A stretch of 45,401 nucleotides of DNA. Source: Alphaproteobacteria bacterium (GTDB taxonomy: Bacteria > Pseudomonadota > Alphaproteobacteria > RF32 > CAG-239). The stretch spans positions 96,713-142,113 of the forward strand of contig JAEEMQ010000009.1 of the NCBI GenBank assembly GCA_016283295.1. Reading direction: 5' to 3'. Below, piece after piece: positions 1 through 45,401 of the stretch; position 1 is the first letter of the stretch, and the number at the start of each line of letters is the position of its first letter. Made by a program: the position numbers and the translations under genes. Below the pieces are notes generated by a model. It did not search any database. It had not been told where the DNA came from and worked only from the letters and a program-made list of their open reading frames with translations.

Positions 1-864
1 CACGTTTATGACGGTTCGGATGAGCTGAAATATCTGTATTTCGAGAACATTCGTCGCGGCCGTCGTCTGATGCCCTACGAGCAAGAGTGGCTGGTTAAGA
101 AAATGCCGATGAGCCGTCTTTCGCGCTTTCCGTCGGCTTTGGATGCGGTACATCAGAAAATGTTGTTTGAAAAACCTGCTTTACCGAAGCTTATTGCCTA
201 TGTGCGCGGTTATGTGCTGTCGCCCGATTTGGAACATCTCTTGATTGATTTGTGCGCCAAGGAGGGAAACGACAAGTCGTTCGGCAACAGTTATCGCATG
301 GCGTTGAGCACGTACGTATCTTCTTTGCAGAAGAATAAGTTTCAGACACCGGCCGTACAGATGGAATTGTTAGCGTTGAACGACGATGAGCTTATTATTG
401 AACTGGTCAAAAATTGTTCGATGGAAAGCAACATCCTGTTCATCCCTACAATGAAACAGCTGGCGGAGCACGGCAGTCACGAGGTGTTGAATGAGCTGTT
501 GTTCAATACTTTTGTGGCCTCCGAAGAATTGTCACGAAAAATTCTGGGACGTTTTCCCGATTTGCGCTGGACCTACGAGATTTCGAGATTGCGTAAGCCG
601 TTGCGTAAGTTGGAGCGCGAAACCGGATTTTTCGGAGTGGAAGCACCTTCCGTAAAGGAAAGCGACTTTATTTTCAAGTCCATAGAAACGGATAAAGATA
701 AGGTCCGCAAGGTTATTCCCGAGGCGCTGTCGCGTGATGACGTTACGCCGTATTTCTGCGCATGGGTGGCAAACGAATTTCCGGAATATGCGGAAAAAGC
801 CTATCATAATGTGCGAAAAACCGCGGAAAAGTGTCGTGATATTTACAAATTAAAAGAAAAGTAA
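1..864 (+). CDS. Hypothetical protein, 5' end outside window
   Basis: The reading frame is open from base 1, upstream of the listed ATG at 70 (HVYDGSDELKYLYFENIRRGRR precedes it), so this is the C-terminal 287 residues of a longer protein. The visible part has no signal peptide or membrane segment. It is rich in Leu, Glu and Lys and looks mostly helical, possibly with short repeated helical units (MELLALNDDELIIELVK, HEVLNELLFNTF). I do not recognise a family or catalytic motif. It ends directly at a strong bidirectional terminator and is convergent with the next gene. Coding status is well supported by the long uninterrupted frame; the function is unknown. Confidence 0.75.
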   Translation, partial: HVYDGSDELKYLYFENIRRGRRLMPYEQEWLVKKMPMSRLSRFPSALDAVHQKMLFEKPALPKLIAYVRGYVLSPDLEHLLIDLCAKEGNDKSFGNSYRMALSTYVSSLQKNKFQTPAVQMELLALNDDELIIELVKNCSMESNILFIPTMKQLAEHGSHEVLNELLFNTFVASEELSRKILGRFPDLRWTYEISRLRKPLRKLERETGFFGVEAPSVKESDFIFKSIETDKDKVRKVIPEALSRDDVTPYFCAWVANEFPEYAEKAYHNVRKTAEKCRDIYKLKEK

Positions 865-900
865 AATTAAAGGCCCGAATGACTTTCGGGCCTTTAATTT
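864..900. terminator. Bidirectional intrinsic terminator
   Basis: A perfect 16-bp inverted repeat, AAATTAAAGGCCCGAA / TTCGGGCCTTTAATTT, with a 5-nt loop. It sits between the convergent genes ending at 864 (+) and 915 (-). The A-rich and T-rich arm ends let it work on both strands. Confidence 0.9.
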
Positions 901-914
901 ATGGTATGATGAAT

Positions 915-1286
915 TTAATTTTTGCGTTTTAAATAATCTCCCGGCATTGAAATACCGCGCAGAGCGGCAATTCGGGCGGCCATACTCTGGCTACTTGAAG
1001 CCGCGGGAGATTGTGCGGCAGGTTGTTGCGGAGCCGCGGCCGCCGGCGACGGAGTATATCCGGCTATCGGCGGTTGTTTCATGGTTTGCGGTGCCGCGGC
1101 ATTACCGGTTGCACCGAATGCACTCATCAAAGAATCTCCTCCGAGCTCGTCGCCGCCGTCGTCCTGTATATACGGATTATCCGTAAAAACGTCGTCGCTT
1201 TGCAGGTACTCCAGCTTTTTTTGGACCGCTTCATCCATCGGAGCAAACTGTTCGTGCAAAGTATTTTTTAATTCGTTTCTATCCAT
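915..1286 (-). CDS. Small Pro/Ala/Gln-rich hypothetical protein
   Basis: A 123-residue protein. The N-terminal third is charged and possibly helical (MDRNELKNTLHEQFAPMDEAVQKKLEYLQ). The middle is a disordered-looking Ala/Pro/Gln tract (AAAAPQQPAAQSPAASSSQ), and the tail is short and basic (GDYLKRKN). There is no signal peptide or transmembrane helix. Its start codon lies inside the last codons of the upstream TerB-like gene (8-bp overlap), so the two are almost certainly co-transcribed and translationally coupled. No family recognised; low-complexity composition makes homology searches unreliable. Confidence 0.7.
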   Translation of the reverse strand: MDRNELKNTLHEQFAPMDEAVQKKLEYLQSDDVFTDNPYIQDDGGDELGGDSLMSAFGATGNAAAPQTMKQPPIAGYTPSPAAAAPQQPAAQSPAASSSQSMAARIAALRGISMPGDYLKRKN

Positions 1287-1707
1287 TGTTTTGTTCCATG
1301 ATAATTTGTCCGGTCTTGCTTAAAATCAAACTATCCAAAACCCAACGGTTGATTAAGATGATTTTTTCGTCTTCAATACCCATGGCGCGGGCACTGTCAA
1401 TAACGATATCCAGTTCGGCATCGGCCAAATCATTATCGATATTGGCGAGAACGCACATCTCTTTAACGAGTTGCAAGGCGTGGGCGCGATTGTTGATTTT
1501 TTGAGCTTCGGCCACAAAATCAATGTTCGGGTCTTTAATGATGCTGAGCATGGTGTTGTTGTCGATACCGTAGCGGGCCGCGATGCTCTTCAAAAAAGCA
1601 ATTTCGTCGGCGTCGATATTGCCGTCGGCGCGCACTAAACGACAGAAAACTTTTAAGAATATGAGTTTCTCGTCATAGCTTAAAGTTTGTATGTATTCAT
1701 CATCCAT
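1279..1707 (-). CDS. TerB-like / DjlA N-terminal-like domain protein
   Basis: A 142-residue all-helical protein resembling the TerB / DjlA-N superfamily. It has the typical acidic segment after the first helices (FCRLVRADGNIDADEIAFLKSIAARYGI) and a second related half (MCVLANIDNDLADAELDIVIDSARAMGI), where the repeated D-x-x-x-x-x-E pattern is the likely metal-binding signature. No signal peptide, so probably cytosolic. TerB-like modules are associated with stress and envelope functions, but the exact role here is unknown. A clear AGGAGA ribosome binding site precedes the ATG, and a plausible promoter lies upstream. It is the first gene of a two-gene operon with the Pro/Ala-rich protein. Confidence 0.7.
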   Translation of the reverse strand: MDDEYIQTLSYDEKLIFLKVFCRLVRADGNIDADEIAFLKSIAARYGIDNNTMLSIIKDPNIDFVAEAQKINNRAHALQLVKEMCVLANIDNDLADAELDIVIDSARAMGIEDEKIILINRWVLDSLILSKTGQIIMEQNNG

Positions 1708-1738
1708 ATTTTTTCTCCTATTTCAAAATTAAAAACAG

Positions 1739-1766
1739 ACTATCATATATTTTTATGCTTTGTCAA
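1739..1766 (-). promoter_or_regulatory. Sigma70-type promoter for the TerB-like operon
   Basis: On the minus strand a consensus -35 TTGACA is followed after 16 bp by GATAGT (within TATGATAGT). It lies about 30-60 bp upstream of the ATG at 1707. The -35 is perfect and the -10 is weak. Confidence 0.5.
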
Positions 1767-1788
1767 TGCTCTTTTCTGCGTATTTATC

Positions 1789-3246
1789 TCAATCGCAAAT
1801 TCTCTCCTGTGATTTGATTTCCACGGTATAATTGAGGGTTTTCTTGCTGTCACGGTCAACCGGAACCTTCCATTGGCGGACGGTGGCGTTTTTCTCCTCA
1901 CTCTTGATGCTTTCCTTAACGATTTTATAGTCTTCCGGAAAATGCTGGCTCAAAATCACGGTATTGTTTTCGCTTTCGGCATTGTTGACCGTAACTTCCA
2001 CTTCATAAGTTTTGAGCAACTTTATGTTATAGCACAAACGGTTCGGCTGGCGGTCGATTTCTCTTTCTTTGGCCTTGCTTATTTTGCCTTTGACGGAGAT
2101 ATTGAACGCATCGCCCAAATGCAGACGCAGAGTGTCTTCTTTGGCGGTATGGTTTATGTTATCCGAGCCGATAAACTGCAAATTGCCGCTTTTATCGTTT
2201 TCATAAAAACGCACGGTACCGGCCGGCAACGAAATTCCCAAATGCGAATCGGCATTATTTTCAACTACATAAGTAATTGACGGGTGCAGCTTTTCAAACT
2301 CGTTGTTGTCGTCGCCGAAATAAAAAGGCGTGCGCAGGTTAAATTCTTTCAAGTATTTGACATCGTGCTTTTCAATTAAGGCGATTTGTTTGGTTTGCTT
2401 ATCCTTAATCGTAGTCATATTTGGCAGCGTATACAGTTCGTAACTGTTGATGCTTTCCGGCTCGATATTGACGGCTTCGTTCGTATCGTAAGCGGCCATC
2501 GCCACCATACCCTTGGCCATGTTGAACGAGCGCGCCATCATCGGACGTACGATATTGACGTCGCCGGCTATCAGCTGGATTTTGGCTTGGTTATAATCGA
2601 TGCCGGACTCGTTGTTGATGGTAACCCAACCGGTTAAGTCAAGCGAATCTTTGGAGCGAACATTGGCTACATAATCGGTTTTCCAGCTCAGGCCGCCGGT
2701 TAAGTATGCCAAATACAGATTTTTCTCGCCGCCCTGTTTAGCATTGAGTTTGGCGGCTAAGGTCGGTTGGTTGCTCATTCCGGCCGGGATGTTGTTGAAG
2801 ACGACGCGTCCCGGGAAGTCGGAATCGATACCGTAATCAAATTCCAGAATCGGGCGTCCGCCGGCTTCACCGATTAAGGTAGCCGTTTCGTAGATATTGT
2901 CGCCGGTGGTCGGATTTATGCGGACAGTTTTGACCTTTTTGCCGACGAATTGCTTGATGAAGTTATCGTAAGACATCAGATTATAGCTGTAATTTTGTTC
3001 CGTAACTTCAATGCCGTCGCCGTAAATAATCGCGGTTTCCGCCTGAATGCGGCTGGCAACGCCGTCAAAAACTATTTCGTTGTTGCCGGATTGGATGGCG
3101 GCCGGTCTGATATCTTTGACCAGAGCCAGATTTTTGTTGTATATGCTCAAAGACAGAGAGTTGTCCTGATTTTTTAAGAGCAAAGGTTCGGCCTGAGCGG
3201 CACCGGAAAGAGCCGTACATAACAAAAACAATAAACCGTAACGCAT
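1789..3246 (-). CDS. DUF4139 domain-containing exported protein
   Basis: A 485-residue protein with a clear Sec signal peptide (MRYGLLFLLCTALSGAAQA, cleavage after AQA). The mature protein is beta-rich and matches the DUF4139 / mucoidy-inhibitor MuiA-like type: an N-terminal region (LSLSIYNKNLALVKDIRPA), a central part around GGLSWKTDYVANV and GWVTINNESGIDYNQAKIQLIAGDVN, and a C-terminal domain (VEVTVNNAESENNTVILSQHFPEDYKI). The biochemical function of this family is not established; periplasmic location is inferred. It follows the DUF1294 gene after 11 bp with its own AGGAGA site, so the pair forms an operon. The terminal KSQERIC is unusual in ending near a lone Cys. Confidence 0.8.
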   Translation of the reverse strand: MRYGLLFLLCTALSGAAQAEPLLLKNQDNSLSLSIYNKNLALVKDIRPAAIQSGNNEIVFDGVASRIQAETAIIYGDGIEVTEQNYSYNLMSYDNFIKQFVGKKVKTVRINPTTGDNIYETATLIGEAGGRPILEFDYGIDSDFPGRVVFNNIPAGMSNQPTLAAKLNAKQGGEKNLYLAYLTGGLSWKTDYVANVRSKDSLDLTGWVTINNESGIDYNQAKIQLIAGDVNIVRPMMARSFNMAKGMVAMAAYDTNEAVNIEPESINSYELYTLPNMTTIKDKQTKQIALIEKHDVKYLKEFNLRTPFYFGDDNNEFEKLHPSITYVVENNADSHLGISLPAGTVRFYENDKSGNLQFIGSDNINHTAKEDTLRLHLGDAFNISVKGKISKAKEREIDRQPNRLCYNIKLLKTYEVEVTVNNAESENNTVILSQHFPEDYKIVKESIKSEEKNATVRQWKVPVDRDSKKTLNYTVEIKSQERICD

Positions 3247-3257
3247 ATTTATCTCCT

Positions 3258-3707
3258 CTAAAAATTGATAAATCCCAAGTATTTCAAAATAATATAAACG
3301 GCGGCAAGTTGCAAAACAAGCATCAGCCAGAACATTATGCGGAAACTTTTCTTTTTGGTTTTATGGCGAAACACTTTTTGCGCAATATAGGCTCCGAGCC
3401 AACCGCCCAAGAATTCGAGAGCATGCAAGTGCGCTTCCGGAATTCGCCACGAACCGTTGACCGCAGCACGCTTATCCGCACCGTAGGCCAAAAATGTTGC
3501 CGCATTTATACAAATCAGATGATAAACTATAAAGATTAAAAAAACCTTATGCGAAAAAGCGGGAAGACGAAAATAATACGTCTCCGTTGCATAAGCCGCC
3601 AAGACCATCGCCGCATAATACAAAACAAAGAAAATATTACGTTGCAGCGGGCGGATTAAAATTAAAAAAGGTGTCATAATCGCTAAAAACGTTATCAACA
3701 TTTTCAT
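3258..3707 (-). CDS. DUF1294 family inner-membrane protein
   Basis: A 149-residue, very hydrophobic protein with about four transmembrane helices. It carries the DUF1294 signature in its second half: YGADKRAA, then WRIPEAHLHALEFLGGWLGAYIAQKVFRHKTKKKSF. In other members this conserved block lies at the membrane boundary; function is unknown. The family version here has an extra N-terminal pair of hydrophobic helices. A GGAGA site lies just upstream of the ATG. It is first in a two-gene operon with the DUF4139 protein. Confidence 0.8.
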   Translation of the reverse strand: MKMLITFLAIMTPFLILIRPLQRNIFFVLYYAAMVLAAYATETYYFRLPAFSHKVFLIFIVYHLICINAATFLAYGADKRAAVNGSWRIPEAHLHALEFLGGWLGAYIAQKVFRHKTKKKSFRIMFWLMLVLQLAAVYIILKYLGFINF

Positions 3708-3838
3708 TGTTCTCCGCTTAATTGTCGCCAGTATAGCGCCGCTTGACGATATTTCAAGTTTTACTTCATAAATATTAAGGTATTTTTAAGGTAAATGTGT
3801 CATAAAGTATTGTATGAGAGTCGATAAAGGAGACGGGA

Positions 3839-4516
3839 ATGAAAAAAACTTTTTTGTTTGGTGCGGTTGCACTTTTGAGCGGTTGCACCGTGTGTACTTC
3901 GCCGGATTGCGATAAGTCTGCGGCAAAGCAACCACAGGTACAGGCAATAAATAATGTTGCGGCGGTGCCGGCCATGCCGTGCACAACGTGCGCTCAGCCG
4001 ACTTGTGCGGGCAGAACGGAACCGATGGTATTAAAGCCGCGGGTTTTGGAAAAAGTACAATCAAAGCAAAAGCGTCGTTGTTGCGATAATGCGGTTGAAA
4101 ATACGGACGGCAAAGACGAATATTATGTGCCTGATGCACCGGAAATTTATGTGATTTCCGCCAACAGAACGGTTAATTCAATGCAATCGGAAGCGGCCGC
4201 ATTCTTTAAGCAGGTGGGGCCGATGAAGGTATATATCGACGATGCCGAGCCGAAATCGGCCGATTTGCCGGGCGGCATGGATAAGGGAACGCAAACCCTT
4301 AAGGCGCGCTTTGAGCAAATGGATAAAGTCAGCGTGGTCGATAAGAAGAAAAAAGCCGATTATGTGGTCAGTAGCCGTGCCGATTGGTATGATACGGCAA
4401 CCAAGACCGTGCCGGCAATTAAATATGATTTGTTTTTGAAGGATCCGGACGGACAGGTTGTCGGTGAATGGAGCGAAATTATCCATCAGGCTCAGGGAGA
4501 CAGAAGTTGGTGGTAA
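3839..4516 (+). CDS. Cysteine-rich lipoprotein, possibly LpoB/YcfM-like
   Basis: A 225-residue protein with a textbook lipobox (MKKTFLFGAVALLSGC, lipidated Cys16), so an envelope lipoprotein. The following linker is unusually rich in cysteine (TVCTSPDC, PCTTCAQPTC, RRCCDN). The C-terminal domain runs from about residue 100: a mixed alpha/beta region with IYVISANRTVNS, LKARFEQMDKVSVVD, ADYVVSSRADWYDT and YDLFLKDPDGQVVGEWSE. That pattern resembles the periplasmic LpoB/CsgG-type fold that activates penicillin-binding proteins, but the match is by eye and uncertain. A strong AAAGGAGA site precedes the ATG. It overlaps the next envelope gene by 7 bp. Confidence 0.75.
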   Translation: MKKTFLFGAVALLSGCTVCTSPDCDKSAAKQPQVQAINNVAAVPAMPCTTCAQPTCAGRTEPMVLKPRVLEKVQSKQKRRCCDNAVENTDGKDEYYVPDAPEIYVISANRTVNSMQSEAAAFFKQVGPMKVYIDDAEPKSADLPGGMDKGTQTLKARFEQMDKVSVVDKKKKADYVVSSRADWYDTATKTVPAIKYDLFLKDPDGQVVGEWSEIIHQAQGDRSWW

Positions 4517-5424
4517 AAAAACAGAATATCGCTTTTATCAGCGCGTTGCTGGCAGCCTGGGGTTCGCTCGGTTGCAATGCGGCAATGTCGGCGGATAATG
4601 CGGTTATAAACGAGGCGGTAACGGCCGATGCCTGCGATGAGCGCAGCGCCGATGACGATAAGCAGACGGCGGAGAATCGCGCGGTTGATAAAGCCGGATT
4701 AGCGGCGGTGAAGCTCTCCGGGATTATTCAGAAACACTATCCGGATTTGAGCGCCAACGCCTTGGATATCATATCATACAGAATTATCGACGAATATATG
4801 TCCGACAGCCGGCACGAGGTTACGCTCGCCGACGGTAATCGGGTGTGCGTGAATTTGCATGCCGACGTGGTTATGACCGGCGAACAGCTGGAAGCGCTGG
4901 TGCAGGAATATCGCGACAGCGATGCGCCGGAAGAACAGATTGAAGAAGTGGCAAAGCAGGTAAACGAAGAAACCGCGTTTAAACCGCGCAAACTTGCGGA
5001 AAAGCGCTTGCTCTACATTCGCAAGATGGTTTTTTGGAACGGCGAAGAAACCAATCACTATCAGGATTTGCTGACCGGGCTGTTTTCGCACAGCGAGTAT
5101 TTTTTCGTTACCAATGATGCCAAGTTGGCGGATTATGAAGTTGTTCCGCGGTTGCTTAAGGCCGAGGTGGATGAAATCGATACCGAACATCATAAAATGC
5201 AAATGCAGGTGGAGCTCGATGTTTTTTCCGATAAAGTTGATGATTTTCTGCCGGAAAACGTGAAACAAACTCACTTTATTTTGTTTGCCGCCGATAAAGA
5301 CGAGCAGGAAATCGCCGATACGCTGTTGCGTAAATTGCTGACCAAAGCGGCGGAAGAAGCCGGAGCCAAAGTCAATAAATTTGAAGCGACACAGCTGGAA
5401 AAATCAGTCAGATTCGGTAAATAA
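4510..5424 (+). CDS. Exported protein, possibly LPP20-like
   Basis: The listed ATG at 4468 lies deep inside the upstream gene. A GTG at 4510 (or TTG at 4507), 10 nt after AGGGAG, gives MVKKQNIAFISALLAAWGSLGC, a proper export signal, so I prefer it. The signal ends either as a poor lipobox (SLGC) or at a signal-peptidase I site near AMSA. The mature protein begins with an NRAVDKAGLAAVKLSGII helix of the kind seen in LPP20/FlgT-N domains. It continues into a region with DEYMSDSRHEVTLADGNRVCVNLHADV, then a second alpha/beta domain. Function unknown. Translational overlap with the upstream lipoprotein suggests the two act together in the envelope. Confidence 0.7.
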   Translation: MVKKQNIAFISALLAAWGSLGCNAAMSADNAVINEAVTADACDERSADDDKQTAENRAVDKAGLAAVKLSGIIQKHYPDLSANALDIISYRIIDEYMSDSRHEVTLADGNRVCVNLHADVVMTGEQLEALVQEYRDSDAPEEQIEEVAKQVNEETAFKPRKLAEKRLLYIRKMVFWNGEETNHYQDLLTGLFSHSEYFFVTNDAKLADYEVVPRLLKAEVDEIDTEHHKMQMQVELDVFSDKVDDFLPENVKQTHFILFAADKDEQEIADTLLRKLLTKAAEEAGAKVNKFEATQLEKSVRFGK

Positions 5425-5533
5425 ACGTCGCCTGAAATAATTTTTGGGAAAAATCCGTTTGTCCTATTGTAGAAGATTAAAAGCCGTCCTATATATAGAA
5501 AAGGTTATTTTTTAAAAATAGGATGAAAACAAG

Positions 5534-7897
5534 ATGAAAGAAAAGAAAACGGAACAGAAAACAGCGGAAAAAGAACAAGTTCTGCCGGTTTTGCCGTTGC
5601 GTGACGTTGTGGTATATCCGAAAATGATTGTGCCGATTTTTGTGGGGCGGGAAAAATCAATCGAGGCCGTGCAGAAAGCGAACGATAAAGGCTCGGAGAT
5701 GGTTCTGGTTATGCAGAAAAAAGGCGATATTGAAGTTCCTGGTGCCAAAGATTTATATAAAGTCGGGACATTGTGTAATGTTTTGCAGATGCTGAAATTG
5801 CCGGACGGTACGGTTAAGCTGTTGGTTGAGGGTTTGGAACGCGTGAAAATCACGGCATTTCGCGACAACAAAACCTATATTGCCGCCGCCATTGAGAGCT
5901 ATCCGCAGGATGAACCCAATAAAAAATCGTTGGAATCGTGGGCGCGTGCCGTAGTCAGCCAATTTGAAGAATATGTGAAACTCAATAAAAAAATTCCGTA
6001 TGACGTGATTCAATCCATTAAGCAAATCAGCGAATATGACAAGCTGGCAGATACGGTGGCGTCGCATTTATCGCTCAAAACCGAAGATAAGCAGTTTTTG
6101 CTCGAAGCAAATAATTTGCAAGACAGACTGAATAAAATTCTGCAGCTGATTGATACCGAAATGATGGTGCTGGAAGTGGAAGATAAAATTAAGCATCGCG
6201 TCAAAAAGCAGATGGAAAAAAGCCAAAAAGAATATTATCTGAACGAGCAGATGAAAGCGATTCAAAAGGAATTGCACGACGGCGACGAGGATGACGAAAA
6301 CAGTAATTATCTGAAGCGAATCAACGCTACCAAATTTACTAAAGAGGCGCGGGAAAAAGCGCTCTCCGAACTCAAAAAATTGCGGAGCATGGGACCAAAT
6401 ACACCGGAAAGCTCAATTGTTCGCAACTATTTGGACTGGCTGTTGGATTTGCCGTGGGATAAGAAAACCAAGCTCAATCGCGATTTGGAAAAGGCGATTG
6501 CGGTGTTGGAAGAAGACCACTACGGGCTGGAAAAAGTCAAGGAGCGCATTGTCGAATATTTGGCGGTGCAATCGCGTTCAAAAAATCTGAAAGCGCCGAT
6601 TTTGTGCCTGGTCGGACCTCCGGGAGTGGGCAAAACTTCGCTCGGAAAGTCCATCGCCCGTGCCACCAATCGTAATTTTGTGCGGGCGTCGCTCGGCGGT
6701 ATGCGCGACGAGGCGGAAATCAGAGGACACCGCCGTACCTACATCGGCGCCATGCCGGGTAAAATCGTTCAGTCAATGAAAAAAGCCGGCGTTTCCAATC
6801 CGCTGTTTTTGCTGGATGAAATCGATAAGCTGGGTAATGACTGGCGCGGTGACCCGAGTTCGGCACTTTTGGAAGTTTTGGACCCGGAGCAGAACAATAC
6901 GTTTGAAGACCATTATCTCGATGTGGATTATGACTTATCCGACGTGATGTTTGTGACCACGGCCAACTCGATGAATATGCCGCGACCGCTGTTGGACCGT
7001 ATGGAAATTATCCAGCTGTCGGGTTATACCGAGGATGAAAAGGTGGAAATCGCCAAACGGCACCTCATCGGCAAAGTGTTTGATGAAAACGCGGTGCAGT
7101 GTTCGGAATTGGTGATAACCGACGATACCATCCGCGACATTATTCGCTATTATACGCGCGAGGCCGGCGTGCGCAATTTGGAACGCGAGTTGGCGACCAT
7201 TGCCCGCAAGGCCACCAAAGAAATTTTGCTGGAAAAAGGCAAGTGTATCAAGGTGGAGGTGACGCCGAAGAATTTGGATAAATATCTCGGTGTACGGCGT
7301 TTCAGTTACGGCGAGGCGGAAAAGCAAGACCATATCGGGGTTACGACCGGTTTGGCCTGGACCGAAGTCGGCGGCGATATCCTGTTTATCGAGGCGGTGG
7401 ATATGCCGGGCAAGGGCAAGGTTACGCAAACCGGAAAGCTCGGCGATGTGATGAAAGAATCGATTGAAACCGCGTATTCGGTGGTGCGTTCGCATTCCAA
7501 AGAACTGGGGATTAAGCCGGAAGTGTTCGATAAAACAGATATTCACGTCCATGTGCCGGAAGGTGCGACCCCGAAAGATGGTCCGTCGGCCGGTATTGCT
7601 ATGTATACCACGCTGGTGTCGGTGTTTACCAAAACGCCGGTGAAGAGCGATGTGGCGATGACCGGCGAGATTACGCTGCAGGGCAGGGTTTTGCCGATCG
7701 GCGGCCTCAAGGAAAAGCTGTTGGCGGCATTACGCGGCGGTATTAAAACCGTGATTATCCCTCAAGAAAACGTAAAGGATTTGGCGGAAATTCCGGACAA
7801 TGTGAAGTCGGGGATGAAGATTATTCCGGTTTCGTCGGCCTCGGAAGTTTTGGAAATTGCGCTGCGCAAAAAAGGCGGTAAAAAAGCGAAAAAATAA
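5534..7897 (+). CDS. lon: ATP-dependent protease Lon
   Basis: A 787-residue full-length Lon, an ATP-dependent serine protease that degrades misfolded and regulatory proteins in the cytosol. The order is standard: N-terminal substrate-binding domain (LPVLPLRDVVVYPKMIVPIFVGR, residues about 17-39), coiled helical linker (about 200-260), AAA+ ATPase with Walker A GPPGVGKT at 361-368 and Walker B FLLDEIDK, then the C-terminal protease domain. The catalytic dyad is Ser685 in PKDGPSAG and Lys728 in GGLKEK, 43 residues apart as in E. coli Lon. The C-terminus is Lys-rich. No clpX or hupB neighbour is present, although these often flank lon. The spacer upstream has no obvious heat-shock promoter. Confidence 0.98.
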   Translation: MKEKKTEQKTAEKEQVLPVLPLRDVVVYPKMIVPIFVGREKSIEAVQKANDKGSEMVLVMQKKGDIEVPGAKDLYKVGTLCNVLQMLKLPDGTVKLLVEGLERVKITAFRDNKTYIAAAIESYPQDEPNKKSLESWARAVVSQFEEYVKLNKKIPYDVIQSIKQISEYDKLADTVASHLSLKTEDKQFLLEANNLQDRLNKILQLIDTEMMVLEVEDKIKHRVKKQMEKSQKEYYLNEQMKAIQKELHDGDEDDENSNYLKRINATKFTKEAREKALSELKKLRSMGPNTPESSIVRNYLDWLLDLPWDKKTKLNRDLEKAIAVLEEDHYGLEKVKERIVEYLAVQSRSKNLKAPILCLVGPPGVGKTSLGKSIARATNRNFVRASLGGMRDEAEIRGHRRTYIGAMPGKIVQSMKKAGVSNPLFLLDEIDKLGNDWRGDPSSALLEVLDPEQNNTFEDHYLDVDYDLSDVMFVTTANSMNMPRPLLDRMEIIQLSGYTEDEKVEIAKRHLIGKVFDENAVQCSELVITDDTIRDIIRYYTREAGVRNLERELATIARKATKEILLEKGKCIKVEVTPKNLDKYLGVRRFSYGEAEKQDHIGVTTGLAWTEVGGDILFIEAVDMPGKGKVTQTGKLGDVMKESIETAYSVVRSHSKELGIKPEVFDKTDIHVHVPEGATPKDGPSAGIAMYTTLVSVFTKTPVKSDVAMTGEITLQGRVLPIGGLKEKLLAALRGGIKTVIIPQENVKDLAEIPDNVKSGMKIIPVSSASEVLEIALRKKGGKKAKK

Positions 7898-7916
7898 GCC
7901 GAGATGTTTATGCAAA

Positions 7917-7948
7917 AAAAACGCACCGATGAAAGTCAGTGCGTTTTT
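7917..7948. terminator. Terminator between lon and convergent lipoprotein gene
   Basis: A 10-bp inverted repeat AAAAACGCAC / GTGCGTTTTT around a 12-nt loop, between the convergent ends of lon and the lipoprotein gene. The terminal A/T runs make it bidirectional. Confidence 0.85.
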
Positions 7949-7967
7949 GTTTTGCCGTGAAAGCCGA

Positions 7968-8675
7968 CTATTTCAACTTAGCACGGATTTCCGGCGCGTC
8001 GTTGTTGATTCTGTGACGGATATTTTCCAGCGCTTTTTTCAAGCTGACCATGGAGGCTTTGTATGTTGTATCATAATTGCTGTAACCCCAATACATTGCT
8101 CTGAATTCTTCGTCAACAGCTTTTTCCGTATAGCGCCTAACGACATTCTTTTTATTATCCAAAATGGTAACTTCAACCTCTGTCGTATATTTGCTGTTTC
8201 CACAAGGAATACCCAAAAATGTAGGTATAAACAGAGGTAACATTGTTAATGAGTAAAAACCGTTATGGTCATTGTTCAAGTAGGTTATGCGCATCCTGAT
8301 GTAACCTTTTTTCTCGCCGGTCTGTTCAATGATATTTTCTTGAACTTCTTTTATGAACATATTAGTCGCATCCTTCGGGCGAGGGTCATCATAGGTGTTT
8401 CTTTTTACAGAACTCAATCTGGAACGTTTACGTGCTCTATAATTTGAGTTGTAATCGTATTCACCATCGTAGTTATCAACATAGCTTTCATCTTTGTCAT
8501 AATATTCTGTTTCTACGGTATATGACTGAGGATATAATGAAGTATCGGTTTCGATTTTTAACACCGGCAACAGATTTTGGTTCGGCTGAATTGTCGGGTT
8601 GACATCTTCATAAGTAACCGAGCGGCAAGAAGCCAATAAAGCCAAAGCCGCGGCAACAATATAAGTCTTTTTCAT
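7968..8675 (-). CDS. Predicted outer-envelope lipoprotein
   Basis: The track starts at 8741, but the start at 8675 has a good GAGGAA site 8 nt upstream and gives a perfect lipoprotein signal, MKKTYIVAAALALLASC, with lipidation at Cys17. The 235-residue protein has a Tyr/Asp/Asn-rich low-complexity stretch (about residues 55-85, YYDKDESYVDNYDGEYDYNSNYRARKR). After it comes a more conserved-looking region (MFIKEVQENIIEQTGEKKGYIRMRITYLN, TTEVEVTILDNKKNVVRRYTEKAVDEE). Function unknown. It starts 31 bp after recA on the same strand, so it may be read through from recA, but no functional link is evident. Confidence 0.75.
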   Translation of the reverse strand: MKKTYIVAAALALLASCRSVTYEDVNPTIQPNQNLLPVLKIETDTSLYPQSYTVETEYYDKDESYVDNYDGEYDYNSNYRARKRSRLSSVKRNTYDDPRPKDATNMFIKEVQENIIEQTGEKKGYIRMRITYLNNDHNGFYSLTMLPLFIPTFLGIPCGNSKYTTEVEVTILDNKKNVVRRYTEKAVDEEFRAMYWGYSNYDTTYKASMVSLKKALENIRHRINNDAPEIRAKLK

Positions 8676-8706
8676 TTTCTGTTCCTCATAAAGAGGGGGC
8701 GAAGAA

Positions 8707-9735
8707 CTAGTCTTCGTCGCCCATAGGTTCGTCTTCGCCAATCATCTCGGTCGTTAAATGGCCGGCATCGGCGCGGATTTTCTTTTCAATTTCATCGGCA
8801 ATTTGCGGATTCTGCTTTAAGAAATTCTTGGCATTTTCGCGGCCTTGACCGATTTTTTCGCCGTTGTAGGAGAACCAGGCACCGGATTTTTCGATAATGC
8901 CGGATTTTACGCCCAAATCGATAAGCTCGCCGGTTTTGGAAATGCCTTCGCCATACATAATGTCGAAGTCGACGGTTTTGAACGGCGGCGCAACCTTGTT
9001 TTTAACGATTTTAACGCGGGTTTGCGAGCCTATAACATCGTCTTTGTCCTTGATGGCGCCGATACGGCGAATATCAATACGCACCGAAGCGTAGAACTTA
9101 AGCGCGTTACCGCCGGTGGTGGTTTCCGGATTACCGAACATAACCCCGATTTTCATACGAATCTGGTTGATGAAGATAATCAAAGTGTTAGAGCGGGCAA
9201 CGGTGGCAGTCAATTTGCGCAAAGCCTGACTCATCAAACGAGCTTGCAAGCCCATGTGCGAATCGCCCATCTCGCCCTCGAGCTCGGCCTTCGGTACCAA
9301 AGCGGCAACCGAATCGACCACCATAACGTCAATGGCGCCGGAACGCACCAATGTGTCGGCAATTTCAAGAGCCTGTTCGCCGGAATCCGGTTGCGAAACC
9401 AACAAATTCTCGACATCTACGCCGATTTTTTTGGCATACGACGGGTCGAGCGCGTGCTCGGCATCAATAAAAGCACAAGTGCCGCCGTTTTTTTGGGCTT
9501 GCGCAATTACGCTCAAAGCCAAAGTGGTTTTACCCGAACTTTCCGGACCGTAAATTTCCACGATACGGCCTTTCGGCATACCGCCGATACCGAGGGCGAT
9601 ATCAATCCCCAGTGAGCCGGTGGAAATCGCTTCAATGTCAATGTTGGTGTCTTGCCCCAAACGCATAATCGAACCCTTACCGAAGGCACGCTCGATTTGG
9701 CTTAAGGCGGCGTCTAACGCTTTATCTTTTTCCAT
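8707..9735 (-). CDS. recA: Recombinase A
   Basis: A 342-residue RecA, the DNA-dependent ATPase for homologous recombination and the co-protease that triggers LexA self-cleavage. Visible features are the N-terminal polymerisation helix ([23 protein letters not shown]), Walker A GPESSGKT at 63-70, Walker B ([12 protein letters not shown]), loop L1 region ([23 protein letters not shown]) and loop L2 ([29 protein letters not shown]). The C-terminus is acidic ([10 protein letters not shown]), which in RecA moderates DNA binding. Length is normal for the family. AAGGAT precedes the ATG. An alphaproteobacterial LexA box lies about 100 bp upstream, so it is SOS-inducible. Confidence 0.98.
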
Positions 9736-9827
9736 ATTTTTATCCTTATAAATAAGTTATTCTGACAATATTTATGATGTATTTTTTGCAAAAACTCAAA
9801 CAAAGAATACATTTATCCGCTAAATTG

Positions 9828-9857
9828 TATATTGTTCTGATTTTGTTCTTTTTGCAA
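9828..9857 (-). promoter_or_regulatory. recA promoter with alphaproteobacterial LexA (SOS) box
   Basis: GTTC-TGATTTT-GTTC at 9834-9848 (GAAC-N7-GAAC on the recA strand) matches the direct-repeat SOS box known from Alphaproteobacteria. On the recA strand it fills the 18-bp spacer between a -35 TTGCAA (9857-9852) and a -10 AATATA (9833-9828), so LexA bound there would block RNA polymerase. The promoter elements are inferred; the box is seen directly. Confidence 0.85.
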
Positions 9858-9928
9858 CAGATATTTGCGCTTGTTCACAAAAAAATTTCGGTGGACGAAT
9901 TTATTGCGGAATATTGTGGAAAAAATAC

Positions 9929-9956
9929 TTGACTTTGGACAAAATTATGTTATTTT
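9929..9956 (+). promoter_or_regulatory. Promoter for the first barrel gene
   Basis: TTGACT, 16 bp, TATTTT, about 45 bp upstream of the ATG at 10003. The -35 is near consensus and the -10 is moderate. Confidence 0.45.
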
Positions 9957-10002
9957 AAAGATAATCAATCACTATTATGACTATTATCAAAATCCCAAGC
10001 GT

Positions 10003-10566
10003 ATGAAAAAGTATATTATTGCGCTTATGGCGCTGGTGTGTTCGTCTGTTTATGCAGGTGACGGTTTTTATGTCGGCGCAGGTGCTGCGTATCAGATTGT
10101 CCCCCTGTTGGACGGTACGACCAATTGCTCATTTGCTCCGGCCGCCGAAGTCGGTTACAACTACGGCAGTTTCGGTATCGGGATCACGGGCTCCTTTAAC
10201 AAGGATATCATGCTCTCGGCTGACGTCAACAGCAAATTTATGTTGACTGAGGAGTTCGGTGTTATCTTCGGTTGCGGTTACGGCGCAGTTCATCGCACAA
10301 CCGAGTGCCATGTCGAAGGCTGCGACTACAAAGTCAGCGGCTTTATCGGCTGGCCGCATGTTAACGTGGGTGTCGAGGTTCCATTTACCGATAATCTGGG
10401 TTTACATCTGGTAGGTGTGATCGGCTACAGTCGCGATAAGTATGACGACTACGGTTACAGCCATAATTACGGCAACTACGACTTCGCTACTCACTCCTAC
10501 TACCGCAGTTACGACGGATGGTGCTTTACCTCGCAGGTGCGCGCTTCGCTTGTTTGGAGTTTCTGA
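10003..10566 (+). CDS. Outer-membrane beta-barrel protein (paralogue 1)
   Basis: The ATG at 10003 gives a proper signal peptide (MKKYIIALMALVCSSVYA, then GDGFYVG), whereas the longer track start adds an unlikely basic leader. The mature 170-residue protein shows alternating Gly/aromatic strands (FYVGAGAAYQ, VGYNYGSFGIGITGSF, IFGCGYGAVH) and ends in Phe (VRASLVWSF), as expected for a BAM-inserted small OmpA/OmpW-like barrel. The next gene is a clear paralogue. No Shine-Dalgarno sequence is visible in the AT-rich leader, unlike most neighbours, and codons favour AAC, TAC and ATC. It has its own promoter and terminator, so is monocistronic. Ligand or function unknown. Confidence 0.8.
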   Translation: MKKYIIALMALVCSSVYAGDGFYVGAGAAYQIVPLLDGTTNCSFAPAAEVGYNYGSFGIGITGSFNKDIMLSADVNSKFMLTEEFGVIFGCGYGAVHRTTECHVEGCDYKVSGFIGWPHVNVGVEVPFTDNLGLHLVGVIGYSRDKYDDYGYSHNYGNYDFATHSYYRSYDGWCFTSQVRASLVWSF

Positions 10567-10573
10567 AATTAAG

Positions 10574-10610
10574 ACCTCCCTCGGGTAATTCCGACGGAGG
10601 TTCTTTTTTT
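10574..10610 (+). terminator. Intrinsic terminator after barrel gene 1
   Basis: ACCTCC...GGAGGT outer stem with an inner TCG/CGA pairing, followed by TTCTTTTTTT. Confidence 0.9.
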
Positions 10611-10632
10611 GGGCGGTGGGGCAAAATAATTG

Positions 10633-10660
10633 TTGTGTTTTGTCGAAATCGTTGTATACT
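10633..10660 (+). promoter_or_regulatory. Promoter for the second barrel gene
   Basis: TTGTGT, 16 bp, TATACT, about 25 bp upstream of the ATG at 10686. The -10 is strong and the -35 weak. Confidence 0.45.
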
Positions 10661-10685
10661 GAAGCAAATCAAATATTATTTGTAT

Positions 10686-11234
10686 ATGAGAAAGGTTGTA
10701 TTATTCCTCTTGCTGTGTGTTGCCGCAACGGCTCACGCACAGGTTGATTTGGGCTCCGACGTCAGGCTTTTTGCCGGTGCCGGACTATCCTATCAGAACG
10801 GTAAATTTTCGAGCTCAGCCGATTTTGACGAGCCGGGATTTATGTTTGAATTCGGTGCCGTTTACAAGCAGTGTGTAGAGATGAACGTTGATTTTTCTCT
10901 GGCAAAGAATTCTGTGATGTCCATCGACATTAACGGACGCACCCCGCTGTATGGTACCGTGAAACTGCTCTACGGAGCCGGCTACGGCTTTGTTTATTAT
11001 GACGGCGTGGCGTATGATGTTGTGACTGCCGACGGCGAAGTTACCCAGGTTACGCAATGCGGAAGTATGGCGTGGCCGCATGCCAATGTCGGCATTTGCT
11101 ACCCCATCAACGACAATATGGAAATGCGTGTTGTGGGCGCGGCCGGCTATTCCGAGAAAGTCTGGCATGCCGAAGATGAAAGCAGCTGGCACTTTACCTC
11201 GCAAGTCAGAGCTTCCGTGGTATGGAATTTTTGA
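10686..11234 (+). CDS. Outer-membrane beta-barrel protein (paralogue 2)
   Basis: The start at 10686 gives MRKVVLFLLLCVAATAHA, a clean signal peptide cleaved before QVDLG; the track's 10518 start runs through the preceding terminator. The 182-residue product is paralogous to the upstream barrel. Both share YGAGYG/GCGYGA, WPHANVGICYPINDNMEMRVVGAAGYS against WPHVNVGVEVPFTDNLGLHLVGVIGYS, and the last strand FTSQVRAS(V/L)VW(N/S)F. The C-terminal Phe supports outer-membrane insertion. As with its partner, there is no visible ribosome binding site before the ATG. A tandem duplication with diverged surface loops is the simplest explanation. Confidence 0.8.
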   Translation: MRKVVLFLLLCVAATAHAQVDLGSDVRLFAGAGLSYQNGKFSSSADFDEPGFMFEFGAVYKQCVEMNVDFSLAKNSVMSIDINGRTPLYGTVKLLYGAGYGFVYYDGVAYDVVTADGEVTQVTQCGSMAWPHANVGICYPINDNMEMRVVGAAGYSEKVWHAEDESSWHFTSQVRASVVWNF

Positions 11235-11247
11235 AAAGAACATGATT

Positions 11248-11288
11248 AAAGAACCTTTGCCGATTGATTTCGGTAAGGTTCTTTTTTT
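11248..11288 (+). terminator. Intrinsic terminator after barrel gene 2
   Basis: AAAGAACCTT / AAGGTTCTTT stem, extended inside by CCGA/TCGG with one bulge, followed by a T run. Confidence 0.9.
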
Positions 11289-11361
11289 ATGTTGTAAACA
11301 TATATGCGGTCTATCTTGACAAGCCCGAAATAATAACCTATGTTAGCGCCAAAGAAAGGAT

Positions 11362-12408
11362 ATGAAAATGGATATAGTATTAACCGGAGACAGACCTACG
11401 GGGCGTTTGCATTTGGGGCATTATGTCGGCTCGCTCAAACGCCGGGTTGAATTGCAAAATAATAATCAGCCGAAAGAAATGTATGTGATGATTGCCGATG
11501 CGCAGGCATTGTCGGATAACTTTGACAATGTGGAAAAAGTACGCAGCAATATATCCGAAGTGGCGCTCGATTATTTAGCCTGCGGGCTTGACCCGGCCAA
11601 AACGACGATTTTTATTCAATCGCAAATCTCGGAATTGTGTGAACTGTCGTTTTATTATATGAATCTGGTTACGGTGGCGCGTTTGCAACGCAATCCGACG
11701 GTAAAAAGCGAAATTCAGCTGCGCGGATTTAAGCAGAGTATTCCGGTGGGTTTCTTTACGTATCCGATTAGTCAGGCCGCCGATATTACGGCATTTAAGG
11801 CCAATATTGTGCCGGTGGGCGAAGACCAGCTGCCGATGATTGAACAAACCAGAGAAATCGTGCGCTCGTTCAATACATTGTATAAAGAGGTGCTGGTGGA
11901 GCCGAAAGCGGTTCTGCCGGAAAACGAAACCTGTTTGCGTTTGCCGGGGTTGGACGGTGCCAACAAAATGAGTAAATCGCTCGGCAACTGCATTTATTTG
12001 GCAGATTCCGCCGATGAAATTCAGCGCAAAATCAAAAGTATGTTTACCGACCCGACGCATTTAAGGGTGGAAGACCCGGGACATACCGAAAATAATCCGG
12101 TGTTTGTATATTTGGATGCATTTTGCCGCGATGAACATTTTGCCGCCTTGTGGCCGGAATATCAAAATCTGGAAGAATTGAAAGCGCACTATCGCCGCGG
12201 CGGTTTGGGTGACACTAAGGTTAAAAAGTTCCTCAACGAGATTATTCAGGAAGAAATCCGGCCGATTCGCGAACGGCGCGAAGAATTAGCCAAAGATTTG
12301 GGTTATATTTTCGATATGCTCAAAAAAGGCAGCGAGCATGCACGAAAAAAGGCGGCTCAGACCACTGATGAAGTCAAAACCGCCATGGGGATTAATTACT
12401 ATAAATAA
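11362..12408 (+). CDS. trpS: Tryptophanyl-tRNA synthetase
   Basis: A 348-residue class I aminoacyl-tRNA synthetase that charges tRNA-Trp. The class I signatures are both present: the HIGH motif as HLGH at about residues 17-20 ([18 protein letters not shown]) and KMSKS at 202-206 ([11 protein letters not shown]). The catalytic fold includes the region [17 protein letters not shown]. The start could be ATG 11362 or ATG 11368; the AAAGGA site is only a few nt from the first and better spaced for the second. The gene stands alone, after the terminator of the barrel gene and convergent with the next gene. Confidence 0.96.
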
Positions 12409-12414
12409 GCCCGA

Positions 12415-13254
12415 TTATTTTTTGATGAATTTATCTTTGTAAGCCTTTACTACCGACAGGAAATCTATCGGCTCCGACGGGCGGAAGAAGCTCTTGGTTT
12501 TTGCATCGGCGTGGCAGAGCTTGTTGCTGTGCGGCACGGCGTAATCTTTGCTGATTTTTCCCATCGGTCCGCGTAAGCTGAGTGCAAACACCGGCCCGGT
12601 TTCCGGATGCTCGGAATGAATATCCGAACCGTCGGTATATTTGGCGCAAGTCAGCGAGAACTTAAAATCGCGGCGGATGGCATCCATAATCTCGGAACTC
12701 TCAATCAACTTGGCTTGTTCTTCCGGGGATGACGGTGTCATACCGATGAGGTCCATCGCACCATAGCCCTTGGAATGCAGGCCGTTGGCATCAAATTCAT
12801 AAGCCGTGGCCAATGTTTCAACACGATGGGTCGTGATTTCCGGCAACGGTTGATCCTGAACCTTTTTCCGCAGTTTGTGGGCCACAACCGTATTCGGGCG
12901 ATAATCATAAATTTCCAGACGGAACGTAACTTTACCCCAATCAGACGATGAATAGGAATTTTTCTCGTCGGCTACCGGATAACACATATAAAGCATAGCC
13001 TCTCTGGCCGGAGTTTGCTCAGGGTTACGCGAATCTTTTTCCGCGGCATAGCCGATTTTAATCCAGCGAAACTTATTACCTCCTTTGACGGCCACTTTGG
13101 CTTTTTCGCGTAATGCCCGCAATTTTTCCGCAGGGTCGTGTTCGGCGGACGGGAAGGTCTTTTTATTGTCTGCCTCGGATTCCAGCGGTTGCTCCTTCGG
13201 CAACAATGTTTCGCGTTGGATGGTTAATTTGCGCGGTTCTCTGACTTTATACAT
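12415..13254 (-). CDS. Hypothetical protein
   Basis: I choose the ATG at 13254 (MYKVREPRKLTIQRE), which has AAAGGA about 11 nt upstream; the longer 13296 start has no site. The 279-residue protein has no signal peptide or transmembrane helix. A charged N-terminal third (KLRALREKAKVAVKGGNKFRW) leads into a likely globular domain (TFRLEIYDYRPNTVVAHKLRKKV, YEFDANGLHSKGYGAMDLIGM, FALSLRGPMGKISKDYAVPHSNKL). The C-terminus is Lys-rich. I recognise no family. It converges on trpS with a 6-bp gap, and no intrinsic terminator separates them. Confidence 0.7.
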   Translation of the reverse strand: MYKVREPRKLTIQRETLLPKEQPLESEADNKKTFPSAEHDPAEKLRALREKAKVAVKGGNKFRWIKIGYAAEKDSRNPEQTPAREAMLYMCYPVADEKNSYSSSDWGKVTFRLEIYDYRPNTVVAHKLRKKVQDQPLPEITTHRVETLATAYEFDANGLHSKGYGAMDLIGMTPSSPEEQAKLIESSEIMDAIRRDFKFSLTCAKYTDGSDIHSEHPETGPVFALSLRGPMGKISKDYAVPHSNKLCHADAKTKSFFRPSEPIDFLSVVKAYKDKFIKK

Positions 13255-13345
13255 CTGAAAAATTCCTTTCATCAAAACTTTATCAAGATATAACATTTTT
13301 TTGGTTATTTGTCAAATAATTTTATTTGAGAAAGTTAAATTGTGC

Positions 13346-13374
13346 TTGCGTTCAAAATAAAATGGTAATATTAC
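13346..13374 (+). promoter_or_regulatory. Promoter for the HD-domain gene
   Basis: TTGCGT, 17 bp, TATTAC, about 20 bp upstream of the ATG at 13396, with AAGGAG in between. Confidence 0.45.
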
Positions 13375-13395
13375 TGGCGAACAAGGAGAATAAAT

Positions 13396-14208
13396 ATGCT
13401 TAAATTAGCCACGGAATTGCTTTATTTACAGTATAATCAATGTATGGAAGTTGTGAAAGACGACTCTTTTTACAGCTATTATGCCGAGGAAAAAATCCGC
13501 CATTCGATGCAGGTGGCGGGAGCCGGAAATTATTTGTTGCGTCATATCGAGTGGTTTAAGGATAAATCGGAGGAATATCTCGAAATGGTGCGCACGGCGA
13601 TTTTATTACATGATGTTTGCCGTTTTTCCGAAATCGCCGCGCTTTATCACGGTATTAAGCAATATGACCACGGGATTGCCGCTTATGAACTTTTGCAAAA
13701 TACTCCGTTGTTTGAAGATATACGCATTTGCCTGCCGATAAAACATCACGGTCATCTGATTGAGGATTTTTACGCCGATGCCGAATATCAGAATTTGCCG
13801 GACGACGTGAAAAAGGAAGTAGAGCAAATATGCTTTGTGGTACGCGATGCCGATAAAATTGCCAACTTCAATATGCTGGCGCATGAGCCGTATTTTTTGC
13901 CGCTGTTTATGGATATCAAACGCGAGATTACCGAGGAGGATTTGCAAATTTCGGAGCATATTTTGCAAAGTGCCGAGAAGGGGAGTACGGTACCGAAGCC
14001 GTTTTATACTTTGGGCGACCGCGTGGCTTCGCTGCTGTCGTGGTTTGTTGACATCAATTATCGGGCGGCTCTGGATTATTGTGATAAACTGGGGACTACG
14101 GAATGGATTTTTCATACGTTTGAAAAATATTGCGGTAATCAGGAATTTAAGCAAAAATATGTCGCTTTTGTGCGGGATTTTATGAAAAATCATAAATATT
14201 TGCAATAA
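13396..14208 (+). CDS. HD-domain phosphohydrolase
   Basis: A 270-residue cytosolic protein with the metal-binding HD superfamily pattern: His36 (KIRHSMQVAGAGNYLLRHI), the doublet His72-Asp73 (ILLHDVCRFSEI), further histidines in IKHHGHLIEDF, and a distal Asp in VVRDADKIANF. The layout H...HD...H...D is that of nucleotide or phosphoester hydrolases, and the RDADKIANF ending is typical of HD proteins adjacent to (p)ppGpp- or dNTP-type enzymes. The substrate cannot be read from the sequence. AAGGAG precedes the ATG. It is monocistronic and convergent with pyrG across a shared terminator. Confidence 0.8.
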   Translation: MLKLATELLYLQYNQCMEVVKDDSFYSYYAEEKIRHSMQVAGAGNYLLRHIEWFKDKSEEYLEMVRTAILLHDVCRFSEIAALYHGIKQYDHGIAAYELLQNTPLFEDIRICLPIKHHGHLIEDFYADAEYQNLPDDVKKEVEQICFVVRDADKIANFNMLAHEPYFLPLFMDIKREITEEDLQISEHILQSAEKGSTVPKPFYTLGDRVASLLSWFVDINYRAALDYCDKLGTTEWIFHTFEKYCGNQEFKQKYVAFVRDFMKNHKYLQ

Positions 14209-14222
14209 GCGGGTAGAGACGA

Positions 14223-14253
14223 AAAAAGCGCAACCTTGAGAGTTGCGCTTTTT
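14223..14253. terminator. Bidirectional terminator between HD gene and pyrG
   Basis: 12-bp perfect stem AAAAAGCGCAAC / GTTGCGCTTTTT with a 7-nt loop between convergent genes. Confidence 0.9.
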
Positions 14254-14268
14254 CGTATCCGTATTTTG

Positions 14269-15921
14269 TTATACCAGGCGGGAGTTGTCGATGGCCGCTT
14301 TAATGAAGGCCACAAACAACGGGTGCGGGGCAAACGGGCGCGATTTCAGCTCCGGATGGAATTGTACGCCGATAAACCACGGATGGTCCGGGTGCTCGAC
14401 GATTTCCGGCAACGCGCCGTCCGGAGAAGTGCCGACAATCGCCATACCGGCTTTTTGCAACATATCCTTATATTTGATGTTCACTTCGTAGCGGTGACGA
14501 TGGCGCTCGGAAATTTTATCGGTGCCGTAAATCTGTGCAACCTTGGAATTCGGTTTCAAAATGCAATCATAAGCTCCCAGACGCATGGTGCCGCCCAAGT
14601 CGCCGTCTTTGTGGCGGATTTGTTTGGCGCCGTCTTTATCCCATTCGGTCATCAGGCCGATAACCGGCTCACAATTCTCGTCAAGCTCGGTGGTGTTGGC
14701 GTTTTTAATGCCGCACAAATTACGCATGGTTTCGATGACTGCCATCTGCATACCGAAGCAAATTCCCAAAAACGGCACTTTATTTTCACGCGCATACTGA
14801 ATGGCGTTAATCATGCCTTGGGTGCCGCGCAAACCGAAGCCGCCCGGAACCAGAATGGCGCTGACGTCATTGAGCATTTCGGCCGGGTCTTTGGTTTCGA
14901 GCGCTTCCGAATCTATCCACTTGATTCGTACTTTGTATTTGTTGGCAATACCGCCGTGAATCAGGGCCTCGTTCAAAGATTTGTAAGCTTCCAGCAACAT
15001 CATATATTTGCCGACGACGGCGATTCTGACTTCGCCTTCCGGCGCGCGCAAAATGTCGATGATGTTCTGCCATTTGCTCAAGTCGGTCGGCTTGGTATAA
15101 TCAAGGTTGAAGTGTTTGCATACCTGGCGGTCCATACCCTCGGCAGAATAGGCGAGCGGCACCTGATAAATGCTGGCGGCATCCATCGCCGTAATCACGT
15201 TTTCTTCGCGAATATTGCAGAACAGCGCCAGTTTTCTCTTTTCGTTTTCCGGGATGGCCATCTGGGTACGGCAGAGAATCATATCCGGCTGAATACCGTA
15301 TTCCTGCAATTTTTTAACCGAGTGTTGTGTCGGTTTGGTTTTGAGTTCGCCGGCAGTTGGAATATACGGCAACAATGTCACATGTATGAACATGGTGCGC
15401 TCGCGTCCGAGTTCGTAGGCAATTTGGCGGATGGTTTCCAGATACGGCTGGCCTTCGATATCGCCGACGGTACCGCCGATTTCGCATAAAACAAAGTCTT
15501 CGTCAGTGATGTCGGAGAGAATAAAGTCTTTAATTTCGTTGGTAACGTGCGGAATTACCTGAATGGTGGAACCTAAGTAAAAACCGCGGCGCTCTTTTTC
15601 GATAACGCGCTGATAAATTTTGCCGGTGGTAATGCTGTCGGTGCGTTTGGCCGGTACGCCCGAAAAGCGCTCGTAATGCCCTAAGTCCAAATCCGCCTCG
15701 GTGCCGTCGTCGGTTACGAAAACTTCGCCGTGTTGGCACGGGTTCATGGTCCCCGGGTCAACGTTTAAATACGGGTCGAGTTTGCGCAATCTGACTTTAT
15801 AGCCGCGAGCTTGCAAAATCGCCGCCAAAGAGGCCGAAGCCAAGCCTTTACCAAGCGATGATACCACACCGCCGGTTATGAAAATAAACTTTGAATTCGG
15901 ATTTAATGTATATTCAGACAT
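14269..15921 (-). CDS. pyrG: CTP synthase
   Basis: A 550-residue CTP synthase, which aminates UTP to CTP with glutamine as the ammonia donor, the last step of pyrimidine nucleotide synthesis. The N-terminal synthetase domain begins with the P-loop-like [16 protein letters not shown] and includes [27 protein letters not shown]. The C-terminal class I glutamine amidotransferase has the nucleophile elbow [14 protein letters not shown] and the His/Glu end [14 protein letters not shown] use the ATG at 15921; a GTG one codon earlier (15924) is equally possible given AAGGAA. It lies downstream of secG, with a hairpin between them. Confidence 0.98.
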
Positions 15922-15947
15922 CACGATTTTTCCTTATAAAATGGTTT

Positions 15948-15985
15948 AAAAAAGTGACAAAGGCACTTAACGGATTAAGTGCCTT
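15948..15985 (-). terminator. Hairpin between secG and pyrG
   Basis: AAGGCACTTA / TAAGTGCCTT, a perfect 10-bp stem with a 6-nt loop. On the minus strand it is followed by TGTCACTTTTTT, so it probably terminates or attenuates secG transcripts before pyrG. Confidence 0.7.
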
Positions 15986-16010
15986 ATGTCAATTCGATTT
16001 CTCAATTTTC

Positions 16011-16364
16011 TTACTCCGCTACCGGTACTTGCGGCTCTTGCGGGGCCGGCTCAGGGGCTGCCGGTTGCTCCGGTTGCGAGGTCGGCAGAGAGGATTCTAC
16101 CACATCTTCCGCAATAGAGGTCTTTTGGACTTCGGCGCGGCTGAAATAAATGGAAATTGCCATGCTCAACGCAAAAAACAACGTAGCCAATATAGCCGTG
16201 ATTCGGGTCAAAATGTTACCTTTGCCGCGGGCACTGATTAAGCCGCCGATGCCGTCGCCGCCGCCCAAACCGCTGAGGGCGCCGCCGTTGGAACGTTGCA
16301 TCAAAATGACGGCTACCAGGAAAATGGCAACGATTAACTGTAAAACTAACAATACGGAACTCAT
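16011..16364 (-). CDS. secG: Preprotein translocase subunit SecG
   Basis: A 117-residue small membrane protein of the SecYEG translocon. It has the standard two transmembrane helices: VLLVLQLIVAIFLVAVILMQ at the N-terminus and ILTRITAILATLFFALSMAISIYF in the middle. The connecting loop is the conserved SecG loop, QRSNGGALSGLGGGDGIGGLISARGKGN. The C-terminal tail is Pro/Glu/Gln-rich (QPEQPAAPEPAPQEPQVPVAE), a common extension in Alphaproteobacteria. Good AAAGGA site. It lies 14 bp downstream of tpiA and shares its operon. Confidence 0.95.
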   Translation of the reverse strand: MSSVLLVLQLIVAIFLVAVILMQRSNGGALSGLGGGDGIGGLISARGKGNILTRITAILATLFFALSMAISIYFSRAEVQKTSIAEDVVESSLPTSQPEQPAAPEPAPQEPQVPVAE

Positions 16365-16378
16365 CTGTTTATCCTTTC

Positions 16379-17137
16379 TTATTTGGTTGCGTTAATGGCA
16401 ATATTGATAAAATCTTCGGCTTTTAAGCTGGCACCGCCGATTAAGGCACCATCAACATCCGGAAGCGAAAGCAATTCCGCCGCGTTGGACGGTTTAACCG
16501 AACCGCCGTAAAGAATCCGCATTTTGTTGGCGGTTGCTTTGCCCAATTTTTTGGTCAGAGCCTTACGGATGGCTGCGTGCACTTCTTCAACATCGGCCGC
16601 GGTAGGGGTTTTGCCGGTACCGATGGCCCAAATCGGTTCATAAGCGATGACCGTATTCTGAGCGGTTGCATCATCAGGTACCGAACCGTTGATTTCTTTT
16701 TGGCAGACTTTGATGGTTTTGCCGGCATCGCGTTCCGCACCGGTTTCGCCGATGCAAATAACCGTGCGTAACCCGGCTTGGTGTGCCGCAACGGCTTTTC
16801 TGCAGATTAATTCATCGGATTCAAAATGATCGACTCGTCTTTCCGAGTGCCCGATAATGGTATATGTGCAACCCAAGTCAGTCAGCATCAGCGGACTGAT
16901 GTCACCGGTATGCGCGCCATTTACCATAAAATGAACATCTTGCGCACCCAAAGCGATTTTAGTACCGCGCAAGCACTTCTTGATGAGCCCGAGCAAGGTG
17001 AACGGCGGACAAATCAAAAAATCACAATCAAACTTATCGGCCTTAACTTTTGCGGCCACCTCTTTTGCCAAAGCAATACCTTCTGCCTGCAGACAATTCA
17101 TCTTCCAGTTTCCGGCAATCAATTTTTTACGAACCAT
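16379..17137 (-). CDS. tpiA: Triose-phosphate isomerase
   Basis: A 252-residue TIM-barrel enzyme that interconverts dihydroxyacetone phosphate and glyceraldehyde 3-phosphate in glycolysis and gluconeogenesis. All catalytic elements are present: Lys12 in AGNWKMN, the His in TIIGHSERR, the Glu in AYEPIWAIGTG and the phosphate-binding ILYGGSVKPSNA plus DGALIGGASL near the end. GAGGT lies upstream of the ATG. The tpiA-secG-pyrG order and the divergent ppiD-type gene are a conserved alphaproteobacterial neighbourhood. The 188-bp divergent spacer contains a TATAAT at about 17241 in the rightward direction but no convincing -35. Confidence 0.97.
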   Translation of the reverse strand: MVRKKLIAGNWKMNCLQAEGIALAKEVAAKVKADKFDCDFLICPPFTLLGLIKKCLRGTKIALGAQDVHFMVNGAHTGDISPLMLTDLGCTYTIIGHSERRVDHFESDELICRKAVAAHQAGLRTVICIGETGAERDAGKTIKVCQKEINGSVPDDATAQNTVIAYEPIWAIGTGKTPTAADVEEVHAAIRKALTKKLGKATANKMRILYGGSVKPSNAAELLSLPDVDGALIGGASLKAEDFINIAINATK

Positions 17138-17325
17138 TTAAAACCTCTTTTTCATAAAATCAATAAAACTTGCATCTTTTTAGCATACTAAAAAATATTT
17201 TTCTACAAAAAAAACAGATTACTCCCTGTTTTATTCTGTTGTATAATTCAATTTAAAAATTGCAATCGCAAATTATGTATTTATAATGAGCAAAAAACTG
17301 AAATTTTAAAATAGGAAACAAAGGA

Positions 17326-19203
17326 ATGATTAATAAATTTTCAAAAATGCGTAACAGTTGGTTTACCAAAATAATTTTGACCGTTACGGCCTTAAGCTTT
17401 ATGTCTTTGTTCGGCGTATCGGGATACATTACTTCCGCGGCCAACAATAAGGCCGTTATCAAGGTTGACGATATCGAAATTTCGCAAAATGAATTTGCGT
17501 ATTCGTTGCAACGTGAGTTGGCAAAGCTCCGCATGATTAACGGAAATTTTGAGGAAGACGAAGACGGTTCGCAAAAAGCCATGGTGGCGAATTTGCTGGC
17601 AAAAGCCAAACTCGACGACGCAATTTTGGAAAACACCATGCGTAAATACGGGGTGGATTTTTCGCACAGTTTGGTCAGTCAGGTAATTCACGTTATGCCG
17701 CAATTTTTGAATAACGGCGTGTTTGATCCGCAGCAATATCAATGGTATTTGCGCAACAATAACAAAACCGAAGATGAGTTTATTGCCGAAGTTAAGCGCG
17801 GTATGGCCCGCAAGGTTTTGGTGGAGATGCCGGTTATCGGGTTTACCGTACCGCAGGTGTTCGGCGACCAGATGGCGAAGATTTTGGGACAACGCCGCAC
17901 TTTTAAATATATAAAAATAAATACAGCCGATGCCAAAATCGACCGCCAGCCGACGGAAGACGAGCTGAATCAATTTTATGATGATATGGCGGAAGAATTG
18001 ATGATTCCGGAAAAGCGCGACGTTACGGTTATGTATTTGTCGGACGATGATTTGGCCGCCGGTATTGAGATTACGCCGGATGAAATCGCGGCTTATTACA
18101 AAGAGCATATCGAAGAATACGAACAACCGGAAAAACGTTATGTTTTGCAGATGGTGTTTGATGACGAACAGGAAGCCAAAAATGCCGCAGCCAAATTGGC
18201 GTCCGGTGAAGATTTTGCCGCGGTTGCCGCCGAATACGGACAGAAGGCCGAAGATATCGATTTGGGCTTTGTGGCGCGGAATGATGTAGCGGAAGAATTG
18301 GCCGATGCCGTGTTTGCTTTGGGGATCAATCAGGTTTCCGCACCGGTACAAATTTCGGACAGTTGGCAAATCATCAAAGTAACGGCAACTCAGGCACCGC
18401 ATAAGGTTGATAAGGCCGTAGCCGAGCGTCAAATCGTAGAGGAGCTGCGTCAGGAAAAATCTTATGATGACCACAGCGAAATGATTGCTTCCATTGAAGA
18501 TGCTCTCGGCGCCGGTACTTCTTTTGAGGCAATTGCCGCTCAAAATAAAAACAAACTTTATGAAATTAAAGCTTTGGATGAAAACGGTATGGCCGACGTT
18601 GCCGATAAAAAACTGGCGGCGGTTATGAACGATAAGGAATTTATCGATACCGCGTTTTCGTACAACGAGGGCGAAATAAGTCAGGCGGTGGAAACGGATG
18701 AGGGCGTGGCCTTTATCAGAGTTGATAAAATTTATGACGAACATCAACAGCCGCGCGAGCAGGCAGATGCCAAGCTCAGACAAATGTGGGCGGAAAGTAT
18801 GCGTCAATCCTCCACCAAGGAACTGGTTGACAGCATTCAAAACGAAATCGAAGACGGCGATGATTTGACGGCTATTGCCGCCCGCCGCGGTTTGCGTGCG
18901 CTGAACAGCCGTCCGGTTACTCGCGGCGAGAGCCTCGATAAACTGAGCTTGAACGACATGAAAACGTTGTTCCAGGCAGCGAAAGGCGAACCGCAGATTA
19001 TTGAAATCGGCGATGATTATGTGGTGGCCGAAACTACCAACATCTACGATGATTCGGCCGCATTGAATCCGCAGGAAAAAGCTCGGTTGCAGCAACTTAT
19101 GTATAACAGTATGGTTGAAGAATTGAGTGAAGCCATGTTGCAGGGATATGCCAGCAAATATAAGGTTGAAGTTCAATACGGACGTATGGGATTGGGCGAA
19201 TAA
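17326..19203 (+). CDS. ppiD: PpiD/SurA-type peptidyl-prolyl isomerase
   Basis: A 625-residue membrane-anchored periplasmic chaperone. One N-terminal transmembrane anchor (WFTKIILTVTALSFMSLFGVSGYI, about residues 9-32) is followed by a SurA-N-like region (VIKVDDIEISQNEFAYSLQRELAKLR). A parvulin-type domain is centred on residues about 260-340 (KRYVLQMVFDDEQEAKNAAAKLASGEDFAAVAAEYG...LGFVARNDVAEELADAVFALGINQVSAPVQISDSWQIIKV). A second, degenerate parvulin-like region follows. In this family the protein sits near SecYEG and assists folding of exiting proteins, which fits its position divergent from tpiA-secG. Stop overlaps fmt start by one base. Confidence 0.88.
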   Translation: MINKFSKMRNSWFTKIILTVTALSFMSLFGVSGYITSAANNKAVIKVDDIEISQNEFAYSLQRELAKLRMINGNFEEDEDGSQKAMVANLLAKAKLDDAILENTMRKYGVDFSHSLVSQVIHVMPQFLNNGVFDPQQYQWYLRNNNKTEDEFIAEVKRGMARKVLVEMPVIGFTVPQVFGDQMAKILGQRRTFKYIKINTADAKIDRQPTEDELNQFYDDMAEELMIPEKRDVTVMYLSDDDLAAGIEITPDEIAAYYKEHIEEYEQPEKRYVLQMVFDDEQEAKNAAAKLASGEDFAAVAAEYGQKAEDIDLGFVARNDVAEELADAVFALGINQVSAPVQISDSWQIIKVTATQAPHKVDKAVAERQIVEELRQEKSYDDHSEMIASIEDALGAGTSFEAIAAQNKNKLYEIKALDENGMADVADKKLAAVMNDKEFIDTAFSYNEGEISQAVETDEGVAFIRVDKIYDEHQQPREQADAKLRQMWAESMRQSSTKELVDSIQNEIEDGDDLTAIAARRGLRALNSRPVTRGESLDKLSLNDMKTLFQAAKGEPQIIEIGDDYVVAETTNIYDDSAALNPQEKARLQQLMYNSMVEELSEAMLQGYASKYKVEVQYGRMGLGE

Positions 19204-20111
19204 TGCGTGTTGTTTTTATGGGAACGCCGGACTTTGCAGTGCCGGCGCTCCGTCGTTTGATGGCGGAACATGAGGTGGTTTGCGTTTATACGCGCGAACC
19301 TAAGCCGGCCGGTCGCGGCAATCTGGTGAATAAAACGCCGATACATTTGTTGGCGGAAGAAAACGGGGTGGAAGTGCGGACACCGAAAACGTTGCGCAAT
19401 CTTGAAGAACAGCAAAAATTTGCCGAGTTGAAGGCCGATGTGGCGGTAATTGCCGCTTACGGATTGATTTTGCCGAAGCCGGTGTTGGAGGCCTTTCCGC
19501 TCGGGTGTTTGAATATTCACGCTTCGCTGTTGCCGCGGTGGCGCGGTGCCGCTCCGATTCAGCGGGCGATTGAGGCCGGAGATAAAGTCGGCGGCATTAC
19601 GATTATGCAGATGGCGGAAGGTTTGGATACCGGCGATATGTTGCTTAAAGGTACGGTGGAAATCGGCGAAAAGATGACCGGCGGCGAATTGCATGATGCG
19701 TTGGCGCAAATCGGCGGAGAGCTGATTGCCGAGGTGTTGGCCGCGCCGGAAAAATATCCGCCGCAAGTACAGAACGAGGCGGAAACCTGCTATGCGCAAA
19801 AGTTGGATAAAGACGAATGTTTGATTGATTTTGCGATGCCGGTTGCGGCGTTGTATAATAAAATTCGCGCCTTCAGTCCGTATCCGGCAATGTTTTTTGA
19901 ATACGGCGGCGAGCGTTTCAAAGTTTTGCAGGCGGAAAAGACGGAAGGTAAAGGAAAAGCCGGAGAAATTCTGTCCGGCAAAGATGAATTGGTTATTGCC
20001 GCAAACGGCGGGGCGCTGAAAATTACGCAGATACAACGACAGGGCAAACGCGCCATGCCGACCGAGGAACTGTTGCGCGGTTTTGTTTTTGAAAAAGGTG
20101 CGGTTATTTAG
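19203..20111 (+). CDS. fmt: Methionyl-tRNA formyltransferase
   Basis: A 302-residue enzyme that formylates initiator Met-tRNA using 10-formyl-THF. The N-terminal Rossmann-like domain starts MRVVFMGTPDFAVPALRRL, and the catalytic block LNIHASLLPRWRGAAPIQRAI carries the essential Asn-His pair, followed by GGITIMQMAEGLDTGDML. The C-terminal OB-like domain (from about 205, AAGxxYNKIRAFSPYPAMFFEYGG) binds tRNA. The ATG overlaps the ppiD stop (TAATG), so translation is coupled. def, its usual partner, is not in the window. Confidence 0.96.
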   Translation: MRVVFMGTPDFAVPALRRLMAEHEVVCVYTREPKPAGRGNLVNKTPIHLLAEENGVEVRTPKTLRNLEEQQKFAELKADVAVIAAYGLILPKPVLEAFPLGCLNIHASLLPRWRGAAPIQRAIEAGDKVGGITIMQMAEGLDTGDMLLKGTVEIGEKMTGGELHDALAQIGGELIAEVLAAPEKYPPQVQNEAETCYAQKLDKDECLIDFAMPVAALYNKIRAFSPYPAMFFEYGGERFKVLQAEKTEGKGKAGEILSGKDELVIAANGGALKITQIQRQGKRAMPTEELLRGFVFEKGAVI

Positions 20112-20125
20112 TTTGCCGGCGGAGC

Positions 20126-21352
20126 TTACAAAACCTTGCCGGTGCGGAATTGCATAAACTTATCCCTGAAAGTTTTATCCTTGGTCAGGTGCTCAAAATT
20201 CGGCATATCGGCGGCTTTGACGGCGCGTTGAATGCGATAATTATCCAAGCAACGCTTGGCGGCCGCAAAAACTTCTTCGTTTTTCTCGTCTTTGAGTTGC
20301 GGCGAAGCACCGCGACCGAACGAATCGCATTTGCAGGCACGCATAAAATCAATCATCTGTTTGCCGTTGCGGAAGTTATCGGTCAGTTCATCCAAAAAGG
20401 CCAAAAATCTGCCTTTACGCATATTCGGCACGCTGTGAAAACGCATGTGATTTTCGGCAACGAGCAAGGCAAAATCGCGATATTTGTTCGGTACTTTGAG
20501 GCGTTTGCAAATTTCTTCAATATGTGGGAGGCCTGCTTTGTCGTGGCCGATGTGTTGCGGCAGAATATCGGCCGGCGTATCGATTTTACCGATATCGTGC
20601 AACAAAAGGGCAAATTTGATTTTCGGCGATAAGTTATAGCCCTGCTTTAAGACCAGCATGGTGTGTTCGCCGGAGTTGCCCTCGGGATGATAATCGGTGC
20701 GTTCCGGCATATCCCAGAGTTTGTTGACTTCCGGCAAAACAACCTTGAGAGCGCCGCATTCGCGCATGGTGCGGATAAACTTATCAAAATGTTCGGTGTT
20801 GAGCGCGGTTTCGATTTCTTTCCAAATGCGCTCGGCCGTCAGGTGATTGAGCATACCGGTGCGTGTCATATTTTGTGCCAGTTTCATGGTTTCCGGGGCA
20901 ATTTCAAAATCGAGTTTGGCGGCGAATCGGCACATTCTGAGAACGCGCAGCGGGTCCTCGATAAAATGTTCGGTGTTGACATGGCGAATGACGCGATTTT
21001 TGATATCGGCAACTCCGCCCACCAGGTCGATGATTTTATCGTTTTCCTTGTCATACATCAGAGCATTACAGGTAAAATCGCGGCGTTGCATATCTTCTTG
21101 CGGCGTAATATCCGGGCCGAACACAAATTTAAAATCGGTATGCTTGTCGCCGGTTTTGATTTCTTTGCGAGCCAAAGCATATTCGTCGTGCGTCTGCGGA
21201 TGCAGAAACACCGGAAAATCCTTGCCGACACGCACAAAACCCTTGGCTTCCATCTCCTCGGGCGTGGCACCGAACACCACATAATCAGAATCATGCGGGG
21301 CTTGGCCCAGAACCATATCGCGGACGGCGCCGCCCACCAAATATGTTTTCAT
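20126..21352 (-). CDS. cca: CCA tRNA nucleotidyltransferase with HD domain
   Basis: A 408-residue class II nucleotidyltransferase that builds or repairs the 3' CCA of tRNAs. The head domain has the signature [12 protein letters not shown] with catalytic carboxylates Asp21 and Asp23 (HDSDYVVFG), then the template-like region [25 protein letters not shown] and [14 protein letters not shown]. The strings [11 protein letters not shown] and [23 protein letters not shown] match the E. coli-type bacterial CCA enzyme. The C-terminal part contains an HD phosphohydrolase motif ([11 protein letters not shown]), which in that type has phosphatase/phosphodiesterase activity. GAGGT lies upstream of the ATG. 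Convergent with fmt over 14 bp. Confidence 0.92.
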
Positions 21353-21456
21353 TTTTTTACCTCACTTTTGAGGCACTATAGCACACTTAATGCAAAAATA
21401 AAAGCATAAAAAATTAATGTATTTACAAAATATGAACAAAATTTTAACAAAAAATA

Positions 21457-21485
21457 TTGACAAATTACGGGAATTGTGGTAAAAC
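21457..21485 (+). promoter_or_regulatory. Promoter for the SPFH gene
   Basis: Consensus -35 TTGACA, 17 bp, -10 TAAAAC. It lies about 60 bp upstream of the preferred ATG at 21544. The track's TTG start at 21457 falls on this -35, which argues against that start. Confidence 0.6.
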
Positions 21486-21543
21486 GTTGTTTGTCAAACC
21501 AAATTTTTATTATATTATGTACAAAGACGAAAAAAGTGAGATT

Positions 21544-22323
21544 ATGAAGTGGGTTAAGGGTATCGGTTTCAGCGTACTCGGTATCATTGTCGTATGCCTG
21601 CTCTGGGGTGCCTTCTTTGTTGTGGATGCCGGTGAGGCTGCCGTACTGTCCCGCCTGGGTAAGGTTGAGCAGTTTAGCTATCAACCCGGCGTATCGTTCA
21701 AGGCTCCGCTGATTTCCGGCGTGACCAAGTTCGATGTCCGAACCAGAACATTGAAGGAAAAGACGTCGTGCTATACTGCCGATATGCAGACGGCAGAGTT
21801 GGATTATACCATCACGTACAACGTACGCAAGGATAATGTCCATCTGCTCTACATGCTCGTCGGTAAGGACTACGAGGTCAAGAAGATTATCCCCGTCCTG
21901 AACGATGTGATCAAGAGTAACATCGGTCGTTGGCAAGCCCAAGAGCTCGTGAGCAATCGCGACTCCGCGCGCGTTGACGTGAACATGGACCTCAAGGCCA
22001 AGATTGACAATCGATTCTTCGAAAACATCACTATTCAGTTCAATAACATTGACTACAGTGACGCGTTTGAGAAGTCAATCGAGGCGAAGGTTATCGCCGG
22101 TCAGCAGGCAGAGAAGGCCATCAACGATACGCGTCGTATCAAGGAGGAAGCCGACCAGAAGGTTATCGCCGCCAAGGCTGACGCCGAGGCTATGACCATC
22201 AAGGCTGAGGCTCTGGCTCGTAACAAAGGCCTTACGGAGTATGAGGCTGTTCAGAAATGGGACGGCAAACTGCCAGCCTATATGCTGGGCAACAGCGTGC
22301 CGATGATTAACCTAGGTAAGTAA
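21544..22323 (+). CDS. SPFH/prohibitin-like membrane protein
   Basis: The ATG at 21544 (MKWVKGIGFSVLGIIVVCLLWGAFFVVDAGEAAVLSRLGKV) places a transmembrane anchor at the N-terminus; ATG 21517 is possible but starts in a differently composed leader. The 259-residue protein has an SPFH domain (about residues 28-190) and a charged helical coiled coil (QQAEKAINDTRRIKEEADQKVIAAKADAEAMTIKAEALARNKGLTEYEAV). It ends LPAYMLGNSVPMINLGK, as in prohibitin-type proteins. Such proteins form membrane scaffolds, often around FtsH-like proteases; partners are not visible here. Lysine codons are almost all AAG and Glu mostly GAG, unlike flanking genes. No clear ribosome binding site. Own promoter and terminator. 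Confidence 0.85.
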   Translation: MKWVKGIGFSVLGIIVVCLLWGAFFVVDAGEAAVLSRLGKVEQFSYQPGVSFKAPLISGVTKFDVRTRTLKEKTSCYTADMQTAELDYTITYNVRKDNVHLLYMLVGKDYEVKKIIPVLNDVIKSNIGRWQAQELVSNRDSARVDVNMDLKAKIDNRFFENITIQFNNIDYSDAFEKSIEAKVIAGQQAEKAINDTRRIKEEADQKVIAAKADAEAMTIKAEALARNKGLTEYEAVQKWDGKLPAYMLGNSVPMINLGK

Positions 22324-22339
22324 CTTCATTAAATCTTGT

Positions 22340-22380
22340 AAAGACCGCATCCCTGAAAAGGTGCGGTCTTTCGCTTTTTT
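22340..22380 (+). terminator. Terminator after the SPFH gene
   Basis: AAAGACCGCA / TGCGGTCTTT stem with a 12-nt loop, followed by TCGCTTTTTT. Confidence 0.9.
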
Positions 22381-22388
22381 AAAACGGG

Positions 22389-22416
22389 AAACCGCCAGTG
22401 TTTAAACTGACGGTTT
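22389..22416 (-). terminator. Terminator of the small membrane protein gene
   Basis: AAACCGCCAGT / ACTGACGGTTT, 11-bp stem with one mismatch and a 6-nt loop. On the minus strand it is followed by CCCGTTTT. Confidence 0.65.
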
Positions 22417-22427
22417 GGGCGTATAAA

Positions 22428-22652
22428 TCAACAGCGCGGCCTGAGAATGCGATTGTTCGCAAAATCTTCGCCGAGCGAAAACAACATATATGCGGCAATA
22501 ACGAATACACCGTACGGCCACAGCTTTACCATAGCGTTCAATACACCGGATGCATCCATGCAAACGGCCGAAACGCACACAACAATCAGCAGAACAGCGA
22601 CAATTTCGGCGGCTATTCTTAATACGCTGAGAAATTTTTTGGTCTGTTTCAT
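22428..22652 (-). CDS. Small two-helix membrane protein
   Basis: A 74-residue protein with two likely membrane helices: IAAEIVAVLLIVVCVSAVCMD (about 13-33) and LWPYGVFVIAAYMLFSLG (about 44-61), with a basic N-terminus and an Arg-rich end (NNRILRPRC). No family recognised. The AT-rich leader before the ATG shows no Shine-Dalgarno sequence, which it shares with the adjacent SPFH gene and the two barrel genes. It has its own terminator and faces the SPFH gene. A real gene is likely because of the terminator and clean hydrophobic pattern, but it is short and unsupported by homology. Confidence 0.55.
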   Translation of the reverse strand: MKQTKKFLSVLRIAAEIVAVLLIVVCVSAVCMDASGVLNAMVKLWPYGVFVIAAYMLFSLGEDFANNRILRPRC

Positions 22653-22736
22653 AATGATAATGTTTTAATATAATTTATTAATAATATTTTCAATTCTCTC
22701 TTTGGCTTCCGCAAAGTATGTTGCCGTTTTGCGGAT

Positions 22737-24155
22737 TTAATTTTGTTTGACCGGCAAATATACCGTAAATGTGTTGCCGTTATAAGCGGTTGACGATACG
22801 GTTAGGTTGCCGCGATGGTGCATTACTACCTGTTTGGCAATAGCCAGACCGAGTCCGGTGCCTTTTATCTTCATATCTTTATGTACCTGCATACGGTAGA
22901 ACTTTTCGGTCAGGCGCGCCAAATCTTCTTTGTTTATCTTCTGGCCCTTGTTGTTGAAAGATATGCTGACCGCGCGACCGCCGGCAACGTTTTGCCCGGC
23001 TTTGGCCGGAATTTCCGGCACGGCTTTCAGCTCAATTTTAACCTCGGAATTTTCCGGAGCATATTTGATGGCGTTATCCAACAGGTTTTGCAACACCTGG
23101 TGAATTTGCTGATTATCGCCGACGATTTTCGGAATGCGGTTGGCTTCGGTAATGTTGATGCTGACGGAACGCTGGAAAGCTTTGATTTTGAGCGCCTGTG
23201 TAACATCATCGATGACTTCGTGCAAATCAACTTTATCTTTAAGCTCTTTATTTTGCCCCATTTCCAAACGCGAAAGCGACAACAAATCTTCAATCAGGCT
23301 GGCCATATATTCGGTTTGTTCTTTCATTATGCCCAAAAAGGCATCGCGGGTTTCTTCGTCGTCATGCGCGGTGGTTTGCAAAGTTTCGATAAAACCGGAA
23401 ATAACCGAGAGTGGGGTGCGTAATTCGTGGCTGGCATTGGCTACAAAATCCGATTGCATTTTTTCCAGGCTCAGCGCTTTGCTGACATCGTAAAGCGAAA
23501 CAACGGCGGCAGCACGGCCTTTGAGGTGGCGCGGCAGCTTGGTAATATGGGCATAAAAACGACGGTTACCGTATTCCGGCGCGTGAAACAACACGCTTTC
23601 CGAATCGCTTTTGGCTTTTAAAACTTTATCAACGGCGGCGATAAAAATGTTGGTTGAAAACAGCCGGTCGATGCCGTTAGCAGCCATATTCGGCCCCAAA
23701 AGCATTTCCGCCGCCAAATTATAATTGGTTATACCGCCCTCGTTATCAAGCATCAGAATCGGATCGGGCAGGGTGTCGAAAACCGCGGCATCGGAGAGCG
23801 TTTGCGCCTCCAAAGTATCGTTTTTTGAGGTCCAGATTTTGTGAATGGCATTGATGGCCTGTGCCAGCTCACGCGTATCTTTTTCCGAAAGTTCGATGTC
23901 GTTTTCGTTGGCGTTGCCGGTGGCTAAGGTCTGAATATAATTGCGCAAGGTCCGCAACTCCGCACTAATCGGAAAAATCAGCAACAAATTGGAAACAACC
24001 GTAATGGTAAAACACACAATCGCCACCAGCGGCGTCATAAAATTAAGCACCGCCAAATCAATGTATACGACGGCCAGCGGCAGCGACAGAATCAGGGCGC
24101 GTTTAAAATGTCGCGCGTCTATGTCTATCTGGGATATTTTAAATCGTTTCTTCAT
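22737..24155 (-). CDS. PhoR-like sensor histidine kinase
   Basis: A 472-residue membrane histidine kinase. Two adjacent transmembrane helices near the N-terminus (LILSLPLAVVYIDLAVLNF and LVAIVCFTITVVSNLLLIF) leave almost no periplasmic loop. A PAS domain follows (FDTLPDPILMLDNEGGITNYNLAAEMLLG, about 125-230), then the HisKA domain with phosphoacceptor His243 (FVANASHELRTPLSVISGFIETLQ). The HATPase_c domain has an N box LQNLLDNAIKYAP and G boxes (GTGLGLAIAKQVV). This is the PhoR domain plan, associated with phosphate sensing. No response regulator or pst genes lie nearby, so the partner and signal are unknown. Divergent from mutS. Confidence 0.9.
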   Translation of the reverse strand: MKKRFKISQIDIDARHFKRALILSLPLAVVYIDLAVLNFMTPLVAIVCFTITVVSNLLLIFPISAELRTLRNYIQTLATGNANENDIELSEKDTRELAQAINAIHKIWTSKNDTLEAQTLSDAAVFDTLPDPILMLDNEGGITNYNLAAEMLLGPNMAANGIDRLFSTNIFIAAVDKVLKAKSDSESVLFHAPEYGNRRFYAHITKLPRHLKGRAAAVVSLYDVSKALSLEKMQSDFVANASHELRTPLSVISGFIETLQTTAHDDEETRDAFLGIMKEQTEYMASLIEDLLSLSRLEMGQNKELKDKVDLHEVIDDVTQALKIKAFQRSVSINITEANRIPKIVGDNQQIHQVLQNLLDNAIKYAPENSEVKIELKAVPEIPAKAGQNVAGGRAVSISFNNKGQKINKEDLARLTEKFYRMQVHKDMKIKGTGLGLAIAKQVVMHHRGNLTVSSTAYNGNTFTVYLPVKQN

Positions 24156-24253
24156 CTGATTTATCCGTCTATAACATCAATAAAATACTGGACTAAGATG
24201 TGAAATATTGTAATATACAAGAAGTTTAAATTAGTTTAAGATTTTAAGGTAAA

Positions 24254-26944
24254 ATGTCAGAAAAAGAAGTAATCTCACCGGGAATGGTGCAGTATATCGA
24301 AATTAAGAAGTCGTATCCGGATTATTTGTTGTTTTATCGGATGGGCGATTTTTATGAGCTGTTTTTTGAAGATGCAATCAAGGCATCGGAAGCGCTCAAT
24401 ATTACACTAACCAAACGCGGACGGATGAAAGGCAAAGACGTGCCGATGTGCGGAGTGCCGTTCCACGCTTACGAAAATTATATGGCGCGGTTGATTAAGG
24501 CCGGCTATAAGGTGGCGATTTGCGAGCAGATGGAAGATCCGGCAGAGGCACGCAAACGCGGCTCAAAGTCGGTGGTCAAGCGCGACGTTATTCGCCTGGT
24601 TACTTCCGGCACGTTGACCGAAGACACGCTGTTGGATGCCCGGCGCAACAATTATCTGCTGTGTTTGAGCAAAACGCTCAAAGGTTACGGTGCGGCCTGG
24701 CTCGATTTATCTACCGGTGCATTTTATACGCAGGAAGTTCATATCGGCGCGCAAGGGGAGGCGGCCGAGCTTTACGGGTTGTTGACGCGCATTATGCCGG
24801 AGGAAATATTGATTTCCGATGCGTTGTTGCAAAATCCGGATTTGTTCAAGCTGTTCAACGAATATAAAGAAAAACTTTCGGTGTTGCCGCAGGCGCGTTT
24901 CAATTATGCCAATACCCAAAAGAAACTACTGTCTTTTTATAATATTTCGGCGACCGAGGCTTTCGGCGATTTCAGTAAAGGCGAGATAATTGCCGCCGGA
25001 TTGGTGCTGGAATATGTGGAAAATACGCAAAAAGGCAAAATGCCGCGGATTGTGCGTCCGCTCAAAATTTTGGACTCGCTGTATATGGAAATCGATGCGG
25101 CCACGCGGCAGAATTTGGATTTGATGAACGGTCCGCACGGCAATTCGCTGTTGGCGGTTATCGACCGAACGGTCACCGGTTTCGGGGCGCGAATGCTGGC
25201 GGCCAGATTGTCGGCACCGCTTTTGGATTTGGAAAAAATCAACAAACGCTTGGATGCGGTGGAGTTTTTTTGCAAACACGATGAGGTGCGGCAAAAATTA
25301 CGCTCGCTGCTGAAAATGTGTCCGGATATGGAACGTTCGCTGACCCGCCTCAGTATCGGACGCGGCGGTCCGCGCGAACTAAAATGTGTTGCCGATGCGT
25401 TGCTGTTGTTGCCGGAAATTCGCAATACCATGCTGATTTATAAGAGTACGGACGTGGTTGATCAGACGCGGCCGGCGGTAGAAGAAATCGTGAAACGAAT
25501 CGGTAATCACACCGCTTTGGCGGATAAGCTGAACAGCGCTCTGATTGAGGTGGATGCCGCCGAAACATTGCCGGCATTTGCCCGCGACGGCGGGTTTATC
25601 CGCAGCGGTTTTCATCCGGGTTTTGACGCTTTGTGCGAACTGCGCGACAACGGTACGGATAAAATCGGCGATTTGCAGGCAAAATATGTGCAATCAACCG
25701 GCATTGATAACCTCAGAATCCGCGATAATTCGCTTATCGGCTTTTATATTGAAGTGCAGAATAAATATGCCACGCAACTGTTGTCCGACCCGCATTTTAT
25801 CCATCGGCAATCCGTTTTAAATGCCACGCGTTTTACTACGGCCGAGCTGACCGAATTGGAAAACAATATTCGCAGTGCGCGTGAGCGGGCATTGGCGATG
25901 GAAATCTCTATCTTTGACGATTTGGTGCGCGATGTTCTGATAGCGGCCGATGATATATGTCGCACGGCGGCGGCGTTGGCGGAACTCGATGTGGCAGCGG
26001 CATTGGCGGATTTGGCGCTCGAAAACAATTATTGCCGGCCGCGGCTTGACAACAGTTTGTTGTTTGAAATCGAGGAAGGACGGCATCCGGTGGTGGAAAC
26101 TGCCATCAGAAGCAATAACGAAGGTGCTTTTGTCGGCAACAACTGCGAACTTAATCAGCAGGATAACCGCATTTGGTTGATTACCGGTCCGAATATGGCG
26201 GGTAAATCCACGTTTTTGCGGCAGAACGCCATTATTGCGATTATGGCGCAGATGGGCTCGTTCGTGCCGGCCAAGAAGGCGCATATCGGGTTGGTGGATA
26301 AGGTATTTTCGCGTGTGGGAGCTTCCGACGATTTGTCGCGCGGGCGTTCTACTTTTATGGTAGAAATGATAGAAACCGCCTCGATTTTGAACCGTGCCGA
26401 CGAGCGCTCGTTTGTGATTTTGGATGAAATCGGGCGCGGTACCGCTACCTTCGACGGGCTGTCGATTGCTTGGGCGGTGGTGGAATATTTGCACGAGGTC
26501 AACAAATGTCGGGCGCTGTTTGCCACCCACTATCACGAGCTGACGGTGCTTTCCGAAAAACTTTCGGCCCTGACGTTGCATTGTATGAAAATCAAGGAAT
26601 TTAATGACCAGGTGATTTTTATGCACGAAGTGATTGCCGGTGCGGCCGACCGTTCTTACGGTATTCATGTGGCCAAGTTGGCCGGTCTGCCGAAGGCGGT
26701 CATTCGTCGCTCGGAGCAGGTGTTGCAAAAACTGCAAAACGAAAATCGTCAGCATAAGGCGGCGGATTTGCAAGACGAATTGCCGCTGTTTGCATTTGCC
26801 GAGCCGATGGCGGCCGATACGGTTGCAGTTGTGCGCGAATCGGCGGCAGCAAAGGCTCTTAAAGAAATTGAACCGGATAATTTGACGGCGCGGGAAGCGT
26901 TGCAAAAATTGTATGAACTTAAAGAATTAGCGGAGAATGAATAA
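24254..26944 (+). CDS. mutS: DNA mismatch repair protein MutS
   Basis: A full-length 896-residue MutS that recognises base mismatches and small loops and recruits MutL. The N-terminal mismatch-binding domain has the Phe-x-Glu motif at 33-35 (RMGDFYELFFEDA). The connector, lever and clamp domains follow. The C-terminal ATPase has Walker A GPNMAGKST at about 645, Walker B (SFVILDEIGRGTATFDG) and the dimerisation helix-turn-helix (YGIHVAKLAGLPKAVIRRSEQVL). AAGG lies upstream of the ATG. Its end overlaps the MazG-like gene, making mutS-mazG-priA one operon. Confidence 0.98.
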   Translation: MSEKEVISPGMVQYIEIKKSYPDYLLFYRMGDFYELFFEDAIKASEALNITLTKRGRMKGKDVPMCGVPFHAYENYMARLIKAGYKVAICEQMEDPAEARKRGSKSVVKRDVIRLVTSGTLTEDTLLDARRNNYLLCLSKTLKGYGAAWLDLSTGAFYTQEVHIGAQGEAAELYGLLTRIMPEEILISDALLQNPDLFKLFNEYKEKLSVLPQARFNYANTQKKLLSFYNISATEAFGDFSKGEIIAAGLVLEYVENTQKGKMPRIVRPLKILDSLYMEIDAATRQNLDLMNGPHGNSLLAVIDRTVTGFGARMLAARLSAPLLDLEKINKRLDAVEFFCKHDEVRQKLRSLLKMCPDMERSLTRLSIGRGGPRELKCVADALLLLPEIRNTMLIYKSTDVVDQTRPAVEEIVKRIGNHTALADKLNSALIEVDAAETLPAFARDGGFIRSGFHPGFDALCELRDNGTDKIGDLQAKYVQSTGIDNLRIRDNSLIGFYIEVQNKYATQLLSDPHFIHRQSVLNATRFTTAELTELENNIRSARERALAMEISIFDDLVRDVLIAADDICRTAAALAELDVAAALADLALENNYCRPRLDNSLLFEIEEGRHPVVETAIRSNNEGAFVGNNCELNQQDNRIWLITGPNMAGKSTFLRQNAIIAIMAQMGSFVPAKKAHIGLVDKVFSRVGASDDLSRGRSTFMVEMIETASILNRADERSFVILDEIGRGTATFDGLSIAWAVVEYLHEVNKCRALFATHYHELTVLSEKLSALTLHCMKIKEFNDQVIFMHEVIAGAADRSYGIHVAKLAGLPKAVIRRSEQVLQKLQNENRQHKAADLQDELPLFAFAEPMAADTVAVVRESAAAKALKEIEPDNLTAREALQKLYELKELAENE

Positions 26945-27350
26945 AATGGATGTAAAAGAATATTTCAAAAATTATACTGATTTTGTGGACTCGGTAACGG
27001 CGGAAGTTTCGCGCAACGACGATATTTTTGCCGCACGGTTTAAACAGCTTTCCGGGTTGCTCGGCGGCAATTATTCGCGCTTGGATAATGCTATTGCCGG
27101 ACTTGCCGGCGAAAGCGGCGAAGTGGCGGATTTGTGGAAAAAAGTCAAATACCACAGTTTGGAATATGATGCCGAAACCCGCGAAAAATTCAAAAAAGAA
27201 CTGGGTGATGTGTGCTGGTATTTGTTTCAAACGGCCTATGCACTCGGCATGCCGATGGATGAAATCATCGACGGTAATGTCGAAAAGCTGAAAAAACGCC
27301 ACAGCAACGGTTTTTCTCCGAACTATCTGTTGCAGAAAAAGGGCGCATAA
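26937..27350 (+). CDS. MazG-like nucleotide pyrophosphohydrolase
   Basis: A 137-residue all-alpha NTP-PPase of the MazG type. The metal-binding acidic motifs are visible: AGLAGESGEVADLWKKVKYH and, about 35 residues on, KKELGDVCWYLFQTAYALGM. The C-terminal NVEKLKKRHSNGFSP is typical of MazG-like proteins. Members hydrolyse nucleoside triphosphates to monophosphates and can cleanse the pool of damaged nucleotides, which would fit its place between mutS and priA (inference). The start is ATG 26937 (inside the last mutS codons) or ATG 26946; the upstream GGAG suits either imperfectly. Confidence 0.85.
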   Translation: MNKMDVKEYFKNYTDFVDSVTAEVSRNDDIFAARFKQLSGLLGGNYSRLDNAIAGLAGESGEVADLWKKVKYHSLEYDAETREKFKKELGDVCWYLFQTAYALGMPMDEIIDGNVEKLKKRHSNGFSPNYLLQKKGA

Positions 27351-27351
27351 A

Positions 27352-29529
27352 ATGGTGCGTACCGTCGGCGTTTTACTCCCGTTGCCTTTTGATAAACCGT
27401 TTGATTATACGGTGGATTTTGCGGTGCAAGTCGGGCAAATTGTGGAGGTGCCGTTCGGTAAAGAAAAACAAATCGGCGTGGTGTGGAGTTTGGAACCGAC
27501 GTCGGAGTTGGAGCAGGGGAAAATCAAGGCGATTATCAAGGCATTCGATTTTCCGCCGCTCAAAATTGAAATGCTGAAATTCATCAAATGGGTGGCCGAT
27601 TACAATATGGCGCCGCTGGGCTCGGTGTTGAAAATGGTAATCAGCGTGCGCTCGGTGTTTGAACCTTCGCCGATGACGGTGCTGTATACTTTATCCGGCA
27701 AAACGCTGGCAGAGGCCAAGCTCAAAAATTCGGATGCGCGTTGGCACGTGATGGATTTGTTGAAACACGCGCCGTATACACGGCAGGAAATTGCCGCCGG
27801 TGCCGGAGTGAGTCAGGGTGTGATTAAGCCGATGATAGATGCCGGCGTTTTGGTGCCGATTTATGTGGAAAACAAAAAGGAATTTACCGAGCCGATAGGC
27901 GATTACGTGAAAGTGGATTTGACTGCCGAACAAATAAAAGCCGCCGAGTTGCTGTGTCGCAAAGTCGGGGCGGGGTTCTCGGTAACGCTGTTGGACGGGG
28001 TAACCGGTTCGGGCAAAACCGAAGTTTATTTTGAGGCGGTGGCAAAGGCGCTGGAACAAGATACGCAAGTTCTGATTTTAGTGCCGGAAATTTCTCTTAC
28101 CGCCCAATGGCTGCGGCGTTTTCAGAGCAGATTCGGCGTGCGTCCGGCCTGTTGGCATTCGGGGCTGACGGTTAAAGAGCGGACCGATACCTGGAAGGCG
28201 ATAAGCGAAGGCCGCGTCAAGGTGGTGGTCGGGGCACGCTCGGCGCTGTTTTTGCCGTATACCAAACTCGGGCTGATTGTGATTGATGAGAGTCACGACC
28301 ATTCGTATAAGCAGGAAGATGCGGTAAATTATCAGGGGCGCGATATGGCGGTGGTGCGGGCTAAAATAGAACATTTTCCGGTTATTTTATCAACCGCGAC
28401 GCCGGCGCTCGAAACGTTGGTCAATGTTGACGAGGGCAAATATGATTGCGTTAAACTGAACAGCCGTTATGCCAATGCCGTGTTGCCGGATATCAAAATC
28501 ATCGATATTAAAAAAGATAAGCCGCAACGCGGAGAATGGGGCGTTTCCTGGCTCACTCCGACCATGGTTAAGGCTTTGCAAAATAATTTGGAAAACGGCG
28601 AACAATCGGTATTGTTTTTAAACCGGCGCGGGTATGCTCCGCTGTTGATTTGCCGCGATTGCGGACACCGAATTCAATGTCCGAGTTGCAGCGCGTGGCT
28701 GACCGAACACAAAAACGCGCATAAGTTGATGTGTCATCATTGCGGCTATGTCGACGATATTCCGGAGGTTTGTCCGCATTGCGGTTCGGCCGAGGGTTTG
28801 ACGGCTTGCGGACCGGGAGTCGAGCGGGTGGAGGAAGAAGTTTGTATGCGTTTTCCGACGGCAAAAGTCGATATTTTATCGAGCGACAGCGCCACTTCGT
28901 TTACGGCGCTTTCTAAAATCATCGGCAAAATGGAGCGCAAAGAAATCGATATTTTAATCGGTACGCAGATTATTGCCAAAGGGCACCATTTTCCGGATTT
29001 GACGCTGGTCGGAATTGTTGATGCCGATTTGGGGTTGATGAGCAGCGATTTGCGCGCGGCCGAGCAAACGTATCAGCTGTTGTCGCAGGTGGCGGGACGT
29101 GCCGGACGTAGCGATAAGCACGGCACGGTTTATGTGCAGACGCTACACCCGGAGAACAATGTGTTGAAGGCGTTGCTCAATAATGATCGGGCATTGTTTA
29201 TGGATTTTGAAAAAGAAAGTCGGCAGATTCTGCATTATCCGCCGTACGGCAAATTGGCGGCGCTGATTATTTCCGGCACCAACCAACAGCAGACGGGCGC
29301 GGTGGCAGCGGCATTCGGACGCACCGCTCCGGATACGGAAAATATTTCGGTGTTGGGACCGGCACCGGCGCCGTTGTTTATGTTAAGGGATAAATATCGC
29401 TATCGGCTGATGTTGAAAACCACCCGTAATATCAATATTCAACAAGTTTTGCGCGAATGGCAGAAAATGGTGAAAGTGCCGTCGAGCGTGCGGGTAGAGG
29501 TGGATATCGACCCGTATTCGTTTACTTAA
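27352..29529 (+). CDS. priA: Primosomal replication restart helicase PriA
   Basis: A 725-residue PriA, the 3'-5' DNA helicase that reloads the replisome at stalled forks. The N-terminal DNA-binding domain (VGVLLPLPFDKPFDYTV) is followed by the helicase core with Walker A GVTGSGKTE at about 216 and a DESH box (LIVIDESHDHSYKQED). The zinc-binding insert with paired CxxC motifs is intact (CRDCGHRIQCPSC, CHHCGYVDDIPEVCPHCG). Motif V/VI (LLSQVAGRAGRSDKHG) and the C-terminal domain ending VRVEVDIDPYSFT are normal for the family, so the 3' end is not disrupted by the adjoining prophage. It starts one base after the MazG-like stop codon. Confidence 0.97.
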   Translation: MVRTVGVLLPLPFDKPFDYTVDFAVQVGQIVEVPFGKEKQIGVVWSLEPTSELEQGKIKAIIKAFDFPPLKIEMLKFIKWVADYNMAPLGSVLKMVISVRSVFEPSPMTVLYTLSGKTLAEAKLKNSDARWHVMDLLKHAPYTRQEIAAGAGVSQGVIKPMIDAGVLVPIYVENKKEFTEPIGDYVKVDLTAEQIKAAELLCRKVGAGFSVTLLDGVTGSGKTEVYFEAVAKALEQDTQVLILVPEISLTAQWLRRFQSRFGVRPACWHSGLTVKERTDTWKAISEGRVKVVVGARSALFLPYTKLGLIVIDESHDHSYKQEDAVNYQGRDMAVVRAKIEHFPVILSTATPALETLVNVDEGKYDCVKLNSRYANAVLPDIKIIDIKKDKPQRGEWGVSWLTPTMVKALQNNLENGEQSVLFLNRRGYAPLLICRDCGHRIQCPSCSAWLTEHKNAHKLMCHHCGYVDDIPEVCPHCGSAEGLTACGPGVERVEEEVCMRFPTAKVDILSSDSATSFTALSKIIGKMERKEIDILIGTQIIAKGHHFPDLTLVGIVDADLGLMSSDLRAAEQTYQLLSQVAGRAGRSDKHGTVYVQTLHPENNVLKALLNNDRALFMDFEKESRQILHYPPYGKLAALIISGTNQQQTGAVAAAFGRTAPDTENISVLGPAPAPLFMLRDKYRYRLMLKTTRNINIQQVLREWQKMVKVPSSVRVEVDIDPYSFT

Positions 29530-29532
29530 AAA

Positions 29533-29751
29533 TCAATGTGAAGAAAGAAGCATACCGCAAATATAAAGCAGGGTAAACAGGCCCAAAGTAAGGGCGTTGG
29601 CGGCAATCACAACATTGTTGTTGCCGACCACGCTGACGCTGTGCGTGAGTGCCGCAGGTTGCCGGGAGTTTTGCGATATATCCGTGAGATTATCGTTAGC
29701 CGGACAGCTTTTTGCTAATATATCTCTGATTTGTTGATCTATATCCGTCAT
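29533..29751 (-). CDS. Small tail-anchored protein downstream of the repressor
   Basis: A 72-residue protein. It has a helical N-terminus (MTDIDQQIRDILAKS), a middle with VSVVGNNNVVIAANA, and a C-terminal hydrophobic helix (LTLGLFTLLYICGMLL) that probably anchors it in the membrane. The VVGNNNVVI string resembles the Asn-rich strand motif found in some phage-encoded regulator-associated proteins. It follows the XRE gene after 14 bp and so would be expressed in the lysogen, making superinfection exclusion or lysogenic conversion possible but unproven. Only a weak ribosome binding site (CGGA) is present. Confidence 0.6.
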   Translation of the reverse strand: MTDIDQQIRDILAKSCPANDNLTDISQNSRQPAALTHSVSVVGNNNVVIAANALTLGLFTLLYICGMLLSSH

Positions 29752-29765
29752 GTTTAGTCCGATAA

Positions 29766-30209
29766 TCAGTTGGCTTTGCGCAACTCGTTATAAATTTCGA
29801 TAAAGTCTTTAACTTTGCCGGCAGCCACGTCAAGCGAATCGCCGCAGACTTTGATGTATATCAATTTAATCAATTCGGCCTTATCGTGCGGCTCCAGCGA
29901 AATATTGCGTTTACTCAGCCAGGTTTCGATGTTTTCGATAACCAAACTCAATATCTCCGAATTGATAGTGGCAGCCGAATAGGTCGCGACATTGAGCGAT
30001 AAGTCGGTCAACTCCTGTTCGTCAACGTGAAGAATTTGCGCTAATTTATGACGCTCGACTTCTCCCAGGCGACGTGGCGAACCGTTTTTGATATATTGCT
30101 GAATATACGCAATATTTTTACCTATTGCCAGTGATACCTGTGCATAATTCAAACCGCGCTCCAAAATCAGGCGGGATATTTTTTTGCGAATTTCTTCCGT
30201 GTTTTCCAT
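29766..30209 (-). CDS. XRE-family phage repressor-like regulator
   Basis: A 147-residue DNA-binding protein. The N-terminal helix-turn-helix (about residues 8-62) has the lambda-repressor-like order of helices: ISRLILERGLNYAQVSLAIGKNIAYIQQYIKNGSPRRLGEVERHKLAQILHVDEQEL. The C-terminal 70 residues are helical (ILSLVIENIETWLSKRNISLEPHDKAELIKLIYIKVC) and probably dimerise. There is no S24 peptidase domain and thus no obvious RecA-dependent self-cleavage, so induction must work another way. GAGGT precedes the ATG. It is divergent from the rightward phage operon and has its own promoter, the position of a CI-type lysogeny repressor. Confidence 0.8.
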   Translation of the reverse strand: MENTEEIRKKISRLILERGLNYAQVSLAIGKNIAYIQQYIKNGSPRRLGEVERHKLAQILHVDEQELTDLSLNVATYSAATINSEILSLVIENIETWLSKRNISLEPHDKAELIKLIYIKVCGDSLDVAAGKVKDFIEIYNELRKAN

Positions 30210-30239
30210 AACTTACCTCAAATGATGTTCGACTCTTAC

Positions 30240-30268
30240 ATTATATAATATATATCTTAGAAAGTAAA
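30240..30268 (-). promoter_or_regulatory. Leftward promoter of the repressor
   Basis: On the minus strand: -35 TTTACT, 17 bp, perfect -10 TATAAT, about 30 bp upstream of the repressor ATG at 30209. Confidence 0.65.
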
Positions 30269-30283
30269 ACGATATTTTTCTTA

Positions 30284-30310
30284 TTGACGCGATTATAATT
30301 TTCTTATAAA
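30284..30310 (+). promoter_or_regulatory. Rightward promoter for the 166-aa regulator-like gene
   Basis: TTGACG followed after 15-16 bp by TATAAA/ATAAAA. The 13-bp element shared with the late promoter (30295-30307) overlaps its -10, so it is a likely target of the repressor. Confidence 0.5.
30295..30307 (-). repeat. Candidate operator, copy 1
   Basis: Minus-strand ATAAGAAAATTAT, followed by AATCG. The identical 13-mer occurs in the opposite orientation at 30852, also overlapping a -10 region. Role as repressor binding site is inference. Confidence 0.5.
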
Positions 30311-30332
30311 ACCGAATAAGGGAGGATGAAAA

Positions 30333-30833
30333 ATGGCGCATAACGGAATGTCGGCAGCAACGGCAAAAAGACGCGGGTATGTTTTGGATGAAAACGGAAT
30401 ATGGCGTAAAAAGACGGTTTTAGAGAAATATTTTGAAGAAGGCTACCTCGAATTGGAGGGGAGTCCGTTTTCGGCCGAACAGCGAAAGAAGGCAGGAGAA
30501 ATATTATCGAGGGACTATTACTTAGGAAATTATAATAAGCTGCAATCGAGCAAGCTCTTTAAGCTGGGTATAAGAACAACCGGAAACGTAGGAGAAGATA
30601 CAGCTATGTACTATAAAGAAAGATATTTGCACGCCGTTAAAAATATCCCGTATGAGTTTTGGCCGACGGTTTATAAAGTGTGTATCGAGGACACGAGAAT
30701 AGATCAATTTGAAGAAAAAAACGATAATTCCTTAAAAACAAAAAATAAATATTATTGTCTGAAAGTGTTTCTGTGCCTGGGTTTGGAAAGATTACTCAAA
30801 TATTATTTACAAAAAAATAAAAAAAGTTCTTGA
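30333..30833 (+). CDS. Phage regulator-like protein, possibly DUF6456-like
   Basis: A 166-residue basic protein with no signal or membrane segment. The N-terminus is MAHNGMSAATAKRRGYVLDENGIW. The C-terminal half, with GEDTAMYYKERYLHAVKNIPYEFWPTVYKVCIEDTRI and YYCLKVFLCLGLERLLKYYL, resembles the DUF6456 domain of alphaproteobacterial phage and host proteins (tentative, by eye). GGAGGATG precedes the ATG. It is the only gene between the repressor switch and the late promoter, and its end overlaps that promoter's -35. This is the place of Q in lambdoid phages, so late-gene activation or antitermination is a reasonable guess, not a demonstrated function. Confidence 0.7.
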   Translation: MAHNGMSAATAKRRGYVLDENGIWRKKTVLEKYFEEGYLELEGSPFSAEQRKKAGEILSRDYYLGNYNKLQSSKLFKLGIRTTGNVGEDTAMYYKERYLHAVKNIPYEFWPTVYKVCIEDTRIDQFEEKNDNSLKTKNKYYCLKVFLCLGLERLLKYYLQKNKKSS

Positions 30834-30858
30834 CATTTAGTGACTAATGTGATAAGAA
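30830..30858 (+). promoter_or_regulatory. Putative phage late promoter
   Basis: Consensus -35 TTGACA, 17 bp, -10 TAAGAA. The spacer contains the odd palindrome TTAGT-G-ACTAA (30837-30847), a second possible operator. The promoter lies about 50 bp before a strong terminator and drives towards the structural genes. Confidence 0.65.
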
Positions 30859-30878
30859 AATTATCATAATCGATAATT
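30851..30878 (+). repeat. Candidate operator, copy 2, with GATAA dyads
   Basis: GATAA-GAAAA-TTATC overlapping AATTATC-ATAATC-GATAATT: three alternating half-sites covering the late promoter -10 and start region. It contains the 13-mer ATAAGAAAATTAT shared with 30295-30307. Confidence 0.55.
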
Positions 30879-30905
30879 GTATTAAGAAGAAAATAAAAAA
30901 TCAGC

Positions 30906-30936
30906 GGAGATTGAGGCAGCTCAGTCTCCTTTTTTT
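30906..30936 (+). terminator. Strong leader terminator before the late operon
   Basis: GGAGATTGAG / CTCAGTCTCC, a 10-bp stem with one G-U pair and a GCAG tetraloop, followed directly by seven T. It lies between the late promoter and the first late gene, so transcripts from that promoter should end after about 70 nt unless antiterminated. Confidence 0.9.
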
Positions 30937-30947
30937 ATGGAGTGAAA

Positions 30948-31199
30948 ATGATGTATCGGGCAATTATGGATAGAGTTATTGTAAGATTATGCAATACTGA
31001 CGATAAATCGCCGATTATCCGTGAGGAAAGCCGCTATCGCAATCGGGGTGTGGTTTTAAGCGTGGGGCCGGAGGTTTCCGGAGTTAAGGTCGGCGACGAA
31101 ATTATTTTTCATTATTTTGATGATTTGCCGTTGGCGCAAAAAGATGTCGTGGCGGTTCGCGAAAAAAGCATTTTGGGAATCGTCGGCGAATCGGGTTAA
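30948..31199 (+). CDS. Phage-encoded GroES-like co-chaperonin
   Basis: A protein of about 83 residues (start ATG 30948 or 30951; GGAG at 30939 spaces better to the second). The match to Cpn10 runs through the whole length: N-terminal strand YRAIMDRVIVRL, a polar mobile-loop segment with a hydrophobic core (NTDDKSPIIREESRYRNRG), GVVLSVGPEVSGVKVGDEIIF, and the closing VVAVREKSILGIVGE. Compared with E. coli GroES (97 aa) the roof hairpin is reduced to PEVSG. T4 gp31 is also a phage GroES substitute. It would cap host GroEL for folding of phage proteins, probably the capsid or portal (inference). First gene of the late operon, 28 bp before the portal. Confidence 0.8.
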   Translation: MMYRAIMDRVIVRLCNTDDKSPIIREESRYRNRGVVLSVGPEVSGVKVGDEIIFHYFDDLPLAQKDVVAVREKSILGIVGESG

Positions 31200-31227
31200 T
31201 TTTAATTTTTTTATCAAGGAGAAACAA

Positions 31228-32991
31228 ATGACGCAAGAAAATTTGTCTCGCAAGGAATTGCGAGATGCTTGGCAACGGAAAATTTCCGCCGCCGAAAAAA
31301 AATATGCCGATTATTATGATTTGATATCCGAGATTCGCGGATATTATCGTAATGAACGGCGCCGTAACAAACAAAATGTTTTTTGGGCAACGGTGGAAAC
31401 CATGAAGCCGTTTTTGTATTTTAAGCAACCGACGCCGTTTATTGTGCGCAGTCGTAAGGCGGTTGATGAAACTCAGCTGCTGGCCGCGACGATTTTGGAG
31501 CGGGCGCTTTATTGGAATATGAAGCAATTTGATTTTGACAGCGTGGTTAAATATGCCCGCAACGATTTTCTGCTTTCGGGAATGGGAGTGCTGTGGGAGC
31601 AATATTGTCCGAGTTTTTACACCATCGGCAACGAAATGCTCAAAAGCGGCGAGCAGGTCAATACGACCTATGTGAACCCCACCATGTTTTTGATGGATAC
31701 GCAAAATGTCAATGTGTGGGAAGACGTGGAGTGGATTGCCCGCAAAACCTATATGTCGATAGCGGATATTTATGAGAATTTTGATACGGCGATTGCCAAA
31801 TATCTTAATTCGCGTTTCGGCGATGTCGGCAATATCACCGTTTACGAAATTTGGGATAAGCCGAGCCGCTCGATTTATTATTACAGCCCGGAATATCCGA
31901 CGGACTTTTTGGAGGTTTATGAAGATACCCTGCATTTGAGCGGATTTTTCCCGTGTCCGAAACCGATTATGTCGACGCTTGCCAACGACGGTATGATTCC
32001 GGTGCCGGATTATGTGGAAATCAAGAGCCTGCTTGATGAATTGGACGGGGTTAACAACCGGATGCGGCTGACGATGCAGGCGCTAAAAGTTTCGGGCTGT
32101 TATGATAACAGTTTTCCGGAGCTGGCCAACATTTTGGATAAGGATGTAACGCTGATTTCGGTATCGGATTTCGATAAACTGAAAGAAGCCGGCGGTATTA
32201 AGGGAATTATCGATTTTGCGCCGATTGAACAATATGTGACGGCGCTCGAAACTTTGGCGCGTCGCCGTCAGGTTTTGATTGATTCGATTTATGAAGTGAC
32301 CGGTGTCAGCGATATTATGCGCGGCTCGTCGCAAATCGGCGAAACGGCAACGGCGGTTACGCAAAAGACCAACTTCGGTACACTCCGTAATCAGGACCGG
32401 CAGAACGATATGCAGCGTTTTTTGAAAGACCTGCTGCGGATTAAGGCGGAGATTATCTGCGAACAGTTTTCGCCGACGTTTTTGTTATCGTTCTTAAACC
32501 CGGATGAGCGCGCCGATATGGTTAAGGCTACCAACGCGGTCAAACTGTTGAAGGCGGAAAAACTGCGCGGGTTGATAATCGATTTGGAGACCGACGGTTG
32601 TTTTAATGTGGAACGCGAAGAAGAACGCACGCTCAGGGTTTTGAAAAACGTGCACGAACTCATCAGTCAGGCTTTCGGAATTGTTTCGCAACAGCCGGCG
32701 TTGTTGCCGCTGTATCGGCAGATGCTGGAGAGCGCAATGTCTACCATGCCGAAAGCGCGGCAGTTTGATACGGTTATAGATGCGGCGTTTAATAAAATCA
32801 GCGCCGAACTTAATAAGCCGGATGATAAGCCGCAACCGAATAACAATAACGCATTTTTGGAAGTGCAGAAGCAGAAAAACGCGCAGGATTACGCTATTAA
32901 AAAAGAACAAAACGAACTCAAGCGCGAAGAACTTAATTTGAAAAAGCTGGAGGCCTTGAAAGAGACCGCGGCGGAAGCAGATAAACGGTAA
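31228..32991 (+). CDS. Phage portal (head-tail connector) protein
   Basis: The ATG at 31228 has an excellent AAGGAGA site; the track start at 31117 is inside the GroES gene. The 587-residue protein resembles portal proteins of podovirus-like phages. Indicators are the N-terminal AWQRKISAAEKKYADYYDLISEIRGYYRN with KPFLYFKQPTPFIVRSR, a middle NDFLLSGMGVLWEQY, and especially YEVTGVSDIMRGSSQIGETATAVTQKTNFGTLRNQDRQNDMQRFLKDLLRIKAEIICEQF. The C-terminus is a charged coiled coil (QKNAQDYAIKKEQNELKREELNLKKLEALKE). Twelve copies form the DNA gate at the capsid vertex. It is unusual that the portal lies about 5 kb upstream of TerL and 8 kb from the scaffold. Confidence 0.88.
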   Translation: MTQENLSRKELRDAWQRKISAAEKKYADYYDLISEIRGYYRNERRRNKQNVFWATVETMKPFLYFKQPTPFIVRSRKAVDETQLLAATILERALYWNMKQFDFDSVVKYARNDFLLSGMGVLWEQYCPSFYTIGNEMLKSGEQVNTTYVNPTMFLMDTQNVNVWEDVEWIARKTYMSIADIYENFDTAIAKYLNSRFGDVGNITVYEIWDKPSRSIYYYSPEYPTDFLEVYEDTLHLSGFFPCPKPIMSTLANDGMIPVPDYVEIKSLLDELDGVNNRMRLTMQALKVSGCYDNSFPELANILDKDVTLISVSDFDKLKEAGGIKGIIDFAPIEQYVTALETLARRRQVLIDSIYEVTGVSDIMRGSSQIGETATAVTQKTNFGTLRNQDRQNDMQRFLKDLLRIKAEIICEQFSPTFLLSFLNPDERADMVKATNAVKLLKAEKLRGLIIDLETDGCFNVEREEERTLRVLKNVHELISQAFGIVSQQPALLPLYRQMLESAMSTMPKARQFDTVIDAAFNKISAELNKPDDKPQPNNNNAFLEVQKQKNAQDYAIKKEQNELKREELNLKKLEALKETAAEADKR

Positions 32992-33039
32992 GATACGTCC
33001 CGTTAAAGCACGTATAATATAAAATTTTAGGAGGTAAAT

Positions 33040-33750
33040 ATGCCATACGATTCTCAAGGTAATTTTTACAGAATACATAATTGGGAGCAAGATCGCCTGG
33101 ACGATATAGAAATCGTCAGCGATCGTCATGATGAAGAAGATGATAATTTTGCGGAAGGTTTAAGCCAGTGTGTGTTGCGCGACGGACGGGCCGCGCTTAC
33201 CGATAATATGAATGCCGGAAATAACCGGATTCAAAATTTAAAAGCCGGTGCGGCCTCAACCGATGCGGTTAATAAATCGCAGATGGACAGCGCGATAAGT
33301 TCGGCAAATTCGACAATTACGACCGCTTATCAAAACTATGTTAAAACGGTGCTTGGTACGATATATCCGGTCGGTTCGGTGTATATCGGTACGCAAAACA
33401 CCTGCCCGATGGCGAGCTTGATTTCCGGTTCGACCTGGACGCTGGTATCTTCCGGTAAAGCATTGTGGACGGGTACGGGCTCAAACGGCAACACGACAAT
33501 AAATGCCGGTTTGCCGAATATTACCGGTGCATTCAATCATCAATGCTTCATGAACTGGGGTACGGGCACCGAAAGCGGAGCGTTATATACCGGCAGCGGC
33601 GGTAGCAGTACGCAAAACGCCGGCGGTTCGGATGGCGGCAATACGCAGACAATCGCCTTTGACGCTTCAAAATCTAACAGTATTTACGGTAACAGCACGA
33701 CGGTACAACCGCCGGCGTATGTGGTTAACGTTTGGCGCAGAACGGCATAA
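33040..33750 (+). CDS. Phage tail fibre protein, short
   Basis: A 236-residue protein with AGGAGG upstream. The N-terminal part (to about residue 85) contains a collagen-fibre-like attachment segment common in fibres: ALTDNMNAGNNRIQNLKAGAASTDAVNKSQMDSAI. The C-terminal domain begins TIYPVGSVYIGTQNTCPMASLISGSTWTLVSSGKALWTG and ends SIYGNSTTVQPPAYVVNVWRRTA, the pattern of baseplate-wedge/tail-collar-type receptor-binding domains; the middle is Gly/Ser/Thr/Asn-rich. A perfect TATAAT lies at 33013-33018 in the short spacer before it, but no matching -35 is visible. Probably one of two host-recognition proteins. Confidence 0.75.
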   Translation: MPYDSQGNFYRIHNWEQDRLDDIEIVSDRHDEEDDNFAEGLSQCVLRDGRAALTDNMNAGNNRIQNLKAGAASTDAVNKSQMDSAISSANSTITTAYQNYVKTVLGTIYPVGSVYIGTQNTCPMASLISGSTWTLVSSGKALWTGTGSNGNTTINAGLPNITGAFNHQCFMNWGTGTESGALYTGSGGSSTQNAGGSDGGNTQTIAFDASKSNSIYGNSTTVQPPAYVVNVWRRTA

Positions 33751-33761
33751 AGGAGGTAATT

Positions 33762-34115
33762 ATGAGCGGAACAATACAAAACAATCTAATCACGGTGCGG
33801 CAGGGCGACAGCTTTACTTTGGACCTTTTGATAAAAGAACGGGGACAACCTCTGAATTTGAGCGGTGCCGGTATTTTGATGCAGGTGCGGGAAAAAGACG
33901 GAGGCAATTTGCTGTTTGAAATCAGCGGTACGGCGGTCGATGCGGCAAACGGCAAAATGGCGCTGGTGATAACACCGACACAAACAAGCAACACCGTCGG
34001 CGATTATGCGTGTGATATTCAACTGACGACGGCGGGCGGCGACGTGCATACGATTTGGCCGGCCAACGTCAACCAAATCGGCACATTCAGAATTACGGAG
34101 CAGGTGACACAATGA
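33762..34115 (+). CDS. BppU-N-like Ig-fold fibre accessory protein
   Basis: The start at 33762 follows AAAGGAGGT exactly; the track start at 33732 overlaps the previous gene. The 117-residue protein is all-beta: VRQGDSFTLDLLIKERGQPLNLSGAGILMQVREKDGGNLLFEISG, then ALVITPTQTSNTVGDYACDIQLTTAGGDVHTIWPANVNQIGTFRITEQ. This is the pattern of the BppU N-terminal / DUF2479-like immunoglobulin domain found in phage baseplate and fibre proteins. It overlaps the next fibre gene by ATGA, so it probably helps assemble or attach that fibre. Confidence 0.7.
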   Translation: MSGTIQNNLITVRQGDSFTLDLLIKERGQPLNLSGAGILMQVREKDGGNLLFEISGTAVDAANGKMALVITPTQTSNTVGDYACDIQLTTAGGDVHTIWPANVNQIGTFRITEQVTQ

Positions 34116-35620
34116 TAGAGATTGAAGAAAAAGCGGTGCCGGTTATTGTTGATATCGGCGGCGGTGAGATAACGGCCAATATCAGCACCGGCAACAAAAT
34201 AGAAGTATCGTCGGGAAGCATTGTTCGCATGGATATTTCAACGGCGGTGCACTACATAAAATCCGGAAGCGCGGAAATCGCGGCGGCAGTTCGAGAAGGA
34301 ACTGCCGTTTTTGATTCGAACGTGCAAAATAAGCTGGCGGCATATAACCAAAACGCAAGCGATAAAACTCAAGAATTCAACGCCAACGCGGTTGATAAAA
34401 CCGCGTTGATTGAAGCTGAGGTAAATGCGGCACGTGATTGGGCAACCAAAGTCGACGGTCCGGTGGACGGTGAGGAATATTCGGCCAAATATTATGCCGG
34501 GCAGGCGGAGCTCATCGTGGCCGACGCGGCTGACAAAGATTTAAGCAACTTATCGGCGACCGGCGAGGCAAAATTTGCGGCAAAGCAAGATGTGATTGCC
34601 GATTTGGCGGACATCAGAAGCGGTGCGGCTGCGGGAGCGACGGCAGTGCAACCCGCTGATTTGTCGGTTTATGCTTTGAGTGCGGATTTGGCGACGGTGG
34701 CAACATCGGGGGCATACTCAGATTTATCGGGTAAACCGACAATACCGAGCGACACAAATGATTTGACCAACGGTGCGGGGTATATTACCTCGGCGGCGCT
34801 GTCCGGTTATGCCGCGGACAACGCCGTGGTGCATTTGGCGGGTACGGAAACAATAACCGGTGCCAAGACGTTTACCTATAACCCGACAATTCAGAGAAAC
34901 AGACCGCTTTTATTTATGAATGATAATTGGTGCACAAGAGGAACTTCCCCATCCAGCGCTCAATATCAAGCCGTTTGGTTTGGAGATACGGGCGGAAATA
35001 CAATGGGAGGAATGATAACTTTGTATAATACGGACGGAATGGTTGATACCGCATTAAGAGCATACAAAGGGGCATCAGCAGAATCTTATATTGAAGTGCG
35101 TTTGATGCATCCACTCAGCGGAAGTCCTACATTTATACCGACAAATGATAACAGTTATAATCTCGGAAGCTCAAGTAAGCGTTGGAAACAGCTTTTTGCC
35201 GGTACAACCACGATTGCGACTTCGGATGAGCGGTTAAAGCAAGGTATTGAAAGCGTGCCGGATACGGTTTTGGACGCATGGGGCGAAGTGGAGTTTTATC
35301 GTTATAAATTCAATGACGCGGTAGAAGAAAAAGGCTTTGCGGCGGCACGGTATCATACCGGAGTTGTGGCGCAGCGGATTATGCGGGTTTTTGCCGAACA
35401 CGGGCTGAATGCTTTTGACTACGGCTTGCTTTGTTATGACGAATGGGAAGCTAAGGCGGCGGACGTTGACGAGTCCGGCAAAATTATTCGACCGGCACAA
35501 GAGGCGGGCAATCGGTATGCGGTGCGCTATGAAGAATGCCTGTGTATGGAAGCGGCATATCAACGGCGCAGAGCCGAGCGGATTGAGGCGCGCTTGGCGG
35601 CGTTGGAAGCGAGGCTGTGA
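34112..35620 (+). CDS. Tail fibre with C-terminal S74 chaperone domain
   Basis: A 502-residue fibre starting at ATG 34112, translationally coupled by ATGA. Order: N-terminal beta domain (MIEIEEKAVPVIVDIGGGEITANIS), a helical Ala-rich shaft (about 55-130), a region with YSDLSGKPTIPSDTNDLTNGAGYITSAALSGYA typical of fibres, a receptor-binding beta region, then the endosialidase-type intramolecular chaperone (S74). The autoproteolysis site is TSDERLKQGI with Ser371, so about 131 residues would be released after trimerisation. The end is a coiled coil (RRRAERIEARLAALEARL). It is the main host-recognition candidate. Confidence 0.85.
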   Translation: MIEIEEKAVPVIVDIGGGEITANISTGNKIEVSSGSIVRMDISTAVHYIKSGSAEIAAAVREGTAVFDSNVQNKLAAYNQNASDKTQEFNANAVDKTALIEAEVNAARDWATKVDGPVDGEEYSAKYYAGQAELIVADAADKDLSNLSATGEAKFAAKQDVIADLADIRSGAAAGATAVQPADLSVYALSADLATVATSGAYSDLSGKPTIPSDTNDLTNGAGYITSAALSGYAADNAVVHLAGTETITGAKTFTYNPTIQRNRPLLFMNDNWCTRGTSPSSAQYQAVWFGDTGGNTMGGMITLYNTDGMVDTALRAYKGASAESYIEVRLMHPLSGSPTFIPTNDNSYNLGSSSKRWKQLFAGTTTIATSDERLKQGIESVPDTVLDAWGEVEFYRYKFNDAVEEKGFAAARYHTGVVAQRIMRVFAEHGLNAFDYGLLCYDEWEAKAADVDESGKIIRPAQEAGNRYAVRYEECLCMEAAYQRRRAERIEARLAALEARL

Positions 35621-36294
35621 TGGATATTTTGTATTACATCGGGCGCGGCTCGCACCATCAAAACCGCGAGTTGCGTTATAGCCTGCGGGCGCTGGAAAAA
35701 CATTGCAAAGATATTGATAATGTTTGGATTGTCGGCAACAAACCGCCGTTTTTGAACGACAAAGTTAAGTATTTGTGGGTTGAGGACGACGGTGCGTGGT
35801 GGCAAAACGCCTATCGTAAAACCATGGCGGCGATTAGGGCCGGAATCAGCGAGGATTTTTTGCTGATGAACGACGACTTTTATATGCTTAAGGATTTTAC
35901 GGCGGCAAAATATCCGTATTATCACAAGGGGGATATAGCCGATACGGCCAAAAACAAGTATCAGGAAGTCATTATCAATACACGGCGGATTTTGGAAAAA
36001 CTCGGCAAGCCCTTCAAACATTACGGGGTGCATTGTCCGATGCGGATTAATGCCGAAAAATATAAACAGTTGGCACGATTTTACGACGGAGAATTTCATA
36101 ATCAGCCGGTTTCGGCCAGGTGCTTGTACGGCAATTTGTTTTGTCGCGGTCGGCAGGTAAAAGATTGCAAAAGCGCTACAATCGTCACCAGCGTTACCGG
36201 ATGTTGGTCATCTCAGGAGTGGGCCGGAGCCGCGTTGAACGAGCTGCAAAAATTATATCCGCAGCCGAGCAAATGGGAAATTGCCGATGAATGA
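35620..36294 (+). CDS. Stealth-like sugar-phosphate transferase
   Basis: Start ATG 35620 overlaps the fibre stop by one base (TGATG); a GTG at 35617 is less likely. The 224-residue product has no membrane segment. MDILYYIGRGSHHQNRELRYSLRALEKHCKDIDNVWIVGNKPPFL and ISEDFLLMNDDFYMLKDF match the conserved regions of Stealth-type capsular polysaccharide phosphotransferases, including the acidic NDD. The longer bacterial proteins have extra domains absent here. It could modify host surface glycans or decorate the fibre; coupling to the fibre gene supports a surface-related role (inference). It also resembles uncharacterised phage glycosyltransferase-type proteins. Confidence 0.7.
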   Translation: MDILYYIGRGSHHQNRELRYSLRALEKHCKDIDNVWIVGNKPPFLNDKVKYLWVEDDGAWWQNAYRKTMAAIRAGISEDFLLMNDDFYMLKDFTAAKYPYYHKGDIADTAKNKYQEVIINTRRILEKLGKPFKHYGVHCPMRINAEKYKQLARFYDGEFHNQPVSARCLYGNLFCRGRQVKDCKSATIVTSVTGCWSSQEWAGAALNELQKLYPQPSKWEIADE

Positions 36295-36315
36295 ATATAG
36301 CGACGGGAGGTAAAA

Positions 36316-36543
36316 ATGGATTGGTTGCAATTTTTACAAATAATCTGTGTGCCGGCCTTTGGCTGGCTTTTTTATAAGCTGGGCGAAACTCGCAAGGAGC
36401 TGAACGATTTTAAGGTGGAAATGGCCAAAGAAGCCAAAAATTATGCCACCAACGAGGCGATTTTGCGGGTGGAAAATAAACTCGACGATTTGCGCAGTTT
36501 GATTATCGAAGAAATCAAAAAAACAACCAAAAGGAGGGTGTAA
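36316..36543 (+). CDS. Holin-like small membrane protein
   Basis: A 75-residue protein with one N-terminal membrane helix (WLQFLQIICVPAFGWLFYKLG) and a charged coiled coil (ELNDFKVEMAKEAKNYATNEAILRVENKLDDLRSLIIEEIKK). GGGAGG precedes the ATG. The stop overlaps the start of the endolysin gene (TAATG). Size, topology and position point to a holin or a holin-associated protein; the long coiled coil is also found in hemolysin XhlA-like phage proteins, a good alternative. Confidence 0.65.
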   Translation: MDWLQFLQIICVPAFGWLFYKLGETRKELNDFKVEMAKEAKNYATNEAILRVENKLDDLRSLIIEEIKKTTKRRV

Positions 36544-36965
36544 TGTCTGATTTGGATATTTTGGCGCGAACGATTTACGGCGAGGCGCGCGGTGAGGGAC
36601 GCGAAGGTATGGAGGCGGTGGCGTGCGTTGTGATGAACCGCTATCGCTCACATAAGTGGTACTGCGGATATACCTGGATGAACGGGATGAAGGTGCCGAG
36701 TGTGGCACAGACCTGTCTTAAGCATTATCAATTCAGCTGTTGGAACAAAAATGACCCCAACCTGGATAAACTGTTGAAGGTAACGGCCAGAAATAAGCAA
36801 TTCCGGGAGTGTCTGCTGGTGGCGCAAAAGGCGCTTTCGGGAGAGCTGCAGGATTTTACCGGCGGTGCAACGCATTATCATACCAAGGATATAAAACCGT
36901 ATTGGGCCAAGGATAAAACTCCGTGCTTTGCGCTCGGTAATCATATTTTTTATAAGGAGAACTGA
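36543..36965 (+). CDS. SleB-like cell wall hydrolase (endolysin)
   Basis: A 140-residue peptidoglycan hydrolase of the SleB/Hydrolase_2 type. The catalytic Glu lies in LARTIYGEARGEGREGMEAVACVVMNR, and the rest of the domain is present (TCLKHYQFSCWNKNDPN, GGATHYHTKDIKPYWAKDKTPCFALGNHIFYK). There is no signal peptide, so it needs a holin to reach the periplasm. It acts as a lytic transglycosylase-like enzyme in relatives. It sits between two small membrane proteins and just before the spanin pair, completing the lysis cassette. Confidence 0.88.
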   Translation: MSDLDILARTIYGEARGEGREGMEAVACVVMNRYRSHKWYCGYTWMNGMKVPSVAQTCLKHYQFSCWNKNDPNLDKLLKVTARNKQFRECLLVAQKALSGELQDFTGGATHYHTKDIKPYWAKDKTPCFALGNHIFYKEN

Positions 36966-36966
36966 G

Positions 36967-37125
36967 ATGGGAAAGCAGAAGCGTTATCAATTTTGGCGCT
37001 GGCTGATTTTGAGCATCGTGCGCATAAAAAAACTCTATACTCTGACCTGGGGTATCGTGATTTTATTGATAATCGTCTGTTTGAAAACCGATTTGGTGCG
37101 GTTGCTCGGGAGTTTGCTGCCATGA
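36967..37125 (+). CDS. Small single-span membrane protein of the lysis cassette
   Basis: The start at 36967 follows AAGGAGAACTGAG; the track's 36928 start is inside the endolysin gene. The 52-residue protein has a basic N-terminus (MGKQKRYQFWRW) and one long hydrophobic segment (LYTLTWGIVILLIIVCL). Its stop overlaps the Rz start (ATGA). It could be the true holin or an antiholin; with the 75-aa protein upstream it may form a two-component system. Confidence 0.6.
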   Translation: MGKQKRYQFWRWLILSIVRIKKLYTLTWGIVILLIIVCLKTDLVRLLGSLLP

Positions 37126-37328
37126 AAATGATCTTGCTGGCGTGCGGGGCCGTGGTGTTATCGGCGTACGGCGGCTATTTATATGGCAAAAGCCAGGCAA
37201 AAACGCAGATAATCGAAAAGCAAACGGAGGTAATAAAGTATGTGGCGCAAAAACGGGCGAAAATTCAGGCTCAGCCCAATGCTTCTCGCGCTGAGTTGCT
37301 TGAACTCATGCGCAAGGGTGAATTGTGA
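37122..37328 (+). CDS. i-spanin (Rz-like)
   Basis: The ATG at 37122 overlaps the upstream stop. The 68-residue protein has an N-terminal signal anchor (MILLACGAVVLSAYGGYLYG), then a coiled coil (KSQAKTQIIEKQTEVIKYVAQKRAKIQ) and the ending NASRAELLELMRKGEL, a common end of alphaproteobacterial phage Rz proteins. The i-spanin bridges the inner membrane to the lipoprotein partner and disrupts the outer membrane in the last step of lysis. The o-spanin gene is nested in its 3' half in another frame, the typical Rz/Rz1 layout. Confidence 0.78.
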   Translation: MKMILLACGAVVLSAYGGYLYGKSQAKTQIIEKQTEVIKYVAQKRAKIQAQPNASRAELLELMRKGEL

Positions 37329-37467
37329 GCCGGTGAATTTGCCGCAGTTTCCGCACGCCGGCGCTAAGGTGGCGGCCGAAGCGGAAAATTTGAGCGCGGA
37401 AGAATTTCCCAATATGTGGGAGTGGTTCGCGCGCCTCAATAAACTGCGGCAGGAATTGGAAAACTAA
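37240..37467 (+). CDS. o-spanin lipoprotein (Rz1-like)
   Basis: A 75-residue product in the +1 frame, starting inside the Rz-like gene and overlapping it by 89 bp. MWRKNGRKFRLSPMLLALSCLNSC gives a basic, hydrophobic signal with a lipobox-like end (LNSC, or less likely ALSC). The mature part is Pro-containing (EPVNLPQFPHAGAKVAAEAENL) and ends FPNMWEWFARLNKLRQELEN, similar to other phage Rz1-like proteins. The lipobox is not ideal, so acylation is probable, not certain. Confidence 0.75.
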   Translation: MWRKNGRKFRLSPMLLALSCLNSCARVNCEPVNLPQFPHAGAKVAAEAENLSAEEFPNMWEWFARLNKLRQELEN

Positions 37468-37485
37468 AAAAACAGAGGAGGCAAA

Positions 37486-37761
37486 ATGGCAAAAAAGAAA
37501 ACGGCGGCGTATTCGTTTGCCGAAAGCTTTACAATGTTGAACAAACTGCAGCAGATGGCGATTGACGAAGGCAATATCAGTTTGGCGCTCAAGGCCGAGG
37601 AACTGAAATGCAAAATCGCCGCGCTGCAGGCAGATAAGGAAAGTAATTTATCAAACGAAAACTTAACCGGTATTTTGGTGGATTTTATCAATGAAGAACA
37701 AAGTAATAGTAAAGATTCCGCAGATATTTGCGCCGCTGATACGGCAAAAGAAAAGGTATAA
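37486..37761 (+). CDS. Terminase small subunit-like protein
   Basis: A 91-residue helical protein with GAGGAGG upstream. Residues 10-50 form a likely helical hairpin (ESFTMLNKLQQMAIDEGNISLALKAEELKCKIAALQAD), and the C-terminus is polar. It immediately precedes and overlaps TerL by 71 bp, the normal site for TerS, which recognises the packaging site and forms a ring. It is shorter than most TerS proteins and has no visible helix-turn-helix, so the call rests mainly on position. Confidence 0.65.
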   Translation: MAKKKTAAYSFAESFTMLNKLQQMAIDEGNISLALKAEELKCKIAALQADKESNLSNENLTGILVDFINEEQSNSKDSADICAADTAKEKV

Positions 37762-39016
37762 ACTTTATTACGGCGGCAGAGCCGGCGGCAAGAGTTATGC
37801 CTTTGCCGACAGCTTGTTGCTTTTGGGACGGATGAAAAAGTTGCGGATAGCGTGTATGCGCGAGATTCAAGACAGTATTAAGGACTCGGTGCATAAGCTG
37901 TTGAGCGATCGTATTTGCTTTTATAACCTTACCGATTATAAGGTTACGGAAACGCAGATTGTCAACAAAATCACGGGTACGAGCTTTATCTTCAAGGGCT
38001 TGCAGGAGCACAATGCCGGCAATATCAAATCGCTGGAGGGAGTGGATATCGTATGGCTGGAAGAAGCACAGAAAATCAGCAAAAAAAGCTGGGAGATTCT
38101 GGACCCGACCATTCGTAAAGCCGGCTCGGAAATTTGGATTTCGATGAATCGCGAAGAAGAAAACGACCCGGTGTGGAAGGCGGTGGCGGCTAATCCGGAT
38201 GAGCGTACGCTGGTGGTTAAAGTCAACTATACCGATAACCCCTTTTGCCCGGAAGAAATGAAATATCTGGCGGAGAAATGCCGGTGCGAGAGCCCCGATG
38301 ACTATGCGCATATCTGGCTCGGGGCGCCGGTTGCCGCGGGCAGTCACAAGCTTATCGGCTATAACGCGGTGCACAAAGCAACGCAGACGCAGCTGATGAA
38401 CTCGTCCTCGCCGCTGATTATCGGAATAGACGTGGCACGTTTCGGCGATGATAAAACTGTTTTTTGTTTCAGAAAAGGGCGGTTGTGCACGGAGTTTAAA
38501 AGCTTTGCCGGTCTGGATAATGTGGCGGTGGCCAATCAGGCAACGCACTATATCCGCGACTATAAGCCAGCGCGGGTGTTTGTGGATGCCGGCGGCGTCG
38601 GCGGCGGAGTGATTGATATTTTGCATGACCGCGGTTTTAAGAAAATCGTGCGGGCGGTGATGTTCGGCTCCAAAGCCTTGAATGATGAGCGCTATCATAA
38701 TCGGCGCGCGGAAATGTGGGACGAGCTGCGGCAGTGGCTCGCCTCTGAGCCGGCGGTTAAGATTCCGGATAACGAGAATTTGTGTGCGGAATTGTGTGCC
38801 GTCAACAAAAAATACGACAGCCGCGGTCGTTTGCAACTCGAGGAAAAAGACGAGATAAAAAAGCGGCTGGGGCGTTCGCCGGATATGGCGGATGCGTTGG
38901 CGCTGACGTTTGCCGAGCCGGTTTACGATAACGGTACCGAAGAATATGCCGGTTTCAAGGAAAACAGCATTGAGAGCCTGTTTCGGGCCAATGTAAAGAA
39001 AAACAATTCGTGGTAA
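37691..39016 (+). CDS. Terminase large subunit
   Basis: A 441-residue DNA-packaging motor of the PBSX/phage_terminase_3 type. The N-terminal ATPase has Walker A GGRAGGKS at 28-35 and Walker B VDIVWLEEA. The C-terminal RNase H-like nuclease has its first acidic residue at Asp247 (IIGIDVARFGDD), a second in VFVDAGGVGGG, and the last in SPDMADALALTF. All motor and nuclease residues look intact, so packaging should be functional. No ribosome binding site is seen before the ATG within TerS, which implies coupled translation. Its type resembles headful-packaging phages (inference). Confidence 0.93.
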   Translation: MKNKVIVKIPQIFAPLIRQKKRYKLYYGGRAGGKSYAFADSLLLLGRMKKLRIACMREIQDSIKDSVHKLLSDRICFYNLTDYKVTETQIVNKITGTSFIFKGLQEHNAGNIKSLEGVDIVWLEEAQKISKKSWEILDPTIRKAGSEIWISMNREEENDPVWKAVAANPDERTLVVKVNYTDNPFCPEEMKYLAEKCRCESPDDYAHIWLGAPVAAGSHKLIGYNAVHKATQTQLMNSSSPLIIGIDVARFGDDKTVFCFRKGRLCTEFKSFAGLDNVAVANQATHYIRDYKPARVFVDAGGVGGGVIDILHDRGFKKIVRAVMFGSKALNDERYHNRRAEMWDELRQWLASEPAVKIPDNENLCAELCAVNKKYDSRGRLQLEEKDEIKKRLGRSPDMADALALTFAEPVYDNGTEEYAGFKENSIESLFRANVKKNNSW

Positions 39017-39049
39017 GGACTTATAATGCCAAATAAAGGAGTAAAAACA

Positions 39050-39277
39050 ATGACTTATATTGCAAAACAATTCGCGGAGGAGGTCGTTCTTCCGGACGGA
39101 TCTGTCGCATCGTCGGTCGCCGATGTCGATAAGTATTTACGCACAAGCGGAATGGCGCGTGCCAGCGACTATTCGCCCGAGTATATCAAAAATATTCGGG
39201 CAAAAAACGAGAAACAGCGGCAAGAAGAACTTTTTGCCGATTTTTTATACAATTACAAAAGGATGATATGGAAATGA
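39050..39277 (+). CDS. Small phage protein between TerL and scaffold
   Basis: The start at 39050 has AAAGGAG at a good distance; ATG 39026 lies before that site. The 75-residue protein (MTYIAKQFAEEVVLPDGSVASSVADVDKYLRTSGMARASDYSPEYIKNIRAKNEKQRQEEL) is soluble and helical with a C-terminal coiled coil. It overlaps the scaffold gene by 10 bp. Position suggests a role in head assembly or portal/terminase contact, but no family is recognised. Confidence 0.65.
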   Translation: MTYIAKQFAEEVVLPDGSVASSVADVDKYLRTSGMARASDYSPEYIKNIRAKNEKQRQEELFADFLYNYKRMIWK

Positions 39278-40146
39278 GTGAATTAAGAGATGTTATTGAA
39301 CGTCAGTTCAAGGCGCACGGGCTGTTGTCCGACGCCGAAAACGAAAAAGCTCCGAAGGATATTCCGGCGGCCGAAACCAACGAAGATATTTCCGAGGTTG
39401 CGATACCGCCGGGGTATCCGGAAGAATTTGCGTCCGAATTTAAGAACCTGCCGCCCAAATGGCAGGATTTTTTATGCGAACGCGAAGCCGAAAATAAGCA
39501 GAAAATCGCTGAATACAGCGCCAAGCTCGATGCTTATAACTTTGTGGAAACCTTGTTCGGCAATCGCCGCGACCGGCTGGCCGCCAAGGGGGTCGAAACC
39601 CTCGGTCAATGGTTGCAGGGATTGGCGTGGCTGGATGGGGCGATGGATGAAAATCCGGCCGCAACTCTGGCTGCGGTTGCCACGGTTTACGGCGTTGATT
39701 TGCGGGCGGCGCGACAAAAGCAGGCGGAAATAAATCCGGCGATTATGGCGCGGGTGTGCAAGCTTGAGCGCAGTTATAACGATTTGACCGCTTATCTTCG
39801 GGAAATGCAAAATCGCAATTTTGACGGCACTTTAAATGCGTTTGGTCGGCAAACCGACCGCGAGGGTAATTTGTTGCACCCTCATTTTGAAGATGTAAAG
39901 CAATGTATTTGCGATTTGCTCAAATCCGGCGCGGTTGCGGATATCGAAGAAGCGTATCAGAGCGCTTTGTGGCTCAATCCGTCGGTAAGGCAGGAATTGG
40001 TGCAAAAACACATCGATTCTGAAGCAAAGGCGGCCGAAAAGGCACAAAAAGCCGCCTTTACGATTAAGGGTAAGGCCGAAAAGCCCGAGCGTGAGTTGAC
40101 CTTGCGGGAAACCATCGCCAAAAATATGGCAAAATATGTGGATTAA
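39268..40146 (+). CDS. Phage scaffolding protein
   Basis: A 292-residue soluble, acidic, mostly helical protein directly upstream of the major capsid gene. Start ATG 39268 or 39274. Conserved-looking parts are IPPGYPEEFASEFKNLPPKWQDFLCEREAENKQKI, MDENPAATLAAVATVYGVDL, and HPHFEDVKQCICDLLKSGAVADIEEAYQSALWLNPSVRQELV, all common in scaffolds of proteobacterial podovirus-like phages. The C-terminus is highly basic (KAAFTIKGKAEKPERELTLRETIAKNMAKYVD), as needed to bind the coat protein. Function inferred from position and composition. Confidence 0.8.
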   Translation: MEMSELRDVIERQFKAHGLLSDAENEKAPKDIPAAETNEDISEVAIPPGYPEEFASEFKNLPPKWQDFLCEREAENKQKIAEYSAKLDAYNFVETLFGNRRDRLAAKGVETLGQWLQGLAWLDGAMDENPAATLAAVATVYGVDLRAARQKQAEINPAIMARVCKLERSYNDLTAYLREMQNRNFDGTLNAFGRQTDREGNLLHPHFEDVKQCICDLLKSGAVADIEEAYQSALWLNPSVRQELVQKHIDSEAKAAEKAQKAAFTIKGKAEKPERELTLRETIAKNMAKYVD

Positions 40147-40168
40147 TTTTTGAGAAAAGGAAAAAAAT

Positions 40169-41155
40169 ATGACTTTACAATACAATGATATGCTGACTCA
40201 TACGCTTGAGGAACGCACCGGTACGCTGCATGATAATATGTCAAAAAACAGCGCGGTACTCAATCGTTTGAAACAAAAAGGAAAAATGAAGCAGATTTCC
40301 GGCGGTACCAAGATTTTGGAAGAGCTGGAATACGGCGAAGGCGATATGATTTGGTATTCGGGCTACGATACCATTGCCTATCAGCAAAAGCAGTTGTTTA
40401 CGGCGGCGGAATATGCGCTGAAACTCTGCGCGGTGCCGGTTGCGATTTCTGGCGAGGAACTCTTGATGAACAGCGGCTCCGAGCAGGTTATGGACTTGTT
40501 TGAAAAGCGCGTTGACAATGCCGAAAAAACGCTGATTAAGAAAATGTCGGCGGCGGTTTACGGCGACGGTACCGGTTCTTCCGGCAAAGAAATCGGCGGC
40601 TTGGCGCTTTTGGTGGCCGATGACCCGACTACCGGAACCGTCGGTGCCATCAACCGTGCCGAAGTCGGTAACGAATTTTGGCGCAACCAGGTGGCAAGTG
40701 CCGAAATTACCAAGGACAACATTTTGCAAAAAATGAACGAGCTGTATTTGAAATGCTCGCGCGGCAGCGATAAGCCGGATTTGATCGTCGGGGATGATTC
40801 GCTGTATACGCTCTATGATTTGACCTTGATGGATTTGCAACGCTTCTCCAACCCGAATGTGGCCGAGGGCGGCTTCATCAGCCTCAAATTTAAGGGCGCC
40901 GACGTGATTTATGACGGCGGACAGGGCGGTAATTGTCCGACAAACCACATGTATTTTCTGAACACCGATTACATCTATCTGCGCACACATCGTGACCGTG
41001 ATATGACGGTTATCGGCGGCGACAGAACGGCCGTCAATCAGGATGCGCTCTATCGTATTATCGGCTGGGCCGGCAATATGACCATGAGCAACGCGGCATT
41101 GCAAGGCGTTTTGATTAATACGGCAACTTCCGGCAGTGATTCTGCAAGCAGCTAG
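40169..41155 (+). CDS. Major capsid protein
   Basis: A 328-residue protein with AAAGGA upstream. The N-terminal arm is helical (MTLQYNDMLTHTLEERTGTLHDNMSKNSAVLNRLKQKGK), followed by an E-loop-like segment (ISGGTKILEELEYGEGDMIWYSGYD). The helical spine comes next (LFEKRVDNAEKTLIKKMSAAVYGDGTG) and the A-domain-like C-terminal part (ILQKMNELYLKCSRGSDKPDLIVGDDSLYTLYDLTLMDLQRFSNPN). This is the HK97-fold layout. Placement between the scaffold and a stable hairpin fits the most abundant virion protein. It is the likeliest client of the phage GroES. Confidence 0.88.
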   Translation: MTLQYNDMLTHTLEERTGTLHDNMSKNSAVLNRLKQKGKMKQISGGTKILEELEYGEGDMIWYSGYDTIAYQQKQLFTAAEYALKLCAVPVAISGEELLMNSGSEQVMDLFEKRVDNAEKTLIKKMSAAVYGDGTGSSGKEIGGLALLVADDPTTGTVGAINRAEVGNEFWRNQVASAEITKDNILQKMNELYLKCSRGSDKPDLIVGDDSLYTLYDLTLMDLQRFSNPNVAEGGFISLKFKGADVIYDGGQGGNCPTNHMYFLNTDYIYLRTHRDRDMTVIGGDRTAVNQDALYRIIGWAGNMTMSNAALQGVLINTATSGSDSASS

Positions 41156-41172
41156 ACGTTGTGAGCTTTGAG

Positions 41173-41199
41173 AAAAGGGCGGAGAATATCCGTCCTTTT
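41173..41199 (+). terminator. Hairpin after the major capsid gene
   Basis: AAAAGGGCGGA / TCCGTCCTTTT, 11-bp stem with one G-U pair and a 5-nt loop, followed by CCGTTTT. The U tract is weak, so it may be a partial terminator or protect the capsid mRNA 3' end. Confidence 0.65.
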
Positions 41200-41234
41200 C
41201 CGTTTTGGTTAAATATGTAACGGAGAAATAAGAA

Positions 41235-41837
41235 ATGGATATGGATTTTGCAATATTCCGTCAGGCGGCGGATAACGTAAACGACGAGCGCAACGTGCGG
41301 GCGCGTTTTTATGATAAAGCGGTCAAAACCGATAAAACCACGGCTAACGGGTTGCCGATTTTTAAGAACGTAACTTATGTGGAAATTCGCCTGAAAGACA
41401 ATAATACCGAAGTTTTTAATCAACCGGCAAGCGAAGAAAAAATCAAACGCTTTCCGCGGGAATACGGAATGTATCAGGCGGCGAAACAGCAGGCGGAGAA
41501 CGGTACGCCGCTTAACCAATTTGCGTTTTTGACCGCGGCGGAAATCGCCACTTGCGGCAATCGGGGAATTTTTACGGTGGAGGCATTGGCCGGGCTGTCG
41601 GCCGAAAAGGTGCGCGATTTGGGTTTGGAAAACGAACATCATCTGGCCGAGCTGTTTATGCAGGCGGCAAAATCGGTTGATGCGGTGGCGGTTTTTGCTC
41701 GCAAAGAGGAAGAATATCTGAACGAAATAGAAAAATTAAAATATGAAAATAACGAGTTAAAACAAATAATTAAAAAGAATAATAAAAGTAAAACATTAAA
41801 TAGAAGAAAAGGAGAAAAATATGAAAACAATTCTTGA
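41235..41837 (+). CDS. Phage protein of the head-tail region
   Basis: A 200-residue soluble protein. The N-terminal half has beta character (RARFYDKAV..., FKNVTYVEIRLKDNNTEVFNQPASEEKIKRFPREYGMYQ). The middle has a helix-hairpin-helix-like segment (FTVEALAGLSAEKVRDLGLENEHH), and a long coiled coil forms the C-terminus (EYLNEIEKLKYENNELKQIIKKNNKSK). The terminal 25 residues are very AT-rich in code and overlap the next gene by 17 bp. Similar proteins follow the capsid gene in related prophages, but I cannot assign a function. Confidence 0.7.
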   Translation: MDMDFAIFRQAADNVNDERNVRARFYDKAVKTDKTTANGLPIFKNVTYVEIRLKDNNTEVFNQPASEEKIKRFPREYGMYQAAKQQAENGTPLNQFAFLTAAEIATCGNRGIFTVEALAGLSAEKVRDLGLENEHHLAELFMQAAKSVDAVAVFARKEEEYLNEIEKLKYENNELKQIIKKNNKSKTLNRRKGEKYENNS

Positions 41838-42534
41838 AATTTGTCGCGAGGTCGCCGATTTGGCCGCGGTTAAACGGCCGAATGATTTGTTTAATGCTTC
41901 GAGCCAACAGGATAGTGTGTTTTTGAGCGTGGCAAAGTCTTCGCTGGACAGCATGTTGCGTTACGGCGATTGGCAGGAGCTTACCAAAGAGGCTTGGTTT
42001 TTTACGCAGGAAGGCAAAAAACAATATCCGATCAGCGAAATTGCGCCGGATTTTTTCAGTTTGCTCAATAATACGATTTTCGTTAAAGACACGCGAGAGC
42101 GGATTATCGGCGCCATTACGCCGGAACAATGGGCCCGCGAAAAGTGTTTTTGCTGTGCCGGTACCGAGATTAAGTTCAAAATTCAAAACGGGCGCTTTGT
42201 GTTTTTGCACGAGCCGCCGTGTCGGATGAAAATCGTGTTTCAATATCGTTCCGACAATATTGTGTGGGACTTCAACACTTTTGAGGAAAAGAACGTGTTG
42301 ACGGCGAATACCGATGTGCCGATTTTTGATGAATACCTGGTTAAGCTGGATATTTTGTGGCGCTGGCTCAAACGCAACGGGATGGATTATGCCGAAGAAT
42401 ATAACGAGTTCCAGCGTGAGTTGAAAAAGAAATTCGGGGCGGAGTTGGCAACAAAAGATATTTGTCTTGCCGGCCCGGCTTTTGCAGATGAAGGAGTGGC
42501 AGGCAATGCGGTTAAAGTCAGTTACAAGGAATAA
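41821..42534 (+). CDS. Head-tail adaptor-like protein
   Basis: A 237-residue protein with AAGGAG upstream. The N-terminal helical half (ILEICREVADLAAVKRPNDLFN...QQDSVFLSVAKSSLDSMLRYGDWQELTKEAWF) and the C-terminal helical region (YLVKLDILWRWLKRNGMDYAEEYNEFQRELKKKFG) surround a beta-rich middle. The arrangement and the position directly before the propeller protein match the gp4-type adaptor of P22-like tails, which plugs onto the portal. Assignment is by context and architecture, not by a confirmed match. Overlaps the next gene. Confidence 0.65.
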   Translation: MKTILEICREVADLAAVKRPNDLFNASSQQDSVFLSVAKSSLDSMLRYGDWQELTKEAWFFTQEGKKQYPISEIAPDFFSLLNNTIFVKDTRERIIGAITPEQWAREKCFCCAGTEIKFKIQNGRFVFLHEPPCRMKIVFQYRSDNIVWDFNTFEEKNVLTANTDVPIFDEYLVKLDILWRWLKRNGMDYAEEYNEFQRELKKKFGAELATKDICLAGPAFADEGVAGNAVKVSYKE

Positions 42535-44065
42535 TAAATCCGTATATATTACATTACCGTCGCCGATTAACGGATTGAATAAACGTGATAATTGTATGGA
42601 TATGGATGTGCGGTACGCCGCGGTTATGGATAATTATATTCCGCAAGATACCAAGGTGGTTTTGCGCGGCGGTTATGCCAAATATGCGGATTTTGAGGCG
42701 CCGGTCGAAACATTGGCCAGCTATGTCAGCGGTGCCGACAAGCGTTTTTTTGCCGTATCGGGCAAGAAAATTTGGAATATAACTTATGCCGACAACGTGC
42801 AGGCTGTTTTATCGTCGGGTATAAATAACAATCGATTTCATTGTGCTCAATATAAAAACTACCTGTTTTTTGTGAACGGCGTTGACACGCCCAAAGCCTT
42901 TTATATTGACGGCGAAGGTCACGATTGCATCGGCGATTGGGGCTTTTCCGGCAGCGGTCTGACCGCGAGCAATATTGTTAACGTCAGCGTTTCTAAACAG
43001 CGCCTGTGGTTTGTGGAAAAAGATTCGTTAAAAGTCTGGTATCCCGAAACCGCCGGCAATATTTCCGGAACGTTACATTCTTTTGATTTGGCGCAGGTTT
43101 GCCGCTACGGCGGTCGTTTGCTGGCGGTGGCGGATTGGACACAGGACGGCGGACAGGGAATAGACGATTTAACGGTGTTTATAACCTCGGAGGGAGAGGT
43201 TTTGGTATATTCCGGCTCCGATATAGAGAGTGCCGACGATTGGACGTTGCGCGGCTCGTATAAAATCAGTAAACCCATCGGATATGAGTGTTGTCTGCAA
43301 TATCAGGGCGATGTCGTGATTATTACCGAAGACGGCTATGTTCCGCTTTCAAAGGCTTTGCCGCTTAATCAATCAAATACGGCGCAGGTGGCGTTCAGTG
43401 ATTGCATTCGCGGATTGGTTATCGATCGTACGCAAAAATACGGCAGTCGCGAAGGGTGGCAGGGCATTATCTATAGCCGCGGCGGCTACGGTCTGTTCAA
43501 TGTTCCGGTCGCCAATTCGTTTGAACAACACGTTATCAACGTCAACACCGGAGCCTGGTGTCGTTTTACCGGCATTCGCTCGTATTGTTGGTGCAATTTT
43601 GAACGGCGGCTGTATTTCGGCTCGGATAACGCGGTTTATCTGTTTGATGAAGGCCACAGCGATAACGGGGCGCCGATTTGCGGGGTGGTGGAACAAGCAT
43701 ACAGCAATTTGGGGACCGAGCGTCTGAAAAAGGTGCAAATGCTTAATCCGCGCACCAAATCGTCGATACCGTACAGCCTGGCAATTTGGACCAATATGGA
43801 TATGGAGGAGCAAAATATTGATTATGCGGAAAATATCGGCTCGTCCGGCCTGCATAAGTGGAATGAAATGAAGTGGTCTTCCGTTGTCGATGCCAGCGGC
43901 GCCAAATGGTCAAATTCTGGCAGAACCGTTATTCGCAGCCAATGGATAGCCAATTCGGCCACCGGATATAAGGCCGGTATCGTGTTCAAAACCAAAACCC
44001 GCGGCAATCATATCGAATGGTACGAAACCGGGGTGTGCTACGAAACGGGCGAGGGCATATTATGA
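42506..44065 (+). CDS. Beta-propeller tail protein, P22 gp10-like
   Basis: ATG 42506 follows AAGGAG at 9 nt; the track start at 42467 lacks one. The 519-residue protein is nearly all beta with repeating strand units (VETLASYVSGADKRFFAVSGKKIWNITYADN, HCAQYKNYLFFVNGVDTPKAFYIDG, RLWFVEKDSLKVWYPE, DLTVFITSEGEVLVYSGSD, GDVVIITEDGYVPLS, RRLYFGSDNAVYLFDEG), the look of a multi-bladed propeller. P22 gp10, the DNA-stabilising tail hub, has this type and follows gp4, as here. The start of the GNAT gene overlaps its stop by ATGA. Confidence 0.72.
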   Translation: MRLKSVTRNNKSVYITLPSPINGLNKRDNCMDMDVRYAAVMDNYIPQDTKVVLRGGYAKYADFEAPVETLASYVSGADKRFFAVSGKKIWNITYADNVQAVLSSGINNNRFHCAQYKNYLFFVNGVDTPKAFYIDGEGHDCIGDWGFSGSGLTASNIVNVSVSKQRLWFVEKDSLKVWYPETAGNISGTLHSFDLAQVCRYGGRLLAVADWTQDGGQGIDDLTVFITSEGEVLVYSGSDIESADDWTLRGSYKISKPIGYECCLQYQGDVVIITEDGYVPLSKALPLNQSNTAQVAFSDCIRGLVIDRTQKYGSREGWQGIIYSRGGYGLFNVPVANSFEQHVINVNTGAWCRFTGIRSYCWCNFERRLYFGSDNAVYLFDEGHSDNGAPICGVVEQAYSNLGTERLKKVQMLNPRTKSSIPYSLAIWTNMDMEEQNIDYAENIGSSGLHKWNEMKWSSVVDASGAKWSNSGRTVIRSQWIANSATGYKAGIVFKTKTRGNHIEWYETGVCYETGEGIL

Positions 44066-44505
44066 GTTATCGCATCATACAAGACAAAGACGGTACGATA
44101 ACCCGCTGGGTGTGCCAAGGTTTGGGCTATAAAACCGATTGGCTCGGCGATTATCTGACCTTCGGCTTTGAATATGAGGGGCGGCTGGTTGGCGGGCTGA
44201 TTTTTCATGATTGGCGTTGCGGTCATGATATTTGGTGGACGGTTTATACGGTTGATCCGCATTGGTGCAACCGCAGTATGTTGCGGCAGATGTTTGCGTT
44301 GGCATTCAACACGTTACGTTGCCGGCGCATTAATTTGCTTGTCAGCAGACGCAATCGGCGCAGTTTGAATTTTGTGCGGCGCTTGGGTTTTAAACCCGAG
44401 GGCTTGCTGCGCGAATATCGCGAAAACGGCGATGATTGTTATTTTATGGGGATGCTTGCCAAAGAGTGTCCGTGGCTTAATAAGAAAGGGGAAAAAAATG
44501 AGTAA
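44062..44505 (+). CDS. Phage-encoded GNAT acetyltransferase-like protein
   Basis: The start at 44062 overlaps the propeller stop (ATGA). The 147-residue protein has the GNAT fold order: a central beta strand pair (FEYEGRLVGGLIFHDWRCGHDIWWTVYTVDPHW), the pantetheine-binding turn/helix (CNRSMLRQMFALAFNTLRCRRINLLV), and the late SRRNRRSLNFVRRLGFKPEGLLREYRENGDDCYFMGML, which is a classical GNAT C-terminal half. The usual Q/RxxGxG/A loop is not obvious. It lies between virion genes, so it may modify a structural or host protein; the substrate is unknown. Confidence 0.78.
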   Translation: MSYRIIQDKDGTITRWVCQGLGYKTDWLGDYLTFGFEYEGRLVGGLIFHDWRCGHDIWWTVYTVDPHWCNRSMLRQMFALAFNTLRCRRINLLVSRRNRRSLNFVRRLGFKPEGLLREYRENGDDCYFMGMLAKECPWLNKKGEKNE

Positions 44506-45187
44506 ATCAATCGGAAAAATATTCGGAACAAGTTCAACCGGAACTTACGGATATGAAAATAACTATATGAATTATATGAATAATTATAATACATCTAACT
44601 ACGACAATACTTTGAACAATATGACGGCGGCGGCATTGAATATGAGCCAAAATCTTAATGCCATGCCGGCATATCAGTTTAGCGTGGATGGGTCGGATGC
44701 GGCGCGGCAACAGGCGGAAAATGCGACTTTTCAATCGTATGTTGACCGGCTGACACCGCAATATCAGCAGCAGACAAACGATTTGCAAACCAGGTTAATC
44801 AACCAGGGAGTGCCGGTCGGCAGCGAGGCCTATCAGCGGGCGATGAACGACCTGCAAAGTGCTCAGAACGCGGCTCTCAATCAGGCGGCATATCAGAGTG
44901 TGTTGAACGGTCAGAACGCATATTCGCAATCGCTTAGCGACAGCATTAATGCGGCGCAGTTCGGCAACACGGCACAGCAAAATTATATTCAGCAAATACA
45001 ATCGCTATTGGACGGTTCGGTTTCGGGCTACGATAATATGGCAAATTTGTATAATATTCAGAAAGGAGTTGAGGCACGGCAGACCGCGGCCAAACAATCC
45101 GGCTGGAATAATTTGTTTAAAACTTGGGAACTTGCAAACAATTCTGCCAATACAGCTTTTCCTTATATGAAATTTTTCTTGAAATAA
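44498..45187 (+). CDS. Asn/Tyr/Gln-rich phage virion protein
   Basis: ATG 44498 follows AAAGGGG and overlaps the GNAT stop by 8 bp; the track start is inside GNAT. The 229-residue protein opens with a low-complexity Asn/Tyr/Met region (YGYENNYMNYMNNYNTSNYDNTLNNM). It continues as a Gln/Ala-rich helical stretch (QQQTNDLQTRLINQGVPVGSEAYQRAMNDLQSAQNAALNQAAYQSVLNGQ). There is no membrane segment. Proteins with such helices occur among ejection or tail-tip proteins of podoviruses; this is a contextual guess. Confidence 0.65.
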   Translation: MSKSIGKIFGTSSTGTYGYENNYMNYMNNYNTSNYDNTLNNMTAAALNMSQNLNAMPAYQFSVDGSDAARQQAENATFQSYVDRLTPQYQQQTNDLQTRLINQGVPVGSEAYQRAMNDLQSAQNAALNQAAYQSVLNGQNAYSQSLSDSINAAQFGNTAQQNYIQQIQSLLDGSVSGYDNMANLYNIQKGVEARQTAAKQSGWNNLFKTWELANNSANTAFPYMKFFLK

Positions 45188-45202
45188 CTTGATATTAACA
45201 AC

Positions 45203-45236
45203 CGAAAACCGTGCGTATAAAAGCGTGCGGTTTTCG
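45203..45236 (+). terminator. Hairpin after the Gln-rich virion gene
   Basis: CGAAAACCGTGCG / CGTGCGGTTTTCG, 13-bp stem with two G-U pairs and an 8-nt loop, followed by CATTTT. Weak U tract, so possibly a partial terminator. Confidence 0.6.
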
Positions 45237-45261
45237 CATTTTAGAAAGAAAGGTAATAAAA

Positions 45262-45401
45262 ATGGATGATATGAACAGAGAAAGAATATTCGGGAAACGT
45301 ACGGTGCACCGGATAAATCCGCAAACGGGGCAAGATGAATATTATTATTTGGACCCGCGCGGGGCAAGAACCTTTGCCGAGATGAAGGAAATTCCCGTGC
45401 C
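45262..45401 (+). CDS. Phage protein, 3' end outside window
   Basis: The frame from ATG 45262 (MDDMNRERIFGKRTVHRINPQTGQDEYYYLDPRGARTFAEMKEIPV) is open to the edge, with AAAGAAAGG upstream. Only about 46 residues are visible, charged and soluble. Function cannot be told. It is not in the ORF track because of its short visible length. Confidence 0.6.
   Translation, partial: MDDMNRERIFGKRTVHRINPQTGQDEYYYLDPRGARTFAEMKEIPV

Follow-up and report, generated by a model that had tools for sequence, protein, structure and literature searches.

Exchange of genes between related bacteria is usual for surface proteins. In the exchanged surface alleles of Yersinia ruckeri OmpA/OmpF (PMC7876001), the history of the gene is at odds with that of its housekeeping neighbors, and the loops are variable. 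Among small outer-membrane proteins, NspA, the OmpA transmembrane domain and OmpX-Ail (PDB 1p4t, 1qjp and 1qj9) share a signal peptide, eight strands, long variable exposed loops and a C-terminal Phe.

The window analyzed here is a stretch of 45,401 nucleotides (positions 96713–142113 of contig 23) from a 1.65 Mb alphaproteobacterial genome, referred to as G000. The gap between recA and trpS holds two ORFs, OMP1 and OMP2 (Table 1). The pair is real and lineage-restricted, shows signs of either horizontal exchange or the sorting of duplicates, and is not a new kind of system. OMP1 and OMP2 resemble NspA, OmpA and OmpX-Ail in having a signal peptide, eight strands (here predicted), long variable loops and a C-terminal Phe, although the identity is just 10–17% in structural alignments and a sequence search of the PDB returned no match for the family. 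As in the Yersinia alleles, the gene history conflicts with that of the neighbors and the loops vary; here, however, synonymous saturation extends over the whole gene, and two species alone are available for comparison.

Two Diverged Barrel Genes and Their Distribution

OMP1 and OMP2 are diverged homologs that align with 27% identity over 210 columns (E = 3e-18). A WPH(A/V)NVG block and an FTSQVRAS(V/L)VW(S/N)F end are common to both, with gaps elsewhere in the alignment, which bears out the two related barrel ORFs described at this place in the initial annotation.

Table 1. Features of the barrel locus and its neighbors; positions refer to the window unless another genome is named.
Feature	Positions	Strand	Description
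recA	8707–9735	−	Left border of the putative inserted block; 98.8% identical to G023 recA
SOS-like box of recA, GTTC-N7-GTTC	9834–9848	−	Pattern match; about one expected by chance in the window
Candidate sigma-70 promoter of OMP1	9929–9965	+	TTGACT at 9929, or TGGACA-18-GATAAT at 9936–9965
OMP1 leader	9966–10002	+	A/T-rich, without SD; no unusual folding (z +0.5)
OMP1	10003–10566	+	187 aa; signal peptide and predicted 8-strand outer-membrane barrel, C-terminal Phe
OMP1 intrinsic terminator	10571–10607	+	Hairpin of −18.7 kcal/mol (z −3.4), then T run
OMP2 −10-like TATACT and SD-less leader	10655–10685 (TATACT 10655–10660)	+	No good −35
OMP2	10686–11234	+	182 aa; paralogous signal peptide and predicted 8-strand barrel
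OMP2 intrinsic terminator	11248–11289	+	Hairpin of −21.7 kcal/mol (z −6.9), T run
trpS	11362–12408	+	In the putative inserted block; also 3′ of the barrel in G023 (95% identical)
Gene between trpS and HD gene	12415–13296	−	Absent at the corresponding site of G023; no Pfam hit
HD-domain gene	13396–14208	+	Right border; directly adjoins recA in most congeners
G023 barrel copy	G023:C8:2746–3297 (or 2746–3300)		52–56% identical to OMP1

A search of 25 congeners with OMP1 recovered a counterpart (56%) in G023 alone, the closest sequenced relative and sister of G000; the other 24 lack the barrel. G023 has one copy, no second one was found there, and OMP2 is left without an ortholog of its own. A profile built from the three barrels matched G000 and G023 alone among 152 genomes of the taxonomic family and detected no relative in 399 phylum genomes. 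The sole extra match in 385 class genomes, in G877, was judged marginal (E = 5e-4; 98 positions within a 381-aa frame); the class and phylum samples together comprised ~780 genomes. The phage, plasmid and viral-contig collections likewise yielded no barrel relative, and neither these nor the family, class and phylum genomes contained a donor sequence for the barrel genes.

Predicted Fold and Likely Function

AlphaFold predicted eight antiparallel strands for each protein (pLDDT of 74 for OMP1 and 73 for OMP2), from a shallow three-sequence alignment, and of the five models for each protein the majority were of low quality. The best structural matches of the OMP1 model in the PDB were NspA (1p4t) and OmpA (E = 2e-6). 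The N-termini follow an M-K/R-hydrophobic pattern with a signal-peptidase-like site, and OMP1, OMP2 and the G023 copy end in VWSF, VWNF and VWTF, respectively. The predictions thus give the features of the fold class: eight antiparallel strands, a signal peptide and a C-terminal aromatic residue (the beta-signal). Against PF13505 (OMP_b-brl), OMP2 scored 18.4 bits and the G023 copy 20.1 bits, below the cut-off of 28.7, and OMP1 had no match; PHROGs and NCBIfam searches gave nothing convincing for the barrel proteins. OMP1 and OMP2 may be described as predicted NspA/OmpA-type barrels with variable surface loops, and the fold class would place them at the outer surface. Their function could lie in surface contact, surface variation, or evasion of phage or host recognition.

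OMP1 and the G023 copy have two loop features in common that OMP2 lacks. The predicted third loop carries a CxxxxC pair (OMP1 residues ~101–106), and the fourth loop is long and rich in Tyr, Asp and His (OMP1 residues ~145–172).

A Block between recA and the HD-Domain Gene

In most congeners with enough contig, the HD-domain gene begins ~200 bases upstream of recA. The gene order is recA-barrel-trpS-HD in G023 and recA-OMP1-OMP2-trpS-(12415–13296)-HD in G000. Because recA adjoins the HD gene in most congeners, the barrel(s) and trpS can be read as a lineage-specific insertion between the two. The left edge of the block is sharp: G000 and G023 are near-identical over ~118 bases of recA leader reaching as far as the SOS-like box, and divergence sets in just beyond. 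The recA leader (9736–9850) also contains a near-palindromic block of the ATACATTTATCCGCT(G/A)AAATGTAT type and ACTCAAACAAAG, kept in nearly all congeners; together with the SOS-like box, this conserved block is possibly a regulatory leader.

Two very different types of trpS (~32% identity) alternate among the congeners. The type found in the block is present in 47 of 128 family genomes and in 9 of 16 genera, and those other congeners that were examined carry it at different loci. Since this type is widespread in the taxonomic family but located elsewhere in congeners, the trpS of the block probably came from within the family.

Further along the window, a prophage-like run (~33040–45187) encodes a baseplate/stalk protein, a tail-fiber protein with a Peptidase_S74 chaperone domain, a cell-wall hydrolase and a terminase large subunit.

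Synonymous Divergence Exceeds That of the Neighbors

Protein identity between G000 and G023 is 75–99% for the neighboring orthologs, as compared to 52–56% for the barrel. At fourfold sites of identical residues, OMP1 and the G023 copy differ in 33 of 50 cases (66%), against 402 of 1158 pooled over seven neighboring genes (22–42% each; Fisher P = 1.4e-5). Two-fold sites behave in the same way, with 50% differing in the barrel and 23% in the neighbors (P = 3e-4). The GC3 values of OMP1 and the G023 copy, 0.60 and 0.41, form the biggest gap among the genes compared. Because their fourfold differences lie so far above the range of the neighbors, OMP1 and the G023 copy are, on the evidence of these sites, not plain vertical orthologs. 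The barrel copies look older than both the surrounding genomes and the speciation that separated G000 from G023, a pattern explained either by allele exchange with other lineages or by the sorting of old duplicates. The possible transfer raised in the initial annotation gains support from this excess over the seven neighbors, along with the lineage-specific insertion and the lack of the family in 24 of 25 congeners and in nearly every other genome searched.

A vertical ortholog whose exposed loops evolve fast under host or phage pressure, with neither transfer nor paralogy, would explain why the gene occupies the same locus in both genomes. It also fits the distribution of identity, which covers 66 of 117 predicted strand positions and 24 of 52 positions in loops and turns, with a loop 4 of different length. 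We consider this history improbable: synonymous change has reached saturation when compared with the neighbors, which amino-acid selection alone does not produce, and overall dN (0.31) is well below dS (2.6).

Old tandem duplication deserves more weight. Here, an ancestor would have had at least two barrel copies, of which G000 and G023 kept different ones, and no transfer is needed. The tandem pair in G000 agrees with such a history, and so does the similar fourfold saturation of OMP1 versus OMP2 (21 of 31 sites, 68%) and of OMP1 versus the G023 copy. Sorting by loss would indeed give equal synonymous saturation, which counts against the exchange reading, as does the fact that only two genomes carry the family. 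However, no remnant of a second copy came to light in G023, and its barrel is clearly nearer to OMP1 (54% identity, dN 0.31) than to OMP2 (35%, dN 0.75), so that this history requires the loss of a further copy; the family is also missing from the other 24 congeners. On balance, we regard a history of duplication and loss as rather unlikely, though it is a serious alternative to exchange.

Promoters, Terminators and Leaders

The initial annotation assigned each gene its own promoter and terminator. Intrinsic terminators follow both genes, whereas the promoter part of the claim held fairly well for OMP1 and weakly for OMP2. The OMP1 candidate agrees with a sigma-70-like consensus at 10 of 12 positions, and the site before the G023 copy, TTGACA-17-TAGAAT, is better still (11/12). 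Upstream of OMP2, no site reached 9/12 and the TATACT alone is visible. Promoter-consensus matches in the region hardly exceed those in shuffled sequences (5 versus a mean of 3.4).

No Shine-Dalgarno (SD) sequence precedes any of the three family members: duplex energies with the anti-SD ACCUCCUUU are +0.7, +2.2 and +0.4 kcal/mol for OMP1, OMP2 and the G023 copy, in agreement with the original observation that neither gene has a visible ribosome binding site. The OMP1 and OMP2 leaders are not unusually folded, and an Rfam scan of the barrel locus found no element. A 9-codon upstream ORF (MTIIKIPSV, 9977–10006) has its TGA overlapping the OMP1 start as ATGA. Translational coupling through this ORF was rejected, as it is not conserved in the G023 leader.

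Genome-wide, 53% of 219 genes from an SD-blind gene caller have an SD duplex of ≤ −4 kcal/mol, compared with 27% of shuffled leaders. Since this caller put some starts wrong (OMP2, for example, at 10842), the statistics were redone on 37 genes with signal peptides, where start positions are more reliable: 62% have such a duplex and ~38% lack a strong SD. These shares lie fairly near the published alphaproteobacterial average of 47% of genes with SD (PMC10783764). The statement that the pair is unlike most host genes was thus too strong. The contrast is sharper against the resident small barrels whose own scores exceed the PF13505 cut-off; these resemble OMP1 and OMP2 in size, signal peptide, terminal aromatic residue and overall barrel, but differ from them in Pfam score and in being SD-led in all six cases (−5.2 to −8.5). 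The comparison of 0/3 with 6/6 gives a Fisher P = 0.012, a value that overstates independence since the three family members are related. Because all six of these resident barrels are SD-led and none of the family is, SD-independence looks like a trait of the barrel family.

Codon Usage and the Question of High Expression

Codon usage was compared with simulations that encode the same protein from genome or ribosomal-protein codon tables; with ~185 codons per gene, the outcome of such tests can be swayed by the unusual Tyr/Asp/Gly-rich make-up of these proteins. OMP1 fits neither table (P < 0.0005 each). OMP2 rejects the ribosomal-protein table and departs mildly from the genome table (P = 0.026). 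By a CAI-type index, the two genes lie at the 14th–20th percentile, while the resident barrels are at 0.70–0.82. The log-ratio of ribosomal-protein to genome codons ranks them differently, with OMP1 at the 85th and OMP2 at the 64th percentile.

The initial annotation had offered, as one option, that the genes are simply highly expressed with a different initiation mode. Small barrels are often abundant, and OMP1 leans slightly to ribosomal-protein codons in the log-ratio. Very high expression is nevertheless not supported and rather disfavored, because neither gene resembles ribosomal-protein genes in codon usage; the low CAI-type rank relative to the resident barrels and the SD-led starts of the latter speak against it too. 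Orthologs in all close relatives combined with a ribosomal-protein-like codon bias, the pattern named in advance as favoring native high expression, were not found, since only one of 25 congeners carries the barrel. As an explanation, a native origin with very high expression is therefore hardly plausible.

A Bacteroidota-Like Donor

A donor of Bacteroidota type, whose genes kept SD-independent leaders, had been suggested on one basis, the missing SD. All three family leaders do lack it, and Bacteroidia are generally SD-independent (PMC9976891, PMC10783764). Their start context, however, has A at −3, −6, −12 and −13 without a nearby AUG (PMC9976891); OMP1, OMP2 and the G023 copy have adenines at 3, 1 and 3 of these four positions, and an AUG lies upstream at 9977 within the OMP1 leader. 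The promoters resemble a sigma-70 consensus, clearly so in G023, and the plasmid, phage and viral collections contain no match. SD-less genes are also common in the host itself, forming a large minority of starts in the G000 genome, and for this reason a missing SD, taken by itself, says little in favor of a foreign donor for genes of this group. Across the promoters, leaders and collections covered here, the proposal found no support, and we judge such a donor very improbable.

Discussion

Taken together, the locus is most likely a lineage-specific surface-barrel locus whose alleles were swapped among related Alphaproteobacteria, or one in which old duplicates were sorted. In the fuller account that we favor with moderate confidence, OMP1 and OMP2 would be old paralogs within a barrel(s)-plus-trpS block inserted between recA and the HD gene in the G000/G023 lineage. 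Their sequences would have been exchanged with, or horizontally acquired from, related, unsampled Alphaproteobacteria; the case for such a transfer is built from divergence and distribution. Transcription would proceed from the cell's own sigma-70 promoters, and translation may start independently of an SD, assisted by S1, on the A/T-rich leaders.

A bolder proposal, which we find unlikely, is that the recA-trpS gap acts as an exchange slot. An SD-less barrel cassette, in which each gene has its terminator and OMP1 its promoter, would be replaced as a unit between species, and SD-independence would be a retained property distinguishing the cassette from the SD-led barrels resident in the genome.

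For the organism, the barrel offers a clear case of a surface gene that appears to be older than the genes flanking it, and the poorly studied small-genome Alphaproteobacteria gain with it a lineage-restricted family of small barrels.

Follow-up and report, generated by a model that had tools for sequence, protein, structure and literature searches.

How is an operon of particle genes expressed when an intrinsic terminator stands between it and its promoter? This question is raised by the stretch of DNA analyzed here (the window, 45,401 nt of an alphaproteobacterial contig), in which a promoter and a terminator directly precede a set of structural genes. A first-pass annotation had read the arrangement as a lambda pR'-tR'-like late promoter of a phage, silent unless antitermination occurs. 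Based on sequence comparisons across related genomes, we consider it probable that the late promoter carries its own stop signal, that a protein of the DUF6456 family would release this stop, and that the protein would thereby turn on both the late operon and further operons bearing the same module (Table 1).

Table 1 Features of the leader, its putative regulatory genes, and the late operon in the window
Feature	Positions	Strand	Remarks
Divergent HTH repressor-like gene, 147 aa	29766-30209	-	Weak HTH_3 and PHROG regulator matches; kept beside the DUF6456 gene genus-wide
Conserved block GTAAAACGATATTTTTCTTATTGAC	30264-30288		25 nt, upstream of the DUF6456 gene; 0-4 mismatches in 24/25 species
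166-aa DUF6456 protein, candidate GafZ-like anti-terminator	30333-30833	+	Pfam, relatives, hhalign, AF2 model
-35 element TTGACA	30830-30835	+	Overlaps the DUF6456 stop codon; TTGAC invariant, last base A/T, 25 species
Palindrome TTAGTGACTAA	30837-30847		Perfect dyad between -35 and -10; candidate binding site for the DUF6456 protein
Extended -10 TGA-TAAGAA	30850-30858	+	Hexamer TAAGAA at 30853-30858, 17-bp spacer
-10-like hexamer CATAAT	30865-30870	+	Lies at predicted +1 to +6; candidate sigma-dependent pause site
Leader intrinsic terminator	30906-30936	+	10-bp stem, dG -15.4, T7; 100 shuffles gave no equal
GroES-like first late gene	30948-31199	+	Cpn10 E = 1.1e-5; PHROG GroES E = 9.4e-10
Portal protein	31228-32991	+	phrog_12082, E = 7.4e-110
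Endolysin	36543-36965	+	phrog_938
Large terminase	37691-39016	+	phrog_3717, E = 5.6e-55
Major capsid protein	40169-41155	+	phrog_9953, E = 4.8e-97
Tail protein and following late gene	41821-44065	+	phrog_6013, phrog_5107
Virion structural protein	44372-45187	+	phrog_6121; last gene before the contig end

The promoter given in the first-pass annotation as TTGACA-17-TAAGAA is present at 30830-30858, and the terminator with its GCAG loop and seven T was likewise described correctly (GGAGATTGAG-GCAG-CTCAGTCTCC at 30906-30929, T7 at 30930-30936). Two features absent from that annotation's list are the palindrome in the promoter spacer and the second -10-like hexamer, which begins exactly 12 bp past the first. 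Between the T-run and the first late ATG at 30948 there are only about a dozen bases, with GGAG at 30939-30942. Scanning of the region from 26.0 to 45.4 kb returned 35 promoter-like patterns (29.9 ± 4.9 in shuffled sequences) and 38 terminator-like patterns (29.0 ± 4.7); since these counts are modestly above those of shuffles in AT-rich DNA, one site alone is little proof. The generic promoter scan missed the late promoter itself because TAAGAA alone agrees with TATAAT at only three of six positions, and the credibility of this predicted promoter comes from its conservation. An alternative -10 element, GATAAG with a 15-bp spacer, was dropped, as conservation favors TAAGAA at 17 bp with a TGn extension.

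We regard the comparison across species as decisive for the reality of the predicted promoter-terminator layout. The genus set comprised 26 genomes, with 25 species having sequence that covers the leader. The homologous -35 element reads TTGACA or TTGACT in 25/25 species, and all 25 leaders have a -10-like element at 17-18 bp from it. Palindromic pairing in the spacer follows a common pattern, RGTnACY, with 52 of 63 possible pairs formed at a common center (column-permutation p = 0.0018 for the genus); single-species p-values are modest (0.0135 for the window), and the dyad is nearly lacking in a few members of the genus. The second -10-like hexamer 12 bp past the first and the leader terminator are also kept across the 25 species. 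Of 45 leaders, 32 have a strict terminator, i.e., one with a contiguous stem, where dinucleotide shuffling predicts 1.0; the 5' stem 7-mers take 25 different forms, so that the hairpin itself is what is kept. When scored with a sigma-70 -10 matrix, the best -10-like position falls at offset 12 in the window's genus (g1) and in two others (g12 and g6), and at offset 13 in g11. This hexamer, at the predicted +1 to +6, may act as a pause site. The consensus elemental-pause motif (G-10 Y-1 G+1) fits g12, not the window's genus, and was not relied on.

Judged from the genome sequences, the finding is larger than the first-pass annotation had described, with the module repeated at unlinked loci. A 59-bp sequence-only model (R1), built from the main sites of 22 species, matched about 56 sites in the 26 genus genomes, namely the main site in 25/25 genomes carrying the DUF6456 gene and about 30 unlinked sites. 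The genus genome without a detected DUF6456 gene has one R1 site, and 26 control genomes gave one marginal match (E = 0.009). Because R1 was trained on main sites, only the unlinked sites count as independent evidence. Among 21 unlinked sites that were read, the palindrome core is present in 19 and a -10-like element in 20, and a strict terminator was found in 13 (1.1 expected); some of the remaining sites have hairpins with long loops or mismatches. One unlinked site lies in the window's own genome (contig C48, position 830), where an identical palindrome with its own terminator adjoins a host outer-membrane efflux gene. In another genome (G015), the particle genes are split over three loci, with the module at each: repressor-DUF6456-GroES-portal (C1, L099), a small ORF and terminase beside genes reading as clpP and clpX (C14, L299), and a scaffold-like gene with capsid and tail genes (C7, L298).

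Homologues of the DUF6456 gene were detected in 68 of 152 genomes of the family, representing 6 of its 16 genera, and the same layout stands upstream of late genes in four genera beyond that of the window (g6, g11, g12, and g14). The palindromes differ between genera, with RGTnACY in g1, CCGTCGGG in g12, and CGGTGACACCG in g6; those outside the window's genus further include ACCCGTCGGGT, CACAGGGGTCACCCCTGTG, and AGTTTTGCAAAACT. They are clear in g1, g12, g6, and g14 and weak in g11, and the non-g1 palindromes share the same center position in the spacer. The automatic palindrome search in these genera returned many chance matches in AT-rich DNA, and sites lacking any part of the layout were discarded; a few g12, g11, g14, and g3 genomes yielded no full module recognizable with the patterns used. 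The late operon in other genera mostly begins with terminase, and the GroES-like gene, first in the late operon of the window, is found between terminase and portal in most of them. Distances between the module and the DUF6456 gene range there from roughly 30 to 1,400 bp. The spacing of terminator and promoter is nevertheless retained, with the 5' arm beginning just past +1 in g12, g11, and g6, so that the terminator goes with the promoter rather than with the DUF6456 gene.

The best candidate for a releasing factor is the neighboring 166-aa gene, which ends at the promoter, as the first-pass annotation had pointed out, with its stop falling inside the -35 element. The Pfam DUF6456 model matches the window's protein at E = 5.6e-4 (20.4 bits, below the 26.3-bit cut-off) and 16 of 26 family members at E <= 0.01 (best 9.7e-8), with a match above cut-off in one genus. 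Alignment against a class-wide alphaproteobacterial DUF6456 set with hhalign gave P = 1.1e-8 over residues 44-159. By these profile comparisons, the protein is a divergent DUF6456 member. The gene was found in 25 of the 26 genus genomes, the window's included, always as a single copy, and the genome in which it is missing is 72% complete. Neither Pfam nor PHROGs returned a Q-family match for the protein or its homologues, consistent with the earlier remark that it does not look like known Q proteins. A PDB sequence search with the protein was empty, and a PDB fold search gave nothing significant (top match sigma-28, E = 1.7, probability 0.33). The structure prediction that had been suggested as a check (AF2, pLDDT 80.5) resembles viral proteins, one of them annotated as DUF6456. 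Querying viral contigs directly with the 166-aa protein returned no match, and an alignment-based search returned three, two of which (L031 and L033) look like elements of the type studied here. Homologues of GafA are reported to contain the DUF6456 domain (PMC9638019, PMC9765227), and GafZ of Caulobacter corresponds to the C-terminal part of GafA and was shown to be an anti-terminator (PMC11150451). GafZ travels with RNA polymerase and NusA/G/E and requires a palindrome between -35 and -10, and it enables the polymerase to pass terGTA and rrnB T1 (PMC11150451). The 166-aa protein is thus likely a relative of GafZ, a link that runs through the DUF6456 domain and these papers and not through the GafZ sequence.

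The intergenic region upstream of the DUF6456 gene carries a different conserved sequence, the GTAAAACGATATTTTTCTTATTGAC block, which is lacking in only one of the 25 species, where the contig is cut, and which is probably a repressor operator/promoter. RGTnACY is lacking from this region in 24/24 loci. A 72-aa ORF whose C-terminal part includes a hydrophobic stretch lies between priA and the repressor gene (29533-29751 in the window) and is conserved in many species.

These elements suggest the following sequence of events. Sigma-70 RNA polymerase would initiate near 30865 from the good extended promoter, and sigma would hold it for a short time at the -10-like hexamer. While the regulator is absent, transcription would end at the leader terminator, yielding a predicted leader RNA of ~72 nt and leaving the particle genes silent. 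Relief of repression by the divergent HTH protein would allow synthesis of the DUF6456 protein, which would bind the palindrome between -35 and -10 and load onto the paused polymerase. The polymerase would then be terminator-resistant and transcribe all operons preceded by the module, the late operon among them. The pR'-tR'-like layout and the antitermination mechanism put forward in the first-pass annotation are well supported by the promoter, the spacer palindrome, the -10-like element, and the leader terminator.

Other explanations divide these elements differently. The spacer palindrome could serve as an operator at which the divergent HTH repressor shuts the late promoters directly, with the terminator as no more than a second lock against leakage. 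Although repressors classically bind in the gap between -35 and -10 and a conserved HTH gene lies next door, we consider this unlikely, as RGTnACY is lacking from the repressor's own intergenic region, where the different conserved block is found instead, and the g6 and g11 loci tested have the module with no detectable repressor homologue upstream of DUF6456. We give similarly little weight to the DUF6456 protein being an activator that recruits RNA polymerase through a sigma-4-like HTH, with read-through coming from other factors or being constitutive and partial. GafA binds near -10/-35 and contacts the omega subunit (PMC9638019), and GafZ raises expression even when there is no terminator (PMC11150451), so that activation could contribute here as well; yet these promoters have a near-consensus -35 and an extended -10 and therefore should not need an activator, and terminators are retained at most sites although their sequence changes.

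The overlap of the DUF6456 stop codon with the -35 element implies that the DUF6456 mRNA would also end at the leader terminator, which might then serve merely to end this transcript, with the late genes using an internal promoter or leak-through. We consider this very improbable. The late ATG follows the T-run at a distance of only about a dozen bases, and the strong promoter downstream of 30936 that the first-pass annotation had named as evidence against antitermination was not seen: the generic scan, which also misses the promoter at 30830, found no promoter-like site on the plus strand between 30937 and 31320. In other genera and at the unlinked loci, moreover, the terminator tracks the promoter and not DUF6456. 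Antitermination by the DUF6456 protein thus remains our preferred reading of the leader.

The word "phage" in the first-pass annotation is probably wrong for the element that this leader serves. The element is single-copy, sits at one place in most species, and evolves like its housekeeping neighbors, and searches of its genes in the window recognized no integrase or replication gene. The order mutS-mazG-priA-repressor-DUF6456-late genes occupies one chromosomal place in about 16 species, and the block is relocated in others, e.g., adjoining rpsI in G017. Host genes flank the element, with mutS-mazG-priA on the left and, in G025, ThiF, OmpH, and PPDK close to the final gene of the element; the window stops where the contig does, and the right edge of its own copy lies outside the sequence. 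Pairwise dN/dS is 0.03-0.15 for portal, terminase, and capsid (0.03-0.14 for portal), near the values for priA and mutS, and dS of the particle genes is similar to that of priA/mutS in the same pairs. Trees of portal plus DUF6456 and of priA plus mutS show the same main clades (priA-portal Mantel r = 0.84). A degenerate prophage was rejected given the low dN/dS and intact synteny. Related viral contigs of ~32-34 kb (L039, L040, L042, and L047) have portals 50-54% and capsids about 60-70% identical and are possibly free relatives of a domesticated element; DUF6456 was not found in these contigs, which may be fragments. Taken together, these comparisons indicate that the element is podovirus-like and vertically inherited under purifying selection, and most likely a domesticated GTA-like particle, i.e., a GTA candidate, rather than a live phage. 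The names of close relatives denote rumen and gut Alphaproteobacteria MAGs, some labeled Rhodospirillaceae, and rumen Alphaproteobacteria appear to have kept and inherited a phage-derived particle for a long time.

The unlinked operons (L240:830-2012, the site in the window's genome, and L278-L297) code for proteins of modular build, in which a common N-terminal tag is joined to a C-terminus that varies. The tags read DEFGVDHSNFSLRDELEY, ETVRQTLERVMRE, or FNGxTPIxRQ..EYYxINPG, and the C-terminal domains include GH108 muramidase, YkuD/Tlde1-like, and SAA domains; genes for small membrane proteins often come after them. On the basis of these modular proteins, we tentatively suggest, as a possibility less likely than not, that a one-anti-terminator regulon runs a domesticated podovirus-like GTA-like particle that delivers interchangeable cargo, either effectors or ejection lysins. 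Elsewhere in the window's genome (L301:3349-7999, contig C20), tandem paralogues with repeated GAPQKVGGDF-like units lie behind an accessory cargo-like gene.

If the proposed mechanism is true, antitermination by GafZ/DUF6456 proteins is no oddity of Caulobacter, and a lambda-like late switch operates in several genera of uncultured gut Alphaproteobacteria; the finding also points toward a candidate podovirus-type gene transfer agent in this class. Natural variation in both site and protein would make the recognition rule directly testable. With a separate antitermination leader for each operon, the particle genes could spread to distant chromosomal sites, and this would help explain the co-regulation of dispersed GTA operons.

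Among known systems, late promoters of lambdoid phages, with lambda PR'-tR'-Q as the type, have in common with the present leader a strong promoter, a spacer site, a leader terminator, and a late operon, and the geometry of the -10-like element equals that of the sigma-dependent pause element of lambda PR', which is at +1 to +6 (PMC4604602). Unlike in lambda, the protein is unrelated to Q families by sequence, the site is palindromic, the leader is about 72 nt or shorter, and the module occurs several times in a genome. AlpA of Pseudomonas aeruginosa similarly combines a binding element between -10 and -35 with an intrinsic terminator shortly downstream at more than one target promoter, but belongs to another protein family and controls lysis genes and no structural operon (PMC7969949). 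FpGTA of Faecalibacterium is also a podovirus-like GTA candidate of a gut bacterium encoded in more than one operon; its host is Gram-positive and its particles have been shown, whereas the element described here is known from genomes alone (PMC12946183). The closest precedent is GafZ of Caulobacter crescentus and its GTA cluster, which share with the present system a DUF6456/GafA-C family protein, a palindrome between -35 and -10, a terminator ahead of most cluster genes, a regulator gene under repressor control (predicted for the present element), and the setting of a domesticated phage-like element in Alphaproteobacteria (PMC11150451). The earlier suggestion of a new antitermination system is therefore partly right: the kind of antiterminator is not new, as GafZ of the DUF6456 family was already known. 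In Caulobacter, the -35 element is degenerate and needs GafY and IHF, and the terminator comes after gene 1, while here the -35 is near consensus and the terminator is in the leader (PMC11150451). The present system further differs from that of GafZ in the -10-like element at +1 to +6, in the podovirus-like character of its particle genes, and in the many loci that carry the module, where GafZ has one target (PMC11150451).

Follow-up and report, generated by a model that had tools for sequence, protein, structure and literature searches.

Results and Discussion

Organization of the locus

The window analyzed here, that is, the whole stretch of 45,401 nt from contig JAEEMQ010000009.1 of an alphaproteobacterium (GTDB lineage RF32; CAG-239), carries on its forward strand a late-gene cluster of ~15 kb, which is headed by a small GroES-like gene (30948..31199) and whose last virion gene ends at 45187; the contig itself ends at the last base, 45401. 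The left flank (22737..29529) is of host origin, as judged by MutS, PriA and MazG matches, and comprises a reverse-strand gene at 22737 followed by mutS (from 24254), a mazG-like gene (from 26937) and priA (from 27352), all three on the forward strand.

The GroES gene is followed, like all the late genes on the forward strand, by the gene of a 587-aa portal protein (31228..32991), which was assigned to the Mx8 type by its match to phrog_12082 (7e-110) and by 28% identity over 86% to the portal of Myxococcus phage Mx8; unlike the cluster, Mx8 is a complete phage, and a search of the 4 kb around its portal revealed no GroES gene. Pfam and PHROGs identify a fibre or structural protein with a YadA-like stalk (33040..33750) and a tail fibre or spike with an S74 chaperone domain (34055..35620), the latter being hypervariable in comparisons within the genus. 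This hypervariability, with gene gain and loss, extends over the fibre/spike region 34055-36294, inside an otherwise conserved cluster, and a Stealth CR2-like gene (35617-36294) is present in some genus members only. The lysis genes comprise a possible holin (36316..36543), weakly indicated by one N-terminal hydrophobic stretch, a cell-wall hydrolase or endolysin (36543..36965; PF07486, 2.9e-18; PHROG 938), and a spanin pair recognized from its sequence (36993..37467), in which an Rz-like frame with a hydrophobic segment (36993-37328) overlaps the frame of an Rz1-like lipoprotein with a lipobox-like LNSC motif (37240-37467).

The packaging and head genes begin with a 91-aa protein (37486..37761), which we regard as a small terminase (TerS) candidate from its homology to Terminase_2 relatives (L239, L236) and its position; it aligns to the C-terminal part of these relatives, and their N-terminal DNA-binding (HTH) region is missing. 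The large terminase (TerL; 37691..39016; PF04466, 8e-35) is separated from the major capsid protein (40169..41155; phrog_9953, 5e-97; found in 24/26 genus genomes) by two small genes of conserved position (39026-39277 and 39268-40146), whose location alone suggests a possible scaffold region (39026..40146). The conserved right end of the cluster is a head-tail/tail block detected with PHROGs (41235..45187), with genes starting at 41235, 41821 (tail), 42467 (phrog_5107), 44017 (acyltransferase-like) and 44516 (virion structural). No tape measure gene was found in the cluster, and this absence, together with the Mx8-type portal, supports its classification by gene content as podovirus-like.

A roofless GroES-like protein

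The frame at 30948..31199 is intact, starts with ATG and encodes 83 aa; the GroES proteins of its relatives start at the position of its second Met (30951 in window numbering). It passes the Pfam cut-off for Cpn10 (PF00166; 25.8 bits vs. 21.1, E-value 1.1e-5) and matches PHROG 3188 ("co-chaperonin GroES", 9e-10), and the NCBIfam GroES cut-offs are far above its score, which indicates that it is divergent. The AlphaFold (AF2) model of the monomer, built from 54 aligned sequences, has a pLDDT of 86 and a pTM of 0.76, with low values solely in the mobile loop and the C-terminal tail. A phmmer search of PDB sequences gave no significant match, whereas structure comparison did: Foldseek reported GroES (5opx, E-value 2e-5) as the best match and also T4 gp31 (1g31, E-value 8e-4), and VIA-align gave Z-scores of about 9-12 against Cpn10 chains (1g31: 9.4). 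The GroES-like identity proposed in the earlier note is thus borne out by Pfam, PHROG and a predicted fold that matches both GroES and gp31, and structure prediction, for which a non-Cpn10 result had been named there as refuting, yielded the Cpn10 fold for the monomer. As judged from sequence and model, the protein is a genuine but cut-down GroES with the Cpn10 β-barrel.

The host's own groES is located elsewhere in the genome, adjoining groEL, and has the usual roof. Taking the roof as the residues that separate the conserved VG from VKVGD in the alignment, we counted 14 in the host GroES vs. 5 in the window protein and in 25/25 genus copies, and 5-6 in 62 relatives from other genera, in full agreement with the earlier claim that it is cut to a few residues. 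The mobile loop (motif SPII in the window), which had been described as divergent, is indeed 3 residues shorter than in the host GroES, with Gly-Gly among those missing, and its hydrophobic tripeptide is complete, according to the alignment, in 12/25 genus copies vs. 59/62 relatives. Because the loop is partly degenerate in this genus, the binding of GroEL by the genus copies may be weak or lost.

The shortened loop, the incomplete tripeptide in 13/25 copies and a dN/dS of 0.06-0.36, higher than for the portal or the capsid, could even be taken to mean that in this genus the GroES-fold protein has ceased to cooperate with GroEL, having become a factor of particle structure or assembly or being in decay, which would be compatible with a GTA-like nature of the cluster as a whole. 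However, these dN/dS values still correspond to purifying selection, the frame is open in all genus members that have the region, and the residues common to the GroES of the cluster and the host Cpn10 are conserved, all of which makes such a loss unlikely in our view.

The GroES sequence itself is a poor probe of viral databases: a scan of viral contigs for close relatives with GroES alone as the query returned none, and among 50,697 phage records just 2 contained a match. The useful search bait was the portal rather than GroES.

The region upstream of the GroES gene

An intrinsic terminator (30906..30936, forward strand), consisting of a 24-nt hairpin followed by seven T residues, is positioned 11 nt 5' of the GroES start. 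A terminator hairpin is found at this place in 24/24 genus members vs. 2/120 shuffles, and in 22 of the 24 the distance from the start of the T-run to the GroES ATG is at most 29 nt; the sequence of the hairpin varies among the genus members and its position is kept. Further upstream we read from the sequence a putative late promoter, TTGACA-N17-TAAGAA (30830..30858, forward strand), whose -35 element overlaps the stop codon of the preceding gene. A simple promoter score for this region was no higher than in shuffled sequences, which is partly explained by a search range that started 3' of the stop codon inside the -35 element; the assignment rests instead on the conservation of the block in the genus. 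With a promoter-like block and a terminator directly upstream, the view that the GroES gene opens the late operon holds.

The preceding gene (30333..30833, forward strand) encodes a 166-aa putative late activator or anti-terminator related to GafA, which is annotated as DUF6456 (PF20057). The window copy matches PF20057 below the Pfam cut-off (E-value 5.6e-4), a relative (L194) exceeds the cut-off with 33.4 bits, and the profile-profile comparison of the window gene family with DUF6456 proteins of other Alphaproteobacteria gave E-values of 2e-6 to 5e-8. Comparison of the predicted structure with the PDB revealed no significant match; the weak matches that suggested a sigma-28 likeness of the model were not counted as evidence. 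On the opposite strand lies the gene of a divergent, 147-aa HTH repressor-like protein (29766..30209), whose prophage relatives, among them L200 with 281 aa and L208 with 273 aa, possess a Peptidase_S24 domain that the 147-aa genus copy lacks; the HTH match in the window copy is weak.

A promoter followed by a terminator directly before GroES resembles the layout expected for anti-termination and, with a putative relative of an anti-terminator gene alongside, the arrangement of the Caulobacter GTA, in which GafZ, the C-terminal counterpart of GafA, acts as an anti-terminator and is kept off by the repressor RogA (PMC11150451). Further terminator-like hairpins were seen inside the late operon of genus members, upstream of the genes at 31228 (17/24), 39268 (9/11) and 41235 (4/4), as would be expected if the operon relied on processive anti-termination.

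Conservation, chromosomal site and descent

The cluster is present in 26/26 genomes of the genus, nearly all of the compared genomes being metagenome assemblies: the portal was found in 25, the capsid protein in 24, and at least one of the two in each. It is normally a single-copy element with conserved gene order. In 16 of the 19 genus genomes with enough DNA for the analysis it shares the left flank mutS-mazG-priA and lies 240-860 bp from priA (nearly always ~240-330 bp); the exceptions, in which the cluster is not at priA, are G006, G017 and G005. To the right, the neighbouring host genes vary from one subclade to another. Neither an integrase nor early or replication genes were found in the cluster.

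The portal tree and the tree of the unlinked host groEL have 12/19 splits in common (mean 0.25 and maximum 4 in 1000 randomizations), and no conflict between them reaches a support of 95 in both trees; the distances of the portal, TerL and the major capsid protein (MCP) track those of groEL as well as the distances of the chromosomal priA do. The distances of the repressor gene (29766, reverse strand) and of the gene at 44516 (forward strand) do not, and therefore recombination of some cluster genes with relatives is possible. The dN/dS values of 0.03-0.14 for the portal, TerL and MCP resemble those of the host genes next to the cluster and indicate purifying selection, with the constraint on the terminase and capsid genes ranking among the strongest.

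Additional observations concern individual genomes. In G006 (contig 15, L096/L097) and G008 (contig 10, L106/L107) variable extra genes just 3' of the cluster encode related proteins, whose C-termini resemble, by eye only, an L,D-transpeptidase-type enzyme. G025 contains the fixed cluster and a second copy in phage order with its own GroES (L100-L102 on C31; L124-L125 on C40).

The earlier note spoke of a small podovirus-like prophage. The podovirus-like gene content, with its Mx8-type portal, is upheld, and the prophage is not well supported: integrase and early genes are absent, the site is conserved and the inheritance is vertical. An ordinary temperate podovirus, which in this genus integrates by priA, no longer has an early region or has it at a different place, and uses GroES in a normal infection cycle, would have to be reconciled with precisely these features, with a gap to priA of ~240-330 bp in nearly all genomes, and with a copy number of normally one and a tree that matches that of the host. 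Genuine prophages that combine this late module with GroES do exist (G038 C11, see below), the hypervariability of the fibre genes is phage-like, and G025 has its second, phage-order copy; on balance we find this explanation rather improbable for the cluster of this genus.

Relatives outside the genus and the possible client

Portal searches detected related elements in 87/152 genomes of the family, representing 7/16 genera, nearly always with one portal per genome. In another genus, contig 11 of G038 has this late module preceded by an integrase, a repressor with S24, VRR-NUC and further early genes; by its gene content this element is a true prophage. Compact clusters were likewise seen in the further genera examined, but the relatives retain S24 repressors and other types of small terminase; a truncated TerS-like protein also occurs in relatives that may be either GTA-like or temperate. 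In another genus of the family, represented by G124 (L258-L259) and G122 (L264-L265), a related cluster occupies a conserved housekeeping site between dnaG-rpoD and the RNase E gene. The notion that all elements of other genera are ordinary prophages was dropped, as some, like those of G124 and G122, are compact and lie between housekeeping genes; these nevertheless have S24 repressors and different TerS types and may be either GTA-like or temperate. A scaffold of human faecal origin listed in GenBank as "Bacteriophage sp." (L002; MT835830) contains the same module and may represent part of a chromosome instead of a free phage.

The gene order in other genera is TerL-GroES-portal, while in this genus GroES and the portal stand together, apart from TerL and the capsid gene. 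Altogether, in 78/80 genome loci the GroES gene precedes the portal gene by no more than about 540 nt. The earlier note held that the capsid, portal or fibre needs a modified GroEL chamber; if one of them does, linkage favours the portal. Because it stays beside the portal even where the gene order has changed, the portal is perhaps the likeliest client of the co-chaperonin, as judged by linkage; the two exceptions (L231 and L235) keep our confidence in this prediction modest. No GroES gene adjoining distant Mx8-type portals was found.

Comparison with other viral co-chaperonins

T4 gp31 is likewise a viral protein of the Cpn10 fold (1g31), it aids a large particle protein, as the window protein may, and it has no roof loops, its dome being open or wider (PMC6318259). 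However, its mobile loop is longer than that of GroES (22 vs. 16 residues), whereas that of the window protein is shorter than the host's, and it belongs to a lytic myovirus and not to a vertically inherited 15-kb cluster. The statement that phage co-chaperonins are best known from large T4-type phages proved incomplete, since GroES is also a core gene of the HTVC023P-type pelagiphages, podoviruses of ~58 kb (PMC9599517), and is found in the 37.6-kb phage DSL-LC05 (OR003940). The former are free marine phages, in contrast to the fixed chromosomal cluster of rumen and gut Alphaproteobacteria described here. DSL-LC05 has a roofless GroES directly before the portal, as in the window, but its GroES is only 34% identical and its portal was not found in the search with the portal of the cluster.

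A GTA-like reading of the cluster

Three marks of the cluster are GTA-like: a TerS candidate lacking the DNA-binding domain, a putatively GafA-related gene upstream, and a repressor without the S24 domain. The small terminase (gp1) of RcGTA also lacks a DNA-binding domain (PMC6854486). RcGTA and CcGTA resemble the cluster in their vertical inheritance and perhaps in their GafA/DUF6456-type regulator, and CcGTA additionally in its control by a repressor; judged by PHROG hits (an Mx8-type portal in the cluster), they appear to differ in their head-tail gene set, and a GroES gene was not found reported for either. FpGTA of Faecalibacterium (PMC12946183) is a podovirus-like gut GTA whose small terminase is devoid of the DNA-binding domain, and its operon I was present in 12/12 Faecalibacterium genomes examined; it differs from the present cluster in its Gram-positive host, its two operons and its experimentally demonstrated particles, and the section of its description consulted makes no mention of a co-chaperonin.

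Vertical descent, the absence of integration and replication genes, purifying selection and a TerS candidate without the DNA-binding domain, as read from the sequences, are among the features by which a GTA would be recognized. We therefore consider it probable that the window contains a vertically inherited, podovirus-derived late cluster of 15 kb, most likely specifying a GTA-like particle, which encodes a roofless GroES of the viral type. Weighing against this reading are the sub-threshold DUF6456 match of the window copy, the cluster genes whose distances depart from those of groEL, the variation of the right flank, the three genomes with the cluster away from priA, the degenerate mobile loop, the predominance of metagenome assemblies and the truncated TerS-like protein of relatives. 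A vertically kept, phage-derived particle other than a GTA, serving as a killing capsid, for protein export or for lysis only, would exhibit the same conservation and purifying selection, as well as the lysis cassette and the variable fibres. Nevertheless, TerL, the TerS candidate, the portal and the capsid protein have all been kept, and the maintenance of terminase and capsid under such strong constraint points to DNA packaging; we judge a particle of this other kind to be quite unlikely.

For the GTA-like particle we propose the following scheme. The HTH repressor encoded on the reverse strand at 29766 would keep the divergent DUF6456 gene off. Once expressed, the DUF6456 protein would allow RNA polymerase starting from 30830-30858 to read through the terminator at 30906-30936, and the late operon would be made. 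GroES, as the first late product, could cap the host GroEL and widen or open its cage, allowing a large particle protein to fold. TerS without its DNA-binding domain, together with TerL, would package DNA without sequence choice, presumably including that of the host, and the endolysin/spanin cassette would let the particles out.

More tentatively, and with doubt slightly outweighing belief, we speculate that the cluster is a new, genus-wide GTA of the podovirus type, with its own roofless co-chaperonin and an anti-termination switch before groES, and that several genera of the family keep related elements fixed at different sites. Phage GroES, podovirus GroES, the roofless gp31 and a podovirus-like gut GTA (FpGTA) are already known; in the open literature searched we came across neither a GTA with a co-chaperonin gene nor a GTA-like element from these bacteria.

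If transducing particles are made, a whole genus of uncultured rumen and gut Alphaproteobacteria would have built-in transfer of chromosomal DNA and, if this reading is true, a podovirus-type GTA would exist in the very class on which most work on GTAs has been done. The presence of a dedicated GroES in a cluster without early genes would suggest that the host GroES alone is insufficient for the particles, and the question of which particle protein needs it becomes directly testable, with the portal as the first candidate. Finally, with prophages and fixed clusters side by side, the states before and after a possible conversion of a phage into a GTA can be compared, the changes on view being a repressor without S24, a TerS without its DNA-binding domain, and the absence of the integrase and early genes.
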